Source: a virus. From it: a DNA stretch of 50,380 nucleotides. A program made the position numbers and the translations under genes. Of the stretch, positions 1 to 50,380 are shown piece by piece. The stretch is taken from positions 1-50,380 of IMG/VR virus record IMGVR_UViG_3300032213_002971. One strand, written 5' to 3'. Numbering within the stretch: the stretch's first letter is position 1; each line of letters starts with the position of its first letter. The notes under the pieces were generated by a model. It was not told the origin of the DNA and searched no databases. It saw only the letters and a list, made by a program, of their open reading frames with translations.

Positions 1-216
1 GCGACCCTGGCTGGTGCAGCACAGGTTGCCGGCGGGGCTGACAAGTTTGATCCAGAGTCAGAGGCCAGGCGGCTGCTTGAACTCATGGAGCTTTCTGGGG
101 TTCTTCCCGCGAACTCAATATCTTCGCTACTTGGCGACAGTGCTATGCTGACGGCAGGTGGGACAAACATTGATGATCTGTCCGACGAGGTAGAGGACGA
201 ACAAACGTATGAGTGA
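1..216 (+). CDS. 3' end of an unknown phage protein (truncated by window edge)
   Basis: Frame 1 is open from the first base to the TGA at 214-216 and encodes the last 71 residues of a protein whose start lies outside the window. The visible part has a short amphipathic helix (ESEARRLLELMEL) and a very acidic tail ending DEVEDEQTYE. The stop overlaps the ATG of the next gene (209), which indicates translational coupling in one rightward operon. No family is recognisable from the fragment. Acidic C-termini are common in phage DNA-metabolism proteins, but that is not evidence of function here. Confidence 0.7.
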   Translation, partial: ATLAGAAQVAGGADKFDPESEARRLLELMELSGVLPANSISSLLGDSAMLTAGGTNIDDLSDEVEDEQTYE

Positions 217-535
217 TGACATGTCCCAGGGTGAAGACAATCTTGAAGCCGCAATGGAGCAGGTGGCCCGAACTACCCGGCTGTCCCGCAAAGCAAACAC
301 TGGATCCACACCAGGTGCACCCGCAGAGAAGCAGGTTCTAATACGTGCGAGCGAAGCGGATCATGAGCGTTGGAAAGAAGCAGCTGAGTTCGTCGGGAAA
401 TCTTTGGCCGAGTTTGTGCGGGAAACAATGAACGCAAAAGCCACGGAACTGTTGGATTGCCAACACCCCCAGGAATATCGTCGCATGTACCCGTGGTCGG
501 ATGTGTGTCTGAAGTGCGGCAAGCGGCTCAAGTAG
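209..535 (+). CDS. Ribbon-helix-helix-like protein with C-terminal Cys motif
   Basis: This 108-aa protein starts at an ATG overlapping the preceding stop by 8 nt. Residues about 40-75 (VLIRASEADHERWKEAAEF, then a GKSLAEFVRETMN helix) have the strand-helix-helix pattern of Arc/MetJ-type or DUF1778-like DNA-binding domains. The C-terminus carries C..H followed by CLKCGK, a possible zinc-binding knuckle. By family analogy it would be a small DNA-binding regulator or an accessory to the adjacent HNH nuclease. The exact role is unknown. The HNH reading frame overlaps its 3' end. Confidence 0.7.
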   Translation: MSDDMSQGEDNLEAAMEQVARTTRLSRKANTGSTPGAPAEKQVLIRASEADHERWKEAAEFVGKSLAEFVRETMNAKATELLDCQHPQEYRRMYPWSDVCLKCGKRLK

Positions 536-849
536 TCCCGTTGCGGAAACGTTCTAAGAAAAAAGAAGCGGAATATCGGCTGCGTCGGCCGTTTGTGGCT
601 GACATGTTGGATCGGTTCCCCTGGTGTTATGCGTGCAAAGTGTTTGCGGGCCACGACGGTGTAGCCATATTTACCCAGAACAGGGCGTGCGATGTACACG
701 AACTGGTTCGCCGATCCCAAGGTGGTTCCATATTGGATGAGGACAATTGTGTGACGGTATGCCGTCCGTGCCATACCCGTATAGGGAATTACCCCCAATT
801 GGCGTTTGATTTGGGTTTAGCGAAACACGGCTGGGAACGCGATAGTTGA
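514..849 (+). CDS. HNH endonuclease
   Basis: Small HNH-family nuclease. After a basic Arg/Lys-rich N-terminus it shows CYAC, then DVHELVRRSQGG, then NCVTVCRPCHTRIGNYP. These are the zinc-binding CxxC pairs and the His-containing beta-beta-alpha core of HNH enzymes, which nick or cut DNA. In many phages a small HNH protein works with terminase during packaging. Here the terminase large gene lies at the other end of the window, so this link is only possible. The start is uncertain: the frame is open from ATG 457, but that overlaps the previous gene by 79 nt. GTG 505, GTG 514 and TTG 541 are alternatives, none with a strong Shine-Dalgarno site. The nuclease call is firm. Confidence 0.8.
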   Translation: MRQAAQVVPLRKRSKKKEAEYRLRRPFVADMLDRFPWCYACKVFAGHDGVAIFTQNRACDVHELVRRSQGGSILDEDNCVTVCRPCHTRIGNYPQLAFDLGLAKHGWERDS

Positions 850-874
850 CTTTGTTACACCTACCCGATAATGT
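846..874 (+). promoter_or_regulatory. Sigma-A type leaderless promoter (-35 and -10)
   Basis: TTGACT at 846-851, a 17-nt spacer and TAATGT at 869-874 form a near-consensus promoter. The ATG at 882 lies 7 nt after the -10 box, so the predicted transcription start coincides with the start codon. The -35 box overlaps the end of the HNH gene. Confidence 0.75.
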
Positions 875-881
875 GGCATTT

Positions 882-1235
882 ATGACAACTAACCTAGAAA
901 ACACCGACACAACCACCGTTTACACCAACGCCAAAAGGGCGCAATCCAGTCTCGTGCGACACATTGTTTCGTCGTGGGAAAAACATGTTGGCGAAGACAT
1001 TGCTGACATGAACGATGAAGAAGTTCACCAAGTTGCGCAATGGTTCCTGGGCGATGCGGTTAGTTATTTGCGCGAATACGCAAACGGACCCGTAGTCACC
1101 GAAGAAATGGTGGACACCGTTAGTGAAACAACTAGCGACCCGTCACATTCGTGGGCGGTACGCATAGCGTTCAGCAACCCTGAACACATCGCACACATAG
1201 CGAACGGGCTAGAAGCAATCACGAATAGTTACTAG
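882..1235 (+). CDS. Unknown 117-aa phage protein
   Basis: I chose the ATG at 882 (MTTNLENT) over the in-frame TTG at 846, because 846 is inside the -35 box and 882 is exactly where a leaderless transcript from the promoter at 846-874 would begin. The protein is acidic, with mixed helix (AKRAQSSLVRHIVSSWEKH) and a C-terminal segment FSNPEHIAHIANGLEAI. It has no Cys cluster, membrane segment or nucleotide-binding motif. No family recognised. A rho-independent terminator follows directly, so it is probably a single-gene transcript. Confidence 0.75.
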   Translation: MTTNLENTDTTTVYTNAKRAQSSLVRHIVSSWEKHVGEDIADMNDEEVHQVAQWFLGDAVSYLREYANGPVVTEEMVDTVSETTSDPSHSWAVRIAFSNPEHIAHIANGLEAITNSY

Positions 1236-1243
1236 TCCCCGAA

Positions 1244-1286
1244 GAACCCGTCTATCGCCCCCTGATGGACGGGTTCGTCTATTTTT
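1244..1286 (+). terminator. Rho-independent terminator
   Basis: GAACCCGTC (1244-1252) and GACGGGTTC (1268-1276) form a perfect 9-bp stem with a 15-nt loop, followed by a T-run at 1282-1286. It lies 9 nt after the preceding stop and just before the next leaderless promoter. Confidence 0.8.
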
Positions 1287-1292
1287 GTGGAC

Positions 1293-1298
1293 TAACAT
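1293..1298 (+). promoter_or_regulatory. -10 box of leaderless promoter for the resolvase gene
   Basis: TAACAT lies 6 nt upstream of the ATG at 1305, with no Shine-Dalgarno sequence between. No clear -35 box is visible. The upstream terminator separates it from the previous gene. Confidence 0.55.
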
Positions 1299-1304
1299 AC
1301 CCGT

Positions 1305-1859
1305 ATGTCCCCAATGTGGAAACAATTACGAGAGTTCTTTAATCCAACGGTTGTAGTCGGCCTGGATTTGTCACTAACTAGCACGGGTGTTTCGTACAAC
1401 GGTGAAACATACACAATCCAAAGCCCGTACAAAGGTGTAGAACGACTATCCGATATCCGTGACAGGGTTACTTCAGCGATTATCCGATCACACGCCGACA
1501 TTGTTGCGATAGAGGGCTATTCGTTCGCATCCCGTAATAGCCACGCCCACGCATTGGGTGAACTAGGTGGTGTCATACGACTACAAATGTACGAAATGCG
1601 ACGACCCGTAATAGAAATACCCCCAACTACCCGTGCGAAGTTTGCGACAGGTAAAGGAAATGCGGGTAAATCAGAAGTTGTATCCGCCATATCCGCACGA
1701 ACAGGAATAGTTTGGAACGGATCAGGTGGCGACGATCGCTGCGATGCCTGGATACTAGAAGAAATGGTGCGCACACGACTAGGGCTACCCAAGTACGACT
1801 GGCCCGCAGTATCATTATCTGCGTTAGACAACATTGACTGGAGTCCCATTGAGAAGTAA
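1305..1859 (+). CDS. RuvC-like Holliday junction resolvase
   Basis: This 184-aa RNase H-fold resolvase has the expected acidic catalytic residues: D21 in GLDLSLTSTGV, E70 in VAIEGYSF, and D143/D144/D147 in GGDDRCDAW. The GKGNAGKSEV segment before the last acidic cluster is typical of phage and bacterial RuvC-type enzymes. RuvC-like enzymes cleave four-way or branched DNA. In phages they resolve recombination and replication intermediates before packaging, consistent with the Rad52-like annealase and RecB-like nuclease at 49.2-50.4 kb. The next cistron begins within its last codons, so the two are co-translated. Start supported by the leaderless -10 at 1293. Confidence 0.88.
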   Translation: MSPMWKQLREFFNPTVVVGLDLSLTSTGVSYNGETYTIQSPYKGVERLSDIRDRVTSAIIRSHADIVAIEGYSFASRNSHAHALGELGGVIRLQMYEMRRPVIEIPPTTRAKFATGKGNAGKSEVVSAISARTGIVWNGSGGDDRCDAWILEEMVRTRLGLPKYDWPAVSLSALDNIDWSPIEK

Positions 1860-2190
1860 CCCGATCAGCCAAGTAGACATTGAGAACGAAATACTACGAC
1901 TAATGGACGCACTAGAAGAAGAAACAGAAACGTTTGAAACATTAGCCATAGATTTAGCGAAGAAAGAATCCGCATACAAATCCCATTGGGCGCAAGAGTA
2001 CCTATCCGCCAAAGGATCAATCAAAGAACGTGAAGCGTGGGCGGACTACAAAATGTCTGATCAGGGGCTCGCATACAAGATCGCAGAAGGTCTACTAAAA
2101 GCGAAGCGTGAGAAACTATTATCTATACGCACATCAATGGATAGTTTGCGTACACTCAATGCGAACGTGCGAATACAAACACAACCATAA
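1849..2190 (+). CDS. Helical phage protein of unknown function (recombination-associated by context)
   Basis: The start chosen is TTG 1849, with GGAG at 1840-1843 five nt upstream. A longer start at TTG 1834 has no ribosome site. The 113-aa product is almost entirely helical and charged, with heptad-like stretches (ILRLMDALEEETETFETLAI, then a GLLKAKREKLLSIRTSMDSL helix), so a coiled coil is likely. It overlaps the resolvase stop by 11 nt and is followed 21 nt later by the ParB-like gene. Function unknown. An accessory role in DNA recombination is suggested only by position. Confidence 0.75.
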   Translation: MRSNPISQVDIENEILRLMDALEEETETFETLAIDLAKKESAYKSHWAQEYLSAKGSIKEREAWADYKMSDQGLAYKIAEGLLKAKREKLLSIRTSMDSLRTLNANVRIQTQP

Positions 2191-2211
2191 CCCGAGGCAC
2201 CCGAAGGCACT

Positions 2212-2991
2212 ATGACCGACATACACAACATCCACGAATCAATCACTTCGCTAGCGAAACCTGTAGACACACTCCTGCCATTAGAAGGCAACCCTCGTAA
2301 GGGCAATGTTGATGCGATCACAGCGTCATACGAAGAGTTCGGACAGGTGAAACCTATTGTTGTGCGACCTAACGGGGACGGAACAAGCACTGTTCTAGCA
2401 GGCAACCACCAACTACAAGCAGCTAAACGATTAGGTTGGACACACATAGCAGCCATAGAACTACCCGTAGACGACAAACGTGGCATAGCGTTCGCACTAG
2501 CAGACAACAGAACAAACGAACTAGGACGAACAGACGACGAACTATTACACACAATGCTCACACAAGTCATAGACGAATACGACTACCTAATGGAAGGCAT
2601 GGGGTGGGACGACTTTGAAATGGCGATACTAGACGCACACGACTACACAACAGAACAAACACACGGATACCTGGCACCTGTCATACAAGAAATATCACCC
2701 GTCATACAACCCGTAATACAAACAAACACACCAACAGCAGAACGAAACATAGACGGCGATCTAGAAGCACCACAAGACACAAACACCACACAAGCCGTCA
2801 TACAAGGCGCACCATCAATAGTCGCAAACGGAAGCAAAACAATCGTCCAATACACACTCGTCTTTGACGACCCAGAACAACAACGCGAATGGTACAACTT
2901 CATGCGCTGGCTACGAAACGATCCAGCAACAGACGGCGAAACAACCGCAACACGACTACTCAACTTCGTATCACAACACGCAAACTATTAA
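2212..2991 (+). CDS. ParB-like nuclease domain protein
   Basis: 259 aa. Residues ~12-110 match the ParB/Srx-like N-terminal fold: PVDTLLPLEGNPRKGNVDAI, then VKPIVVRP, VLAGNHQLQAAKRLGW and IELPVDD. The GNHQ/R box corresponds to the CTP/phosphate-binding motif of the family. Such phage proteins are DNA binders or nucleases, often near methyltransferases, and are not true partition proteins. The C-terminal ~130 residues are not recognised. AAGG lies just ahead of the ATG. Base use drifts strongly along the gene: the 3' half is A/C-rich and almost G-free on the sense strand, part of the composition switch centred near 3.1 kb. Confidence 0.8.
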   Translation: MTDIHNIHESITSLAKPVDTLLPLEGNPRKGNVDAITASYEEFGQVKPIVVRPNGDGTSTVLAGNHQLQAAKRLGWTHIAAIELPVDDKRGIAFALADNRTNELGRTDDELLHTMLTQVIDEYDYLMEGMGWDDFEMAILDAHDYTTEQTHGYLAPVIQEISPVIQPVIQTNTPTAERNIDGDLEAPQDTNTTQAVIQGAPSIVANGSKTIVQYTLVFDDPEQQREWYNFMRWLRNDPATDGETTATRLLNFVSQHANY

Positions 2992-3216
2992 CAACCACCA
3001 AAAACACACAAAACATCAACAAATACCAAATAACCACACCACAAATAACCACACCAAACCACATTGGTGAGCAAACCCCAGGCAGCACACAAGCAGCACA
3101 CCCCAGGCAGCCAGGCCAAACGGGACAGGTATGCGGGACTGCGGCCTTCGGCACCAGGCCAGGGTCAGCGGGTAGTGGTGAGCTATTTTTTTGGGTGTGT
3201 GATTGTTTTGTTTAGT
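2992..3216. other. Intergenic composition-switch region with GC-rich repeats
   Basis: No gene is visible in these 225 nt between convergent genes. 2992-3065 is A/C-rich and nearly G-free. 3060-3180 is a GC-rich core with direct repeats ACCCCAGGCAGC (3075-3086 and 3100-3111), GCAGCAC (3082-3088 and 3093-3099) and several CCAGGC copies. 3185-3240 is G/T-rich with a T7 run at 3184-3190. A weak hairpin (CACCA/TGGTG) before the T-run could terminate the ParB-like transcript. The symmetric strand-bias flip and repeats would also fit a replication origin or terminus. Confidence 0.5.
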
Positions 3217-3720
3217 TTATTTGTTTGGGGTGTGTTGTGTTTGTTGTAGGTGTTGTATGAGTTTGTTTATTGGTTGTAGTAGGTGTTTGGGGATTAGGTA
3301 GAAGTCGTCCCATATTTGGCGGTGTTTGTCAAACATTTTTTTGGTTGTCCATTGGGGTTGTGTTTTGGGTGGGATTGCGAGCATGGCTCCGGTGTGTTGG
3401 GATATGAGTATGTATGCGTGTGGGGGATGTTTTTTGTTGTGGTATCCGTAGCAGGTGTCTACTATGGTGTTTTGGTGGGGGAATTCTTGTGGGTTCCAGT
3501 TGAAGTGGCGTGTGGAGCTTTTGACTTCTAGGTTTTTGTTTTCGTGGTTGGGGAGGATTATGTCTTGTTCGTTTTCGGTGAATTTGCGCCATTCGGTTTT
3601 GTTGGCGGCGATTTCTAGGTCGGTGGCGTATGCCTCGATTCCGTGGTCGTTCAAAAATTTTGCGACTTTAATGTTGTAGGTGTGGCCTATTTTGTAGGAT
3701 TGTTCGTAGTTGAATGTCAT
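3217..3720 (-). CDS. PD-(D/E)XK-like endonuclease, putative
   Basis: This 167-aa leftward protein has a restriction-endonuclease-fold signature. A helix near the N-terminus (YNIKVAKFLNDHG) is followed by D53 in ENEQDII and then E65-V-K67 in NLEVKSS, giving the D...ExK catalytic triad. Enzymes of this fold hydrolyse DNA and occur in phages as resolvases, exonucleases or homing-like nucleases. The remainder (HNTIVDTCYGYHNKK and a Gln/His-rich tail) is not recognised. It forms a two-gene operon with the upstream 3717-3917 gene (4-nt ATGA overlap). The coding strand is extremely A/C-rich, mirroring the convergent ParB-like gene. Confidence 0.6.
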   Translation of the reverse strand: MTFNYEQSYKIGHTYNIKVAKFLNDHGIEAYATDLEIAANKTEWRKFTENEQDIILPNHENKNLEVKSSTRHFNWNPQEFPHQNTIVDTCYGYHNKKHPPHAYILISQHTGAMLAIPPKTQPQWTTKKMFDKHRQIWDDFYLIPKHLLQPINKLIQHLQQTQHTPNK

Positions 3721-3917
3721 GGTTTTCCGGTGTTTGGTTGTGGGTTTAGGTTATCGGGTTTGTTTAGTTTATGTTTTGGGGGTGTGCGGGGTCTTTTGTT
3801 GATAGGTGCATTGTAATAGGTTTCTGCTATAATTGGTTGTAAGGCGTTTGTAACATCTGTTAGGCTGATTACACCTGTTAGATCTTCTAAGAAGGCTCCG
3901 AGCCTGTCTGTATCCAC
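3717..3917 (-). CDS. Small unknown protein upstream of the PD-(D/E)XK-like gene
   Basis: I chose GTG at 3917 because a minus-strand TACCTT box lies 7 nt upstream (+ strand 3925-3930), with a TTGTTG-like -35 18 nt further, a leaderless arrangement. The frame is open further upstream to 3974, but that would run into the divergent lysin gene. The 66-aa product starts VDTDRLGAFLEDLTGVISL and ends in a Pro/Lys/Asn-rich basic tail. The stop overlaps the ATG of the nuclease-like gene. Function unknown. It may be a DNA-binding partner of the nuclease, judging only from coupling. Confidence 0.5.
   Translation of the reverse strand: MDTDRLGAFLEDLTGVISLTDVTNALQPIIAETYYNAPINKRPRTPPKHKLNKPDNLNPQPNTGKP
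3825..3833 (+). promoter_or_regulatory. Extended -10 promoter upstream of the lysin gene
   Basis: TGCTATAAT is a perfect extended -10 element (TGnTATAAT). No -35 at standard spacing is obvious, as expected for this class. Downstream, CTGTTAG occurs twice about 20 nt apart (within 3856-3882), a possible operator. The transcript would have a leader of roughly 95 nt before the TTG start at 3936. It overlaps the minus gene at 3717-3917. Confidence 0.6.
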
Positions 3918-3935
3918 CAAACAAAAGGTAGAACA

Positions 3936-4667
3936 TTGATAAAAGCGGCAACAACAATAATCGTTTCTATTCAAGCATTAATCTTTGGAGTGGAGGCGGT
4001 TAGTGCCCCTGTTTCTGTTAGGCCTCCTGCGGTGGTGGTTTCGGCCCCCAATATTTTGCAGGTTGAGGGTCGTTTTGCGGATAGCCGCCAGATTGCAGTT
4101 CTTAGTGATTCTTACGGTTTTGGTGAGGTTTCGGATCGTGTTTCTGCGCTTCAGCGTGTGATTGGTACGGTTCGTATTGATGGTCATTATGGTGCGATTA
4201 CGCGTCGCGAACACCTGGAGAAGCTAGGCGAACTTGGGCTTCCTTCCACGAATGTCCCTGCTGTCAAAGTCAGTGCTGGTTCGTATGACATTCCTTCGGA
4301 CATTAAGCAACGTTGCCCTATGTGGGAGCCTACATTTGAGAGTATGGGTCTCGAGCCTGTTGAGGTGTTTTCGTATATTGCGTACCGTGAGTCGCATTGC
4401 AATCCGAAGGCGATCAATGCTCGTTGGGACAGTGCCGGCAATATGATTTATCATCTAAATAGGGATAAGTCGTGGGATTCGGGCTTGTTGCAGATCAATA
4501 GTTCTTGGATTTCTGCGGTGCGTAAGGTTTGTGGTGTTGATTCTGGGGATAAGCGCAAAGACCTTGAGGTTCTATTGGATCCTGTTTGCAATATAAAGTT
4601 TGCTAAGTTCATTATGGATAACAGTGCAGGGAAACTGGGCAACTGGCGGGTTTACTCGTCTAAGTAG
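3936..4667 (+). CDS. Secreted lysozyme-like lytic transglycosylase (endolysin candidate)
   Basis: 243 aa, TTG start with GGTAG 5 nt upstream. Residues 1-24 (MIKAATTIIVSIQALIFG, then a VSA cleavage-like site) form a signal peptide or anchor. Residues ~75-105 (VRIDGHYGAITRREHLEKLG) look like a peptidoglycan-binding-type module. Residues ~135-230 form the SLT/goose-lysozyme-like catalytic domain, with YIAYRESHCNP (catalytic E152) and SGLLQINSSW. Four Cys suggest disulfides after export. It would cleave peptidoglycan, either at lysis or, less likely, during entry. The secretion signal suggests host Sec export without a dedicated holin, although a 25-residue membrane peptide is encoded directly downstream. 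Confidence 0.82.
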   Translation: MIKAATTIIVSIQALIFGVEAVSAPVSVRPPAVVVSAPNILQVEGRFADSRQIAVLSDSYGFGEVSDRVSALQRVIGTVRIDGHYGAITRREHLEKLGELGLPSTNVPAVKVSAGSYDIPSDIKQRCPMWEPTFESMGLEPVEVFSYIAYRESHCNPKAINARWDSAGNMIYHLNRDKSWDSGLLQINSSWISAVRKVCGVDSGDKRKDLEVLLDPVCNIKFAKFIMDNSAGKLGNWRVYSSK

Positions 4668-4695
4668 TTCCCTGATTAAATGAAGGGAATGGGTT

Positions 4696-4773
4696 ATGAG
4701 GGTTGTCGGGTTGATTGCGGTTTTGGTTTTCGCATTGCTTCACTATTTGGGATTTGTTATGAGGAATGACTAA
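4696..4773 (+). CDS. 25-residue membrane peptide
   Basis: ATG 4696 is preceded by AAGGG at 4683-4687 (8-nt spacing). The peptide is a single hydrophobic helix: MRVVGLIAVLVFALLHY followed by LGFVMRND. It sits 28 nt after the lysin gene and directly before the next cistron. A small membrane protein beside a secreted lysin could modulate lysis (holin/pinholin or spanin-like role), but nothing in the sequence proves it. A short inverted repeat (TTCCCT/AGGGAA, 4669-4688) covers the ribosome site and might modulate translation. Confidence 0.55.
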   Translation: MRVVGLIAVLVFALLHYLGFVMRND

Positions 4774-4776
4774 TTT

Positions 4777-4977
4777 GTGGGAAGCATTTTTTCACAAGAC
4801 CCTGAGAGGACTGCGGTATCCGAGGAGTTGGTTTCGTTGCGACGGGATCTTGCTCTGGAGCGAGCCTTGTGCGGTCGCCTGTATGACACTTTGGCATCTT
4901 TGTCGGACATAACCGAGAACGACATTTTAGGTATTTCTGCGGCCTTGCAGGATTACCGTTCTTCCCGTAGTATCTGA
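4777..4977 (+). CDS. Small coiled-coil-like unknown protein
   Basis: GTG start at 4777, with GAGGA about 11 nt upstream. The 66-aa product is mainly helical (SEELVSLRRDLALERALCG, then a DITENDILGISAALQDYRSS helix). An overlapping frame from ATG 4767 encodes 48 residues rich in Trp/Cys/Arg and looks non-natural, so I prefer this one. It contains the promoter of the next gene in its 3' end. Function unknown. Confidence 0.5.
   Translation: MGSIFSQDPERTAVSEELVSLRRDLALERALCGRLYDTLASLSDITENDILGISAALQDYRSSRSI
4945..4973 (+). promoter_or_regulatory. Sigma-A type leaderless promoter
   Basis: TTGCAG (4945-4950), a 17-nt spacer and TAGTAT (4968-4973), then 6 nt to the ATG at 4980. The predicted transcription start is at or next to the start codon, and no Shine-Dalgarno is present. 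Confidence 0.75.
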
Positions 4978-4979
4978 TT

Positions 4980-5498
4980 ATGGTTATTAAACGATTACTG
5001 AAATGGGCTTGGCGACACAACGAGGAAAGTAAGAAATGGTCTGCGGGCACAAAGTCTTTTAGTTCGCCAATTTTTGATGATTTATCTGATCCCTGGAACG
5101 AAGATAGTTTGGAATGGGATCTGGCTATTATTCGTAAACGCATTCCTGCTGAGTATGGGAAGACTATTGATTGCGATTCTGGGTGGCATCAGATCATTGT
5201 TGATTGTGATCGCGCTTTACAGAAAATAGATCCAGATTATGTGCCTATACAGATAAAGCAAAAGTTTGGTGGTTTGCGTTTCTATTTCAACACGAAGTTC
5301 TCTCATCCTGCTAATCCGAATATTGATAGCAAATATGAAGCTTTGATGGCGACTGTCCGTTACTACGAGGATTTGGCGTCGGTTACCTGTGAAATATCTG
5401 GGACCCCTGGTGTTTTGATGAAGAAAGGGTCGTGGTTGAAAACATTGAATCCCGATTTTGCGCCGGAAGGATACGAAATTGTCATCTCCCCATTCTGA
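4980..5498 (+). CDS. Conserved phage protein of unknown function (KFGGLRFYF family)
   Basis: 172 aa. The centre has a pattern I recognise from many phage hypotheticals: CDSGWHQII, then IQIKQKFGGLRFYFN, then a YYEDLASVTCE segment, GTPGV and GSWLKTLNP. Related proteins usually carry a C..CG..G zinc-like motif in this last part. Here only the first Cys (TCEISG) is kept, so metal binding is probably lost. No biochemical function is known to me for the family. It is transcribed from its own leaderless promoter and is followed by an overlapping cistron. Confidence 0.75.
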   Translation: MVIKRLLKWAWRHNEESKKWSAGTKSFSSPIFDDLSDPWNEDSLEWDLAIIRKRIPAEYGKTIDCDSGWHQIIVDCDRALQKIDPDYVPIQIKQKFGGLRFYFNTKFSHPANPNIDSKYEALMATVRYYEDLASVTCEISGTPGVLMKKGSWLKTLNPDFAPEGYEIVISPF

Positions 5499-5976
5499 TG
5501 AGTCATTCCCTGAGTTGTTGCGCCTCTTGGCAAATGTTATGGACAATCAGTCCGAAGTCTGCGCTGTCAGCCTAAATGCATCGTTTCTACGCGATCTTGC
5601 TGTTCGTCTTGAACTATTGGAAGCTAGTGTCGCCGAGCTTCTCCCTATGGTTATGGCATATTGGTCGGAAGATATCTGGTGTGCAGGCTGGATGCAAGAT
5701 TTGGATACGCTCTTGACAGAGGGGGATCGCAAGATTCCGATGGTTGTTCGTGCATCAAATCTTTTAGGACGTATTCCAACGTATTCCGATTATAACGATT
5801 CTTTAGAAACGGTAGAAACTGAATGGCGTGAATTCTCGGGCATGGCTGAAACAGAACGAGAAAAATGGCGTGCTCTTTCTGAGCGACTCCTCACAGCTTG
5901 GCGTAATGACAATGGTCAGTTTCACCGGAAAGAAGCTATTGCGAAGTATTGGCCAGAATTCAAAGAATTAGAGTAA
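5479..5976 (+). CDS. Unknown 165-aa protein
   Basis: Start chosen at TTG 5479, because AAGGA (5467-5471) sits 7 nt upstream. The longer TTG at 5458 lacks a site. It overlaps the previous gene by 20 nt. The protein is helical and acidic, rich in Leu and Glu (FPELLRLLANVMD, then FLRDLAVRLELLEASVAELL), with a C-terminal EREKWRALSERLLTAW segment. No motif or family recognised. Likely a soluble helical-bundle protein co-expressed with the upstream conserved protein. Confidence 0.7.
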   Translation: MSSPHSDESFPELLRLLANVMDNQSEVCAVSLNASFLRDLAVRLELLEASVAELLPMVMAYWSEDIWCAGWMQDLDTLLTEGDRKIPMVVRASNLLGRIPTYSDYNDSLETVETEWREFSGMAETEREKWRALSERLLTAWRNDNGQFHRKEAIAKYWPEFKELE

Positions 5977-6055
5977 CCCTTTCCTGCTTTGGTTTTAGTG
6001 CCAACAATTATTAAAATGGTACGAAATTCCAAACACATAAGTTCATCTTTTCGTG

Positions 6056-6061
6056 TAGAGT
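6056..6061 (+). promoter_or_regulatory. -10 box of leaderless promoter for the DUF932 gene
   Basis: TAGAGT ends 7 nt before the ATG at 6069, with no Shine-Dalgarno sequence. A good -35 box is not visible in the A/T-rich 92-nt gap. The gap contains no gene. Confidence 0.5.
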
Positions 6062-6068
6062 TGTCTGT

Positions 6069-7088
6069 ATGCATGATCTAGAAATCAAAAAAGATGGAAC
6101 CGCAAAGTTCGCCTACGCAGGGCAAATACCTTGGCATCGCTTAGGTAAAGCAATGGGCGGTTTGCAAACAGTTGATGCAATGCTTCAGGCGGCGGAGGCT
6201 GACTTCAGTGTGCATTTGACAAAAGTCGCTGCTGTTGATGCAGAAGGAAATTTCATTCTTGACAACAACGGGAAACCCGTAATCATTGATGACGCTCGAG
6301 CAACAATCCGACAGAACGACGACGGTTCTTTTACGCCATTCGCAATAGTCGGAACCAGATACCAGGTTCGCCAAAACCGCGAGATATTGGAGCGTGCGCT
6401 TGCCGTGGTTGGCGCAAGCAAAGGTGATGCGGTAATAGACACCTGTGGCGTTTTGCGTGGTGGGGCACGGTTCTTTTCCACGATAAATCTTGGGTCATTA
6501 GTTATTGATCCTGCTGGTGCCAGTGACACAATCGCAAGGTATCTAGTTGTATCTACGGGTCACGACGGTTTGTGGCCTATCAGATATGCCAATACGGACA
6601 TTCGCGCGGTGTGTAACAACACGGTAATTATGGGTATTCGTGATGCTGAGAGGGTGTTTACAGCACGACATACCCCGAATGTTGACAACACTATTGATGA
6701 TGCGCAGACCGTTCTAAGGATCTCAACACAATGGGCCGAAGGTTTCAAGCGGAGCGCCGAGGAGATGTTGAGAATTGAAATCAAACCTGGGTCAGGAAAA
6801 CTGGACAAAGTGTTGAATAGGGTGTTTGTGGCACCGCCGAACGAGTCCGATCTGTTGAGGCAACGACGTGAACAAACAGTTTCGCTAGTTCGTGCTATTT
6901 ACAGCAACCACAGAAACGTCGGCAAGGTTGGTAGCAATGGTTGGGCGTTGTATAACGCAATAGTTGAGTATGCGGATCATCACCGCAAAGCCGACCCTTA
7001 CGATCGTGCTATGGCATCAATGGATGACTCATCGGATGTGACAAAGATGAAGATAGAAGCACATCGCGCCGTTCTGGCGCTTGCATAG
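6069..7088 (+). CDS. DUF932 phage/plasmid-like protein
   Basis: 339 aa matching the DUF932 (TIGR03299) family. It begins with the typical WHRLG box (YAGQIPWHRLGKAM), followed by YQVRQNREILERALAVVG, a RGGARFFSTINLG strand pair, VVSTGHDG...PIRYANTDIRAVCNNT and a C-terminal LYNAIVEYADHHR. The family is widespread in phages, plasmids and mobile elements. Its biochemical role is not established, though proximity to ssDNA metabolism genes is common, and an SSB gene follows here at 7839. Length is normal for the family. Confidence 0.85.
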   Translation: MHDLEIKKDGTAKFAYAGQIPWHRLGKAMGGLQTVDAMLQAAEADFSVHLTKVAAVDAEGNFILDNNGKPVIIDDARATIRQNDDGSFTPFAIVGTRYQVRQNREILERALAVVGASKGDAVIDTCGVLRGGARFFSTINLGSLVIDPAGASDTIARYLVVSTGHDGLWPIRYANTDIRAVCNNTVIMGIRDAERVFTARHTPNVDNTIDDAQTVLRISTQWAEGFKRSAEEMLRIEIKPGSGKLDKVLNRVFVAPPNESDLLRQRREQTVSLVRAIYSNHRNVGKVGSNGWALYNAIVEYADHHRKADPYDRAMASMDDSSDVTKMKIEAHRAVLALA

Positions 7089-7105
7089 ATCGGCTAAAGT
7101 TGTAT

Positions 7106-7537
7106 ATGGACTTTGATGATGACCTCAATCCGGAAGAAGTAGAGTTTCCGCATTCCGAACTCCCTAAACCAATTTTATTTGAATTAAGCCAGTTCATTGC
7201 CGCGGCAGTTAAACGTGACATGAAAACCGCAAAGCTTGTAAACCATGTATTGGATCAGCTTTACGACGCCATTGGGGAAGATTACGCACCTACAGCGATC
7301 ATGGGGTATGTTGCACGCCGGCACCGATGGGATATAGACATAATTGCCGAAGGGGCCGAGGTAGAAAACATTTTGCTTCGTGACCACAGCATTTTTGATG
7401 ATGACATGTGGGCGAAGGTGTTGAACACCGACGCTATAAGCGACTTACATCACGAGGTTTACAAGCTTGGTGTGCAATACATGGATCGCGCGATAAACGA
7501 AGTTTTGTTATCCGAGAACAAAGAAGAGCAGATTTAG
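7106..7537 (+). CDS. Unknown acidic 143-aa protein
   Basis: ATG 7106 follows a TAAAGT box (7095-7100) by 5 nt, so a leaderless start is likely. An in-frame TTG at 7100 overlaps that box. The N-terminus is Asp/Glu-rich (MDFDDDLNPEEVEF). The rest is predicted helical, with PILFELSQFIAAAVKRDMK, RHRWDIDIIAEGAEV and a VYKLGVQYMDRAINEVLL segment. No recognised family. It converges with, and overlaps by 4 nt, the leftward gene at 7534-7761. Confidence 0.7.
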   Translation: MDFDDDLNPEEVEFPHSELPKPILFELSQFIAAAVKRDMKTAKLVNHVLDQLYDAIGEDYAPTAIMGYVARRHRWDIDIIAEGAEVENILLRDHSIFDDDMWAKVLNTDAISDLHHEVYKLGVQYMDRAINEVLLSENKEEQI

Positions 7538-7761
7538 CCTTCTTCTATTGTGGCTACATTAAGTGTAGCCATCACTATTGAATCGTCATCAACACTGTTG
7601 ACAACCAAACCAATATTCTCCATGATTAGTTCTGCAACCTCGGACATATCTTCTTCTAGTTCGGCGATTTCTTGATCGCTAGTGGTGTCGTCTAGTGCTA
7701 GGGAAACCAAAACATCAAGTATTTGACGATGAATTTTTAGGCGTGCTTCGGAAATGTTCAT
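7534..7761 (-). CDS. Small acidic helical protein of unknown function
   Basis: 75 aa from ATG 7761 (an in-frame TTG lies at 7767). It contains RLKIHRQILDVLVSLALDD and a Glu-rich helix (DQEIAELEEDMSEVAELI), then two short strands. The start lies inside the -35 box of the divergent SSB promoter, so transcription of the two may be mutually exclusive. A minus-strand TAAACA lies 6 nt upstream of the ATG, a weaker leaderless match. Function unknown. Confidence 0.6.
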   Translation of the reverse strand: MNISEARLKIHRQILDVLVSLALDDTTSDQEIAELEEDMSEVAELIMENIGLVVNSVDDDSIVMATLNVATIEEG

Positions 7762-7789
7762 TGACAATGTTTAGCATACGGGGTAGTAT
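7761..7789 (+). promoter_or_regulatory. Strong sigma-A promoter for the SSB gene
   Basis: Consensus TTGACA (7761-7766), exact 17-nt spacer, TAGTAT (7784-7789). The predicted start near 7796 gives a leader of about 43 nt ending in a GGAGG Shine-Dalgarno at 7827-7831. This is one of the few early genes with a leader and strong ribosome site. Confidence 0.85.
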
Positions 7790-7838
7790 GAGATCAATAA
7801 CAACGCCGAAAGGCATTACCACACTAGGAGGATCCGAA

Positions 7839-8321
7839 GTGTCAGCATCACCCGTAACGCTGGTAGGAAACGTAACCAGCGACCCGAAGCTAGAATTTCT
7901 AGCAAATGGAACAGCAAAAATGGCGTTCAGTATTGCGTGTTCGCATTACTGGAGTAATGACGCTGGCGAAAAGCAAGAGAAAACATCTTTCTTCAATATT
8001 GTTGTTTGGAGAAACCTGGCCGAAGACTGCGCAAATACTTTGGAAAAAGGTATTCGTGTTGTTGTTACTGGACGACTCGAGCAACGCTCTTGGGACGACA
8101 AAACAACTGGCGACAAGCGAAGCACTGTTGAAGTTGTAGCCGACAGTGTTGGTATCTCCGTAACGGGGATTGCGGCGCTTACGCGCAAGCCAAGCAAGGG
8201 CGCAACTGGTTCACCAAGTGTTGGTGGAACACAAACACGTACCGCACAACCTACCCCTGCCCGCAAAGCACCAGCACCAGTCGCGGCTGCTCAAATCTTT
8301 GAAGAAGAGGAACCGTTCTAA
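7839..8321 (+). CDS. ssb: Single-stranded DNA-binding protein
   Basis: 160-aa OB-fold SSB. The start is GTG 7839, because GGAGG lies 7 nt upstream; ATG 7788 sits in the promoter -10 region and is rejected. The OB domain spans residues ~3-108: VTLVGNVTSDPKLEF, KMAFSIACSHYW, TSFFNIVVWRNLAEDC, EKGIRVVVTGRLEQRSW. It is followed by a low-complexity Thr/Pro/Ala linker and an acidic tip EEEEPF, the usual C-terminal peptide that recruits partner proteins. It binds ssDNA during phage replication and recombination. The next cistron starts on its stop codon (TAATG). Confidence 0.93.
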   Translation: MSASPVTLVGNVTSDPKLEFLANGTAKMAFSIACSHYWSNDAGEKQEKTSFFNIVVWRNLAEDCANTLEKGIRVVVTGRLEQRSWDDKTTGDKRSTVEVVADSVGISVTGIAALTRKPSKGATGSPSVGGTQTRTAQPTPARKAPAPVAAAQIFEEEEPF

Positions 8322-8419
8322 TGGGGGAATTTGATAAAGGCTGGGGAAAACAAGCGTACAAAAGTTGGGGACTAGCGATAGCACTTTTGATTATCGTCGT
8401 CTACTTAGGAACAAGATAA
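8321..8419 (+). CDS. 32-residue single-pass membrane protein coupled to SSB
   Basis: ATG overlaps the SSB TAA by one base. The peptide MGEFDKGWGKQAYKSWG is followed by a hydrophobic helix LAIALLIIVVYLGTR. It has one membrane span with a charged N-terminal part. Co-expression with SSB is certain from the overlap, but function is unknown. It may tether something to the membrane or alter the host envelope. Confidence 0.6.
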   Translation: MGEFDKGWGKQAYKSWGLAIALLIIVVYLGTR

Positions 8420-8457
8420 TTCGTTAATTACTGTCAGAGAGCAGCAAACGAGCAAGG

Positions 8458-8501
8458 GGTGGATCGTCTACCGTGGGAACTTTATGCGATCCACCTCTTT
8501 T
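8458..8501 (+). terminator. Rho-independent terminator after the SSB operon
   Basis: GGTGGATCG (8458-8466) pairs with CGATCCACC (8487-8495) around a 20-nt loop, extended by wobble pairs and followed by TTTT (8498-8501). It lies between the rightward SSB operon and the convergent small leftward gene. Confidence 0.75.
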
Positions 8502-8508
8502 GTTGTAT

Positions 8509-8646
8509 TTACTCCCACATTTCGTTTGGGAATGATCTGAAATCTCTTATTACTTGACGCTTGCGGTATGCCTGAATCATTAACGCACCAAGAGCAATAG
8601 GCCATATTGTTATAAACAAAACAATCTTCCTGGCGTCGTCGTTCAT
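8509..8646 (-). CDS. 45-residue membrane protein
   Basis: Leftward ORF from ATG 8646, 6 nt after a consensus TATAAT, so it is expressed as a leaderless transcript. Sequence: MNDDARKIVLFITIWPIAL then a GALMIQAYRKRQ helix end and a basic, aromatic tail ending NEMWE. One transmembrane helix with the positive side at the C-terminus is predicted. Function unknown. Converges on the SSB terminator. Confidence 0.6.
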   Translation of the reverse strand: MNDDARKIVLFITIWPIALGALMIQAYRKRQVIRDFRSFPNEMWE

Positions 8647-8652
8647 TCGCAG

Positions 8653-8658
8653 ATTATA
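8653..8658 (-). promoter_or_regulatory. Consensus -10 (TATAAT) of a leaderless leftward promoter
   Basis: On the minus strand TATAAT is followed by 6 nt and the ATG at 8646. This is the cleanest -10 in the window. A TTGCCG-like -35 lies about 20 nt upstream. Confidence 0.7.
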
Positions 8659-8738
8659 GAACATCCGTTTAGCCGTATCGGCAAACAGTCGGGTTTACAA
8701 TTGTTTTATCCTGCTGTACACAGAAGGGAAGGTGATCC

Positions 8739-8789
8739 ATGTCTAGTGGAAAAATCCACTCTAAATGTGCTGTCTGTGAGGTTTCTTAG
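8739..8789 (+). CDS. 16-codon CxxC mini-ORF, possibly a frameshifted small gene
   Basis: ATG 8739 has a good ribosome site (GGAAGGTG ending 4 nt upstream) but stops after MSSGKIHSKCAVCEVS. Directly after the TAG, the -1 frame is open to 8895 and reads LERLARQGIVRQVRQG and onward. The start resembles small phage zinc-knuckle proteins (KxxSKCAVC). It may be a decayed or programmed-frameshift gene, or just a chance ORF. The 220-nt gap 8647-8866 holds nothing else I can support. Confidence 0.25.
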   Translation: MSSGKIHSKCAVCEVS

Positions 8790-8866
8790 AACGATTAGCC
8801 CGACAAGGTATCGTGCGGCAAGTCCGTCAGGGGAGTGCAGGCTTCTGGCGGACTTTAGCTGCGCAA

Positions 8867-9709
8867 TCAGAACTGTGTTGTTATAACCCGTCCTGAAATG
8901 TGTTCTTTGGGCGGTAATTTTTCTACTGCAAGTGCGCGCAAAACCCAGCGATCCGTGCCATCGTATTTTGCCGCGAATGATGTCCGCCCGTGTACGACAC
9001 GGTGGTTGTCTAAAACGAGAAGGTCTCCGGCGCGTAGTGTTACGGACTGCACCGATTGGGACACAGCCACCGATAGGTCTGACAAGGCTTGTTGTGCTTC
9101 GTCGTCTAATCCACGCATCAGCTGTGTGTCAAATATGATTATCGGTTTTTCATCGGTTCCTGAAAGGATAGGGGTGGTTATTTCTTGATCTTTTGCCCCA
9201 CCATTCAGGAAACTTACGTCTATTGTCGTCGTGAATCTTGGCTCGGTCAGGATTTGTTTTGTTTTTTTGTCCAGTTTGCCAATGAAGTTCTTAGCCGAGG
9301 AGAAGGTAGTCCTTGCATTTTCGTCCCCTCGTAGGCAAAGTAGAACTACGAAACGTGGGCGATACGGGTGGAATGCTGTTTCGGTGTGTAGCAAAAGTTC
9401 TGTTTTTGAGGATGTTGATATCTGCTCGGCCGTAGTCCCCGGTTTCGGGTAAATGTTCTGAACTAGTGACCCGCCGTGTTCTTGCTGGTAGCCAATGTGA
9501 TATCCAAGCGCCTCGGCGACATCGTGGATGATTCTGGACGGCAACTGTGGTGTTGGCGAGTTATGGGCATTGTTGTGTGGGGTTGGCGGTATATCCCCTA
9601 CCGCCACTTGTGAAACAACCATTATCCCGCCGTTTTCGTGAATGTCCATGTTGGAGAAATGCCGTAATTTACGCCACACATGAAACGGGATTGTTGTAAA
9701 TGGTCGCAC
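8867..9709 (-). CDS. Fe(II)/2-oxoglutarate oxygenase, clavaminate synthase/asparagine oxygenase-like
   Basis: 280-aa TauD-superfamily enzyme. The metal triad is visible: H108-x-E110 in LLLHTETAFHPYRP and H240 in DNHRVVHGRTSF. Arg254 or Arg258 in GTDRWVLRAL is the likely 2-oxoglutarate-binding Arg. The HTExAFHPxRPxFVxLLCLRG block is characteristic of the AsnO/VioC/clavaminate synthase branch, whose known members hydroxylate free or carrier-bound amino acids such as Asn and Arg. The GTG start at 9709 is 6 nt behind a TAGACT box (leaderless). The substrate in the phage is unknown. It could modify an amino acid, a protein or a small molecule. The sequence does not look like TET/JBP-type DNA oxygenases. 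Confidence 0.85.
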   Translation of the reverse strand: MRPFTTIPFHVWRKLRHFSNMDIHENGGIMVVSQVAVGDIPPTPHNNAHNSPTPQLPSRIIHDVAEALGYHIGYQQEHGGSLVQNIYPKPGTTAEQISTSSKTELLLHTETAFHPYRPRFVVLLCLRGDENARTTFSSAKNFIGKLDKKTKQILTEPRFTTTIDVSFLNGGAKDQEITTPILSGTDEKPIIIFDTQLMRGLDDEAQQALSDLSVAVSQSVQSVTLRAGDLLVLDNHRVVHGRTSFAAKYDGTDRWVLRALAVEKLPPKEHISGRVITTQF

Positions 9710-9714
9710 ATTTT

Positions 9715-9725
9715 TAGTCTAGTCT
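9715..9725. promoter_or_regulatory. Overlapping divergent -10 boxes
   Basis: Minus-strand TAGACT (9716-9721) serves the oxygenase gene (GTG 9709, 6 nt away). Plus-strand TAGTCT (9720-9725) serves the gene at 9732 (ATG 6 nt away). The two boxes share bases 9720-9721, so RNA polymerase can occupy only one at a time. A second TAGTCT starts at 9715 because AGTCT is repeated. Confidence 0.6.
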
Positions 9726-9731
9726 TGATGA

Positions 9732-9893
9732 ATGGAAGGCAAAAAGCAGATCAAGGTCGCCGTCGTCACAGAGAGACCTGGAATGTGCAACACCGAGTAT
9801 TACTACATTGATGATGATGTGAATAGTAGCGAAACTTCCATAGTGACATTGAACGGGATGGTATTATATTTACCTATCACACCAAAGGGGTAA
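9732..9893 (+). CDS. 53-aa unknown protein
   Basis: ATG 9732 follows the TAGTCT box by 6 nt (leaderless). It has mixed strand content with an acidic, Tyr-rich middle (CNTEYYYIDDDVN) and ends VLYLPITPKG. It has no membrane segment. It is followed 3 nt later by the next cistron, whose Shine-Dalgarno lies in its last codons. Function unknown. Confidence 0.6.
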   Translation: MEGKKQIKVAVVTERPGMCNTEYYYIDDDVNSSETSIVTLNGMVLYLPITPKG

Positions 9894-9896
9894 TCA

Positions 9897-10583
9897 ATGT
9901 CTGGAATTATCGCACCATCAATCGTTAACTACGAATGGGTCGTCAGACAATCTGACCCCTCTTTCTTAAATGTGTCGTTTCCGTTCCGTGTCAAGATTAA
10001 ATCAATCTGGTTTACCACACAAGTGAACTATGGTCCGACCTATGGTCTTTGGGGAACCACTGAGGGTGGGAGTGTAGATGAGACAAACGAAAGACTATTG
10101 CGTCTTGCGGCATTTAAGTCTAAGAACTCCAAGACTCAGCACAGTATTTACGATAACCCAAACGACGGAATGGCTGTATTCAACGATGCAGGATATGACG
10201 GCGACATTGACGAAACTCTAAAGCCAACAATGTGGCTTGGAAACCCTGATGACGCTGCTGGAAGAATCGGCGCATTCTCTACAAATGGATTCGTTAGCAC
10301 CACGCCAAGTCTTCGTAGCACCGCCGCGACACCTATTGATAAGTCAAGTGTCACAAATAGCAGTTGGAACGAGAGCGAGTACAACGCCAATACCTACCTC
10401 GCAGATGTTGCGGTTATGAACATAGACGAGATGTTGCAGTTGTTCGTCTACGCTGCCGATGGCGACTGGACAGGCTACGAAAATGACGCAAAAGTCACAA
10501 TCTCGGTTGCTTACACTGGTATGCACGACGAAGAAAAAGCATCAGCCACAGCCAAGCCGTGGACAGAGTGGTGGAACGACTAA
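9897..10583 (+). CDS. Beta-rich protein of unknown function, possible virion or surface protein
   Basis: 228 aa. The start ATG has AAAGGGG upstream. The sequence is rich in aromatic residues, Asn, Asp, Ser and Thr, with alternating strands (FLNVSFPFRVKIKSIWFTTQ, then LQLFVYAADGDW and VTISVAYTGM), the style of phage decoration, fibre or carbohydrate-binding proteins. No signal peptide or known domain is visible. It is co-transcribed with the 53-aa gene. Its distance from the head operon argues for caution. It could equally be an early protein of unknown role. Confidence 0.65.
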   Translation: MSGIIAPSIVNYEWVVRQSDPSFLNVSFPFRVKIKSIWFTTQVNYGPTYGLWGTTEGGSVDETNERLLRLAAFKSKNSKTQHSIYDNPNDGMAVFNDAGYDGDIDETLKPTMWLGNPDDAAGRIGAFSTNGFVSTTPSLRSTAATPIDKSSVTNSSWNESEYNANTYLADVAVMNIDEMLQLFVYAADGDWTGYENDAKVTISVAYTGMHDEEKASATAKPWTEWWND

Positions 10584-10592
10584 TCTTGCCGG

Positions 10593-11186
10593 ATGGCACT
10601 GAAGACGGTCTGGTTCTGGAAAGGACCACCACTAAATAGCAAATGGTCAGTTGTGGCCGCTTACGCCACGGGGGAACACCCTTACCCGTCCACGGTTGAG
10701 GGGGATGTTTGCCCGACCGAATCAGAAGCACATTCCATATGCTCCATAGACAAGAGTGGCAATCTCGTCGTAACACTACTGGATGAGCAATTCTCTTTAG
10801 TTCCAGACCTTTGGTATATCTTAGAAGAGACAACGTTTCCCACAGACATGGTTGCACTCCATGCCATGACTGGTGGTGCATTCCCTAACGGAACAGTTGT
10901 TGCTACTGGGGATATAAACAAATTTGGTTTTAAAGTATCTGACCGAGTTGGATTTGCGAAGTGGTTTAGAGAAGATTCACGGCTTCAGCAGGTTTCCGTA
11001 GGTGAGAATTGGCGCAGAATGCGCATCAGCACAGCACTAATAAGCGTTGCAGACATGGTTGTTAAGTCCGGAAACTACGGACCGTATCTAAACGGTGGCG
11101 ATATTACAACGGCCGACGGAGAGAAGCTACGGGAGGCGTGGGCTGAATCCACTAGGGTCACTCCGCGAATTGGTTCTGTATCCTGA
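10593..11186 (+). CDS. Unknown 197-aa protein
   Basis: ATG 10593 lies 6 nt after TAATCT (10581-10586), which overlaps the stop of the previous gene, a leaderless arrangement. The protein is strand-rich with many Trp (TVWFWKGPPLNSKWSVVAAY, GNLVVTLLDEQFSLVPDLWY) and a C-terminal helical part (SDRVGFAKWFREDSRLQQV). No family recognised. It resembles its upstream neighbour in aromatic content, so the two may act together. Confidence 0.65.
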   Translation: MALKTVWFWKGPPLNSKWSVVAAYATGEHPYPSTVEGDVCPTESEAHSICSIDKSGNLVVTLLDEQFSLVPDLWYILEETTFPTDMVALHAMTGGAFPNGTVVATGDINKFGFKVSDRVGFAKWFREDSRLQQVSVGENWRRMRISTALISVADMVVKSGNYGPYLNGGDITTADGEKLREAWAESTRVTPRIGSVS

Positions 11187-11267
11187 TTGGTGATAGAACC
11201 TATCTAATCTAGAAATGTGATACGAAAAGGCTTCTGATCGCCATTAGGTATGGCATTATATACCCCT

Positions 11268-11417
11268 ATGTTTATCGCACTTTTTATCGCACTTACAGCA
11301 GCCATTTCACTCCACATGCTTGTTATGAACTCCGTTGACAATTACAACAGTTACGGGGATAACGGTAGATCGTTCCGAGAGTGGACCGAGTTTGAAAAGC
11401 AGAAGCTAAAACTTTAG
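11268..11417 (+). CDS. 49-residue membrane protein
   Basis: ATG 11268 comes 5-6 nt after an A/T-rich -10-like stretch (TTATATA, 11256-11262), probably leaderless. The N-terminal helix MFIALFIALTAAISLHMLV spans the membrane. The rest is polar (NYNSYGDNGRSFREWTEF) and ends in Lys. Function unknown. The 81-nt gap before it shows no gene. Confidence 0.5.
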   Translation: MFIALFIALTAAISLHMLVMNSVDNYNSYGDNGRSFREWTEFEKQKLKL

Positions 11418-11419
11418 AA

Positions 11420-11620
11420 TCAGTTTGGTGTTACAGGGCGCTTCCGTGTTGATTTGACAACACCGTGCATGTCATGTGTGCGCAACGGGTGCCCCATAGG
11501 CAAGCGGTGACGCTTTCGTCCAGCTTTGGTTCCTGGCAATGTTTCTATTTCTTTAGTAATAGGGTTTGTTCGTGTTCGTTGTTGCGAGCCTTTGGTGCTC
11601 GGTTTGCGTCCCTTTGCCAT
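11420..11620 (-). CDS. Small strongly basic protein
   Basis: 66 aa, with about one third Lys/Arg plus many Thr and Pro (MAKGRKPSTKGSQQRTRT, then KAGRKRHRLPMGHPL). The ATG abuts the TAA of the upstream MazG gene, so it is the last gene of the leftward MazG operon. The composition suggests nucleic-acid binding, but no fold is evident. Confidence 0.6.
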   Translation of the reverse strand: MAKGRKPSTKGSQQRTRTNPITKEIETLPGTKAGRKRHRLPMGHPLRTHDMHGVVKSTRKRPVTPN

Positions 11621-11965
11621 TTAACGATTGTCCCCGTTGCCTTGTATGGTGTCATTTTTTTGACGATCCAGAAGTTTGCTGATATTCATAGCGGCAATAT
11701 CGGCTAGTTTGATATTAAGAACACTAGCAATTTGTGCTACGTACCATAATACATCCCCTAGTTCTTGGGCGATTGCATGTCCAGCATTGTTGTCTATAAC
11801 TCCAGAATGGTCACGGATTATCTTCTTTACCTTCCCAGCGACCTCGCCAGCTTCGGATGTTAAGCCAAGCGAAAGATATTCAATGGCTTTGTCGGGCGGG
11901 TATATGGCGGTTTTGGATGTTTGTCTCTGGTATTCGTTGATTGCGTTACTCCGGGGCATCTGCAT
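11621..11965 (-). CDS. MazG-like nucleotide pyrophosphohydrolase
   Basis: 114-aa all-alpha NTP pyrophosphatase of the MazG/dCTPase superfamily. The metal-binding motif is clear: LSLGLTSEAGEVAGKVKK, followed by IAQELGDVLWYVAQIA (ExxE...ExxD). Such enzymes hydrolyse (d)NTPs to monophosphates. In phages they may adjust nucleotide pools or lower (p)ppGpp signalling, which fits the RNR encoded at 20.5 kb. Start ATG 11965 chosen for its GAGG 6 nt upstream. It overlaps the upstream gene by 20 nt. Confidence 0.85.
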   Translation of the reverse strand: MQMPRSNAINEYQRQTSKTAIYPPDKAIEYLSLGLTSEAGEVAGKVKKIIRDHSGVIDNNAGHAIAQELGDVLWYVAQIASVLNIKLADIAAMNISKLLDRQKNDTIQGNGDNR

Positions 11966-12590
11966 AAAACACCTCAAATCCATTGTCTGTTATTTGTTCC
12001 GCCAGTGTTTCATAGTAGGTGTCTAGATCCTCGGACTTGGGTTCTTCGTAGCCAAGACGAAGCGCACCACGAAGGACGGCTGGGTAGCGAAGGTCGCGCA
12101 TAACCTGACCCCCAGGATAGATAAGTGGCGTGTCAAATGAAACTTTACGGCCGATCTGCAACGAGTATGGAATGGTTATGTATACAACATCTTCGTTTCC
12201 GGTTTCAGCATGGGTGAAAGTGAGGCATTCTTTTACGGGCGAATCTGGTTCGGCGAACAGTTTCGCTAGATCGTGCCCGCTTGTTTCACTGGGTTTGAGT
12301 GAGCAAAACCCTTCCGCAACGAGTGTGATGCTGTCCACGCCCCATCCCTGTCGTATCAGGCATGCCCCATTTAGGAGGGTGTTCATTCGTTGTTCTTTGT
12401 CTATTCGGTGCGTATTGGCTAGTTGTACCAATATTGCCAGCTTGTCTCCACGCCACCCAAACAGGTTCATATTGAGATCTTCACCTATCCCTTCCGACTG
12501 GACGGTTAGGTCTTTGGCTACCTGAGTTGCTTCAACCGCCAAGGCAAGCTTGTCAAATGATGATGGGAATAATCCTTCGGTATTTATCAC
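11946..12590 (-). CDS. Unknown 214-aa protein, first gene of the MazG operon
   Basis: GTG 12590 follows TAGATT by 6 nt (leaderless). The protein has a helical N-terminal third and a strand-rich remainder (WGVDSITLVAEGFCSLKPSE, then GNEDVVYITIPYSLQIGRKV). No catalytic motif or family identified. It is coupled to MazG by a 20-nt overlap and so probably acts in the same process. A nucleotide-related role is a guess from context. Confidence 0.7.
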   Translation of the reverse strand: MINTEGLFPSSFDKLALAVEATQVAKDLTVQSEGIGEDLNMNLFGWRGDKLAILVQLANTHRIDKEQRMNTLLNGACLIRQGWGVDSITLVAEGFCSLKPSETSGHDLAKLFAEPDSPVKECLTFTHAETGNEDVVYITIPYSLQIGRKVSFDTPLIYPGGQVMRDLRYPAVLRGALRLGYEEPKSEDLDTYYETLAEQITDNGFEVFYADAPE

Positions 12591-12596
12591 AAAGAG

Positions 12597-12602
12597 AATC
12601 TA
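12597..12602 (-). promoter_or_regulatory. -10 box of leaderless leftward promoter (MazG operon)
   Basis: Minus-strand TAGATT with 6 nt to the GTG at 12590. No convincing -35. The divergent promoter of the 12672 gene lies about 60 nt away. Confidence 0.5.
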
Positions 12603-12659
12603 TCGGGTGTATGGTGATCCTAATGTAATGGGGTTGCAATTTGGGAAGTTCTCACATAC

Positions 12660-12665
12660 TAGGAT
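12660..12665 (+). promoter_or_regulatory. -10 box of leaderless promoter for the Lys/Ala-rich protein
   Basis: TAGGAT with 6 nt to ATG 12672. TTGCAA at 12634-12639 could serve as a -35 with a long (20-nt) spacer. Confidence 0.5.
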
Positions 12666-12671
12666 TTTCCT

Positions 12672-12926
12672 ATGGCACAAAACAAGAAACCACAAACAGG
12701 CAAGAAAAAGGCTGCACCGAAAAAGTCCAGCAACGCAAAGAAGCCGGCAAGTTCGGCGTCAAAGCCAAAAGCAAAGCAGCCAACTCCTGCACAAGTAAAG
12801 ACGGAGATTGAGCAAGCTGTTGCAGAGGTTAAAGACGTAGTGAATACTGTGCAAAATGTAATCCGAGCCAACGATATAAAGTCGGCGGGATTGCGCAAGC
12901 GCATTTTGTCTTGGTTTAAGAAGTAA
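12672..12926 (+). CDS. Lys/Ala/Pro-rich basic protein (histone H1-like tail)
   Basis: 84 aa. Residues 1-42 are low-complexity Lys/Ala/Pro/Ser, like bacterial H1-type nucleoid proteins (KKKAAPKKSSNAKKPASSAS). Residues 43-84 form a helix EIEQAVAEVKDVVNTVQNVI and a basic C-terminus. It probably binds DNA non-specifically, for genome condensation or nucleoid interaction. Its TAA is in frame with the following methyltransferase, whose frame has no canonical start, so a readthrough product is possible. Confidence 0.65.
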   Translation: MAQNKKPQTGKKKAAPKKSSNAKKPASSASKPKAKQPTPAQVKTEIEQAVAEVKDVVNTVQNVIRANDIKSAGLRKRILSWFKK

Positions 12927-13061
12927 CCAATTCATTCAATACCGAACACAGGATACATCTCTTCGCAGTCAGGTTCAGTTCTACGCGGCGATTGTCGTTT
13001 AGAACTGGCAAAACTTCCTGCGGACAGCGTTGACTCGGTTGTCACTGACCCGCCATACGGG
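12924..13061 (+). other. In-frame segment linking basic protein stop to methyltransferase 1, no canonical start
   Basis: Between the TAA (12924-12926) and the first ATG/GTG/TTG codon (TTG 13062) there are 45 sense codons in the methyltransferase frame. They encode VLRGDCRLELAKLPADSVD and the essential DPPY box (13047-13058). The two paralogues carry the same segment after a normal ATG. Only near-cognate codons (ATT 12930, ATA 12939, ATC 12957, CTG 13005) are available, so initiation must be non-canonical, by readthrough, or the gene is damaged. Confidence 0.7.
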
Positions 13062-14045
13062 TTGGAGTTCATGGGAAAAGAATGGGACAAGCTCTCACGG
13101 AACCTTCTTCACCCTGACAGTAACGCAGATCAAAAACGCAAAGAGAAGTATGCGAGCGACTATCGCGGTCGGAGATCCAATCTTCCCGATCTAGGCGGTA
13201 CAGGTGAATATGGCGAAGCCATGCAAAAATGGCACGAGCAATGGTTGCGTGAATGCTTTCGTGTACTGAAGCCTGGTGGGTACCTACTCGCGTTTGGTGG
13301 ATCACGAACATACCACCGTCTTGCCGCTGCGGTTGAAGACGCTGGTCTTCAAGTTTGCGATCAAGTGATGTGGATCTATGGATCTGGATTTCCAAAATCA
13401 CTTAATGTTGGGAAAGCAATTGATCGCAATGCAGGTGCCGTTCGCAAAGTTGTTGGTTACAACGAGAACATAAATGTTTACGATAACCGGCACGCTTTTG
13501 GGGACAGCATGGTTGGAAAAGAATATTTGAAGTCGCAAATAACCGAACCTGCTACTGATGATGCAAAGAAGTGGGACGGTTGGGGTACGGCATTGAAGCC
13601 AGCACACGAACCAATTATTGTTGCTCGCAAACCAATATCAGATGGTAGTAACGACACGATTTCGCTTCGTGAAGGTATGGGGCGTTTTATCTATTGTGCC
13701 AAACCGAACAAGAACGAACGAAACGCTGGGCTCGATGGACTTCCCATAAAAAGACCTGACACGCGAACCACGAAGGGTATGGGCACGTTTGAGGAGAAGG
13801 GCGTGGCGGAACAGCGAAATCACCACCCAACCGTGAAGCCAATAGATTTGATGCGCCACCTGGTAAGACTTGTGACACCAGTAGATGGAACTGTTGTTGA
13901 TCCATTCCTTGGCTCCGGTACAACGGCCGTTGCGGCGATACTGGAAAAGCGTAATTGGATCGGTTGTGAAGTAACTGCAGATTATTACGAGATAATAGAC
14001 AAACGGATAATTTGGGCAAACAATAAGGTTGCCAATGCTGATTGA
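13062..14045 (+). CDS. DNA methyltransferase 1 (beta-class, N6-adenine/N4-cytosine), start missing
   Basis: Conventional start TTG 13062 gives 327 aa but would cut off the catalytic DPPY encoded just upstream at 13047-13058. The true protein must therefore begin further upstream (see 12924-13061). Motifs in order are DPPY then GLEFMGKEWD, ECFRVLKPGGYLLAFGG, DQVMWIYGSGFPKS, a variable region, HHPTVKPIDLMRHLV and the SAM-binding VVDPFLGSGTTAVAA. Motif IV before motif I defines the beta class. DPPY favours adenine-N6 methylation. First of three tandem paralogues, and overlaps the second by 11 nt. The product would mask restriction sites in phage DNA. Confidence 0.8.
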   Translation: MEFMGKEWDKLSRNLLHPDSNADQKRKEKYASDYRGRRSNLPDLGGTGEYGEAMQKWHEQWLRECFRVLKPGGYLLAFGGSRTYHRLAAAVEDAGLQVCDQVMWIYGSGFPKSLNVGKAIDRNAGAVRKVVGYNENINVYDNRHAFGDSMVGKEYLKSQITEPATDDAKKWDGWGTALKPAHEPIIVARKPISDGSNDTISLREGMGRFIYCAKPNKNERNAGLDGLPIKRPDTRTTKGMGTFEEKGVAEQRNHHPTVKPIDLMRHLVRLVTPVDGTVVDPFLGSGTTAVAAILEKRNWIGCEVTADYYEIIDKRIIWANNKVANAD

Positions 14046-14976
14046 AGGTGACTGCCGTGTCGGTATGCGACAAATACCCGAAGGAACAATTGATGCGATC
14101 GTTACGGATCCACCATACGGATTAGAGTTCATGGGTAAAGGCTGGGACGCACCGTGGAAATCAAGTGGCGATGTAATTGCCGATCCATCTAGCGTTGGCG
14201 GGTTTCAGGATGGTGCTGGGGGAAATCCTTTTTCGCGGAGCAGAATCAGGTACGGGCGAGGAAACGGTTTCCAGCAATGGTTCACGACTGTTGCAGATGA
14301 ATGTTTTCGCGTGCTGAAGCCAGGTGGTTTTATCGTTGCTTTTGGCGGAACCAGAATGTTCCATCGTCTTGTCTGTGCGGTGGAGGACGCTGGGTTTACT
14401 GTTCAGGATAATGCTATGTGGGTTTACGGTTCTGGGTTCCCTAAATCGCACAATGTTTACAAGTCGCTTTCAAAAGAGTTTGGCGAGGACTCTGAAATAG
14501 CCCAAAAGTGGAATGGCTGGGGCACAGCGCTAAAGCCCGCACAGGAGCCAATCCTTATAGCCACGAAAGGTATTCCAGGGAGCCTCCTCAACGGGAACAA
14601 AGTGATTTATTGCCCAAAGGTCGGTAAGGCAGAAAGAAACATTGGCTTGGATCATCTTGACGCCAAGAAACGTGCTGGTTTCGCGGGTGCTTTGCGAGCC
14701 GAAGAAGATCTTGACCCACTGAGTAGGAGATTTCTTTCGGAGCCAGTAAAGAATACGCACCCCACCGTAAAACCGATATCTTTGATGCAAGATCTCATCA
14801 ACCTTGTAACCAGCGAAGGTGAAACTGTATTGGATCCATTTCTTGGCTCTGGAACAACCGCAGTCGCAGCTGTTTTGAGTGGACGCAAATGGGTCGGTTG
14901 CGAGATGACCGACGAGTACATGCCAATAATCAATGGCCGACTAGCATGGGCTGAACAAATGAAAAGGGAGAAATAA
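14035..14976 (+). CDS. DNA methyltransferase 2 (beta-class, DPPY)
   Basis: 313 aa from ATG 14035, with AAGG 6 nt upstream; the TTG at 14029 is less likely. Motifs: DPPYGLEFMGKGWD near residue 25, ECFRVLKPGGFIVAFGGTR, NAMWVYGSGFPKS, THPTVKPISLMQDL and VLDPFLGSGTTAVAA near residue 260. Closely related to copies 1 and 3, but it carries a longer loop after DPPY and a shorter central target-recognition region. This suggests a different recognition sequence after tandem duplication. Uses S-adenosylmethionine and acts on phage DNA in the host cytoplasm. No partner restriction enzyme is adjacent, so it is probably an anti-restriction orphan. Confidence 0.88.
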   Translation: MLIEGDCRVGMRQIPEGTIDAIVTDPPYGLEFMGKGWDAPWKSSGDVIADPSSVGGFQDGAGGNPFSRSRIRYGRGNGFQQWFTTVADECFRVLKPGGFIVAFGGTRMFHRLVCAVEDAGFTVQDNAMWVYGSGFPKSHNVYKSLSKEFGEDSEIAQKWNGWGTALKPAQEPILIATKGIPGSLLNGNKVIYCPKVGKAERNIGLDHLDAKKRAGFAGALRAEEDLDPLSRRFLSEPVKNTHPTVKPISLMQDLINLVTSEGETVLDPFLGSGTTAVAAVLSGRKWVGCEMTDEYMPIINGRLAWAEQMKREK

Positions 14977-16131
14977 ATGCTTCTGCACGGTGACAACAGG
15001 CTTCGTCTTGGAGAAATTGCTGACAACAGTGTTGACTCAATTGTCACCGATCCGCCTTACGAGCTTGGCTTTATGGGCAAGGCATGGGATGGTTCAGGCA
15101 TTGCGTACGATGCGGAAATGTGGCGTCAATGTTTGCGAATTCTAAAGCCAGGTGGACACATATTGGCGTTCGGCAGCTCGAGAACATACCATCGGATAGC
15201 TTGTGCGATAGAGGATTCAGGATTTGAAATACGTGATCAGATCATGTGGATTTATGGTTCTGGATTCCCGAAGTCACTAAATGTCAGCAAGTCGCTCATC
15301 AAGCAGGACGAGAATGTTTCCAGTGCCGACGAGTGGGATGGTTGGGGTACTGCGCTCAAGCCAGCACATGAGCCGATAGTGGTCGCCAGAAAGCCACTTG
15401 ATGGGACCGTAGCAAAGAATGTTGTCCAGTGGGGAACTGGTGCGATAAACATAGATGCTTGCCGGATTGGATACGAAGACGGCGAAGTTGACTTTGACCG
15501 CAAACAAAGACAACAGCATTCCGATGGTGCGGTAGAGGGATCATTCGGGGCAGCATCGTTGATTGGAACCGAGATAGCAACCTACAAAGAGGGCGGTCGC
15601 TGGCCAGCAAATGTTATCCACGATGGATCCGAAGAAGTTGTAAGTCTTTTCCCTAACAGCAAAGGCGGCGCATACCCTGCCAAGCGTGGACAGTCCGTAA
15701 ATACAACGTTCGCCAGTGGGCAAGAAACCGAAGGCGGATTCCGTGCGATGGGTGATAGTGGCTCGGCAGCACGATTCTTTTACTGCGCAAAATCATCTTC
15801 TGCCGAAAGGAATACAGGTCTAGATCACCTTGAGGCTGTTCCGGCAGGTGGAATGAAAGGGCGAAATGATGGTTCGCTTGGTTCCGTAACGATGTCGCAG
15901 AATCATCACCCAACCGTTAAGCCAATATCGCTTATGCGCTATTTGGTTAAATTGGTAACACCGAAGGGTGGCACTGTTCTTGACCCGTTCTTGGGTTCAG
16001 GTAGTACAGCAGTTGCTGCGATACTTGAGGAATGTAGTTGGATCGGATGTGAGATTACCGACGAATATATTCCGATTATTGAGGCTCGTGTCTCCCACGC
16101 GCTTGCTCAAAAAGAAACAATTCAGCTTTAG
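14977..16131 (+). CDS. DNA methyltransferase 3 (beta-class, DPPY)
   Basis: 384 aa, with the ATG directly after the TAA of copy 2 and GGGAG 6 nt upstream. DPPY at residues 25-28, CLRILKPGGHILAFGSSRTY, IMWIYGSGFPKS, HHPTVKPISLMRYLV and VLDPFLGSGSTAVAA near the C-terminus. Compared with copies 1 and 2 it keeps a ~100-residue central insertion (INIDACRIGYEDG, RWPANVIHDGSEEV, ARFFYCAKSS). This is the usual form in phages and probably the ancestral target-recognition domain. The last 56 nt overlap a convergent small gene. Confidence 0.88.
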   Translation: MLLHGDNRLRLGEIADNSVDSIVTDPPYELGFMGKAWDGSGIAYDAEMWRQCLRILKPGGHILAFGSSRTYHRIACAIEDSGFEIRDQIMWIYGSGFPKSLNVSKSLIKQDENVSSADEWDGWGTALKPAHEPIVVARKPLDGTVAKNVVQWGTGAINIDACRIGYEDGEVDFDRKQRQQHSDGAVEGSFGAASLIGTEIATYKEGGRWPANVIHDGSEEVVSLFPNSKGGAYPAKRGQSVNTTFASGQETEGGFRAMGDSGSAARFFYCAKSSSAERNTGLDHLEAVPAGGMKGRNDGSLGSVTMSQNHHPTVKPISLMRYLVKLVTPKGGTVLDPFLGSGSTAVAAILEECSWIGCEITDEYIPIIEARVSHALAQKETIQL

Positions 16132-16243
16132 CGTTCGCCAACTCTAGTTTTAGGCGCACTATTTCTTTTGCATAGTTATCAAGGCGTAAATAGAGCTCAT
16201 CTAGGCTCATAGCACGACCTTCACTCGGTTCATGGTTATTCAT
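16076..16243 (-). CDS. 55-aa coiled-coil protein downstream of the C5 methyltransferase
   Basis: ATG 16243 overlaps the C5-methyltransferase stop by 8 nt (ATGAATAA), the same overlap type as used in the head operon. The product is a single long amphipathic helix (SLDELYLRLDNYAKEIVRL, then KLELANAKAELFLFEQ) with charged ends. It runs 56 nt into the 3' end of the convergent methyltransferase 3 gene. Function unknown. Coupling suggests an accessory to the C5 methyltransferase. Confidence 0.5.
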   Translation of the reverse strand: MNNHEPSEGRAMSLDELYLRLDNYAKEIVRLKLELANAKAELFLFEQARGRHEPQ

Positions 16244-17972
16244 TGACAAGATCCATTAGCTGCTTGCCAACCCATTGAGCAACTGGTGAAGCAACTCCGT
16301 TGCCACATTGCTTGTAGCGATGCGAATCGGGCTGAATGGTTCCATCGGCGCGATACTTTGTGTGGTCATCGGGCCATCCCATCAGCCTCTCGCATTCAAG
16401 TGGCGTGAGCCGACGTACTGCCATCTCGGGCTCACTGTTATGCATCTGTATGTGTGGCTCGTTATCTCCACGACGAGACTCCGCACGAAGGGTTGGCACG
16501 GTTCCTTCCCAGACACCACCTCCCAGACGAACCATTGTTCCAGGTTGAAATACGGTAGGTTCCTCAATCGGTTGTGCAACAAAGTCGGATGAGTCGCGGC
16601 CGACGCGAAGCGACTGGGAGATCCCGCTTGTATTTATGCTCTGGTTGTATCCGTCATACTGGATCGGTTCGTTATTAGGTAGCACCGTTTGGGAGACAGC
16701 GTGAACATCGGTTGATGTGAGTGTAAACATCGGACCGTCTTCTTCGGTGTAGCCCTTTCCTGCCGGACCGTTGTGGTCTTGGCGACCGATCACATTCCCC
16801 TGAATCCCATAGGCGACTGCAGGGTGATCAACGGATTTGATGGTTGGCGATATGTTGTCATTGACGGTTGCGCTTCGTCCGAATGTTGAATCAAACGAAT
16901 AGAAAACAGACTGAGCACCAGTTTGATCTATCGTGTACGAGGGGGCGCCATCTTCCCCGACACCAAGACCGTTCTGATGTTTCTCTATGTCGCGACCGTC
17001 CTGAATCGGAACAACCACTGCAGGGGTGTTCCCACCACCTGTTCCCATTCGTGCCGCAAGAGTCGGGCTAACACCATCAAACATTCTTACGCCGTCTTGC
17101 CTGTGGCTTGGGTCAAAAAACAGCGGTTCGGTTATTAGTGTTTCACTTCCGCCACCTAAGTCACCACCGTTAGAGCGCAGGGTTCCAACACCTTCGGTGT
17201 AGTTGGCAAATGACGAAGGAGTGAATCCCTCAACAACCATATGACCAGAACTTACATCCTGATTTACTACGGTTCCGTGGTGGTAGATGCTTGCTCCGAT
17301 TGCGTTGACGATTGCGTCATCTGCTCCAGTGCCTTCTGTAAGCGTGGTGGAAGCAACTTTCCTCTTCGGTTTGCTCTTCTTAGGATCCCCTGGCACGCTT
17401 TCGGCGACAGGTAGTAACGGGGTTGGACATTTTGCGGCGATTCCAGAATCAAAGACAGCGACGACGAAACAGCGGCGTCGCCTTTGGGGCACTCCAAAGT
17501 GCTGAGCGTCCAACAAGGCCCATTCAATTGCCACCGCCCCTGCTTTGGCCATTTCATCGAGGACGCTCCCGAAATCCAAACCTCTGTTGGAAGAGAGTGC
17601 TCCTGCGACGTTCTCCCAAATAGAGAACTTTGGGTATTTTCCATTAGTTTCCTCCCGTATTTCTTTTATGATTCTGATACCTTCGTGAAATAAACCTGAT
17701 CGTTCACCGTCAAGACCTTTTCGCCTTCCGGCAACACTGAGATCCTGACAGGGACTTCCCCACGCAACAACATCAATGACGGGTGCGTGCTCAAGGACAT
17801 ACTTGCCTGTGAGGGTTGATACATCGTCCCACTTGGGAACGGTTGGCCAATGATGCGCAAGTATGTTGTTTGCGTTTTTGTCCCACTCACACTGGAACGC
17901 TGTTTGCATTCCAGCATTCTCGAGACCCATATCAAATCCGCCAACGCCAGAAAAAAGACTGAGAACTTTCAT
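16236..17972 (-). CDS. dcm: C5-cytosine DNA methyltransferase
   Basis: 578 aa. All main motifs are present: I (LSLFSGVGGFDMGLENAG), IV with the catalytic Cys (GSPCQDLSVAGRRKG), VI (ENVAG), VIII (PQRRRRCFVVA), then IX-X (RRLTPLECERLMGWP and QCGNGVASPVAQW). The stretch between VIII and IX is unusually long (about 300 residues) and Gly/Thr/Asp-rich, so it may hold more than one target-recognition segment, as in multispecific phage enzymes. It transfers methyl groups to cytosine C5, protecting phage DNA from restriction. The leaderless start at 17972 is 6 nt behind TATGCT, with an operator-like palindrome beside it. Confidence 0.92.
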   Translation of the reverse strand: MKVLSLFSGVGGFDMGLENAGMQTAFQCEWDKNANNILAHHWPTVPKWDDVSTLTGKYVLEHAPVIDVVAWGSPCQDLSVAGRRKGLDGERSGLFHEGIRIIKEIREETNGKYPKFSIWENVAGALSSNRGLDFGSVLDEMAKAGAVAIEWALLDAQHFGVPQRRRRCFVVAVFDSGIAAKCPTPLLPVAESVPGDPKKSKPKRKVASTTLTEGTGADDAIVNAIGASIYHHGTVVNQDVSSGHMVVEGFTPSSFANYTEGVGTLRSNGGDLGGGSETLITEPLFFDPSHRQDGVRMFDGVSPTLAARMGTGGGNTPAVVVPIQDGRDIEKHQNGLGVGEDGAPSYTIDQTGAQSVFYSFDSTFGRSATVNDNISPTIKSVDHPAVAYGIQGNVIGRQDHNGPAGKGYTEEDGPMFTLTSTDVHAVSQTVLPNNEPIQYDGYNQSINTSGISQSLRVGRDSSDFVAQPIEEPTVFQPGTMVRLGGGVWEGTVPTLRAESRRGDNEPHIQMHNSEPEMAVRRLTPLECERLMGWPDDHTKYRADGTIQPDSHRYKQCGNGVASPVAQWVGKQLMDLVNE

Positions 17973-17978
17973 ATACGC

Positions 17979-17999
17979 AGCATAGCACGATTCCGTGCT
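17979..17999 (-). promoter_or_regulatory. Promoter -10 with adjoining palindromic operator for the C5 methyltransferase
   Basis: Minus-strand TATGCT (17979-17984) is 6 nt from the ATG. AGCACG (17984-17989) and CGTGCT (17994-17999) form a perfect 6-bp inverted repeat with a 4-nt centre that abuts the -10 box. A repressor bound there would block transcription. Autoregulation by the methyltransferase is possible because some C5 enzymes repress their own promoters. Confidence 0.5.
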
Positions 18000-18005
18000 T
18001 ATTTC

Positions 18006-18203
18006 CTACTTTTGGGTGTTGCGAGGGCTGCTTGTGTCGCCTACCGATTTATAGAGGCCCCCGATGGTTCCCATGCTTTTCGTCATTCCGTCAGAGATCC
18101 GAATGCGCTTGACCTCGCGTGTGAGTGCGGTTACTTCTGCACTTAGCTCTAGTACCTGTTTCCGTAGATCGGCAATAACTAAATCAAGTCTGTCTTCTGA
18201 CAT
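18006..18203 (-). CDS. 65-aa coiled-coil protein
   Basis: ATG 18203 has GAGGG 4 nt upstream. Residues 3-34 form a clear heptad-repeat helix (LDLVIADLRKQVLELSAEV, then TALTREVKRIR), followed by a flexible Gly/Ser/Thr tail. Last gene of the phosphatase-deacetylase operon, 15 nt after the deacetylase stop. Probably an oligomerising adaptor. Function unknown. Confidence 0.6.
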   Translation of the reverse strand: MSEDRLDLVIADLRKQVLELSAEVTALTREVKRIRISDGMTKSMGTIGGLYKSVGDTSSPRNTQK

Positions 18204-18218
18204 TTTTCCCTCGTTGTC

Positions 18219-19097
18219 TTACGCCCAGGCTTCCAGTGTATATCTATGCCACCTTACAACATCGCCCATTGTTTTGTTGCCCCATGTGTATCCACCTGCC
18301 AATGCGAATACACCAGTTTTTGCAGAGCTATCAATAAACGACCTAACCATTCTTTCGCGTGCGATAATCTGTTCCTCGGAAACCCCAGAGTTGAGGGGAT
18401 CCATGCCGGCGTTGTAGATGACCAAATCGTAAAGATGATTTATTTCGGTTGCGTAGTCCAATGTTCGTTCAATATCGTCCAAATACTTGTCGGGTGTTGT
18501 CTGTGTGAACATATCCATGCCCATTGGATCCCAGACATCAAACGGCGATACCGTCACATCAACATGGGTCACCTTTTTGTGCATATCTAGCGTTGTAAGC
18601 ATTTCGTTCGTCCCACCCCCACCGTGGGCGTCAAAGTCCACTATGAGCGTTCTACGGCCATTAGCGACCGCCTCAAGGGCTCCTACAACCAGCCCGTTGA
18701 AGGTGCAGAAGCCAGATCCATGATTAGTTGAGGCATGGTGCAGACCTGATGAAAGACTTCCCGCCAAACCGCCTGTTCTGGCGACCGTACTTACAGCCGC
18801 CACGATTCCGCTGTTCTGCGCAACAGCCATATGGTAGATATTTGGATCCCAATCAAAGCCGTTGCTTTCGGCAACGAATCTAGGTGTACCCGTTTTTACG
18901 GCATCAACATATTTCGGACCGTGAGCTTTGCGGATCCTATGTTTTGTCGCCTTCTCAAATTCGGATGGGTCGCGAACGACCACACCCTCAATTGGGTCAT
19001 CAACCAAAGATTGATATATGTGTTGCGACTTCCGTGTTGTATCAAATGCGTATTTAGCGGATACATATGTGTCGTTATAGAAAACTGTTGTTGCCAA
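18219..19097 (-). CDS. Histone-deacetylase-fold (arginase/HDAC superfamily) amidohydrolase
   Basis: 292 aa. Key HDAC residues are all visible: the His dyad in SSGLHHASTNHGSGFC (H120/H121 and H126), zinc ligands D156 and H158 in VDFDAHGGGGT and D233 in YNAGMDPLNSG, and the catalytic Tyr270 in AGGYTWG. Family members deacetylate lysines (HDAC, AcuC) or polyamines (AphA type), or act on acetylated small molecules. The start is TTG 19097, 6 nt after the phosphatase stop, so translation is coupled. In a phage it could remove acetyl marks from host or phage proteins, or act on acetylpolyamines. It is slightly shorter than typical HDACs but looks catalytically intact. Confidence 0.88.
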   Translation of the reverse strand: MATTVFYNDTYVSAKYAFDTTRKSQHIYQSLVDDPIEGVVVRDPSEFEKATKHRIRKAHGPKYVDAVKTGTPRFVAESNGFDWDPNIYHMAVAQNSGIVAAVSTVARTGGLAGSLSSGLHHASTNHGSGFCTFNGLVVGALEAVANGRRTLIVDFDAHGGGGTNEMLTTLDMHKKVTHVDVTVSPFDVWDPMGMDMFTQTTPDKYLDDIERTLDYATEINHLYDLVIYNAGMDPLNSGVSEEQIIARERMVRSFIDSSAKTGVFALAGGYTWGNKTMGDVVRWHRYTLEAWA

Positions 19098-19103
19098 GGC
19101 TAT

Positions 19104-19646
19104 TTAGTTCCAATTCTGATAGTCGTTTAGTATTTCCAAAAGGTCTAGATCAAACATTTCCTCTAGATATTTCACTACGAGCAAGTTTGGGATAAATGGT
19201 CGTATTTGTTTTCTCCCAATAAACGTGTCAAACGGGTGCTGTGCTAGTAGCTCCTGAATCGCCATTTCGGGATCTAATCCACGGGCGATAGCAATACCCC
19301 AGGCAGTAGATGTTGAACGTGACATTCCAGCATGGCAGTGAACCAGCAGATCGTCCTGCTCGGCGCCCCAAAGAACCAAATCGTTTATCTGTTCGTATTG
19401 CGGTGCGCTGGGTGATTTTATTGTGGTGTCGCCAAACTTGAAAACGCGGTGGTTTTTGTGACCCCAGTCGCATTCCCGTTCGTTTGGGCCCGCACTGATC
19501 ACGGACTTGTATTCGTGGCATACCGCAGCAGCCTCCTCAATGTTCCGTACGACCGGAATTTGGACACCCGAAATCAGCCGTGGGGCAGCGTAGGACGCCG
19601 AATCCTTCGGTCGGTGGGTATGCGAAACAGGGGTTTTAGTAGCCAT
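19104..19646 (-). CDS. Cysteine-dependent phosphatase (dual-specificity / tyrosine phosphatase family)
   Basis: 180 aa from ATG 19646, with GGAG 6 nt upstream; the frame is open to 19757 but without a site. The CX5R signature is VHCHAGMSRSTSTAWG (Cys104, Arg110). A DTTIKSPS loop before it may supply the general-acid Asp (D73). This is the architecture of dual-specificity or atypical tyrosine phosphatases, which dephosphorylate proteins, nucleotides or phosphoinositides. It heads an operon with the HDAC-fold enzyme and a coiled-coil protein. Kinase-like domains are encoded in the head operon of the same phage. Confidence 0.85.
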   Translation of the reverse strand: MATKTPVSHTHRPKDSASYAAPRLISGVQIPVVRNIEEAAAVCHEYKSVISAGPNERECDWGHKNHRVFKFGDTTIKSPSAPQYEQINDLVLWGAEQDDLLVHCHAGMSRSTSTAWGIAIARGLDPEMAIQELLAQHPFDTFIGRKQIRPFIPNLLVVKYLEEMFDLDLLEILNDYQNWN

Positions 19647-19680
19647 TTTTATCTCCAATAGGTTTATTTGTGTACATGTA

Positions 19681-19709
19681 ATACTAGCCAGTAACCCCAC
19701 TGAAAGCAA
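19681..19709 (-). promoter_or_regulatory. Sigma-A promoter for the phosphatase operon
   Basis: On the minus strand TTGCTT (+ 19704-19709), 17-nt spacer, TAGTAT (+ 19681-19686). This leaves a leader of about 28 nt with a GGAG ribosome site before ATG 19646. Confidence 0.7.
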
Positions 19710-19736
19710 CCCCCTGAAAAGTATGAATAAATAGGG

Positions 19737-19765
19737 TTGATTAATGTGACCCCCCACGGTAGGTT
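19737..19765 (+). promoter_or_regulatory. Sigma-A promoter for the 19809 gene
   Basis: TTGATT (19737-19742), 17-nt spacer, TAGGTT (19760-19765), start near 19772. It is divergent from the phosphatase promoter, with about 28 nt between the two -35 boxes. The leader carries an AAGGAAGG ribosome site. Confidence 0.65.
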
Positions 19766-19808
19766 AACTAATGCCACAAGGCACCTACATAAACAAGGAA
19801 GGTAAACT

Positions 19809-20051
19809 ATGAAGATCACCACTTATGAAACGGTGAAACAAGCCTCAAAGGGTCCGCGAGGACGCGCCCCATTGCCCGCATCTGAGAAGGCGCGTCGCAT
19901 GGAATTGCGAAAGTTGCGTGTACGCCGTCGTGCGGAAGCCACACGTCGTGCCCACTATGTGCTCCAACACAAATACCCCGAGGAATTCGCCGTTGTATTC
20001 AACGAAGAGTTTGATCGGTTGTCCGAGGATTCGCGTTACAGCAGCATTTAG
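19809..20051 (+). CDS. Small basic helical protein
   Basis: 80 aa. A Lys/Arg-rich first half (GPRGRAPLPASEKARRMEL, then RKLRVRRRAEATRRAH) is followed by a more acidic C-terminal helix (YPEEFAVVFNEEFDRLSED). Its strong Shine-Dalgarno (GGAAGG, 19797-19802), own promoter and own terminator mark it as an independently controlled gene. Probably nucleic-acid or ribosome binding. No family recognised. Confidence 0.7.
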   Translation: MKITTYETVKQASKGPRGRAPLPASEKARRMELRKLRVRRRAEATRRAHYVLQHKYPEEFAVVFNEEFDRLSEDSRYSSI

Positions 20052-20080
20052 CCATTTCGGCAAGTATTGTTTCTATATGA

Positions 20081-20110
20081 AACGGGCGGTGGGAAACCAT
20101 CGCCCGTTTT
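20081..20110 (+). terminator. Strong rho-independent terminator with GAAA tetraloop
   Basis: AACGGGCGGTGG (20081-20092) pairs with CCATCGCCCGTT (20097-20108) through 12 bp (one G-T wobble), capped by a GAAA tetraloop and followed by a T4 run (20107-20110). Confidence 0.88.
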
Positions 20111-20114
20111 GTTA

Positions 20115-20120
20115 TATATT
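20115..20120 (+). promoter_or_regulatory. -10 box of leaderless promoter immediately after terminator
   Basis: TATATT ends 5 nt before ATG 20126. It begins 4 nt after the terminator T-run, so terminator and promoter are back to back. Confidence 0.55.
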
Positions 20121-20125
20121 GGCTT

Positions 20126-20434
20126 ATGCCAGAATACCTGTTTGGGAACATAGAGTTTCACAGAGCCGACCGAACGCCGTGCATAATTTGTGGGCATCCA
20201 ACCAGTGATTGCACCGCCGAAACACACAACAAGCAAGAACCGCTTGATGGCAAGAAACACAAAGTTATTGGTGTCGGTTTGTTTTCATCGCTAGATGAAC
20301 GAACTATGCATTTAGTGGAACAAGATATATGGGCCGATGTACAAGTAAACAGTGAACTAACAAAGAAAATTTTACTTTACAGAAAAGGTCAGAACATAAC
20401 TCTGCAACAAGCCCGCGAAGCCGGTTTGATTTAA
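20126..20434 (+). CDS. Conserved phage protein with Cys/His motif, unknown function
   Basis: 102 aa. An N-terminal CIICGHPTSDC element looks like a zinc knuckle. The remainder ends VLLYRKGQNITLQQAREAGL, a pattern I have seen in conserved actinophage hypotheticals. No enzymatic motif. Leaderless start at 20126. It precedes the RNR gene by 95 nt without an overlapping transcript signal, and this gap shows no gene. Confidence 0.65.
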   Translation: MPEYLFGNIEFHRADRTPCIICGHPTSDCTAETHNKQEPLDGKKHKVIGVGLFSSLDERTMHLVEQDIWADVQVNSELTKKILLYRKGQNITLQQAREAGLI

Positions 20435-20529
20435 TTTCTTTAGTAATTATTCTTTTCACGGATTTCAGGACTGCGGGAACCGTAAGGTAAACTGGTCAAT
20501 CCTAGAAACGCCAAGTGAAAGGCTTACAC

Positions 20530-22449
20530 ATGTTGTCATCGGAGTTCGTCGCTAAGTACAAGACACAAACACCACCCTGGGGATTTGGTGGTTTAGGCGA
20601 AATCGTTTATCTCCGAACATACTCACGCACTATCCCAGAGCTTGGACGCAACGAAACATGGCTCGAGACAGTTGAGCGTGTAGTTAATGGTGCCATAGAG
20701 ATTGGCGCGACATGGAACGACGAAGAAGCAGAACAGATGTTTGATCACATGTTCAACTTGCGGTGCGCAATGTCAGGTCGTGCGCTTTGGCAACTAGGAA
20801 CACCACTCGTAAAGAAGTTCAATGCTGCATCCCTCAATAACTGCTACTTCACGAACATAGAGCGTCTAGAGGACTTTGAACTGCTGTTTGATTATCTAAT
20901 GCTTGGTGGCGGTGTCGGGTTCTCGGTAGAGCGAAGCAAAATACATGATTTACCAAAAGTTCGGCCTGGTGTTTCAATAACACATGTCCGCTCAAACGAT
21001 GCCGACATTATTGTCCCCGATTCCCGCGAAGGGTGGCGCCGTCTACTTCACTCCGTACTCAAGTCGTACTTCAGCACGGGAAGATCATTCACATACAGCA
21101 CAATTCTCATTCGTCAGTTTGGAGCACCTCTAAGCACGTTTGGTGGAACGGCGTCAGGACCGCAAGCGCTTATTGACGGAATAGAGGACATAGCAAAAGT
21201 GTTGTCTGCTCGCGAAGGTAAGAAGTTGCGATCAATTGATGTCCTTGACATTTGCAACCTGATTGGACGCATTGTTGTTTCTGGATCATCCCGACGCTCG
21301 GCGCAGATAGCAATTGGCGATCCCGACGATGTGTTATTCCTACGTGCCAAGAATTGGGGCGGCGGTGATGTCCCAGCGTGGCGTGCAAACAGCAACAACA
21401 GTATTTATGCTGACTACTACGATCACATAATGCCAGAACTGTGGAAGGGCTATACAGGGAACGGTGAACCTTACGGACTACTCAACCGCAGACTTGCACG
21501 GAAATTCGGGCGTCTAGGGGAAGTAAAGACCGACAACAGCATTGATGGTTTCAATCCATGTGCGGAGATTGCGCTAGCCGACGGTGAGTCATGTAACCTC
21601 GCAACAATATTCTTGCCGAATGTAACCAGCAAAGAACAGTTTGCGGAAATATCAAGACTTTTGTACATGTGCCAAAAGTGGATTACGCAAATGCAGTACC
21701 CGTACGAAAAGACCACAGAGATTGTTCGCAAGAACGCCCGTCTTGGACAAAGCATTACAGGTATTCTTCAGGCAACACCAGAACAGATCTCATGGCTTGA
21801 TGACGGTTACAAGATGCTCCGAGACTTTGACGAGGATTACTCACGCAAACATGGGCTCAACCCGTCAATACGTCTAACAACGGTTCAACCATCTGGAACA
21901 CTGTCATTGCTCCCAGGTGTAACACCAGGAATACATCCTGCTTTTGCGCCATACTATATTCGTCGTGTTCGTTTCGGGGCAGCGGATCCGCTTGTTGAGT
22001 CATGCAGGAAGCGCGGATACAAAGTCGTATGGGATATCGGTCTTGATGGTCGTGAAGATCACACGAAATATGTCGTGGAGTTCCCATGCAAATCTCCGGA
22101 AACAGCTGTTCTTGCGGCGAATATGACTGCTGTTGATCAGCTGGAGTGGGTGAAGAAGATGCAGACCGAGTGGGCCGACAATGCGGTATCCGTAACGGTT
22201 TACTATCGCAAAGAGGAGCTGGAACTAATCAAAGATTGGTTGGCAAGCAACTACGACTCGTCGGTCAAGAGTGTCTCTTTCCTTCTCCACGCAGATCACA
22301 ATTTCCCACTTCCCCCGTATGAAGAAGTGGCATTTGATGTGTACGAGAAGATGCTTTCCAAAATAGACTTCACAGTGGCTCTCAACTCGGCCGCGGGAGA
22401 GGACTTGGACTTGGATAACTGCGCAACGGGTGCTTGTCCGATAAAGTAG
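20530..22449 (+). CDS. nrdJ: Adenosylcobalamin-dependent (class II) ribonucleotide reductase
   Basis: 639 aa from ATG 20530, with AAAGG 7 nt upstream; GTG 20515 is less likely. It has the single-chain RTPR layout. Cys105 in SLNNCYF and Cys355 in DGESCNLAT form the active-site disulfide pair. Cys344 in FNPCAEIAL is the thiyl radical Cys, with Asn342 and Glu346 as the general acid/base residues. The C-terminal DNCATGACPIK holds the shuttle cysteines (CxxxxC). It reduces ribonucleotides to deoxyribonucleotides using coenzyme B12 and needs no oxygen. It supplies dNTPs for phage replication alongside MazG. Slightly shorter than the Lactobacillus enzyme but all key residues are kept. Confidence 0.93.
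   Translation: MLSSEFVAKYKTQTPPWGFGGLGEIVYLRTYSRTIPELGRNETWLETVERVVNGAIEIGATWNDEEAEQMFDHMFNLRCAMSGRALWQLGTPLVKKFNAASLNNCYFTNIERLEDFELLFDYLMLGGGVGFSVERSKIHDLPKVRPGVSITHVRSNDADIIVPDSREGWRRLLHSVLKSYFSTGRSFTYSTILIRQFGAPLSTFGGTASGPQALIDGIEDIAKVLSAREGKKLRSIDVLDICNLIGRIVVSGSSRRSAQIAIGDPDDVLFLRAKNWGGGDVPAWRANSNNSIYADYYDHIMPELWKGYTGNGEPYGLLNRRLARKFGRLGEVKTDNSIDGFNPCAEIALADGESCNLATIFLPNVTSKEQFAEISRLLYMCQKWITQMQYPYEKTTEIVRKNARLGQSITGILQATPEQISWLDDGYKMLRDFDEDYSRKHGLNPSIRLTTVQPSGTLSLLPGVTPGIHPAFAPYYIRRVRFGAADPLVESCRKRGYKVVWDIGLDGREDHTKYVVEFPCKSPETAVLAANMTAVDQLEWVKKMQTEWADNAVSVTVYYRKEELELIKDWLASNYDSSVKSVSFLLHADHNFPLPPYEEVAFDVYEKMLSKIDFTVALNSAAGEDLDLDNCATGACPIK
22442..22447 (+). promoter_or_regulatory. -10 box of leaderless promoter within the RNR stop region
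   Basis: TAAAGT overlaps the last codons and stop of the RNR gene and lies 6 nt before ATG 22454. Confidence 0.5.
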
Positions 22450-22453
22450 CGGT

Positions 22454-22822
22454 ATGGCACGGGTCCTCCGAGAAGCAGGAATACCGCAGCTATTAGAGAA
22501 GACGATTAAGGTAATAGAGAAACGCGGTCTTTCTAGTATTGCCACATACGATCCATTCACTAAACAGCCAGATATATATGGCGCTATCCTTCTAGCCGCT
22601 GGGGCTAAAGAACCGCTAATGGCTTCTGGTGCCGATAACGCTGTTGACTGCGATGTTCCGTTAGCGAACCATGCAAAGATTGATGTAGCAATTGACTACA
22701 TAGAAGCAATGATTGACGAAGATCTTGGCGTGTGGACTTCATCAATGGGACAGCTTCGGGTGATTCGCATGCTCCGCAAAGCAATAAACAAAATAGGGTT
22801 CTCTACGCTGACTAGTTTTTGA
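22454..22822 (+). CDS. Unknown conserved-type protein (resembles DUF6197-like regulators)
   Basis: 122 aa, leaderless start. Helical throughout: REAGIPQLLEKTIKVIEKRG, then YDPFTKQPDIYGAILLAAGA and IDYIEAMIDEDLGVWTSS. The arrangement (long helix, an ILLAAGA segment, then a helix ending in W) resembles DUF6197-type proteins, though I am not certain. Its 3' end overlaps the convergent thermonuclease-like gene by 11 nt. Function unknown. Confidence 0.6.
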   Translation: MARVLREAGIPQLLEKTIKVIEKRGLSSIATYDPFTKQPDIYGAILLAAGAKEPLMASGADNAVDCDVPLANHAKIDVAIDYIEAMIDEDLGVWTSSMGQLRVIRMLRKAINKIGFSTLTSF

Positions 22823-23213
22823 ACTCTGCCCAAGTCTTGTCGCCGACACCAAAGTACTCACGGGCGTAACCTGACTGTATTATGTCAATGTTCAAACAGG
22901 CCGTTGTCGGATCATCAACTTTGTCCGAGCTAAATATGCGGGCAAGAATGCGGCCGTATTTGTCATTCTTGTCTGGGATCGTGTTAACAAACACCCATTT
23001 GTGATTGGTTAGCCATTGTTCTGTGAAGTGTTTGGCTTCTAAACCCATCTTCTTTTCGGCAAGATCCTTGGTTCGGGATTCTGGTGTATTAACACCGTAC
23101 AGACGAACCCGCATTTTATGGTGGATATTGAAACCTAAATCCACCATAAGCTCTATGGTGTCACCGTCAATGACCTTGAGCAGGGTCGCCCCATACCAAT
23201 AGCGTTCGTTCAT
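22812..23213 (-). CDS. Staphylococcal-nuclease-like (thermonuclease) domain protein
   Basis: 133 aa from ATG 23213 (MNERYW). Core motifs: VIDGDTIEL with Ca-binding Asp residues (D16, D18), MRVRLYGVNTPESR with the catalytic Arg/Glu pair (R37, E45), DKYGRILARIF with the second catalytic Arg, and GYAREYFG. SNase enzymes cut DNA and RNA. No signal peptide is visible, so it would act inside the cell, for example in host DNA degradation or recombination. It starts 7 nt after the AspH-like gene stop and so shares its transcript. Confidence 0.85.
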   Translation of the reverse strand: MNERYWYGATLLKVIDGDTIELMVDLGFNIHHKMRVRLYGVNTPESRTKDLAEKKMGLEAKHFTEQWLTNHKWVFVNTIPDKNDKYGRILARIFSSDKVDDPTTACLNIDIIQSGYAREYFGVGDKTWAEFKN

Positions 23214-23220
23214 ATATCCA

Positions 23221-23748
23221 TTATCCCACATCAACTACTAAGTGGATACGACGATAATCACCAAGATTGTGGACGCTGTGAACCTGTCCTGTGTTGTTTA
23301 TCTCCCACATTTCACCTACGCCAAATCTTTGTTTTATACCACCAACCACGAAATGACAATCGCTGTTGGTATGAATCGGTAGGTGGATTCTCCTCGTCTT
23401 TTGCAGGAAGTCGCCTTTGTCCATATGTGGGGATATCTCTGAGTTGGGCAAAAGACATACTATGTTCGCTCGCTTTATTTCCCCAGGGTAGTTAGAAGCA
23501 AGAATAATGTCACTTATAAGTGCTAAATGATCCTTAAATATCTCGTAGTTTTTGTGCGTAATGTTCCGGCTTTTTTTGGCATAGTCAAAGACAAGCGGAA
23601 TGGTTAAAGTCTGTTTATGTCCAACAATAGTTTTTTGTCTATACGTGAATTTTCCCCACTCAGCAGGATCCAAAGAATCCGTAAGGGAAATCAATTCCTC
23701 AATATGCGGATAGAACCCAATCAGGTTGTAGAAAGAGGTTTTGTCCAT
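23221..23748 (-). CDS. Aspartyl/asparaginyl beta-hydroxylase-like Fe(II)/2OG oxygenase
   Basis: 175 aa from ATG 23748, 5 nt behind a TAACAT box. The C-terminal half matches the AspH/proline-hydroxylase cupin: SEISPHMDKGD (H108, D110), RRIHLPIHTNSDCHFVVGG, VGEMWEINNTGQVHSVHNLG (H157) and RRIHLVVDV (Arg for 2-oxoglutarate). Known relatives hydroxylate Asp/Asn in proteins or act on prolyl substrates. Second 2-oxoglutarate enzyme of this phage. It lies immediately downstream of the capsid terminator. A virion protein could be the substrate, but this is inference. Confidence 0.82.
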   Translation of the reverse strand: MDKTSFYNLIGFYPHIEELISLTDSLDPAEWGKFTYRQKTIVGHKQTLTIPLVFDYAKKSRNITHKNYEIFKDHLALISDIILASNYPGEIKRANIVCLLPNSEISPHMDKGDFLQKTRRIHLPIHTNSDCHFVVGGIKQRFGVGEMWEINNTGQVHSVHNLGDYRRIHLVVDVG

Positions 23749-23753
23749 ATCCA

Positions 23754-23759
23754 ATGTTA
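23754..23759 (-). promoter_or_regulatory. -10 box of leaderless leftward promoter (hydroxylase-nuclease pair)
   Basis: Minus-strand TAACAT with 5 nt to ATG 23748. It starts a few bases beyond the capsid terminator, so this two-gene unit can be expressed separately from the head operon. Confidence 0.5.
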
Positions 23760-23763
23760 AAGC

Positions 23764-23804
23764 AAAACCCCACCCTCACCGAAATTACTCGGATTGGGTG
23801 GGGT
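23764..23804 (-). terminator. Rho-independent terminator of the head operon
   Basis: Read leftward, ACCCCACCC (+ 23796-23804) pairs with GGGTGGGGT (+ 23767-23775), with an inner CCGA/TCGG helix, followed by a T-run (+ A4 at 23764-23767). It lies 25 nt after the capsid gene stop and marks the end of the ~23-kb head operon. Confidence 0.85.
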
Positions 23805-23829
23805 AAAGCTTAATGCTTTTCAGCAATTA

Positions 23830-25143
23830 TTAGGCTTCTGGAAGTCCGTCAAACGTTACTTCCACGAATGCCTCTGGGCGCTTCACAGCAAGTGCGAGGC
23901 GTTGCTCGGCGAGAATCACGATCGCGTTGCGCACGAAGAAGTCTGCGTGCTGCTCGCTGATACGGATACTTGCCTGCTCACGGTCGTACAACTGTGCTGC
24001 GGTACCGAATGCGCCGACAAGTGCGGTGCCTTCTGCAATCGCAGGAGTGTCAACGACAGGAATGCGCCACAAGCGTGGTTCGCCACCAAGTGCCACGGAA
24101 ACAGCGACCAAGTACTGGCCGTTGCTGTCCTTGGACAACTCAATGTCTTCCCAATCGTTCGGGTGCATTACAACGCCGGTTGGCTCGTAGTACGCAAGGA
24201 ACGACAAGGTAGCTGCACGACGAATCGCGTCTGCCTTGAGGTCGCCAACAGCGCCTGCTGACCAGCTGTAGGTCTGAATGCCGCTTGTGTTCAAGATACC
24301 TGTGAGGTTCTCGCCAGTACCGTCGCCATTGAGGATCTGTGTGTCTTCCAAAAGGCGAAGACCGTACATCAACTCATTGTCAATGATCGCGCGTAGTTGT
24401 GGCTCATCGGCTAGAACGTTGCGGTGTGCTGCTTCCCAGTGGGCAAGGGTGCGTACTGGAGCCTGTTGGCCCGAGAACACCATGCTTGACTGTGGCTTGG
24501 CTGCAAATGCTGAACCTGAACGTTCTGCTACCGATGCTGCGTTATTGGTGCCACCGCCTGCGGTTGTGAAACCGAGCTGACGGAAGTATTCAATAACTGC
24601 TGCATTGGTTGTGCGGGTTGGGAACAAGTCACGAACACGCTTTGTGCGGGTTGGTGCAACGACCATTGGATCGCGTTGGATTGTTCCGAATGAACCAGGT
24701 GTTCCGCTTGGGAGTGCCGAGTAGACATCCTTTACGTTGTAACCGTGGGTCAATGAACCCTTGACCTGCCAAGGCGAAATCATGTTTGCGCCGTTCTTGC
24801 CACCCTGAAGTGACTTGAACTCTGCCGAATCGAGGAACGCTTCGCCAAGTGTCTTGGCTTCACGTGGTGAAAGTTCACGAGCAATCATTGCTGCTTCTGC
24901 AGCAACTGAGCTACGTGCTTCTTCCGAACCCCAGCTGGAAACTTGTTCCATCTGCTCGAGACCGTCAATGAGGCCCTTGATTTCACGGATATCTGACATG
25001 TTCTTGTCAAATGCCGTCTTTTGTTCAGTGGACACGACAACTGTGCCCTCTTCAACTTTGAATGAATCTGCGATGGTCTTGTTGTCTGCCATCTTGGCGC
25101 GGAGCGCGCTTTGCAACTCCGTAAGCCTGCTTGTGTCTGACAT
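23830..25143 (-). CDS. Major capsid protein (HK97 fold)
   Basis: 437 aa. The N-terminal ~110 residues are helical and charged (TSRLTELQSALRAKMADNK, then EQKTAFDKNMSDIREIKGL), the usual HK97 delta/scaffolding segment removed at maturation. The mature part shows family hallmarks: VRDLFPTRTTNAAVIEYFR, ERSGSAFAAKPQSSM, AHRNVLADEPQLRAIID, LLEDTQILNGDGTGENLTGI, GVVMHPNDWEDIELSKD, LWRIPVVDTPAI and the C-terminal VRNAIVILAEQRLALAVKRPEAFVE. It assembles the icosahedral head. Shine-Dalgarno AGGAG lies before the ATG. It is the last gene of the head operon, far from its protease. Confidence 0.95.
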   Translation of the reverse strand: MSDTSRLTELQSALRAKMADNKTIADSFKVEEGTVVVSTEQKTAFDKNMSDIREIKGLIDGLEQMEQVSSWGSEEARSSVAAEAAMIARELSPREAKTLGEAFLDSAEFKSLQGGKNGANMISPWQVKGSLTHGYNVKDVYSALPSGTPGSFGTIQRDPMVVAPTRTKRVRDLFPTRTTNAAVIEYFRQLGFTTAGGGTNNAASVAERSGSAFAAKPQSSMVFSGQQAPVRTLAHWEAAHRNVLADEPQLRAIIDNELMYGLRLLEDTQILNGDGTGENLTGILNTSGIQTYSWSAGAVGDLKADAIRRAATLSFLAYYEPTGVVMHPNDWEDIELSKDSNGQYLVAVSVALGGEPRLWRIPVVDTPAIAEGTALVGAFGTAAQLYDREQASIRISEQHADFFVRNAIVILAEQRLALAVKRPEAFVEVTFDGLPEA

Positions 25144-25294
25144 GGATTTCTCCTAAATGAGAGTGGTTGGATGTTTTCTTTTAGGCGTTCAATCTGGGTA
25201 AGCACCCTTTAGTAAACAACCTCTAGTAAGAAAGGATAACACTACATAGGGTGCTATATATGCAACCCCTACTAATTAGGTAAACATTTTACTT
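25144..25294 (-). promoter_or_regulatory. Capsid upstream region with conserved ~34-bp element and inverted repeat
   Basis: The 151-nt gap has no gene. + strand 25233-25266 (AGGATAAC, then AGGGTGCTATATATGCA) is nearly identical to 44860-44892 upstream of the prohead protease gene. Read leftward it is TTGCATATATAGCACCC, then a TATCCT box. AGCACCC (25201-25207) and AGGGTGCT (25248-25255) form an inverted repeat around it. This is a candidate late promoter or operator giving extra capsid transcript. The leader ends in AGGAG. Confidence 0.6.
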
Positions 25295-26929
25295 TTATTC
25301 TTCGCTTTTGATGCCTTGCGCATAGAAGCGTGTGGTTCGTACTGGCGCCCCATATTTGAGTCGGTACCCAACCTGTGATGTTTCAGAGTTGTATTCAGTC
25401 CCATTCACAGCAAACGACTTTGAATCACCATTCTTGCGCCAAGGGTGGTTATCAGGCAAAAGATCATTGTCAGTCCGATATTTGGTGTTCTCGGGTTTTC
25501 CAGTTCGCAATATTTTTAGGAACGAATTCACGCGTGCCAATGCCCATTGTTGCGGGCTAGCGGCACCCTTGTTGGGTGTGAACGAAGCCAGTCCACGCCG
25601 ATACACGGACTTCAGCGAGCGGAGATTGGTTTGTGACCAGTCCTTGCTCTTTGTGCGGTTCATTTCGGCATTATGTTGGCGAACCTTCATCGCCAAAGTG
25701 TTTATCACCTGCGAACTCATGTCTATCTCTTTGGTCTTGCCAGCTTTGGACTTTGTTCGGATAGCACCAGAAAGGGATCCGAAGTGCCCTGTGGCCGAGA
25801 TAAAAGATTTGCCTGGATTTGGGTACTGTGCAGCCTGTTGATTATGTAGATTCTGTGCATATATATCAGCGTCTCGTATGTTTGAAAATTTACCTAAATG
25901 CTGACCGCTTCTTTGGTAGTACTTAATGGCTTCTCGGTCGCTTACTATTACGCCACTCCCATTAGGTCTTTTGATTACTGTAGGGATGACAACAGCCGTA
26001 TTCCCTTCGGTGATTGTTATGGAACGAACCGTGCTGATAGACCCGTCGCGATTTTTTACAACAGGACGATTATTTAAATCTATATTGCCTTTGGTTACTT
26101 CACCCTTTGGTCGTTTCTCCTGTTTAGGTGAAACCCGTGTATCATCTACACCACCCGGTGTGGACGCAACATAGCCGTCACCGTCGCCATCAATTGGTTT
26201 ATTCCCACTACTGGCAACAGAACCACCAATTGGATCACCTAAAGTCTTTTCCTTAAATCCTGTTCCCTGTCGGCGAGGATTATTCCTAGGGCTGTTATCT
26301 CCTCGGATACCTGTGACACGGTTGTAGTCAGAAACATTGGAGCATGGAAGCCAAACAAGTTTTCCATCTCTGGCGGTGTAACGACGAATACCGATACAGC
26401 CGATGTTCCTTGCACGAATACGGGCAGAATCGGGGTCGCTGAAAGTATCAGGATCTGTAGACCTACTCACGCGGTTTACAAAGCCTTTCTTTTCTACCGA
26501 TTTTCCACTCACGGAAGCGGAAACTAGCCCACCACCTGGCAAAGTCTCTATGCCGGCAATCGGTTTCTCATCTAGATTCTGCCACCTCTGTTTTGGTTTG
26601 CGAGGAACAAAGAACAGACGACCATTTCGCCTAACGACCCGTAGACCCGTAAGCCCATCGTCTTTGCCAGCATCCAAAGCTTCTTGGCGCGACTCGTACA
26701 TTTGAGCGGAATTAGAATCAGACAAATAACTTCTTTTAGATACGGCTGTATCAATCATTTTCGTCAAGTTGCCGTAGTACGCCAATAAATCATTTTTGCC
26801 CTTAGACGCAGCAGAAAACTCCTCGGCTGACGCACAAGGCATCCAAGCCCCATTTGTATTCTGATGCACCCCAAAGCAACCAATTTGTTTTGCTACGGAA
26901 AGAGCTTGCGAGCGATCTGGCTCACTCAT
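25295..26929 (-). CDS. Putative virion protein with duplicated IGCxG...PC module
   Basis: 544 aa. Two copies of a Cys/Trp module occur: IGCFGVHQNTNGAWMPC (residues 16-32) and IGCIGIRRYTARDGKL, then VWLPC (about 175-197). Each is followed by an acidic/aromatic ending (AEEF, VSDY). A GDGDGYV loop near residue 250 could bind calcium. The rest is low-complexity linker and a basic C-terminal helix-rich part (MKVRQHNAEMNRTKSKDWS). Location between capsid and the giant proteins and large size suggest a capsid-associated protein. Similar Cys modules occur in actinophage structural proteins, but the function is unknown to me. Starts in an 8-nt overlap (ATGAGTGA) with the upstream gene. Confidence 0.65.
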   Translation of the reverse strand: MSEPDRSQALSVAKQIGCFGVHQNTNGAWMPCASAEEFSAASKGKNDLLAYYGNLTKMIDTAVSKRSYLSDSNSAQMYESRQEALDAGKDDGLTGLRVVRRNGRLFFVPRKPKQRWQNLDEKPIAGIETLPGGGLVSASVSGKSVEKKGFVNRVSRSTDPDTFSDPDSARIRARNIGCIGIRRYTARDGKLVWLPCSNVSDYNRVTGIRGDNSPRNNPRRQGTGFKEKTLGDPIGGSVASSGNKPIDGDGDGYVASTPGGVDDTRVSPKQEKRPKGEVTKGNIDLNNRPVVKNRDGSISTVRSITITEGNTAVVIPTVIKRPNGSGVIVSDREAIKYYQRSGQHLGKFSNIRDADIYAQNLHNQQAAQYPNPGKSFISATGHFGSLSGAIRTKSKAGKTKEIDMSSQVINTLAMKVRQHNAEMNRTKSKDWSQTNLRSLKSVYRRGLASFTPNKGAASPQQWALARVNSFLKILRTGKPENTKYRTDNDLLPDNHPWRKNGDSKSFAVNGTEYNSETSQVGYRLKYGAPVRTTRFYAQGIKSEE

Positions 26930-27221
26930 TGCTTGATGACCTTCTGACCCGTTTGTTTGTTGTCTTTATATCTTCGGTATTCTCGGCAGTTGGTATGCCG
27001 CTACCATCACCGAACAGTACAAAGTCGTTATAGGCTTTCTGAAATTCATCTTTGTTCTCATCTTTTGCGAAATACCAAAGAACCGATTCAAACACATCGG
27101 GCTTTGTCTTGTCGGCGGAGAGAGTGTATGCGAGATGTGCTAAACGGTTCCTGAAATCTGCATCCTCAATCTCGTAGTAGCGCATGAGAATGGTATTTTT
27201 GGTTTCTTCATTCAACGCCAT
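26922..27221 (-). CDS. Small acidic protein paired with the 1353-aa giant
   Basis: 99 aa, helical (YYEIEDADFRNRLAHLAYTL, then VFESVLWYFAKDENKDEFQK), with a polar basic tail. The ATG overlaps the TAA of the 1353-aa gene by one base (TAATG), so the pair is tightly coupled. It belongs to a set of about 90-100-aa proteins, each following a giant protein in this operon. It could be a chaperone, adaptor or immunity-like partner. No family recognised. Confidence 0.65.
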   Translation of the reverse strand: MALNEETKNTILMRYYEIEDADFRNRLAHLAYTLSADKTKPDVFESVLWYFAKDENKDEFQKAYNDFVLFGDGSGIPTAENTEDIKTTNKRVRRSSSNE

Positions 27222-30200
27222 TAGACGGCCTTTCTCGGAACTAGTGTTCGTGGGTCACGGGTAAGCATATTGCTCTCATCGTTGAATTTGTACTTTCCAG
27301 TTCCAAATCTGTAGAAGCTAGCCATCCACTTCGCTATCTGTGCTTCACGAGCACCTGCAGCAATACCACGCTGACCCTTATCTGATCTTACACGTTGACC
27401 CTCAAGCGCAAGAATGAAGTCAAGGTGACGAACGGACCTAGGGTTGGCTTCCGCCTTTCGGATCAGATAGGCAATCCGGTTGTACTGTTCTTGATCCTGT
27501 ACTAAACCGAAACCATACTTTTCAAATAATGTCAACTCTTTCTTGAATGACCTTATTGTTTCTGAAGGAATCGCGCTGTTGTCAACAAACCCAACACGAC
27601 CCCAAACATACGGGCCACTGTCCAAACCAGCGCTCACTCTGGCATGTGTCATACCAGCTTCACGCAAATACATGTAGGCGTGGTTGTTGTAGAGTGTTGC
27701 AAGTCCGTTCCCTTGGAAGGCAGGCTCCATTGACAGGTAGCCGTTAGTCACTTCCTTGGCGTCAAACGCGATGGTTCTTGATGAAGATCCCGCAGGACTA
27801 ATCAGGTTTCCATTCGCATCAATGTTTTCAATTTTCATACTTACACTGATAGACGTGGAATCCGCAGTGATTCTATCTACACGGAAACGGTAGAACTTTC
27901 CGTCGCGTCCAAGTATCTTTGGGTGACCATAAGCCTGTGTCGCCCACTCTATAAGTTGTTGCTTCGCACTATCGGCCTGTGGGCCGCGTGTTCTCATGTC
28001 AGCCCTGAGACTTGCTAAACGTTCTGGTGTCATCAACTTCCAAGGAGACTCTGTCTCCCCGTAGCGGGAAATCATATATTTGCCGAGATCGCCAACACGA
28101 TCTTTCATTACCGATTGAACCAATCCGTTCATAACAGTTTCTTGCTGGCGAGATATTTCGGGGATCATTGATGCTGATGGCGCAACAAAAGGATTCGCTT
28201 GCCTTTCCTGAAATGCGTCACGGGCACTCTTCCAGAACCTAAACTCATCTTGTGCAGCAAGCAAACTAGCGGCCTGAACCGTCCAGGCCTGACTAATCAC
28301 ACCATTCTCTGCTTCAAAATTTCGTCTTACCGAATCGTAGTAGTTCGCTGCGGCTTGAAGCCGTGCATCAATATCGCGACCCGCATCAACAGCACTAGGT
28401 GCATCGGCGAGGCGCAAAAAGTGGTTATTCATTGCTACAGCTTTTTGGCTTCTCTCAAATTTTGCCTTCGCCGCCAAGTCACCCTGTCTTGCTGCTGCAA
28501 CGCCCTGAGCACCTGTTCCGAGCCTGATAAGTTCGTTCATATCTTTTAGTTCAGCGAAAGACTGCGTATCAATAGAAGCAATATCTCGCACCACTGCAGG
28601 CATTGCTGTAGGTACGAACCCTTGCGCCGCTGGACGCGCAGGTGCAGGTGCGTTTACTCGTGGACGCAAACCAAGAGCAACCATTCGCTGTGATGCGAGC
28701 ATCTGCTTGTTCTTGGAAATATGGTAACGACGATAATCCTTCATTAGATCCGCAAATGCTCTTTCGGCTAGTTCAGCGTTGTTCTCCCGTTCGGCGCGAC
28801 GCAATTTTTCTTTAGCAACAATCATGTTGGCGACAGCAACCTGCATAGTTGCCGCTGCTTTGCGTTCCTCGCGACCTACCTGCCACCTGTCCATTCCACC
28901 GATTCGTGGTTCCTGATTTCTCTTACTTCTAGTGATCGCATTTTGTGCTGCTGTAATAACTCGCGAAGCGTTATCTATACGGAACCTAGTCGCGTTTGGT
29001 CCAGCGAACCTGTTGCGCAGCTGCGTGGCATCAAGATTGTCTACAGCAATTACGAAGTCGCGACCATCGGCGTGATGCCCAAATCGGGGGTTTCTTACTG
29101 CTGGTGCGACCTGAACGACTGCGGCAGCTGGTGGTGTTGGTATGACGGCATCGTCTGCCAAAGGTATATTCGGAACTGGTTCCGCATCAATTTCCTGAAG
29201 TCGTGACTGGAACATGTCGTGCTGTACTTTTAGCACTTCTCGCTCTGTGAATGCGCTGACAAGATTCCGGAGAACATTGTTGTCATCTGGTGACTGTTCA
29301 TAGGCGCGAACCATGGCCTGTAATGTGACATTTGCTCGGACTAAACGATCCTGTGCGAAAGTTAGATTTCCTGCAAGTTCGCCACGATTGGCTTGACTCC
29401 AGTTTGGTCGCGCGATATCTGCCTCGGCTCGTGCAGCATCTACGGCTACTTGCGCCAGTTGACCTGCGGATCTGGCATTCACTTCTGCATTAGGCCCACC
29501 AGCGCCTGCCAAGAAAGTAGATAAATTGAACTGTTCTATCGGTTGTTGCGGAAGCTGTTCAGGGGTTCGCAGCATGGCATTATCCGCCTGCTGTTCCCTT
29601 GCTTGCTGGACTACGCCGACTTGCGACCAAAGACCTCGTAACGCTTGGTTGTTTCGTAGAGTATCAAACATTCCTTGGTCAAGCACATAGTACTGTCCAT
29701 CCCCACGATCCTGACCGTTGCCACGCCACTCAACGTAATAGTAGGCACCACCATCGAGGCGTGAAAGCTGATTAGCTTTGTCGCTTGCAGAAGCACTATT
29801 TGAGTATGCGACGCCTGTGTGTTCAAAACGATCAGTTGGACCATCATTGTTTCGGCGTTGTGGAGCGTTGTTTATTTGGGGAAGCAATTCGTTCCAGTTG
29901 CGAGCAGTTATTGTGTCATACCTTGGATGTGAAGCCGTCAAACCAGTTGGAACACCGTTCGCATCCTCGTCCAGTGTTACGCGCCACTCGTCGCGACTCC
30001 AACGACCATTACCAGTAGTATTGAAATACGGCGGAACCTGACCGACGTCTACACCTTGTGGGCGTGGAGCGGGCTCTGGTTGCTGAACATTCTGTGCTTC
30101 GCGCGCCTGTTCAGACTCGCGATCCAGCATGTCGGCAATTTCGTTTCTGTTTCTAACTTCTTCTGATCGTGCGGCGTTGTCGCTTTGCCCTCGAGGGGCT

Positions 30201-31282
30201 ACACGGCGTGGTCGCCTCGGCGCTGGCGCAGCTGCGCGATCACGATTAAGTTTTTCGTTTACTAAACGACCACGACCATTAATGTTTCCATCAGCATCGT
30301 AGTAGCGTCCGAAACGGCGTTCCATTTCAATTCTTTGATCAGAATCCTCTGGAAGATCACGCCACTCGGCGCGGTCTGGAAGACCTTGTCGGGGGAAACG
30401 ATTTCTCACATTCCTGAAAGACCGCTCATCAGGTGCACTCTCACCTTCGGCGACCGCAGGTTGTGCTGGTGCGGGAATACGGTTTCTGTCTGTTGCACGT
30501 TGTTGCACTGCGGCTTGCCGGCGACGGCGTGGGCGGGGAGCAGCATTGGCTTCGGGTCGTTCTCGTGGAACATTTACTTGTTCAACATCTGGCGCTACAG
30601 CAGGTTGCTGTGTAGTGCGACGACGGTTTGGCTCAGGGGTGTTGACACGTGGTGGGATAACTTCCGTTGTGGCGGTATCTGAACGCCGACGATCGTTGCC
30701 ATCGCCGTCCAAACGGTCAGCAGCAGCACCAGCGGCACGTTCAATTATTCCCCTGCGGCGACGCTTTCCGCCTTGTCGTGACTCGTTGCCATCAAGGATT
30801 GCTGCGGCGCGCCCTGCAGCACGCTCAACCAGTCCTGGGCGTTCAATATTTGGCACAGTCGGGGTGTTCGGAACATTCGCTGGGGTTGAATCTCCACCAT
30901 CAAGAGCCTCGGCAATGCGACCAGCACCACGCTCAAGTAGACCACCATCGTTTAGTCTTCTTGCGACACGACGATTACGGCGCTCCAGACGTCGCTTGCG
31001 CTTGCGGTCATCAATGTTTTCTACACGTTCACCAAGATCGGTAAGAGTGTTGGCCAATCTTCGTGCCACACCCCAACCACAGCTTCGTCCAAATCGGTCA
31101 GTTATCTGACCACCGAATCGTGTACCAACTGGACAACGCCATCCACCGCGACGATTGGTTCCCGGCACCGACAAACTTGGATCCCAAATAGCGCGAACAC
31201 GCTTAACTTCGTATGCGATAGACGAAGAGTCTTTGCTAGAGACAAATGATTTGGCACGATATTCCGTGAGATTGTTATTCAT
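27221..31282 (-). CDS. Giant virion-associated protein with Cys module and GNAT-like C-terminus
   Basis: 1353 aa. Residues 28-75 contain KRVRAIWDPSLSVPG and the shared motif CPVGTRFGGQITDRFG (C50, then C68). Then come repeats of an ERxAGRxAxxLDG unit (about residues 115-205) and a long Arg/Pro/Ala-rich disordered region to ~480. A helical middle rich in Ala/Arg follows. The last ~200 residues have FQGNGLATLYNNHAYMYLRE then AGLDSGPYVWGRVGF, which looks like the acetyl-CoA-binding turn and following strand of a GNAT acyltransferase, although key residues are uncertain. Gene overlaps both neighbours (ATGAATAA, TAATG). Probably packaged in the head and perhaps injected. Confidence 0.65.
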   Translation of the reverse strand: MNNNLTEYRAKSFVSSKDSSSIAYEVKRVRAIWDPSLSVPGTNRRGGWRCPVGTRFGGQITDRFGRSCGWGVARRLANTLTDLGERVENIDDRKRKRRLERRNRRVARRLNDGGLLERGAGRIAEALDGGDSTPANVPNTPTVPNIERPGLVERAAGRAAAILDGNESRQGGKRRRRGIIERAAGAAADRLDGDGNDRRRSDTATTEVIPPRVNTPEPNRRRTTQQPAVAPDVEQVNVPRERPEANAAPRPRRRRQAAVQQRATDRNRIPAPAQPAVAEGESAPDERSFRNVRNRFPRQGLPDRAEWRDLPEDSDQRIEMERRFGRYYDADGNINGRGRLVNEKLNRDRAAAPAPRRPRRVAPRGQSDNAARSEEVRNRNEIADMLDRESEQAREAQNVQQPEPAPRPQGVDVGQVPPYFNTTGNGRWSRDEWRVTLDEDANGVPTGLTASHPRYDTITARNWNELLPQINNAPQRRNNDGPTDRFEHTGVAYSNSASASDKANQLSRLDGGAYYYVEWRGNGQDRGDGQYYVLDQGMFDTLRNNQALRGLWSQVGVVQQAREQQADNAMLRTPEQLPQQPIEQFNLSTFLAGAGGPNAEVNARSAGQLAQVAVDAARAEADIARPNWSQANRGELAGNLTFAQDRLVRANVTLQAMVRAYEQSPDDNNVLRNLVSAFTEREVLKVQHDMFQSRLQEIDAEPVPNIPLADDAVIPTPPAAAVVQVAPAVRNPRFGHHADGRDFVIAVDNLDATQLRNRFAGPNATRFRIDNASRVITAAQNAITRSKRNQEPRIGGMDRWQVGREERKAAATMQVAVANMIVAKEKLRRAERENNAELAERAFADLMKDYRRYHISKNKQMLASQRMVALGLRPRVNAPAPARPAAQGFVPTAMPAVVRDIASIDTQSFAELKDMNELIRLGTGAQGVAAARQGDLAAKAKFERSQKAVAMNNHFLRLADAPSAVDAGRDIDARLQAAANYYDSVRRNFEAENGVISQAWTVQAASLLAAQDEFRFWKSARDAFQERQANPFVAPSASMIPEISRQQETVMNGLVQSVMKDRVGDLGKYMISRYGETESPWKLMTPERLASLRADMRTRGPQADSAKQQLIEWATQAYGHPKILGRDGKFYRFRVDRITADSTSISVSMKIENIDANGNLISPAGSSSRTIAFDAKEVTNGYLSMEPAFQGNGLATLYNNHAYMYLREAGMTHARVSAGLDSGPYVWGRVGFVDNSAIPSETIRSFKKELTLFEKYGFGLVQDQEQYNRIAYLIRKAEANPRSVRHLDFILALEGQRVRSDKGQRGIAAGAREAQIAKWMASFYRFGTGKYKFNDESNMLTRDPRTLVPRKAV

Positions 31283-31565
31283 CTGCCGACCCCCCTGTGA
31301 GTACCCGCTTCGCTGCTTCTAAATTGTCGGTTGAGTATGAATCAAAGAAGTCCGAAGTCAGATTCATGGATGACTGCTCCCAGTATGTGGCTGGATCAAA
31401 GCTTGCGCCCATTTCCCGTCGTTTCTGGTTGTAGCCACTGTCAGGATTGTCTATGAAACCTTCAATGCTTCTAGCGATGTCACTATCGCCCAATACTTCC
31501 ACATTCTCGCCGTCGCAAGAGATGCCAACCTGATTTCCAAAATCAGCCCATATGTTTGCTTTCAT
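31275..31565 (-). CDS. Small acidic protein paired with the 1013-aa giant
   Basis: 96 aa. N-terminal strands (ANIWADFGNQVGISCDGENV) and an acidic helical C-terminus (DNLEAAKRVLTGGSADE). It lies 11 nt after the 1013-aa kinase-like gene and overlaps the start of the 1353-aa gene by 8 nt. It is one of the recurring small cistrons between giant genes. Function unknown. Confidence 0.65.
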   Translation of the reverse strand: MKANIWADFGNQVGISCDGENVEVLGDSDIARSIEGFIDNPDSGYNQKRREMGASFDPATYWEQSSMNLTSDFFDSYSTDNLEAAKRVLTGGSADE

Positions 31566-31576
31566 AAAATTCCGAT

Positions 31577-34500
31577 CTATGCAGTCGCGGCTTGTAATAT
31601 CTTTGTGAACAGCGCATCAGACTCGAGAACATCAACGCGAGCCCTAAGTTTTGCTATACGGGCAGCATGATCCGTAACACCGGTTACTGCACGACCAATG
31701 TTATCAATCTCTGGTGCAGATAACGCGCGACGAAGGTTTTCCGCAAGATCACGCATATCTTCACGAAGCTCTCGCTCAACGGCAGACTTTGCTTGTGCGA
31801 TAGTTCTTCCAGCAGATATGAGTTCCCTGTACTTTTTGTTGTAGCCTTTCCACGGCGCCACATCAAGAGAAGAAAATTCATTTCTAGCGTAATTGAAGAA
31901 CTGTAATGGTGTGTCGGTGGCTCGGACGAATGAACGACCGAAATCTATTGCCAATGCCCCATCATCTTTGAAGTGCATCCCGTTTGATCCGTGCCGGTCA
32001 ATTGCACCCATGAATGCGTTGAACAGATAGTGATTCAGTCTAGAACGAGCATCGGTTACAGCATCAGCGTCGTATTGTTGCACAACTGTTGCTGAGAAGT
32101 TGGTTCCTAGTTCCAGAAGAACATGTTGCTCAAGTGCGGCAGGGTTGCGGGCATTAGGTATATCAATCAATCTGCCTTGGTTGGCAGCAAAACCAACCTC
32201 TGCGGCAAGGTAGACGCCGAGCATTTCGGCATGTTGCCCTCGCTGTGCATAAGCTGTGTCCCAACCCTTGTAAATATACCCAGCTCCCGAAGGTTGGTCT
32301 GCATCAAGCCGAATATAGAAAGTTGGCGATGTTATGGATTGCCCCTTCTTGTACAGAAATTGTACGCCATCCATCCGAAGCTTTCTGACGAGTTCCTTTG
32401 CTTCTGGCGACAACTCTTTACCCAATCTTGCTGAAACTATTTGCGCCCGGAGGGTCTGTATGTTCCGTTTCTCGTTAACTGTAAGAGTGTTGAATGCGCG
32501 ACCAGGGTACACATATCCCGCAAGATCGGAATCCTTCTCGGTTCCTTTTGAACGATGTGTTAGAACATCTTTTATGAATTCGTCTGGCACATCACCCAAT
32601 GGGCCGTTGAATCTCTTGGCTTGTGCAAGCGTCTGGATCCCAGCATTACCGACGGGGACGCGACGTATCTTGTTCTCTGGCTGTAGTTTTCCAAGAACAT
32701 CGTCGTGTCTATCAAGCGGAACATTTATTGGGCGGCGAACATTAGGTGGGGTTAGGCTTGCAGGAGAATTGACGGATGGATCAGTGTCTGCTAATGCGTC
32801 TATTTCCGATGCAGACGAGAATGGGAATGTGTTTGGCTGACGATAACCGAACAAGCTTCCCCCATCAAAGCCACCAAAAGCGCGTTCACGTCGTGCCGCC
32901 TCATCTCGTCGCACAATATAAACATTGTTCTCATACATTATTGGCATGTATTCGTCACCCAGATTTAGTTCACCAATCTTGCGATCCGCAGCCACGAAAG
33001 CTTCTTCAAGCGGTGCCCGCCAAACAAGACGACCAGCATCGTTGTCAATTCCTTCGTCATTTATGCCAGATACCGAGAATTTACCTAGGTAACCAATCAT
33101 CTCGCCGTCAAGTACACCATCAAGATTTAGCACCCCTGCGGCGAGAGGTGAATCTTGCTGCGGTTGCGATGGGACTTGCGGTGTCGGCACTCTTGTTGCT
33201 ATACGGGGGACAGCAACAATCCCATTATTTCTGATAGCCTGCCACTTCTCGTTGTTATTATTCGCATTGCGAAGCACATCGGCTGTTTTCAGAATATGAA
33301 CTTTGCCATCAAATTCAACTATTGAATAACCACCAGGTGTGGCAGGAAGTGTCTGTATCTTTTGTTTTGCTTTAGTATCGGCGTCGGTGCGATTCCCGTT
33401 TTTGATTGGTATCGCACGTGTTCCAGTAGCACGGCGAAACGGTGCTCTTTGGGCAACAGGTCGTGCTGGCTGAACAGCATCAGGAACAGCGTCAGGTGTT
33501 GGTCGGCGTGTAGTGGTTCTTGTGGCACGGTTCGTAGATGTAGCACGCCGAGCTGATCGGCCACTTGGGGCGCGACGCCCAGCATTACGATCGTAAGCAT
33601 CACGAAGATTAGCTTCGTTGAAATTGCGCCATTCAGCTCTTGTGAGAATGCGTAATGGTTTGCCTTGCTCTATAAGTAGTCGTTGCCCTTGGGCATATTC
33701 GTTGTACTTGCGTTTAACATAATCGTCGTAACTTTCGTTTGCGACATTCGGTACAGGACGTGGACTCCTATTTGGGCGTGGCGCAACAGGCTGCACCTCT
33801 GGCGTTACAGTACTCATGTCGGGGGTTGAGCGCTCTGGTGTGACAGGTTCAGGAGATGGGGCAACAGGCTGTGCAGGGCGTTGCTGACGAGGTGCGCGTT
33901 GTGCTGCTCCAGGTCGCTTACCACCGCCACGACCTGCAGGGGCTTGTGGAGCCTGACGCTCATTGTTGTTACGAGGCTTGGGCATCCCATCTTCGCCCAT
34001 AAGCAATTGCCCGACCATCTGCATCCCAGCTTCTGTGAGCGGTCCGCGACGACGGCGTGCTCCGCCTTGACGGTCACCATCTAATCTCTCGGCAACACGA
34101 CCCGCAGCGCGCTCAACTATTCCACGGTCATCTCCGCCTTGATCTCCACCAAGACCATCGGCGATCCGTCCTGCCATACGCTCAACTGGTCCACCTTCGT
34201 TCAGACGTTGCGCCATTCGTGCGTTTCTACGAGCAACACGCTTTTTGCGGCGGTTGTCATCAATTCCTTCTACGCGCTCGCCAATATCCGAAACCGCATT
34301 GGCCAGTCGTCGGGCTACTCCCCAACCGCAGCTTCTGCCGAACCGGTCAGTTATTTGACCTCCATAACGAGTGCCTACTGGGCATCGCCATCCACCACGA
34401 CGATCCGTTCCAGGGATACTCAAAGAAGGATCCCATAACGCGCGAACACGCTTCACTTCATAACCGTACGATGATTTAGTTTGGTCAGATATAAATGCAG

Positions 34501-34618
34501 CAGCCTTATATTGAACTGTATTTACAAATTCGTAGCTCGCAACATCGTATAGCGGTATGTCTAGAAGCGAGACAACCGGAAGAGTAGTTTTTTCTGATAA
34601 GACTATTTTGTTTTTCAT
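31577..34618 (-). CDS. Giant virion-associated protein with Cys module and kinase-like domain
   Basis: 1013 aa. The N-terminal region 56-110 is almost identical to that of the 1353-aa protein (VKRVRALWDPSLSIPG, CPVGTRYGGQITDRFG; C79, C97) and is followed by the same ERxAGRxAxxLDG repeats. Residues ~210-400 are Arg/Pro/Gln-rich linker. The C-terminal third contains a PI3/4-kinase/HipA/Fam20-like core: FYIRLDADQPSGAGYIYKG, HAEMLGVYLAAEVGF, then FNAFMGAIDRHGSNGMHF (catalytic Asp about 874) and ALAIDFGRSF (metal-binding Asp about 893). These motifs suggest phosphotransfer to a protein or lipid. Substrate unknown. Confidence 0.7.
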   Translation of the reverse strand: MKNKIVLSEKTTLPVVSLLDIPLYDVASYEFVNTVQYKAAAFISDQTKSSYGYEVKRVRALWDPSLSIPGTDRRGGWRCPVGTRYGGQITDRFGRSCGWGVARRLANAVSDIGERVEGIDDNRRKKRVARRNARMAQRLNEGGPVERMAGRIADGLGGDQGGDDRGIVERAAGRVAERLDGDRQGGARRRRGPLTEAGMQMVGQLLMGEDGMPKPRNNNERQAPQAPAGRGGGKRPGAAQRAPRQQRPAQPVAPSPEPVTPERSTPDMSTVTPEVQPVAPRPNRSPRPVPNVANESYDDYVKRKYNEYAQGQRLLIEQGKPLRILTRAEWRNFNEANLRDAYDRNAGRRAPSGRSARRATSTNRATRTTTRRPTPDAVPDAVQPARPVAQRAPFRRATGTRAIPIKNGNRTDADTKAKQKIQTLPATPGGYSIVEFDGKVHILKTADVLRNANNNNEKWQAIRNNGIVAVPRIATRVPTPQVPSQPQQDSPLAAGVLNLDGVLDGEMIGYLGKFSVSGINDEGIDNDAGRLVWRAPLEEAFVAADRKIGELNLGDEYMPIMYENNVYIVRRDEAARRERAFGGFDGGSLFGYRQPNTFPFSSASEIDALADTDPSVNSPASLTPPNVRRPINVPLDRHDDVLGKLQPENKIRRVPVGNAGIQTLAQAKRFNGPLGDVPDEFIKDVLTHRSKGTEKDSDLAGYVYPGRAFNTLTVNEKRNIQTLRAQIVSARLGKELSPEAKELVRKLRMDGVQFLYKKGQSITSPTFYIRLDADQPSGAGYIYKGWDTAYAQRGQHAEMLGVYLAAEVGFAANQGRLIDIPNARNPAALEQHVLLELGTNFSATVVQQYDADAVTDARSRLNHYLFNAFMGAIDRHGSNGMHFKDDGALAIDFGRSFVRATDTPLQFFNYARNEFSSLDVAPWKGYNKKYRELISAGRTIAQAKSAVERELREDMRDLAENLRRALSAPEIDNIGRAVTGVTDHAARIAKLRARVDVLESDALFTKILQAATA

Positions 34619-34623
34619 AAATA

Positions 34624-36534
34624 TCAGGCAATCTTCACTAGTTCAAGGAATCGTTCTTTTAGCTTGGAAAGGTTCGCTAGACGACGGTCATAAAGGCGTC
34701 GCACAACATCTACGTGTGCGCGCTCGGCGCTTGACAAAATACCATCCGAGTTCAAGCGGGCAATGTATTTCGCCCAGTCAAAGCTTCTCGCCTTCCTGAG
34801 AAGGTCGTCCCACGAAACAGTGAGAAGTTGCCTTTCGCGATCACTCAGATTAGCAAAGGCTTTACCGTAATCGCGGTATGAAGAAAGCATTTCTTCTGGT
34901 AGGTCAATATTGAAGCGTCGCTCAATATCTTCCTTAGATAATCCAGCACCTGCAGATAACTCGTTGCCGGTTGGGAACGATATCCACTTACCATCACGAC
35001 TTTGGAAAAGTTCTTTGTCGCTTCTGTTCCGTTTGTCTAGAAGAACATCGGCAAAAAGAACGCCAAGATAGTCAATCGCTTTAGGTCGCGATGATGCGAT
35101 TTCATCCTCTTGTAGAACTTGTCGCATTCCAGCAGTCCCAACAAGTTTGCTTTGTGGCATTTTTACTCCAATATTCTTTGCCACATCGGAATAGATTTGT
35201 CGCGAAAGCGAACCATTCTCCACGGTTTGCGGAAGAAGCATGAAGGACTTTCCATCCACACGCTCAAGGAGCATTGCTCGCCCAACTCGTTTTCCTTTAT
35301 AGTTTTTGCTAGTTGTTATTGCGGCGACTATCTCGCCAGCAGGTAGCGTGAATGGATCTCTCAAGTCTGTGCTTTCCGTAGCAGTTGATTGTTTTGGTTT
35401 GCCCTTTTTGAAGAATGTTTCGTAAACCCAACGGGGTGCATCATGTTTGCGGCCATCTTTCCCGATGAAGGAAACGGTTTCTGTTGGGTTTTTTACTGTT
35501 GGAAAATCTTGTGTATATTCAAAAGCACCGTCAGTCTGTGTGGTGAACTCGCGCAGATTGCTACCGACATCGTAGTCGTCGCTTTGCCCAACAACATTAT
35601 TTAGCTGACGTCCGAACTTCCGTCTTTCACCAACCGTCAAATCACGAACACGCTTTACACCAATCTGTGTTCCATTTGGGGCAACAAATGAAACTTGCTG
35701 AATTCCAGCGCCAGCGAGCAATGCAAGATCATCGGACGATATGTCTTTGGGAACTTGCATCGCACGAACCATGACCCCATCTTCCATGTCTGGGTTGCCA
35801 CTAAATGTCCTAAGAACCGATGATGGAACAATCGGACGGAGTATCGTTCCGTCACGGCGGATCATGCGGCCCTCGCCTGCAGGTGCGCCTTTCAGTGCGG
35901 TTATTGATGTTCGCACGGAACTACCAAGAGACTGGGCGTTCAGTGTTCCGTTCTTCGGTATTTGCGCCATACGGCGTATCTGTGACAGTCTGTCAGGAGA
36001 TGTTCCGCCTTCTATGACATCCGACAAGTTCTCTACGCGTGCCGCAGTTGGAACATTGTTCACCCTGCGCAATGCTCGTATCGCTAAAGCAATCGGACTT
36101 GGAATATCAAACAACTGCGCGCCACAAGTTGAGAACTCATTATCGGTGAACCGTCCACCAAAAGCGAATCCAGCTGGACAGCGTGAAGCGCCTCGAGCGC
36201 CAGGGATGTTGGCACCAGGAATACGTGGTCCACCTGGTGTAATCATTGAGTACAGACGCGACCTAACAGGTGATCGTAATTTACTTATGTTGCCAGGTGT
36301 TACTGCGGATCCGATAGATTGCAGTGTCTGGCCAACTGGTCCACCTGCGTTTATTGTTCCAGCTTTCGTATAGACGCATGTTTCGTGCATCTTCAGGAAC
36401 ATTGCTGCTTTGAAATTTACTTTGTTTGCAGAGTCGTCAATCGTTGTATTGAACGCAACAGACCAACGCTGGTGGCCCATATCAGAAATACCGTATGTAG
36501 GCAATTCGTTGAGATCGGTTTCAGTATTGCGCAT
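34624..36534 (-). CDS. Giant virion-associated protein with Cys module and degenerate kinase-like domain
   Basis: 636 aa from ATG 36534, with AAGGG 6 nt upstream; an in-frame GTG at 36618 would overlap the previous gene and lacks a site. It has the shared motif CPAGFAFGGRFTDNEFSTCG about 115 residues in. The C-terminal half has the same order of elements as the kinase-like giants (RVGRAMLLERVDGKSFMLL, IYSDVAKNIGVKMPQSKLVG, AIDYLGVLFADVLLDKR). The catalytic DRHxxN is replaced by DKRNRSD and the IDFG box by SFPTGNE. It therefore looks like a pseudokinase paralogue, or one using different residues. Confidence 0.65.
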   Translation of the reverse strand: MRNTETDLNELPTYGISDMGHQRWSVAFNTTIDDSANKVNFKAAMFLKMHETCVYTKAGTINAGGPVGQTLQSIGSAVTPGNISKLRSPVRSRLYSMITPGGPRIPGANIPGARGASRCPAGFAFGGRFTDNEFSTCGAQLFDIPSPIALAIRALRRVNNVPTAARVENLSDVIEGGTSPDRLSQIRRMAQIPKNGTLNAQSLGSSVRTSITALKGAPAGEGRMIRRDGTILRPIVPSSVLRTFSGNPDMEDGVMVRAMQVPKDISSDDLALLAGAGIQQVSFVAPNGTQIGVKRVRDLTVGERRKFGRQLNNVVGQSDDYDVGSNLREFTTQTDGAFEYTQDFPTVKNPTETVSFIGKDGRKHDAPRWVYETFFKKGKPKQSTATESTDLRDPFTLPAGEIVAAITTSKNYKGKRVGRAMLLERVDGKSFMLLPQTVENGSLSRQIYSDVAKNIGVKMPQSKLVGTAGMRQVLQEDEIASSRPKAIDYLGVLFADVLLDKRNRSDKELFQSRDGKWISFPTGNELSAGAGLSKEDIERRFNIDLPEEMLSSYRDYGKAFANLSDRERQLLTVSWDDLLRKARSFDWAKYIARLNSDGILSSAERAHVDVVRRLYDRRLANLSKLKERFLELVKIA

Positions 36535-36575
36535 CCAAAGCCCTTCTTGGGTACTAGCGCCACTTTTAGTGAGAT

Positions 36576-36866
36576 TTACGAGATTGATAATTGCGAAAGC
36601 AAGGGTTCTGATCCCCACTGCGAAGCTACGCCACGCAATGTGACCATACTCTCGGGCGTCACTTGCCCGATAGTTACATTATAGTACGACATCCCGCTCG
36701 TGGCAGTTTCCAAGTCGGTAACTTTCCGCTCAAGGTAATCAAGGCGCTTTTGCTCGGCAACAACACGATCCTCTGCCAGCACAAGCAGCGGTCCTGCTGG
36801 CGGCTCAATAACGATAAACGGTTTACCTTTAATCCCGTTGCCTGGGGTGACTAGTGCGAATCGCAT
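36576..36866 (-). CDS. Small protein of the head operon, unknown function
   Basis: 96 aa from ATG 36866, which overlaps the preceding TAA (TAATG); an ATG at 36890 is in frame but overlaps more. N-terminal strands (KGKPFIVIEPPAGPLLVL), a coiled-coil helix (AEQKRLDYLERKVTDLETA) and a C-terminal strand region. It belongs to the series of roughly 90-100-aa proteins interleaved with giant genes. May be an adaptor or trimerising head protein. Confidence 0.65.
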   Translation of the reverse strand: MRFALVTPGNGIKGKPFIVIEPPAGPLLVLAEDRVVAEQKRLDYLERKVTDLETATSGMSYYNVTIGQVTPESMVTLRGVASQWGSEPLLSQLSIS

Positions 36867-37138
36867 TACTCCCCCATCCCTTTTCGCCATTCCGTAATTT
36901 TCATTTTATTGCGAGCCGACTTGCGCCATTCCAGCAAATTCGCATTGGTTAGAGCGTAGGGCTTGCTTTCTGGCTCATCGTTCATTATTCGTTGCCAGTC
37001 ATTTTGGGAAAGGTTCGTGGCATACACCGAATACCAATGCTCGCCACCCTGCCCATAAACCTGCAATATCCCGAAGTCATCATGGACACGTTCTCCACGG
37101 CTCGGGTCACTGTTGCCAACATTCAGTATTCCGGTCAT
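36866..37138 (-). CDS. Small protein paired with the 1107-aa giant
   Basis: 90 aa from ATG 37138, in a 4-nt ATGA overlap with the stop of the 1107-aa gene. An N-terminal Gly/Asp-rich part is followed by strands (FGILQVYGQGGEHWYSVYA) and a basic helical tail (LLEWRKSARNKMKITEWRK). No family known. Tight coupling suggests it binds or chaperones the 1107-aa protein. Confidence 0.65.
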   Translation of the reverse strand: MTGILNVGNSDPSRGERVHDDFGILQVYGQGGEHWYSVYATNLSQNDWQRIMNDEPESKPYALTNANLLEWRKSARNKMKITEWRKGMGE

Positions 37139-40100
37139 ACTACGTCCGTCAGATCCCACTCAAATTCTGGTGCTTGGTTCAATATGTTCATCATCTTAGC
37201 AAATGTCTTCCTTTGTGCTGGACTTAGTGCTTTCACAACGGTTGGCGTGTCCCCTTTCGGTGGAACGACCTTACTTAAAGCTTCACGAATTCTGTTTGTC
37301 TGAAACTCATCCAACGATTTGGCGCCAGGGTATGTGTCCAACAGAGAAAGCAACAATGTTGCTTCCGCAACCGCTTCCTTCGGCTCGGTGGATCCATAGG
37401 CCGAAGAAACACCAAGCGATTCCATCACTTCGTTATACGAAAGCCCGCCTGTCTGTTTGTAGCGATAATCCACGCCAACAGCATCACTCAGGGCGTCCTC
37501 AATTCCACGAAGCCCATCTTCCCAATCACCTTCAAATAACTGATCCAGTATCTCCTTGGCTTGTTGTCGTGTCTGTATGTTTTCAGGCAGGAGTCTCCCA
37601 GGTGCGCTCCCAGTTCTAGCAACTTTAATCAGATTTGCCAGATTGCTTTGACGCTGGCTATCTCCATCCGCTGATGTAGAGAAACCAAACAGGGTTGAAA
37701 CCCAGTTGGCGGGATCATCAATATCTTCAGGTTTGATCCCTGGTCCGTTTACGCGCAACGGGTCACTCCGCATTTGTATGTCAAGGTGCTTGGCTATTCC
37801 CGCGCGGTCTAGATCATCAAGGCTGTCTAGCGGCGTGTCTAACCGTATGTTGTTACGCAGTGCATACTCCGAACCCAGCAGGCTGTCTCCTATGTTGGGT
37901 CCTGCGACCTTGAGCTGATCGGCGACACTTCGTTGTGTGTCGTATTTGACCCCGTAGCGAGATGCCACAGCAGAAAAATGGGCGTTATGCCCGGTCTCAT
38001 GTATTGCTAAACCAACCTGATAGTTGTCGGTTCCATTAATCCGAACGGAGTTCTCAAACATTTCACCTGGTTTTAGCTCATCTATTTCAAGGTCATCATA
38101 AAGCAATGATGATCCTTTGTACCTTTGTACCGCATAGATTTTTCCGTCAGGGGTAACAGCGTTATATGTGTAAGCTGCAGATCTGTCGTTTGATCCAGTG
38201 TGAACCTTCCCGTCATGTATCTGAATGGCAATCGCACCACGAAGATTAGGGTTTGCTTCAGTCATCAAATCCACACCGTGCAGGGACTGCAAAAGTCCAG
38301 CAGACATTTTCGCTTTTAGGATCTTGCGACCATCTTCGGTTTCGGCAAGGGCTCTGCTTCGCTCAATCTCCTGGATCAGTACCTGCGCATACGCCTTTGA
38401 TGTGTCAGCTAGATTCTCGTCATCTAGACGACCCTTCAGCATTCGTATGTTTTGTTCTGAATCATCAAGGAACGTGGTTAGGGCCAAACCGACCATGTCT
38501 TTTGCGGATTGTTCCGTTTTCGGCATGCCCATAGCAACCATTAAATCTTCACCGATAACCTCAAAGTCCCTACTTGTGGCGGTCGGTAAATACTTCTTAA
38601 CCATTGCTTCAACACGGGCATCAAGTACGCCGTCAAATGTGTCTGGATCAAAAACTACTGGAACAAAAGATCCTTCGGATCGTGAACTAACATCAGGTGG
38701 AGCGAAATCCGTATCTCCTGCAAAATCACCAACATCAACCTTGTTGGGGACAACCCAGTCACCCGACTCTATGCGACCTCGTTGTGCCTCAATTATCTGC
38801 TCACGTGTGAGTTCGTCACCATCGCCAAGGGGATCTGTTATTCCATCCCAGTGTGGGTATTCTGGTTCTCGCCAAATGCCGTCAGTGTTAACCCAGTCTG
38901 TCTTGTCGCCAGGGCGACCAATGACTCCGACCGTTTCCGCGAACGCCGAGAGCGCGGAGCTCGGAGTGTCCTGCGCAGTTAGTGACGGTGGTTTGGCAAC
39001 AATTAGTTGCGCAGCATCATCAGGATCGGCATCAATAAACTCACGGATTCTCTGCATACTCAAAGAAATCTGATCCTGAATTTGTGTGGGAATAGGATTC
39101 TGGTCGGCATCCATTTCTATTCCAAATGCCCGATTTGCGGTTCTTTGTAAATCACTGTTTCCGCCGCTGTTCTCGTTCGTCACGGAACCACTTATCATTG
39201 CGCGTAACCGGGTTGCTAATGCTTCGGTGTCTATCTCTTGTAGCTCTGCTTGCAGCTTTGCTACCGCATCAACCACATCGTTATAGTTATCTGGGTTGTC
39301 TAATGTTTTTGTCGCCAATATTCGCCCAGGTGCTTGACGGATTATGAATCGCGATCCATTCTCCCAACTCTCGCCATCGGCATGATAGAACGCCGAACCG
39401 TTGTCAATGGGAACAGCCATATGTTCACCACCAGCATCGGTAAGCAGATAGTTCCCACTATGGCGATCAACGTTGCCGATTATTGAATCAAATACGGAAA
39501 TCGTCACAAGACCCTTGGTTGATATGTTTTTCACCTGATAAAGACCTGGGTCATATGCGGAAATGAAAGATTCACCCCAGCGGTTGTGGGCCAGTTCGGT
39601 AACTAAAGCGTGCCCACCAGAAGTGTTTTTCACCAATCTCATAGCCGATGACGGATAGCCGAATTCTTCCATTATTGCGCCAGCTACAACCTCTTTTATC
39701 GGATCTGTTCCAGTTCGGAAAGAATCAAACTCAGGCATGTATCCATCACGCATCTGGGCGTAATCTAGTTTTGGGGCTCCAGTTTCGTTGTACAGGCGAA
39801 CCGACTGAAACTTGACTCCAAGATCGGCGTTGGTTTTGTTGTCTTTGATGCGGATCATTCCATTGACCCCACCACCAGTTCCTAGAACTGTAAATCGCCC
39901 GTTGAGGTTGTCGTCGCGCTTCAAGTTTTGGAAAATTGATTGAATCAAATGCTCATCGGGGACGCTACTGAGATCCCCACCATCACGAACAAACTCAATG
40001 GCTTTATCATTGTCAAGACTCGTGTCAGCCGTTGGAAGATTGAAAGGTATGTTTCTGCCGTTCGCATCTGCAACACCTAGTTTGGCTATCGGCTGATTGT

Positions 40101-40458
40101 CGCGTCGGGTGGAAAGTGTGGGACGGCCCAAGCGGAATCCGTCGGAAGCTTTCTGCATCAAACGTTCAGCCATTTCGGCGATCGTTGCTGCACTTGGAGT
40201 CATGCAGTTTGACATGTTTATGTCGGTGAACTGGTTTGCGTTAGGCGTCCCAGGGGGGCAACGCATTTTGCCTAGTTCGTCAACAATTACGCCCGCTGCT
40301 CGAGCCGCGCGCATACCTGTGGTTGCAATGCCACGTTCACGTATTGTATTTCCTAGAAACCCTTTATAGAGCAGAATGTTGTCGTGTACGACACTTAGCG
40401 CTTTGTGTTGCCGTTCAATCCGTTCATTCGCCTCAAAGGCAAGCCGTGATGTTGCCAT
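37135..40458 (-). CDS. Giant virion-associated protein: Cys module, kinase-like domain and HExxH metalloprotease motif
   Basis: 1107 aa. Variant Cys module CPPGTPNANQFTDINMSNC (C67, C85). Residues ~185-360 form a PI3/4K/HipA-like kinase core: VLGTGGGVNGMIRI (glycine-rich), LGVKFQ (Lys216), VVAGAIMEEFGYP, FDSIIGNVDRHSGNYLLT (331-336) and AVPIDNGSAF (Asp352). Residues ~735-840 contain VGLAIHETGHNAHFSA with the zinc motif HETGH (820-824). EAVAEATLLL near 1028 may supply a third ligand, as in phage minor-head zincins. A protein that can both phosphorylate and cleave would be unusual. I infer that it is packaged and acts in maturation or in the host after entry. Upstream gene gap 17 nt. Confidence 0.72.
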   Translation of the reverse strand: MATSRLAFEANERIERQHKALSVVHDNILLYKGFLGNTIRERGIATTGMRAARAAGVIVDELGKMRCPPGTPNANQFTDINMSNCMTPSAATIAEMAERLMQKASDGFRLGRPTLSTRRDNQPIAKLGVADANGRNIPFNLPTADTSLDNDKAIEFVRDGGDLSSVPDEHLIQSIFQNLKRDDNLNGRFTVLGTGGGVNGMIRIKDNKTNADLGVKFQSVRLYNETGAPKLDYAQMRDGYMPEFDSFRTGTDPIKEVVAGAIMEEFGYPSSAMRLVKNTSGGHALVTELAHNRWGESFISAYDPGLYQVKNISTKGLVTISVFDSIIGNVDRHSGNYLLTDAGGEHMAVPIDNGSAFYHADGESWENGSRFIIRQAPGRILATKTLDNPDNYNDVVDAVAKLQAELQEIDTEALATRLRAMISGSVTNENSGGNSDLQRTANRAFGIEMDADQNPIPTQIQDQISLSMQRIREFIDADPDDAAQLIVAKPPSLTAQDTPSSALSAFAETVGVIGRPGDKTDWVNTDGIWREPEYPHWDGITDPLGDGDELTREQIIEAQRGRIESGDWVVPNKVDVGDFAGDTDFAPPDVSSRSEGSFVPVVFDPDTFDGVLDARVEAMVKKYLPTATSRDFEVIGEDLMVAMGMPKTEQSAKDMVGLALTTFLDDSEQNIRMLKGRLDDENLADTSKAYAQVLIQEIERSRALAETEDGRKILKAKMSAGLLQSLHGVDLMTEANPNLRGAIAIQIHDGKVHTGSNDRSAAYTYNAVTPDGKIYAVQRYKGSSLLYDDLEIDELKPGEMFENSVRINGTDNYQVGLAIHETGHNAHFSAVASRYGVKYDTQRSVADQLKVAGPNIGDSLLGSEYALRNNIRLDTPLDSLDDLDRAGIAKHLDIQMRSDPLRVNGPGIKPEDIDDPANWVSTLFGFSTSADGDSQRQSNLANLIKVARTGSAPGRLLPENIQTRQQAKEILDQLFEGDWEDGLRGIEDALSDAVGVDYRYKQTGGLSYNEVMESLGVSSAYGSTEPKEAVAEATLLLSLLDTYPGAKSLDEFQTNRIREALSKVVPPKGDTPTVVKALSPAQRKTFAKMMNILNQAPEFEWDLTDVV

Positions 40459-40475
40459 CGGCTACCTCCGGTAGG

Positions 40476-40721
40476 TCAGGCTGGTTCTTCAGTTGATTGA
40501 GCTTCTTCGGCGACACCATCGGCATCAACTAAAGTTTCACTCTTTTTGCGCGAACGCTTTTTAGGTGTTTCTTCCACAATAGCAGCATCAGTCTCTTCAA
40601 CAGGATCGGCGACTACTACCACATCGGCAACAGTCTCCTCAACGATTGGTGCTGGAGTAGCAACGACAACTTCGGCTGGCTTACTAGGTATACCACTTGG
40701 TGGTTGGTTTATTTTTCGCAT
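40476..40721 (-). CDS. Small low-complexity acidic protein
   Basis: 81 aa dominated by Val/Ala/Glu/Pro (AEVVVATPAPIVEETVADVV), with a short basic patch KKRSRKK. It resembles a disordered scaffold-type linker. It starts in a one-base overlap with the 530-aa gene stop. Probably disordered, and its role in assembly is unknown. Confidence 0.6.
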   Translation of the reverse strand: MRKINQPPSGIPSKPAEVVVATPAPIVEETVADVVVVADPVEETDAAIVEETPKKRSRKKSETLVDADGVAEEAQSTEEPA

Positions 40722-42313
40722 TAGAAACCTTTTCCCTCAATCTCTTGTTCAACTTGGAGTAACTCAAATTCCATCAATCCGCTAATGAAATGCTTTGCCT
40801 CTTGATCGGACAACACTTCTTCTTCGTCGTCCGACTTCTCTGACCAAGACTCAGGGATCAAATCGTCTGCACCAAGAGCAGCGGCACGTTTCATTATGTG
40901 TGCCTTTGTTCTGGCTTTGTTGGATGCTCGTCCGTACGCCATGATTGCGTTCTTCAGATCGTCCTCATCCTTGATCGGATATGATCCGTCCGAAAGCGCC
41001 ATTCCCTCTTTTGCCATAGACATTCTCTCGTCGTCCGAGTACATTGCCTTTAGTGCGAGGTCGGCTACTTCGGCATCCATTTCAGCGGTTTCGTCGGCAC
41101 TGTATTCGTCCCAACCAAGTACTTCGCCATCAATTCCCACATAAACATCGTAGGACTTTCCATCCAGACCATCAATTTCTACGGCGTATGCGTCGTAGCC
41201 TTCAAACATGTCTGCATCAACCGAAACAACATCACCTGCAATAGATTTTGTTGCAAACTCTGCGGCCTCGGAGAACGAAATTACTTTCTCACCCGGGATT
41301 GTTGCTATCTCGCCGATTAGATCATCGTTGAGTAGGTGCCAGCCCATGCATTCGCCTGTTGTACCGTCAAAGTAGGCTTCAACTGCTTTTCCATCTTTGC
41401 GCTCAACATCAACGACGAATATGTCTGTTTTGTCGGCGTAGCCTGAATCCAGAACTTTTCCAGCGAACATGTCCTCAGCGAAACCTTCTACCTCTACTAG
41501 CGAGGGCATGTTTCCTTCTGCGGCACATCCACCTGGGCATTGTGCACAAACATCGGCGGAACCAGGGTAAACCTTTCGCTCTACGGCACAAACAAATGCG
41601 GAATCATCAAAGTCGGCTGACTTTACTCCCATAGTGTTCATGCGCATGTCGCGTGCCTTCTTTCGGCGAGCAACGATTGCTGCAAAGTCTTCGTCGGACA
41701 TTCCCATCATGCCCATCATCTTTTCGTCGTCCTCAGTCTCAGGTGCTACTTGTGCAGCAACAACTGGTTCCTCGTCGGCTGGTGCTGTCTCGGCGACAAC
41801 TGCTTCGCTGGCGACCTCTTCATCTTCGGCATCAGGCTTTGCCATTTCAGGCATTTCTTCTTCAGCTTCTTTTTGTACGCTTGGCTTCTTCTTCGCCAAA
41901 GCGAGCGCAGCAACCATTTCGTCCTCGCTCATACCTTTGGTTCCGTCCTCGGACACCCACTCGGTTGAATCGGACTTGACATCGGTCTCTTCTATAGCCA
42001 CAGAAATATCTCCATCTACATCGGACTTTACGTTTACTGCAGGGGCACCACACTTGCCACAAACCTTTGTTCCAGGCTTGTAACCACACTCAGAAAGATC
42101 CAGTTTTTTTGCACACTCAATCGTGCCGTCTGCCATCAACTTAACCATTGGTTCGCTTGCCATTGTCTCGTTCTCCTTGTATTGCATTGTCTTGGCAACA
42201 CAACCATTGGGGGATTGGCATCCGCTGCATGGATCTAGGCGTTTTGCGCCCGTTACCAAACAGTGGTACTTCACCCTATTTGCTGGAAGACCATTACTTG
42301 CAGTATAACTCAT
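40721..42313 (-). CDS. Acidic scaffold-like head protein with repeated Cys modules
   Basis: 530 aa. I keep ATG 42313, although ATG 42163 has a good GGAG, because the extra N-terminal module (HCLVTGAKRLDPCSGCQSP, then NGC) recurs internally (FVCAVERKVYPGSADVC, then AQCPGGC). A third Cys group, CGYKPGTKVCGKCGAPA, lies between. The middle is highly acidic and Met/Glu-rich. Two PepSY-like segments follow (FVVDVERKDGKAVEAYFDG, AYAVEIDGLDGKSYDVYVG). The C-terminal DLKNAIMAYGRASNKARTK, then HIMKRAAALG is a motif I know from actinophage scaffold or protease tails. Probably a scaffolding protein that may coordinate metal. Confidence 0.65.
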   Translation of the reverse strand: MSYTASNGLPANRVKYHCLVTGAKRLDPCSGCQSPNGCVAKTMQYKENETMASEPMVKLMADGTIECAKKLDLSECGYKPGTKVCGKCGAPAVNVKSDVDGDISVAIEETDVKSDSTEWVSEDGTKGMSEDEMVAALALAKKKPSVQKEAEEEMPEMAKPDAEDEEVASEAVVAETAPADEEPVVAAQVAPETEDDEKMMGMMGMSDEDFAAIVARRKKARDMRMNTMGVKSADFDDSAFVCAVERKVYPGSADVCAQCPGGCAAEGNMPSLVEVEGFAEDMFAGKVLDSGYADKTDIFVVDVERKDGKAVEAYFDGTTGECMGWHLLNDDLIGEIATIPGEKVISFSEAAEFATKSIAGDVVSVDADMFEGYDAYAVEIDGLDGKSYDVYVGIDGEVLGWDEYSADETAEMDAEVADLALKAMYSDDERMSMAKEGMALSDGSYPIKDEDDLKNAIMAYGRASNKARTKAHIMKRAAALGADDLIPESWSEKSDDEEEVLSDQEAKHFISGLMEFELLQVEQEIEGKGF

Positions 42314-42371
42314 AACCGTACGGGCTTTATCTAATTGCTGTATTCACTTATGCGATGATCAACATAGCACA

Positions 42372-44837
42372 TCAAATGCCAATGCTTTTCTTTGCATGAC
42401 GATCCGCGGCAATTACTGCCGAGAATGCTTCTTCGGATATGTCATCTGCGTCAGACAAAACAATTCCAAGCTCGGTGACTTCGTGGCTAATGCCGTGATA
42501 GTCCAGAACGGAATCAATAATTGATTTGTATTCTGCGATGTTCTCTGTATCCACATTTAGTAGATACTCGGATTTTGCTTCCAACGATGTACCACCAGCC
42601 TGCAGAACATCCTGCAGTAATGTCAATGCCTGATTGAGTTTCTGGACATTTTTGCCAGAAATAACCCGACCCGCTTTAGTCTCTTGCTCGGCTTCGGCAG
42701 ACTTCATCATAGACATAACCGCACGTATTATCTGGGCGAGGTTCTGTCCTCCGGTCGGTTTCCCGCCGCCACAATTACCGCCACAGTCACTTCCGCAGTT
42801 CCCGCCACAACCGCAATCTTTGCCACTTGGGAGGGCAACGACAACCATCTTTCCGTCGTCATCCTCGCCTTCAATTTCCCAGTTGTCATCATCGGTCATT
42901 TGGCTGATGAAATCTGGCTCGGCATTCATGAATTCCTTGAGTGATTCGTAACCCATCTTGGACATTTCTTCATCACTCATGTCGTCCATAGCAATTTCTT
43001 TTGGTTCATTTGCCATTGCTAGTCGCTCGGCGAACTCTTCCATTGCCTTGAAATTGGTTTCGTCATCGCCGTGATCCCCAAGTATTTCTTTCATATCATC
43101 AATGGAAATCATTGCAGACTTGCCAGGTGCCAAACGACTGAGACGCTCGTTCCATTGGCTATCTGACCAAATAGATCCGTTCACAACGCCCTTCATCTTC
43201 TTCTTGCAGTTCTTCATGCCAGCGTGATGGCAACCCTCGTTCGGCCACAATCCCGTTGTTTCGTGGTGAAGCCAAGCGCAAATGTTGTTCAGTGGGAATA
43301 ACTCGGGGTGGTCAGCCAATATCACTCTGCAGCGACGGAATCCACCGTCTTTACGCATGATTGGGCGCCAATATTTGAGCAATTGCTCAAGGTTGCCACG
43401 GCGTGGACCGTACCCGCGAAGTACATCGCCGGTTATGTTCTCTTGTGGGATGACCCCGCCCAGAGGATCGGCTTTCGGGCTGTCTTTTGGTTCAACGCCT
43501 TCAGGGATCATTGGATTCTCATCCATTTCGTATCGGTCAACAAATGTTGATCGCATGTTTACGTTTGTTCCACGTGGGTTCCCATTGACGGGCTTGTCTT
43601 CTTCCATTGGTAGGTAGACGACTTCTGGCTTGACCCGACTTGGATCCCCGAACATGAATTCTTTGCCGTTGAAGTGGTATGAAACACGCATTGTCATGCG
43701 CTCACCTTCACGGCTCATGTGATCAAATACGACAAGGTTAGGGTCTGCCGAGCGAACGCGAACCGCACCACCGAAGCGCTTGGCTAGTGCGAGCGGAAGA
43801 TTTACTTCACGACCAAGCTCTGGGCGCGGTGCGACAACGCCGTCGTCGTCCTCTTCCTCGTACCCATCTTTTTCTTTGCTTGCGGCGTAGCGATCCAATA
43901 ATCGTCGCCCTTTTGCGGCTAGATCAGCGGCATCACCCGAATTCTGTGGAACTGGCTCACCCCAGGCTGCTGCCGAAAGTGCTAATCGTGTTGGCTTGCC
44001 ATCTTCGTCCTTCATTGGCCCAGATGGGTTGGTGAAGAATCGGGTTAGAAATGATCCTTTGCGACGCATCTTCATGGGGGTGTCCGCAGGACCCATAACA
44101 CCAGGCTTGAGGTTCGCCCCTTCGGTTATTCGGAAATGGCGCCGACCCGCAGCCGTTAGACCACCGTCAGGATCTTTCAGAGGGGACTTTTCGTCGTTAC
44201 CGATTGGCACACAGTTGGGAACCATGTCGCCATTCTTGCCTTTTTTCATCCCAAATTGTTGGTAGCCAGGCCAGCACGGACCTTCGTCTGCGGCCTTCCT
44301 TGATTCATCCGCCTTGACGGATATGGTGCCAGTGAGATTATTTGCACCGTGCAGAACTGGGCTTACTTCGTATAGTTCCACTTCGCGGAGAAGGTTTGCT
44401 TTGCGTGACTGGTCGTAGTCGGCGTTGAGGGTTTTGTATCCAATAGACCATTCTTGCTCTTCGCCAAAGAACGAGACATCCGAGAACGCTTGCTTGCCGC
44501 GTTCGGACTTGAGGTTGAATTGTACGCGTGCATAAAGGCCGCCAATTCCTGCGCGCTTCATTTTGGCTGGGAGGCGAGAATCGCTGGCTGGTACTTCGTA
44601 AATCTCTAGAACTTTCCCAATTGGCTCATTCCAGTTGTGACCCCAAACCACGCGTGGCTTGCGACGTTTAAGACTTTCTGTAAATGCGCCTGGAAGGACA
44701 ATGTCACCGACAGAATCTTTATTGCCGACACCCGCTACGAAACATTCAACTATGCCCTGTGCTTCGTCAATGTTTATTTGGCCGTTGATGGATTTGTAGG
44801 CTGTCTCAACGGTTTGTAAGTCGGACTTATTGGTCAT
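42372..44837 (-). CDS. HK97-type prohead protease with long C-terminal extension
   Basis: 821 aa, about four times the usual protease length. Residues 28-175 are the S78/U35 protease: GIVECFVAGVGNKDSVGDIV, RVVWGHNWNEPIGKV (His67) and EEQEWSIGYKTL (Ser131), ending LYEVSPVLHGANNLTG. It processes capsid and scaffold during maturation. The extension includes a conserved actinophage module (LEQLLKYWRPIMRKDGGFRR, ICAWLHHETTGLWPNEGCHH), acidic scaffold-like stretches and a Cys/Gly cluster (DCGCGGNCGSDCGGNCGGG, near residue 690). This looks like a protease-scaffold fusion. It has a strong AAGGAG ribosome site and the conserved 34-bp element upstream. Confidence 0.9.
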   Translation of the reverse strand: MTNKSDLQTVETAYKSINGQINIDEAQGIVECFVAGVGNKDSVGDIVLPGAFTESLKRRKPRVVWGHNWNEPIGKVLEIYEVPASDSRLPAKMKRAGIGGLYARVQFNLKSERGKQAFSDVSFFGEEQEWSIGYKTLNADYDQSRKANLLREVELYEVSPVLHGANNLTGTISVKADESRKAADEGPCWPGYQQFGMKKGKNGDMVPNCVPIGNDEKSPLKDPDGGLTAAGRRHFRITEGANLKPGVMGPADTPMKMRRKGSFLTRFFTNPSGPMKDEDGKPTRLALSAAAWGEPVPQNSGDAADLAAKGRRLLDRYAASKEKDGYEEEDDDGVVAPRPELGREVNLPLALAKRFGGAVRVRSADPNLVVFDHMSREGERMTMRVSYHFNGKEFMFGDPSRVKPEVVYLPMEEDKPVNGNPRGTNVNMRSTFVDRYEMDENPMIPEGVEPKDSPKADPLGGVIPQENITGDVLRGYGPRRGNLEQLLKYWRPIMRKDGGFRRCRVILADHPELFPLNNICAWLHHETTGLWPNEGCHHAGMKNCKKKMKGVVNGSIWSDSQWNERLSRLAPGKSAMISIDDMKEILGDHGDDETNFKAMEEFAERLAMANEPKEIAMDDMSDEEMSKMGYESLKEFMNAEPDFISQMTDDDNWEIEGEDDDGKMVVVALPSGKDCGCGGNCGSDCGGNCGGGKPTGGQNLAQIIRAVMSMMKSAEAEQETKAGRVISGKNVQKLNQALTLLQDVLQAGGTSLEAKSEYLLNVDTENIAEYKSIIDSVLDYHGISHEVTELGIVLSDADDISEEAFSAVIAADRHAKKSIGI

Positions 44838-44859
44838 TGTTGCTCCTTGGTATCTATAT

Positions 44860-44892
44860 AGGATAAACCAAAAAGGGTGCTATAAATGCACC
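44860..44892 (-). promoter_or_regulatory. Conserved late-promoter-like element upstream of prohead protease
   Basis: + strand AGGATAAACC, then AGGGTGCTATAAATGCACC. Leftward: GTGCATTTATAGCACCC, then GGTTTATCCT 40-odd nt before the ATG. About 28 of 34 positions match the element before the capsid gene. GGTGC and GCACC form a palindrome around TATAAAT. It fills most of the 92-nt gap 44838-44929, which has no gene. Confidence 0.6.
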
Positions 44893-44929
44893 TACAACGA
44901 TGCGAAGGATTTAGTTTACAGAAAGTCTT

Positions 44930-47131
44930 CTATTCAAAATTGAAACGGAGACGACAACGACAGTTGTATACCAATCCAGGTGGCGCAATCGGATCGCCAG
45001 GGAACCGAAGGACTGTTCCACCGACCGTGAAACCTTCTTCTAGACCCACTTCCTTGCCCTCGAGGTACGCATGTGCTGCGCGAACCTTGCTGTCTTTTCG
45101 CGTCACCCACCTTTTGCGCCCACCTGAGTCTTTGGCGGAAAGATAAACGCCAGCATTGTGTGCCGACTGTGCTTCGTGCTCCGCCATTGCACGGCGACGT
45201 TTGCCCAACAAATTGACGAATATTGCCACCAAAGCCACACGCAACAACAAGGAACGATCCTCATCCTTGCCCATAGCTTGCGCCACAAGGGTTGCGGCAA
45301 GGATTTCCTCAAACGTGGTTTGGTTTGCCTGTTGCATTCGGGTTATCTGATCTTGGGTCATCTTCTCAAGCTCGTCAGCGTCAATCTCAGCTGATTGCCG
45401 GCTCCGCGAAGCAACATACGACTTGGCGTCATTGCAGATTGCGGTGAGTATTGGCTTCACATCATCGGCTAGTTGCCTGTTCCAAACATCTTTGTCAAAC
45501 ACCAGATCTGCCGTAAAGGTTCCGTTTGCCAAAGCGCGGCGGGATTTAGCTCCGTTTACCTTTTCTAGAACTACACGCTGCTGACGCTCAAATATTCTCT
45601 CAAGCGTACGATCCAATATTTCTGTCCAACGATCGGTGTCTTGGTCAGCTTTGGTTTCAACGTCGGAGTTGAATTCTGCAAGTTGCTTTATCTGTAGATC
45701 CTCAAAGGATTCCGACAACTGCTGCTGGGGCTGAAGTGCGGCATCCTGCGCTGGTGCGGTAGGTTCAGGTGCAGGTATTGGAGCGGGTGGGGCGGGTTGC
45801 GGCATTTGAGGTGCACCAGGAATCGGTGGGATGCCAGGTTGCGTAGCGCCTTCGGCGCCAACCATATCAACAGGTTGCTGTTCCTCTGGCTTGAAAGCCT
45901 TCTCGGTGTTAGCAATCGGCGTGAGGTTCGGGTTGGAGAGGAGGCTGTCGGCCAACTCGGAATCAACCTTCTTGCGACCAGTCATGTCACGGTACTCGTT
46001 CACCGAAATGAGACCCTGCTGAAATTCATCCATGACATATCGTTCGCGCTCTTGCTTCGCCATAATCAAAATAGGTATGCCCGAAGTATCAAAGTCAATA
46101 TAATTTTCTTCATCAAGTTCATCTAATGCGCGCGCCAAAATTTCCAAGTGTGTGGTCATCGTCTCAAGCCAGAACACACGAAGCTCTTCGGCGGCATTTG
46201 AGAATGTTCTTCCCGCAGCGTTACCAATAACGGACTCAGGTACACCGAACGCAGAAAGTATTTCTTCTTTCTGAATTTGACGCATCTGAATATATGCGGC
46301 GTCTCGAGGTGATGCCGATGTATCTATGTAGTCAACGCCATCGGATGAGGCAATAACCGATGTTGAGCCAGTTCGTGAAAGGTTTCCACGGAACCTACTC
46401 TTTAGTTCATCCTTGTCGTCGGGATCAATGTCGCCACGGACTACAAGCAATCCACCTGGGCGACCATCATTGAGCATGTAGTTACGGTTATACAGTTTTG
46501 CTAGAACCTCAAGCTCAATGGCTATACCAGCCGATTCCATTGGGGTTATTGAGAGATATGGGTCTAGCGGGTGTGGGCGACGAACCCAGCAGACATCTTC
46601 GGGCTTGAGATAAAGTTTCTGTCCGTTTCGCATGTCAACTTCGTAACCAGAAACAAATTTCTTTACGTCAGGTATAGGGGATGTATGTTGAGGTGGAAGC
46701 AACTGCAGGCCGATTAGCGATCCGTCACGGCCACGGATCTTCTCAATGAATGCGCCGCGGCTACTGAGTAGAAGTTGTGACGAAAGTCTGTAACGGAATA
46801 TGAAAGAGTTCTCGCCGATATTTGTTTTTGAATTAAGCAACTCGAGCAATTCGTTGTTTTTGCTAGGAACAATACGACCTTGCTTGTTGTTGTCCTTGCG
46901 GAGCATTGCGGGGAGTTTTGCCTGATTACTGGCGATGGCATCTATGCAACGGAACACCCAAGTAACTTTTTGCATACCTTCGCGGTATGCACGCTCAATG
47001 TCCCAGCTGTCTTTGTATGGACGGTTTACTTGTCCAGCATTGAATGCGACTGGCGCACCCACACTAGAAAGCGCCTTTTCATCAAAAGAACCATTGAGAC
47101 TCTTGTTGTTACTGTCGGAATTCCATGCCAT
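44930..47131 (-). CDS. Portal protein fused to a MuF-like head morphogenesis domain
   Basis: 733 aa. Residues ~30-400 are an HK97-type portal: VTWVFRCIDAIASNQAKLPA, LLPPQHTSPIPD, VCWVRRPHPLDPYLSITPME, GGLLVVRGDIDPDDKDELK, EEILSAFGVPESVIGNA. A Pro/Ala/Gln linker (~430-480) joins a C-terminal MuF/F-like domain ending HAYLEGKEVGLEEGFTVGG, FPGDPIAPPGLVYNCRCRLRF. The portal forms the dodecameric DNA channel. MuF domains are minor head proteins often linked to injected toxins. Separate portal and MuF genes are more common, so this is a natural fusion. Starts in a one-base overlap with the upstream membrane-protein stop. Confidence 0.92.
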   Translation of the reverse strand: MAWNSDSNNKSLNGSFDEKALSSVGAPVAFNAGQVNRPYKDSWDIERAYREGMQKVTWVFRCIDAIASNQAKLPAMLRKDNNKQGRIVPSKNNELLELLNSKTNIGENSFIFRYRLSSQLLLSSRGAFIEKIRGRDGSLIGLQLLPPQHTSPIPDVKKFVSGYEVDMRNGQKLYLKPEDVCWVRRPHPLDPYLSITPMESAGIAIELEVLAKLYNRNYMLNDGRPGGLLVVRGDIDPDDKDELKSRFRGNLSRTGSTSVIASSDGVDYIDTSASPRDAAYIQMRQIQKEEILSAFGVPESVIGNAAGRTFSNAAEELRVFWLETMTTHLEILARALDELDEENYIDFDTSGIPILIMAKQERERYVMDEFQQGLISVNEYRDMTGRKKVDSELADSLLSNPNLTPIANTEKAFKPEEQQPVDMVGAEGATQPGIPPIPGAPQMPQPAPPAPIPAPEPTAPAQDAALQPQQQLSESFEDLQIKQLAEFNSDVETKADQDTDRWTEILDRTLERIFERQQRVVLEKVNGAKSRRALANGTFTADLVFDKDVWNRQLADDVKPILTAICNDAKSYVASRSRQSAEIDADELEKMTQDQITRMQQANQTTFEEILAATLVAQAMGKDEDRSLLLRVALVAIFVNLLGKRRRAMAEHEAQSAHNAGVYLSAKDSGGRKRWVTRKDSKVRAAHAYLEGKEVGLEEGFTVGGTVLRFPGDPIAPPGLVYNCRCRLRFNFE

Positions 47132-47307
47132 TATTCAGCCCCCAAGAGGTATCCGTAAATACCGCAAGTAATCCCAAAACAGATAAGTCCGGCTGGGAAT
47201 AGTATCATTGCTGTACCGACTGATGTACCAAAAACAAATGCGGTCATTGCTACATGGGCGAAGAAACCACGGCTTGTCTTCCCAATCAAATATTTTATAA
47301 GTTTCAT
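47131..47307 (-). CDS. 58-residue two-span membrane protein at the head of the structural operon
   Basis: ATG 47307 with AAGGTG 8 nt upstream. The stop overlaps the portal ATG (TAATG). Sequence features: basic start MKLIKYLIGKTSRGFF, helix VAMTAFVFGTSVGTAMILF and second helix AGLICFGITCGIYGYLLG. Two close membrane helices with a positive N-terminus are holin-like, but coupling to the portal is unusual for a holin. It could anchor prohead assembly to the membrane. The 69-nt gap to the terminase holds the divergent promoters. Confidence 0.55.
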   Translation of the reverse strand: MKLIKYLIGKTSRGFFAHVAMTAFVFGTSVGTAMILFPAGLICFGITCGIYGYLLGAE

Positions 47308-47388
47308 GTGGAAGTCACCTTAGCAGAGATGAACCATTATTAATACTACATTATTGAACGAGCAACACCGATTATCGTGGGATGTTAC

Positions 47389-48693
47389 ATGACCGACTGG
47401 CAGAAAGTACATGAGTGGCTACAACCGAAGCTTCCTTCGTTCTGCCCTGAAGAAGCTTCGCTCACACAAAAAGTATTTTTGCGAACAAACGCTCAAGAGG
47501 CATTGTTTGGTGGTGCCGCAGGTGGAGGCAAGTCATCTGCACTCCTAATGTCTGCTTTGCAGTACGTGGATGTCCCAGGGTATTCAGCAATTCTTTTCAG
47601 AAGGACATATGCCGACTTGGCGCTCCCAGGAGCACTAATGGACAGATTCAAGAGTTGGGTCGGCAATTATGACGATGTTATATGGAACGCAAACAGTTAT
47701 GTAGCCACGTTTCCTTCTGGGGCTCGTATTACATTCGGTTACTTAAATAACACTAACGACTATTTGCGTTATAAAGGTTCCGAATTTCAGTTCATAGGGA
47801 TGGACGAAGTCACGGAAATACGGGAATCTGACTATCGGTATATGTTCTCCCGTCTACGCCGACCCGTAAGCGGTGAATTATCCAAGGTTCCACTCCGCAT
47901 GAGGGCAGCCTCAAACCCAGCCCCAAACTGGGTAAGACAACGATTTATCGTAGAAGGGCGCGACGCAGGGCGTATTTTTGTGCCTTCCAAGCTAACTGAC
48001 AACCCTGGTATTGACGCCGAATCTTACCGCCAGTCCCTCCAATCTTTGGATCCAATAGAGCGACGGAGACTAGAGGAGGGTGACTGGTGGTCCACAACCT
48101 TGGGCACATTGTTCAGCCGTACGGATTTCGTGATCCTAGACCCGCAAGACATACCCCAAATGACATCCTCTACCCGTGTTGTCCGCTATTGGGACTTGGC
48201 GGCCACCGAGCCACATTCGGGTAATACCAACCCCGACTGGACGGTCGGAACCCTAATGCTATTTGATCAGGGTATTGCCTATGTTCTAGATGTCCGGAAA
48301 ATACGGGCAAACTCGGACAAAGTTGAGAAGTTTGTTGCCGACACCGCCACTGAGGATGGGCATGCCGTGGCAGTGCGTATGGAGCAGGAACCAGGATCGT
48401 CTGGGAAAGCCCTTATTGACCAATACGCCAGATACGTAATCCCCGGATACGACCTAATCGGAATCAGATCATCAGGTGACAAGCTGACTCGAGCCCGACC
48501 ATTTGCTGCTGCAGTGGCAAACGGAAATGTGCGTGTTGTTCGCGGTCGCTGGCTTACAGACTGGCTTGACGAGATGACATCCTTTCCGGAAGCATGCGAT
48601 CACGACGATCAGGTTGACTCAGCTGTTGGGGCGTTTACATTTTTGGCAGGATTGGGGTTGCCTCAACGCGGGAAGGTGAGTATCATCGTGTGA
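47389..48693 (+). CDS. terL: Terminase large subunit
   Basis: 434 aa from ATG 47389, with GGGA upstream; GTG 47377 is the alternative. ATPase: Walker A FGGAAGGGKSS (41-49), SAILFRRTYADL, Walker B QFIGMDEVTE (D139, E140), and motif III around ASNPAP. Nuclease: RYWDLAA (Asp269), AVRMEQEPGSSGKA and DHDDQVDS near the C-terminus. It cuts and pumps genomic DNA into the prohead. It is transcribed away from the portal and other head genes, with no small terminase gene adjacent in the window. Confidence 0.95.
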   Translation: MTDWQKVHEWLQPKLPSFCPEEASLTQKVFLRTNAQEALFGGAAGGGKSSALLMSALQYVDVPGYSAILFRRTYADLALPGALMDRFKSWVGNYDDVIWNANSYVATFPSGARITFGYLNNTNDYLRYKGSEFQFIGMDEVTEIRESDYRYMFSRLRRPVSGELSKVPLRMRAASNPAPNWVRQRFIVEGRDAGRIFVPSKLTDNPGIDAESYRQSLQSLDPIERRRLEEGDWWSTTLGTLFSRTDFVILDPQDIPQMTSSTRVVRYWDLAATEPHSGNTNPDWTVGTLMLFDQGIAYVLDVRKIRANSDKVEKFVADTATEDGHAVAVRMEQEPGSSGKALIDQYARYVIPGYDLIGIRSSGDKLTRARPFAAAVANGNVRVVRGRWLTDWLDEMTSFPEACDHDDQVDSAVGAFTFLAGLGLPQRGKVSIIV

Positions 48694-48718
48694 ACATAAG
48701 CGATAAAGGACGGTAAAT

Positions 48719-49225
48719 ATGACCGATAAACCACTAGCCACTAATCTAGAATTTTTAGAAGAATTACGAACCTTGGTTTGGAATACCGACAAGCAATTGT
48801 CCGTGTTCCTTGAAACAGCCAGCCCAGAAGATGTATTTGAGGCACTCGTATTACTGCACGCAATCAAGGGCGATATTGGAGATACCTACGGGATGTTCTC
48901 GGCGAGCGCTGGCCAAATGTTGTCCGACAAAGAAGTTGTGACCAAGAACGGAACAACCGTTGAGAAGAAGGTTGCTTCTGATCGTCGCGGCTGGGAACAC
49001 AAAAAACTCGCACACGAAGTTGTGCGAAGACTGAACGACATGTCTGTGGATATGGATACTGGCGAAGTCATAACCTCAGCCGACGAGATTATTGAACGAA
49101 TATTTGATTACGTTCAGCCTTCCTACTGGCGTATCAAAGAGCTAACAAAAATAGGAATAAATGCCGACAGTTATTGCGAAGTCGGGGATATCAAAACTAG
49201 CATTATCGTCAGAAAGGCGAAATAA
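48719..49225 (+). CDS. Conserved phage protein next to recombination genes, unknown function
   Basis: 168 aa. AAAGGA lies 8 nt before the ATG. Helical with a charged middle (VASDRRGWEHKKLAHEVVRR), then SYWRIKELTKIGINADSYCE and a short C-terminal strand. I recognise this layout from actinophage genes beside annealase/exonuclease pairs, but no function is known to me. It ends 2 nt before the Rad52-like gene, so the three genes form one operon. Confidence 0.75.
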   Translation: MTDKPLATNLEFLEELRTLVWNTDKQLSVFLETASPEDVFEALVLLHAIKGDIGDTYGMFSASAGQMLSDKEVVTKNGTTVEKKVASDRRGWEHKKLAHEVVRRLNDMSVDMDTGEVITSADEIIERIFDYVQPSYWRIKELTKIGINADSYCEVGDIKTSIIVRKAK

Positions 49226-49227
49226 AC

Positions 49228-49935
49228 ATGTCAACAAATATTTACCAAGCACTATCCGAACAGTTCCCTGCGGAAATGGAGCGAATGCTCAACAAGGGTG
49301 GAACCAACCTTACGTACATACCTGTAAGCGAAGTGATCAACAGGCTCAACAAGGTGCTCGGTGTTGAGAACTGGTCGTTCACGGTTACATCCTGGCAACA
49401 ACTCGGAACATCCATCGTTGCGCATGTGAGCGTGAAGGCAACCATCAATGGCGTTGAGGTGACACGCGACGGTGTGGGTGGACAGAAAGTCAAGATGAAC
49501 AAACAAGGGGAGCCTGTTGACATTGGCGACGAAGTCAAGGGGGCTGTTTCCGATGCACTCAAGAAAGCAGTACAAACGCTTGGGGTTGCGCTCTACTTGG
49601 CGCGTAGCGAAGAGGCGATGGTCATGGAGCAGGTTATGGACACCCCAGCAGCCCCACCCTCACCTGAGCCGCTTCAGCAGTATCAACAGTTCAAGTCATT
49701 ACTGGATTCGCTGAATGATGAGAAGAAAAACCAAGTGAAGGCCTACTGGAGTCAGTGGAGTAGTGGACGCAAGACCCCCAAGCCACACGAGTTCACAGAG
49801 GAGGAACTGTCGGTTCTTATCGCCGAAGTGATCCGACTCCAGTTTGATGGAAGTCATGTTGTTGTCGGTAACGATCCTGCCGAGACTGAGACAACGGAAA
49901 CAAAGTCATTCCCGCCAAAAGCAAAAGCGAAGTAG
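49228..49935 (+). CDS. Rad52-like single-strand annealing protein
   Basis: 235 aa. Residues 25-130 match the Rad52/22 fold: TYIPVSEVINRLNKVLGVEN, WSFTVTSWQQLG, HVSVKATINGVEVTRDGVGG and GDEVKGAVSDALKKAVQTLG, VALYLAR. This domain forms rings that anneal complementary ssDNA. The C-terminal half is a Pro/Gln linker, a helical segment and a Lys/Ala tail, probably for partner binding. With the RecB-like nuclease encoded next, it would form a phage exonuclease-annealase recombination pair, with SSB and the RuvC-like resolvase in support. Confidence 0.9.
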   Translation: MSTNIYQALSEQFPAEMERMLNKGGTNLTYIPVSEVINRLNKVLGVENWSFTVTSWQQLGTSIVAHVSVKATINGVEVTRDGVGGQKVKMNKQGEPVDIGDEVKGAVSDALKKAVQTLGVALYLARSEEAMVMEQVMDTPAAPPSPEPLQQYQQFKSLLDSLNDEKKNQVKAYWSQWSSGRKTPKPHEFTEEELSVLIAEVIRLQFDGSHVVVGNDPAETETTETKSFPPKAKAK

Positions 49936-49938
49936 GGT

Positions 49939-50380
49939 GTGCTGCAGGCACCAGAATATCTCTCGCCTAGCTCTATATCAACATTCCAGCAATGTCCTCT
50001 TAAGTACAAGTATTCACGAATAGACAAAATGTCGGAACCCCCAACGGGGCCAACACTTTTAGGCAACTTCGTCCACGAAGTACTTGAGACAATGTACAAA
50101 ACCGTAGAGCCTGCGGACAGAACTTTGCAAACGGCGAAGTTTCTTTTAGCTCAGATTTGGCCGAACTGGTCGGAACAAATTGATGAAATAATTAGGAATC
50201 CAGACGAACGACGCCAATTGCGTTGGCAAGCATGGTGGTGCGTAGAGAACCTGTTTAAGATGGAGGACCCTACGAAGTTGGTTCTGACGGGTGTTGAAAC
50301 AGAACTGAACGACACTATCGGTGGCGTGCAAATCAAGGGATTTATTGACCGTTGGATAAACACTGGCGAAGCAATAGATA
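49939..50380 (+). CDS. RecB/Cas4-like PD-(D/E)XK exonuclease (3' end outside window)
   Basis: GTG 49939 begins a frame open to the window edge (147 codons). It opens with PEYLSPSSISTFQQCPLKYKY, the typical start of Cas4/RecB-family nucleases. LLGNFVHEVLETMYK (His of the first motif) and VETELNDTIGGVQIKGFIDRW (strand preceding the catalytic Asp) follow; D at FIDR is the likely metal ligand. The E-x-K motif should lie beyond the edge. It would resect DNA ends for the upstream Rad52-like annealase. It overlaps nothing and starts 3 nt after that gene's stop. Confidence 0.85.
   Translation, partial: MLQAPEYLSPSSISTFQQCPLKYKYSRIDKMSEPPTGPTLLGNFVHEVLETMYKTVEPADRTLQTAKFLLAQIWPNWSEQIDEIIRNPDERRQLRWQAWWCVENLFKMEDPTKLVLTGVETELNDTIGGVQIKGFIDRWINTGEAID

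What the first reader, a model, noticed from the sequence alone, without database searches (positions are those of the whole stretch)
25295..40458. A family of giant, modular, probably virion-packaged effector proteins inserted between protease and capsid genes
Four proteins of 636-1353 aa share an N-terminal Cys motif (CPxG, then a GG/N and TD, then a second Cys about 18 residues later) and then carry different C-terminal domains. These are kinase-like plus HExxH (1107 aa), kinase-like (1013 aa), degenerate kinase-like (636 aa) and GNAT-like (1353 aa). Prohead protease and capsid genes are usually adjacent, but here about 17 kb separate them. The shared head with diverse tails looks like a common packaging or targeting domain delivering varied enzymes, comparable in logic to MuF-toxin fusions. 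Packaging and delivery are inference.
Basis: partly seen in the sequence, partly recalled or inferred. Interest (0 to 1): 0.88.

Follow-up and report, generated by a model that had tools for sequence, protein, structure and literature searches.

The report
Phage head-gene cassette of modular effectors
In a large group of never-cultured phages, a block of giant enzyme-bearing proteins sharing a short cysteine tag always sits among the capsid genes, which suggests, but does not yet prove, that the phages load these proteins into the virion and inject them to take over the bacterial host.

Summary
Four window proteins (664-1353 aa) share CPxG-x6-[FI]TD-x5-C with identical spacing. The in-frame DNA pattern has at least 119 stretches in IMG/VR; an accidental one-base-longer control has 4. 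In 31 viral records, 72 of 72 copies lie between portal and major capsid genes on the capsid strand, in a 10-63 kb slot. Three head types (A, B, C) recur in the order C-B-A-A. Heads 60-84% identical carry unrelated tails, and one tail occurs under different heads. Tails include PI3K/HipA-fold kinases (fold search), a related pseudokinase, HExxH domains, RNase_T and an ADP-ribosyltransferase. Giants in the same slot are polyvalent proteins: protease + UvrD + ArdC-N + MPTase-PolyVal (4736 aa); NUDIX + DnaJ + zeta toxin (3915 aa). None tested has tblastn relatives in cultured phages, but cultured actinophages carry ADP-ribosyltransferases and giants in a comparable head-gene position, some under a different short module. 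Best explanation: a dispersed polyvalent-effector cassette, loaded into the prohead through short N-terminal modules and injected with DNA. Packaging and the module's role are inferred. The GNAT call and a common N-terminal fold remain unproven. New variant of a known kind.

The parts
44930..47131 (-). portal protein with C-terminal MuF domain (733 aa)
   Evidence: Pfam Phage_portal 1.5e-50 and Phage_Mu_F 4.8e-8; PHROG portal
42372..44837 (-). prohead protease (S78) with DUF6321 and a separate Cys motif CWPGYQQFGMKKGKNGDMVPNC (44211-44276)
   Evidence: Pfam, coordinates
40721..42313 (-). 530 aa Cys-rich, acidic protein with PepSY-like region, conserved gene between protease and C-type protein
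   Evidence: Pfam PepSY E=0.013; tblastn hits in 76 loci
37135..40458 (-). C-type effector, 1107 aa: module + kinase + HExxH tail
40204..40260 (-). shared Cys module CPPGTPNANQFTDINMSNC of the 1107 aa protein
39169..40011 (-). PI3K/HipA-fold kinase domain (approx. residues 150-430; catalytic DRHSGN at 39451-39468, then PIDN)
   Evidence: Pfam PI3_PI4_kinase 4.5e-6; all 50 listed PDB fold hits are kinases
37162..38709 (-). HExxH tail (residues 584-1099; HETGH at 37987-38001), also found in L098 behind the same head without a detected kinase
   Evidence: tblastn E=8e-43 to L098
34624..36618 (-). B-type protein, 664 aa: module + pseudokinase
36124..36180 (-). shared Cys module CPAGFAFGGRFTDNEFSTC of the 664 aa protein
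34819..35331 (-). pseudokinase region (approx. residues 430-600); DRHxGN replaced by DKRNRSD
   Evidence: B-tail profile vs A/C kinases: hhalign probability 98.4%, E=7e-15
31577..34618 (-). A-type effector, 1013 aa: module + Pro/Arg-rich linker + kinase (DRHGSN at 31982-31999)
34328..34384 (-). shared Cys module CPVGTRYGGQITDRFGRSC of the 1013 aa protein
27221..31282 (-). A-type protein, 1353 aa: module + long linker + GNAT-like tail (unproven)
31079..31135 (-). shared Cys module CPVGTRFGGQITDRFGRSC of the 1353 aa protein
27248..28180 (-). GNAT-like tail (residues 1035-1345), shared with A-type proteins of L002, L004, L126 and with the B-headed giant of L056
   Evidence: tblastn about 35% identity, E down to 1e-44; no Pfam hit
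25295..26929 (-). 544 aa protein with two DUF3721-like Cys modules (26834-26878, 26342-26398), DGDGDG motif and DUF5824
   Evidence: Pfam DUF3721 5e-12, DUF5824 1.9e-6; same kind of module heads giants in L143 and L147
23830..25143 (-). HK97-fold major capsid protein
   Evidence: Pfam Phage_capsid 1.1e-44

Best explanation
The 17 kb between protease and capsid genes is an effector cassette of a virulent tailed phage, of the polyvalent-protein kind. Each protein is made late with the head proteins. Its short N-terminal Cys module (CPxG-TD-C, or a DUF3721-type module on the neighbouring protein) docks it to the prohead interior or portal, so that it is enclosed. After attachment it is ejected with the DNA, and its C-terminal enzyme (HipA/PI3K-like kinase, pseudokinase partner, HExxH domain, possible acetyltransferase; in relatives RNase T-like exonuclease, ADP-ribosyltransferase, ArdC-MPTase, zeta toxin) modifies host targets or blocks host defence at the start of infection. 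Shown: the module, its exclusive location, tail modularity, the kinase fold, polyvalent domains in the same slot of relatives. Inferred: late expression, packaging, the docking role of the module, injection, targets.
For: Module with fixed spacing in all four proteins and in at least 119 IMG/VR stretches vs 4 for a frame-broken control; 72/72 copies between portal and MCP, same strand, in 31 records; order protease - 530-like - C - B - A(-A) - DUF3721 protein - MCP in regions read through; near-identical heads with unrelated tails and the same tails under different heads; kinase fold and catalytic DRHxGN in many A and C proteins; ART and RNase_T in C-type giants; MPTase-PolyVal 2.4e-44, ArdC-N 7.9e-24, UvrD, sigma70 r4 and RNase_T fused to the prohead protease in one 4736 aa ORF; zeta toxin, NUDIX, DnaJ in a 3915 aa ORF with a DUF3721-like head. 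Literature: polyvalent proteins are encoded with virion components and predicted to be injected (PMC5512222); about 44% of surveyed phage ARTs lie in contexts suggestive of head packaging (PMC9503650); P1 DarA is an internal head protein that loses an N-terminal piece of about 75-90 aa to the prohead protease (PMC12810830). In cultured Gordonia phages ART genes and large proteins follow the portal gene in the head region.
Against: No virion proteomics. The module is not predicted with a confident fold and its flanks are unrelated between types, so a docking role is only inferred from location and sharing. Catalytic residues are degenerate in B-type proteins. The module sits 50-300 residues in, not at the very N terminus, in many members. 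Several tails have no detectable enzyme family.
Confidence: 0.66

Rival explanations
1. They are head-assembly proteins (internal core, scaffold or minor capsid proteins); the enzyme-like domains are structural relics or act only on capsid proteins during assembly.
For: Exclusive location in the head operon; B-type protein is very common and its kinase is degenerate; large stretches of an A-type protein are helical or disordered.
Against: Catalytic DRHxGN...D is kept in many A and C proteins; tails are swapped between otherwise close relatives, unlikely for obligate structural parts; ART, RNase_T, zeta toxin, UvrD and ArdC/MPTase in the same slot.
Confidence: 0.17
2. They are late cytoplasmic enzymes, not packaged; the Cys module tethers them to each other or to the assembly site, and they act on the host late in infection.
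For: No direct evidence of packaging; location alone suggests expression time, not destination.
Against: In relatives the prohead protease itself is fused to the same kind of effector domains in one polypeptide, which would place them in the prohead; known polyvalent proteins are predicted or shown to be virion-borne (PMC5512222).
Confidence: 0.1
3. The effectors are aimed at eukaryotic grazers (Trojan-horse toxins), as proposed for ART genes of freshwater phages in PMC6802176.
For: That paper reports 24 freshwater phages with VIP2-related ARTs and proposes this; a C-type giant here carries an ART domain.
Against: Most domains in the cassette (ArdC-N, sigma70 region 4, UvrD, RNase_T, HipA-like kinase) make sense inside bacteria, not eukaryotes; invariant head-gene location.
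Confidence: 0.04

Closest known systems
Polyvalent proteins of phages and conjugative elements (Iyer et al. 2017, PMC5512222)
   Same: Large multidomain proteins encoded with virion genes, with MPTase, ArdC-N, ART, kinase, GNAT, RNase-type domains; giants in the same slot carry Pfam MPTase-PolyVal and ArdC-N.
   Different: Here the load is also spread over 3-5 separate proteins that share a short Cys module not mentioned in the passages read; the kinases are HipA/PI3K-like, not the reduced Ser/Thr/Tyr kinase group of that paper; neither the proteins nor the type-B module gave a credible match in cultured phages.
MuF polymorphic toxins of temperate phages (PMC5576092, PMC3482391)
   Same: Constant head-related part with variable C-terminal enzymes; the window portal carries a MuF domain.
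   Different: The MuF domain is not on the four proteins; no immunity genes were seen, though not sought systematically; only one MAG contig among genomes of 84,980 species matched, so no sign of a temperate, prophage-encoded system.
T4 Alt and internal proteins with capsid targeting sequence; P1 DarA/Hdf
   Same: Would work like: enzymes or anti-defence proteins enclosed in the prohead, with an N-terminal piece used for targeting or removed by the prohead protease (PMC12810830; T4 targeting sequence from general knowledge).
   Different: No sequence relation was seen; the module is a two-Cys motif, and cleavage by the protease is untested.
ART/HNH/giant genes in the head region of cultured actinophages (GMA6, ChisanaKitsune, FlyingTortilla, Stormageddon, Megabear)
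   Same: GMA6, ChisanaKitsune and FlyingTortilla have ART and large genes after the portal gene; Megabear and Jeon have a 1.67-kaa protein between portal and capsid (annotated in sister phages as protease/MuF fusion); Stormageddon's ART lies just beyond the capsid gene. A short module (VRDAxYWGxPVGTPI) recurs on ART, giant and MuF-fusion proteins.
   Different: That module is not detectably homologous to CPxG-TD-C (hhalign probability below 1%).

Membership tests
Polyvalent proteins | Two or more domains of disparate biochemical activity in one polypeptide | tested here: met
   Window 1107 aa: kinase plus HExxH tail; slot relatives: L009 RNase_T + ART, L137 S78 + UvrD + RNase_T + ArdC-N + MPTase. 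The 664, 1013 and 1353 aa proteins show one recognisable domain each.
Polyvalent proteins | Characteristic domains (MPTase-PolyVal, ArdC-N) | tested here: inconclusive
   Met in the L137 giant of the same slot; in the four window proteins no Pfam MPTase match, only an HExxH motif
[quoted passage not shown]
   72 of 72 module copies between portal and MCP, same strand
Polyvalent proteins | Carried in the virion and injected with DNA | not testable with these tools
   needs virion proteomics
MuF polymorphic toxins | MuF domain on the toxin protein | tested here: not met
   MuF found only on the portal ORF, not on the four proteins
MuF polymorphic toxins | Adjacent immunity gene, temperate phage | tested here: inconclusive
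   only one MAG contig in genome contigs; immunity genes not sought systematically
HipA/PI3K-like kinase (tail domain) | Kinase fold with DRHxGN catalytic loop and following metal-binding Asp | tested here: met
   1107 and 1013 proteins: DRHSGN...PIDN, DRHGSN...IDFG; fold hits PI4KIIalpha, CtkA, HipT (1107 only)
GNAT acetyltransferase (tail of 1353 aa protein) | GNAT fold with acetyl-CoA loop | tested here: inconclusive
   conserved GNGLATLYNNH...YVWGRVGF motif, strand-helix order compatible, but Pfam none and Foldseek E=0.4
T4-type capsid targeting sequence | N-terminal leader cleaved by the prohead protease | not testable with these tools
   no cleavage data

The most novel reading that the evidence does not exclude
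The CPxG-TD-C module, with the DUF3721-type modules on the neighbouring proteins, is a portable capsid-loading tag: a set of short, exchangeable two-Cys addresses that a large clade of uncultivated phages uses to fill its heads with a swappable arsenal of enzymes, some fused to the prohead protease itself. It would be a sequence-defined loading tag unrelated to the T4 type and could be moved onto other cargo.
Probability: 0.4. Interest if true: 0.87.

Novelty: new variant of a known kind. Interest (0 to 1): 0.74.

Why it matters
It gives a searchable signature for probable virion-borne effectors in environmental phages with no close cultured relative, where most such proteins have no annotation. 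If the module is a loading tag, it predicts which unknown tails are injected host-takeover or anti-defence enzymes, and offers a handle for loading chosen proteins into phage heads. It also suggests that ART genes of freshwater phages, so far read as anti-grazer toxins, can be part of a head-loaded anti-bacterial arsenal.

Tried and rejected
tblastn of the 1107, 1013 and 664 aa proteins and of one representative each of A, B and C relatives in 50,697 phage records: no match; the type-B module alone: only a chance hit in a DnaE gene at E=3. Protein-seeded scan of IMG/VR with the 1013 aa protein: nothing; with the 1107 aa protein: 3 loci. Homology of the cultured-phage module VRDAxYWGxPVGTPI to CPxG-TD-C: not supported. 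Regex for that module in the viral loci held at that time: none. A kinase HMM from a few strict seeds did not match the ordinary B tails; the broader profile-profile test did. PDB sequence search with the 1353 tail: none; with the 1107 protein: only weak hits, best a xylosylkinase at E=0.29. Structure of an A-type relative with the same tail: module region below pLDDT 50, GNAT inconclusive. The first IMG/VR pattern was one base too long; kept as a control. No RNA family or tRNA in the window. Genome collection: one MAG contig only, labelled Phycisphaerae, probably a virus contig. Literature: no held paper has the word DUF3721; none of the papers listed or read describes the module, but only open-licence papers were searched.

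Full report
WHAT IS THERE. The window is a 50,380 base IMG/VR virus record. On the minus strand it reads: portal fused to MuF, prohead protease, a 530 aa Cys-rich protein, the four large proteins of the finding (1107, 664, 1013, 1353 aa), a 544 aa protein with DUF3721, and an HK97-type capsid protein. Terminase is on the other strand at 47377-48693. The nearest cultured portals are those of actinophages (Gordonia GMA6, 41.5% identity over about half the protein), so an actinobacterial host is likely but not shown.

THE MODULE. All four proteins hold C-P-x-G-x6-[FI]-T-D-x5-C, starting at residues 67 (1107 aa), 147 (664 aa), 79 (1013 aa) and 50 (1353 aa), and the window has no other copy in six frames. 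A first scan with one base too many, which breaks the reading frame, found 4 and serves as an unplanned control. Translation of the loci gives three types: A (GGQITDRFGRSC), B (GGRFTD...STCG) and C (NANQFTD or AANQFTD...C). Profile comparison joins the types over about 25-50 residues (probability 94-98%), while profiles of the flanks alone show no relation. Caution: B and C members were mostly collected with the pattern, so part of that similarity is built in; the four window proteins and the A type (ITD, not in the scanned pattern) were not selected that way. A divergent A-like copy (CPDETVNGGQFTNRLGRGC) in L146 shows that the pattern misses members.

LOCATION. In 31 records with both portal and capsid gene found, all 72 copies lie between the two and on the capsid strand; the slot is 10.6-63 kb, median 26 kb (record G040 was read as circular, and portal or capsid genes cut by a contig end are included). 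Under uniform placement the chance would be about 10^-36; related records inflate this, but the direction is not in doubt. Where several copies occur the order is C, B, A, A, as in the window.

TAILS. Tails are modular. Among C-type pairs with heads at least 40% identical, 113 of 197 have tails without any BLAST match; for A type 23 of 120. The kinase tail is shared by A, B and C heads (E to 5e-22), the 1353-type tail by A heads and by the giant B-headed protein of L056, and the HExxH tail of the 1107 protein follows the same head without a detected kinase in L098. The 1107 kinase matches Pfam PI3_PI4_kinase (4.5e-6), and all 50 listed PDB fold matches of its model are kinases, led by PI4KIIalpha and H. 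pylori CtkA (best E 1.3e-3, probability up to 1.00), although the overall model confidence is low. DRHxGN with the following Asp is present in many A and C proteins. The B-type tail is a related pseudokinase (probability 98.4%, E=7e-15) whose catalytic loop in the window is DKRNRSD. Other C-type giants hold RNase_T and, in L009, an ADP-ribosyltransferase exoenzyme domain. The acetyltransferase reading of the 1353 tail rests on one conserved motif and the strand-helix order only.

THE WIDER CASSETTE. In relatives the prohead protease is fused to thousands of residues: 4736 aa with sigma70 region 4, KTSC, UvrD helicase, RNase_T, ArdC-N (7.9e-24) and MPTase-PolyVal (2.4e-44); a 3750 aa protease ORF has DUF6321 and sigma70 region 4. 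A 3915 aa protein upstream of the capsid gene has NUDIX, sigma70 region 4, DnaJ and zeta toxin behind a weakly matching DUF3721 module (E=0.005), the kind that also stands at residues 18-32 and 178-196 of the window's 544 aa protein and heads a 5275 aa ORF (open at the end of the stretch held) in L143. So the slot as a whole holds polyvalent proteins in the sense of PMC5512222, and the four window proteins are its smaller, module-tagged members.

MECHANISM. Late co-expression with head genes, docking by the short module, enclosure, ejection with DNA, and enzyme action on host or defence targets is the best-supported chain. The literature gives precedents: P1 DarA is an internal head protein whose N-terminal 75-90 residues are removed by the prohead protease (PMC12810830); phage ARTs are often encoded in contexts that suggest head packaging (PMC9503650); polyvalent proteins are predicted to be injected (PMC5512222). 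In cultured actinophages the comparable region holds ART genes and giants, and a different short module, VRDAxYWGxPVGTPI, recurs on ARTs, giants and the protein annotated in sister phages as protease/MuF fusion. That module is not detectably homologous, so the likeness is one of organisation. No step after expression is shown for the window's phage, and expression timing itself is inferred from gene order.

NOVELTY. The kind (polyvalent, virion-borne effectors) is known. New here, as far as the held papers show, are the CPxG-TD-C module, its strict confinement to the head operon, its use on several proteins of one phage with exchange of tails, and the near absence of the group from cultured phages and bacterial genomes. 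If the module proves to be a loading tag the interest rises further.

Noticed in passing
L137:2073-16280 (viral record G018): A single 4736 aa ORF joins prohead protease, sigma70 region 4, KTSC, UvrD helicase, RNase_T, ArdC-N and MPTase-PolyVal; protease ORFs of 3610-4307 aa occur in L139, L140, L150.
   Followed up: partly
window 25295-26929; L143:4075-19899; L147:5275-17019: DUF3721-like modules (CxG[AIV][HR]...W[ML]PC) stand near the N terminus of other proteins of the slot, including 3915 and 5275 aa giants, and may be a second tag; no held paper mentions DUF3721.
   Followed up: partly
L141, L142, L143, L148: Recurring short motif ARDADxDxLVxEG (EF-hand-like DxDxDG in some) near the start of further slot proteins, with DGDGDG in the window's 544 aa protein.
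   Followed up: no
window 44211-44276: Protease ORF carries CWPGYQQFGMKKGKNGDMVPNC behind its catalytic domain, again a C-x-x-G-[YF] ... C motif, seen also in L141 and L146.
   Followed up: no
L130 (GMA6), L132, L133, L134, L135, L136: Cultured actinophages share a module around VR[DT]xxxYWGxPVGTPI between ART, giant and the Megabear/Jeon gp7 (annotated in sister phages as capsid maturation protease and MuF-like fusion), a tractable laboratory counterpart.
   Followed up: partly
window 13062-17972: By eye, three tandem DNA N-methyltransferase-like ORFs and a Dcm-like cytosine methyltransferase (578 aa) with a long insert between its motifs.
   Followed up: no
window 18219-19757: By eye, a histone-deacetylase-like and a dual-specificity-phosphatase-like ORF side by side, possible counter-enzymes to an acetyltransferase and kinases; not tested.
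   Followed up: no
L129:17679-31553 (Streptomyces phage Gilgamesh gp48): Cultured phage with portal-MuF fusion followed by a 4624 aa hypothetical protein whose start has WNPALHPRDSKGRF, another possible head tag.
   Followed up: no
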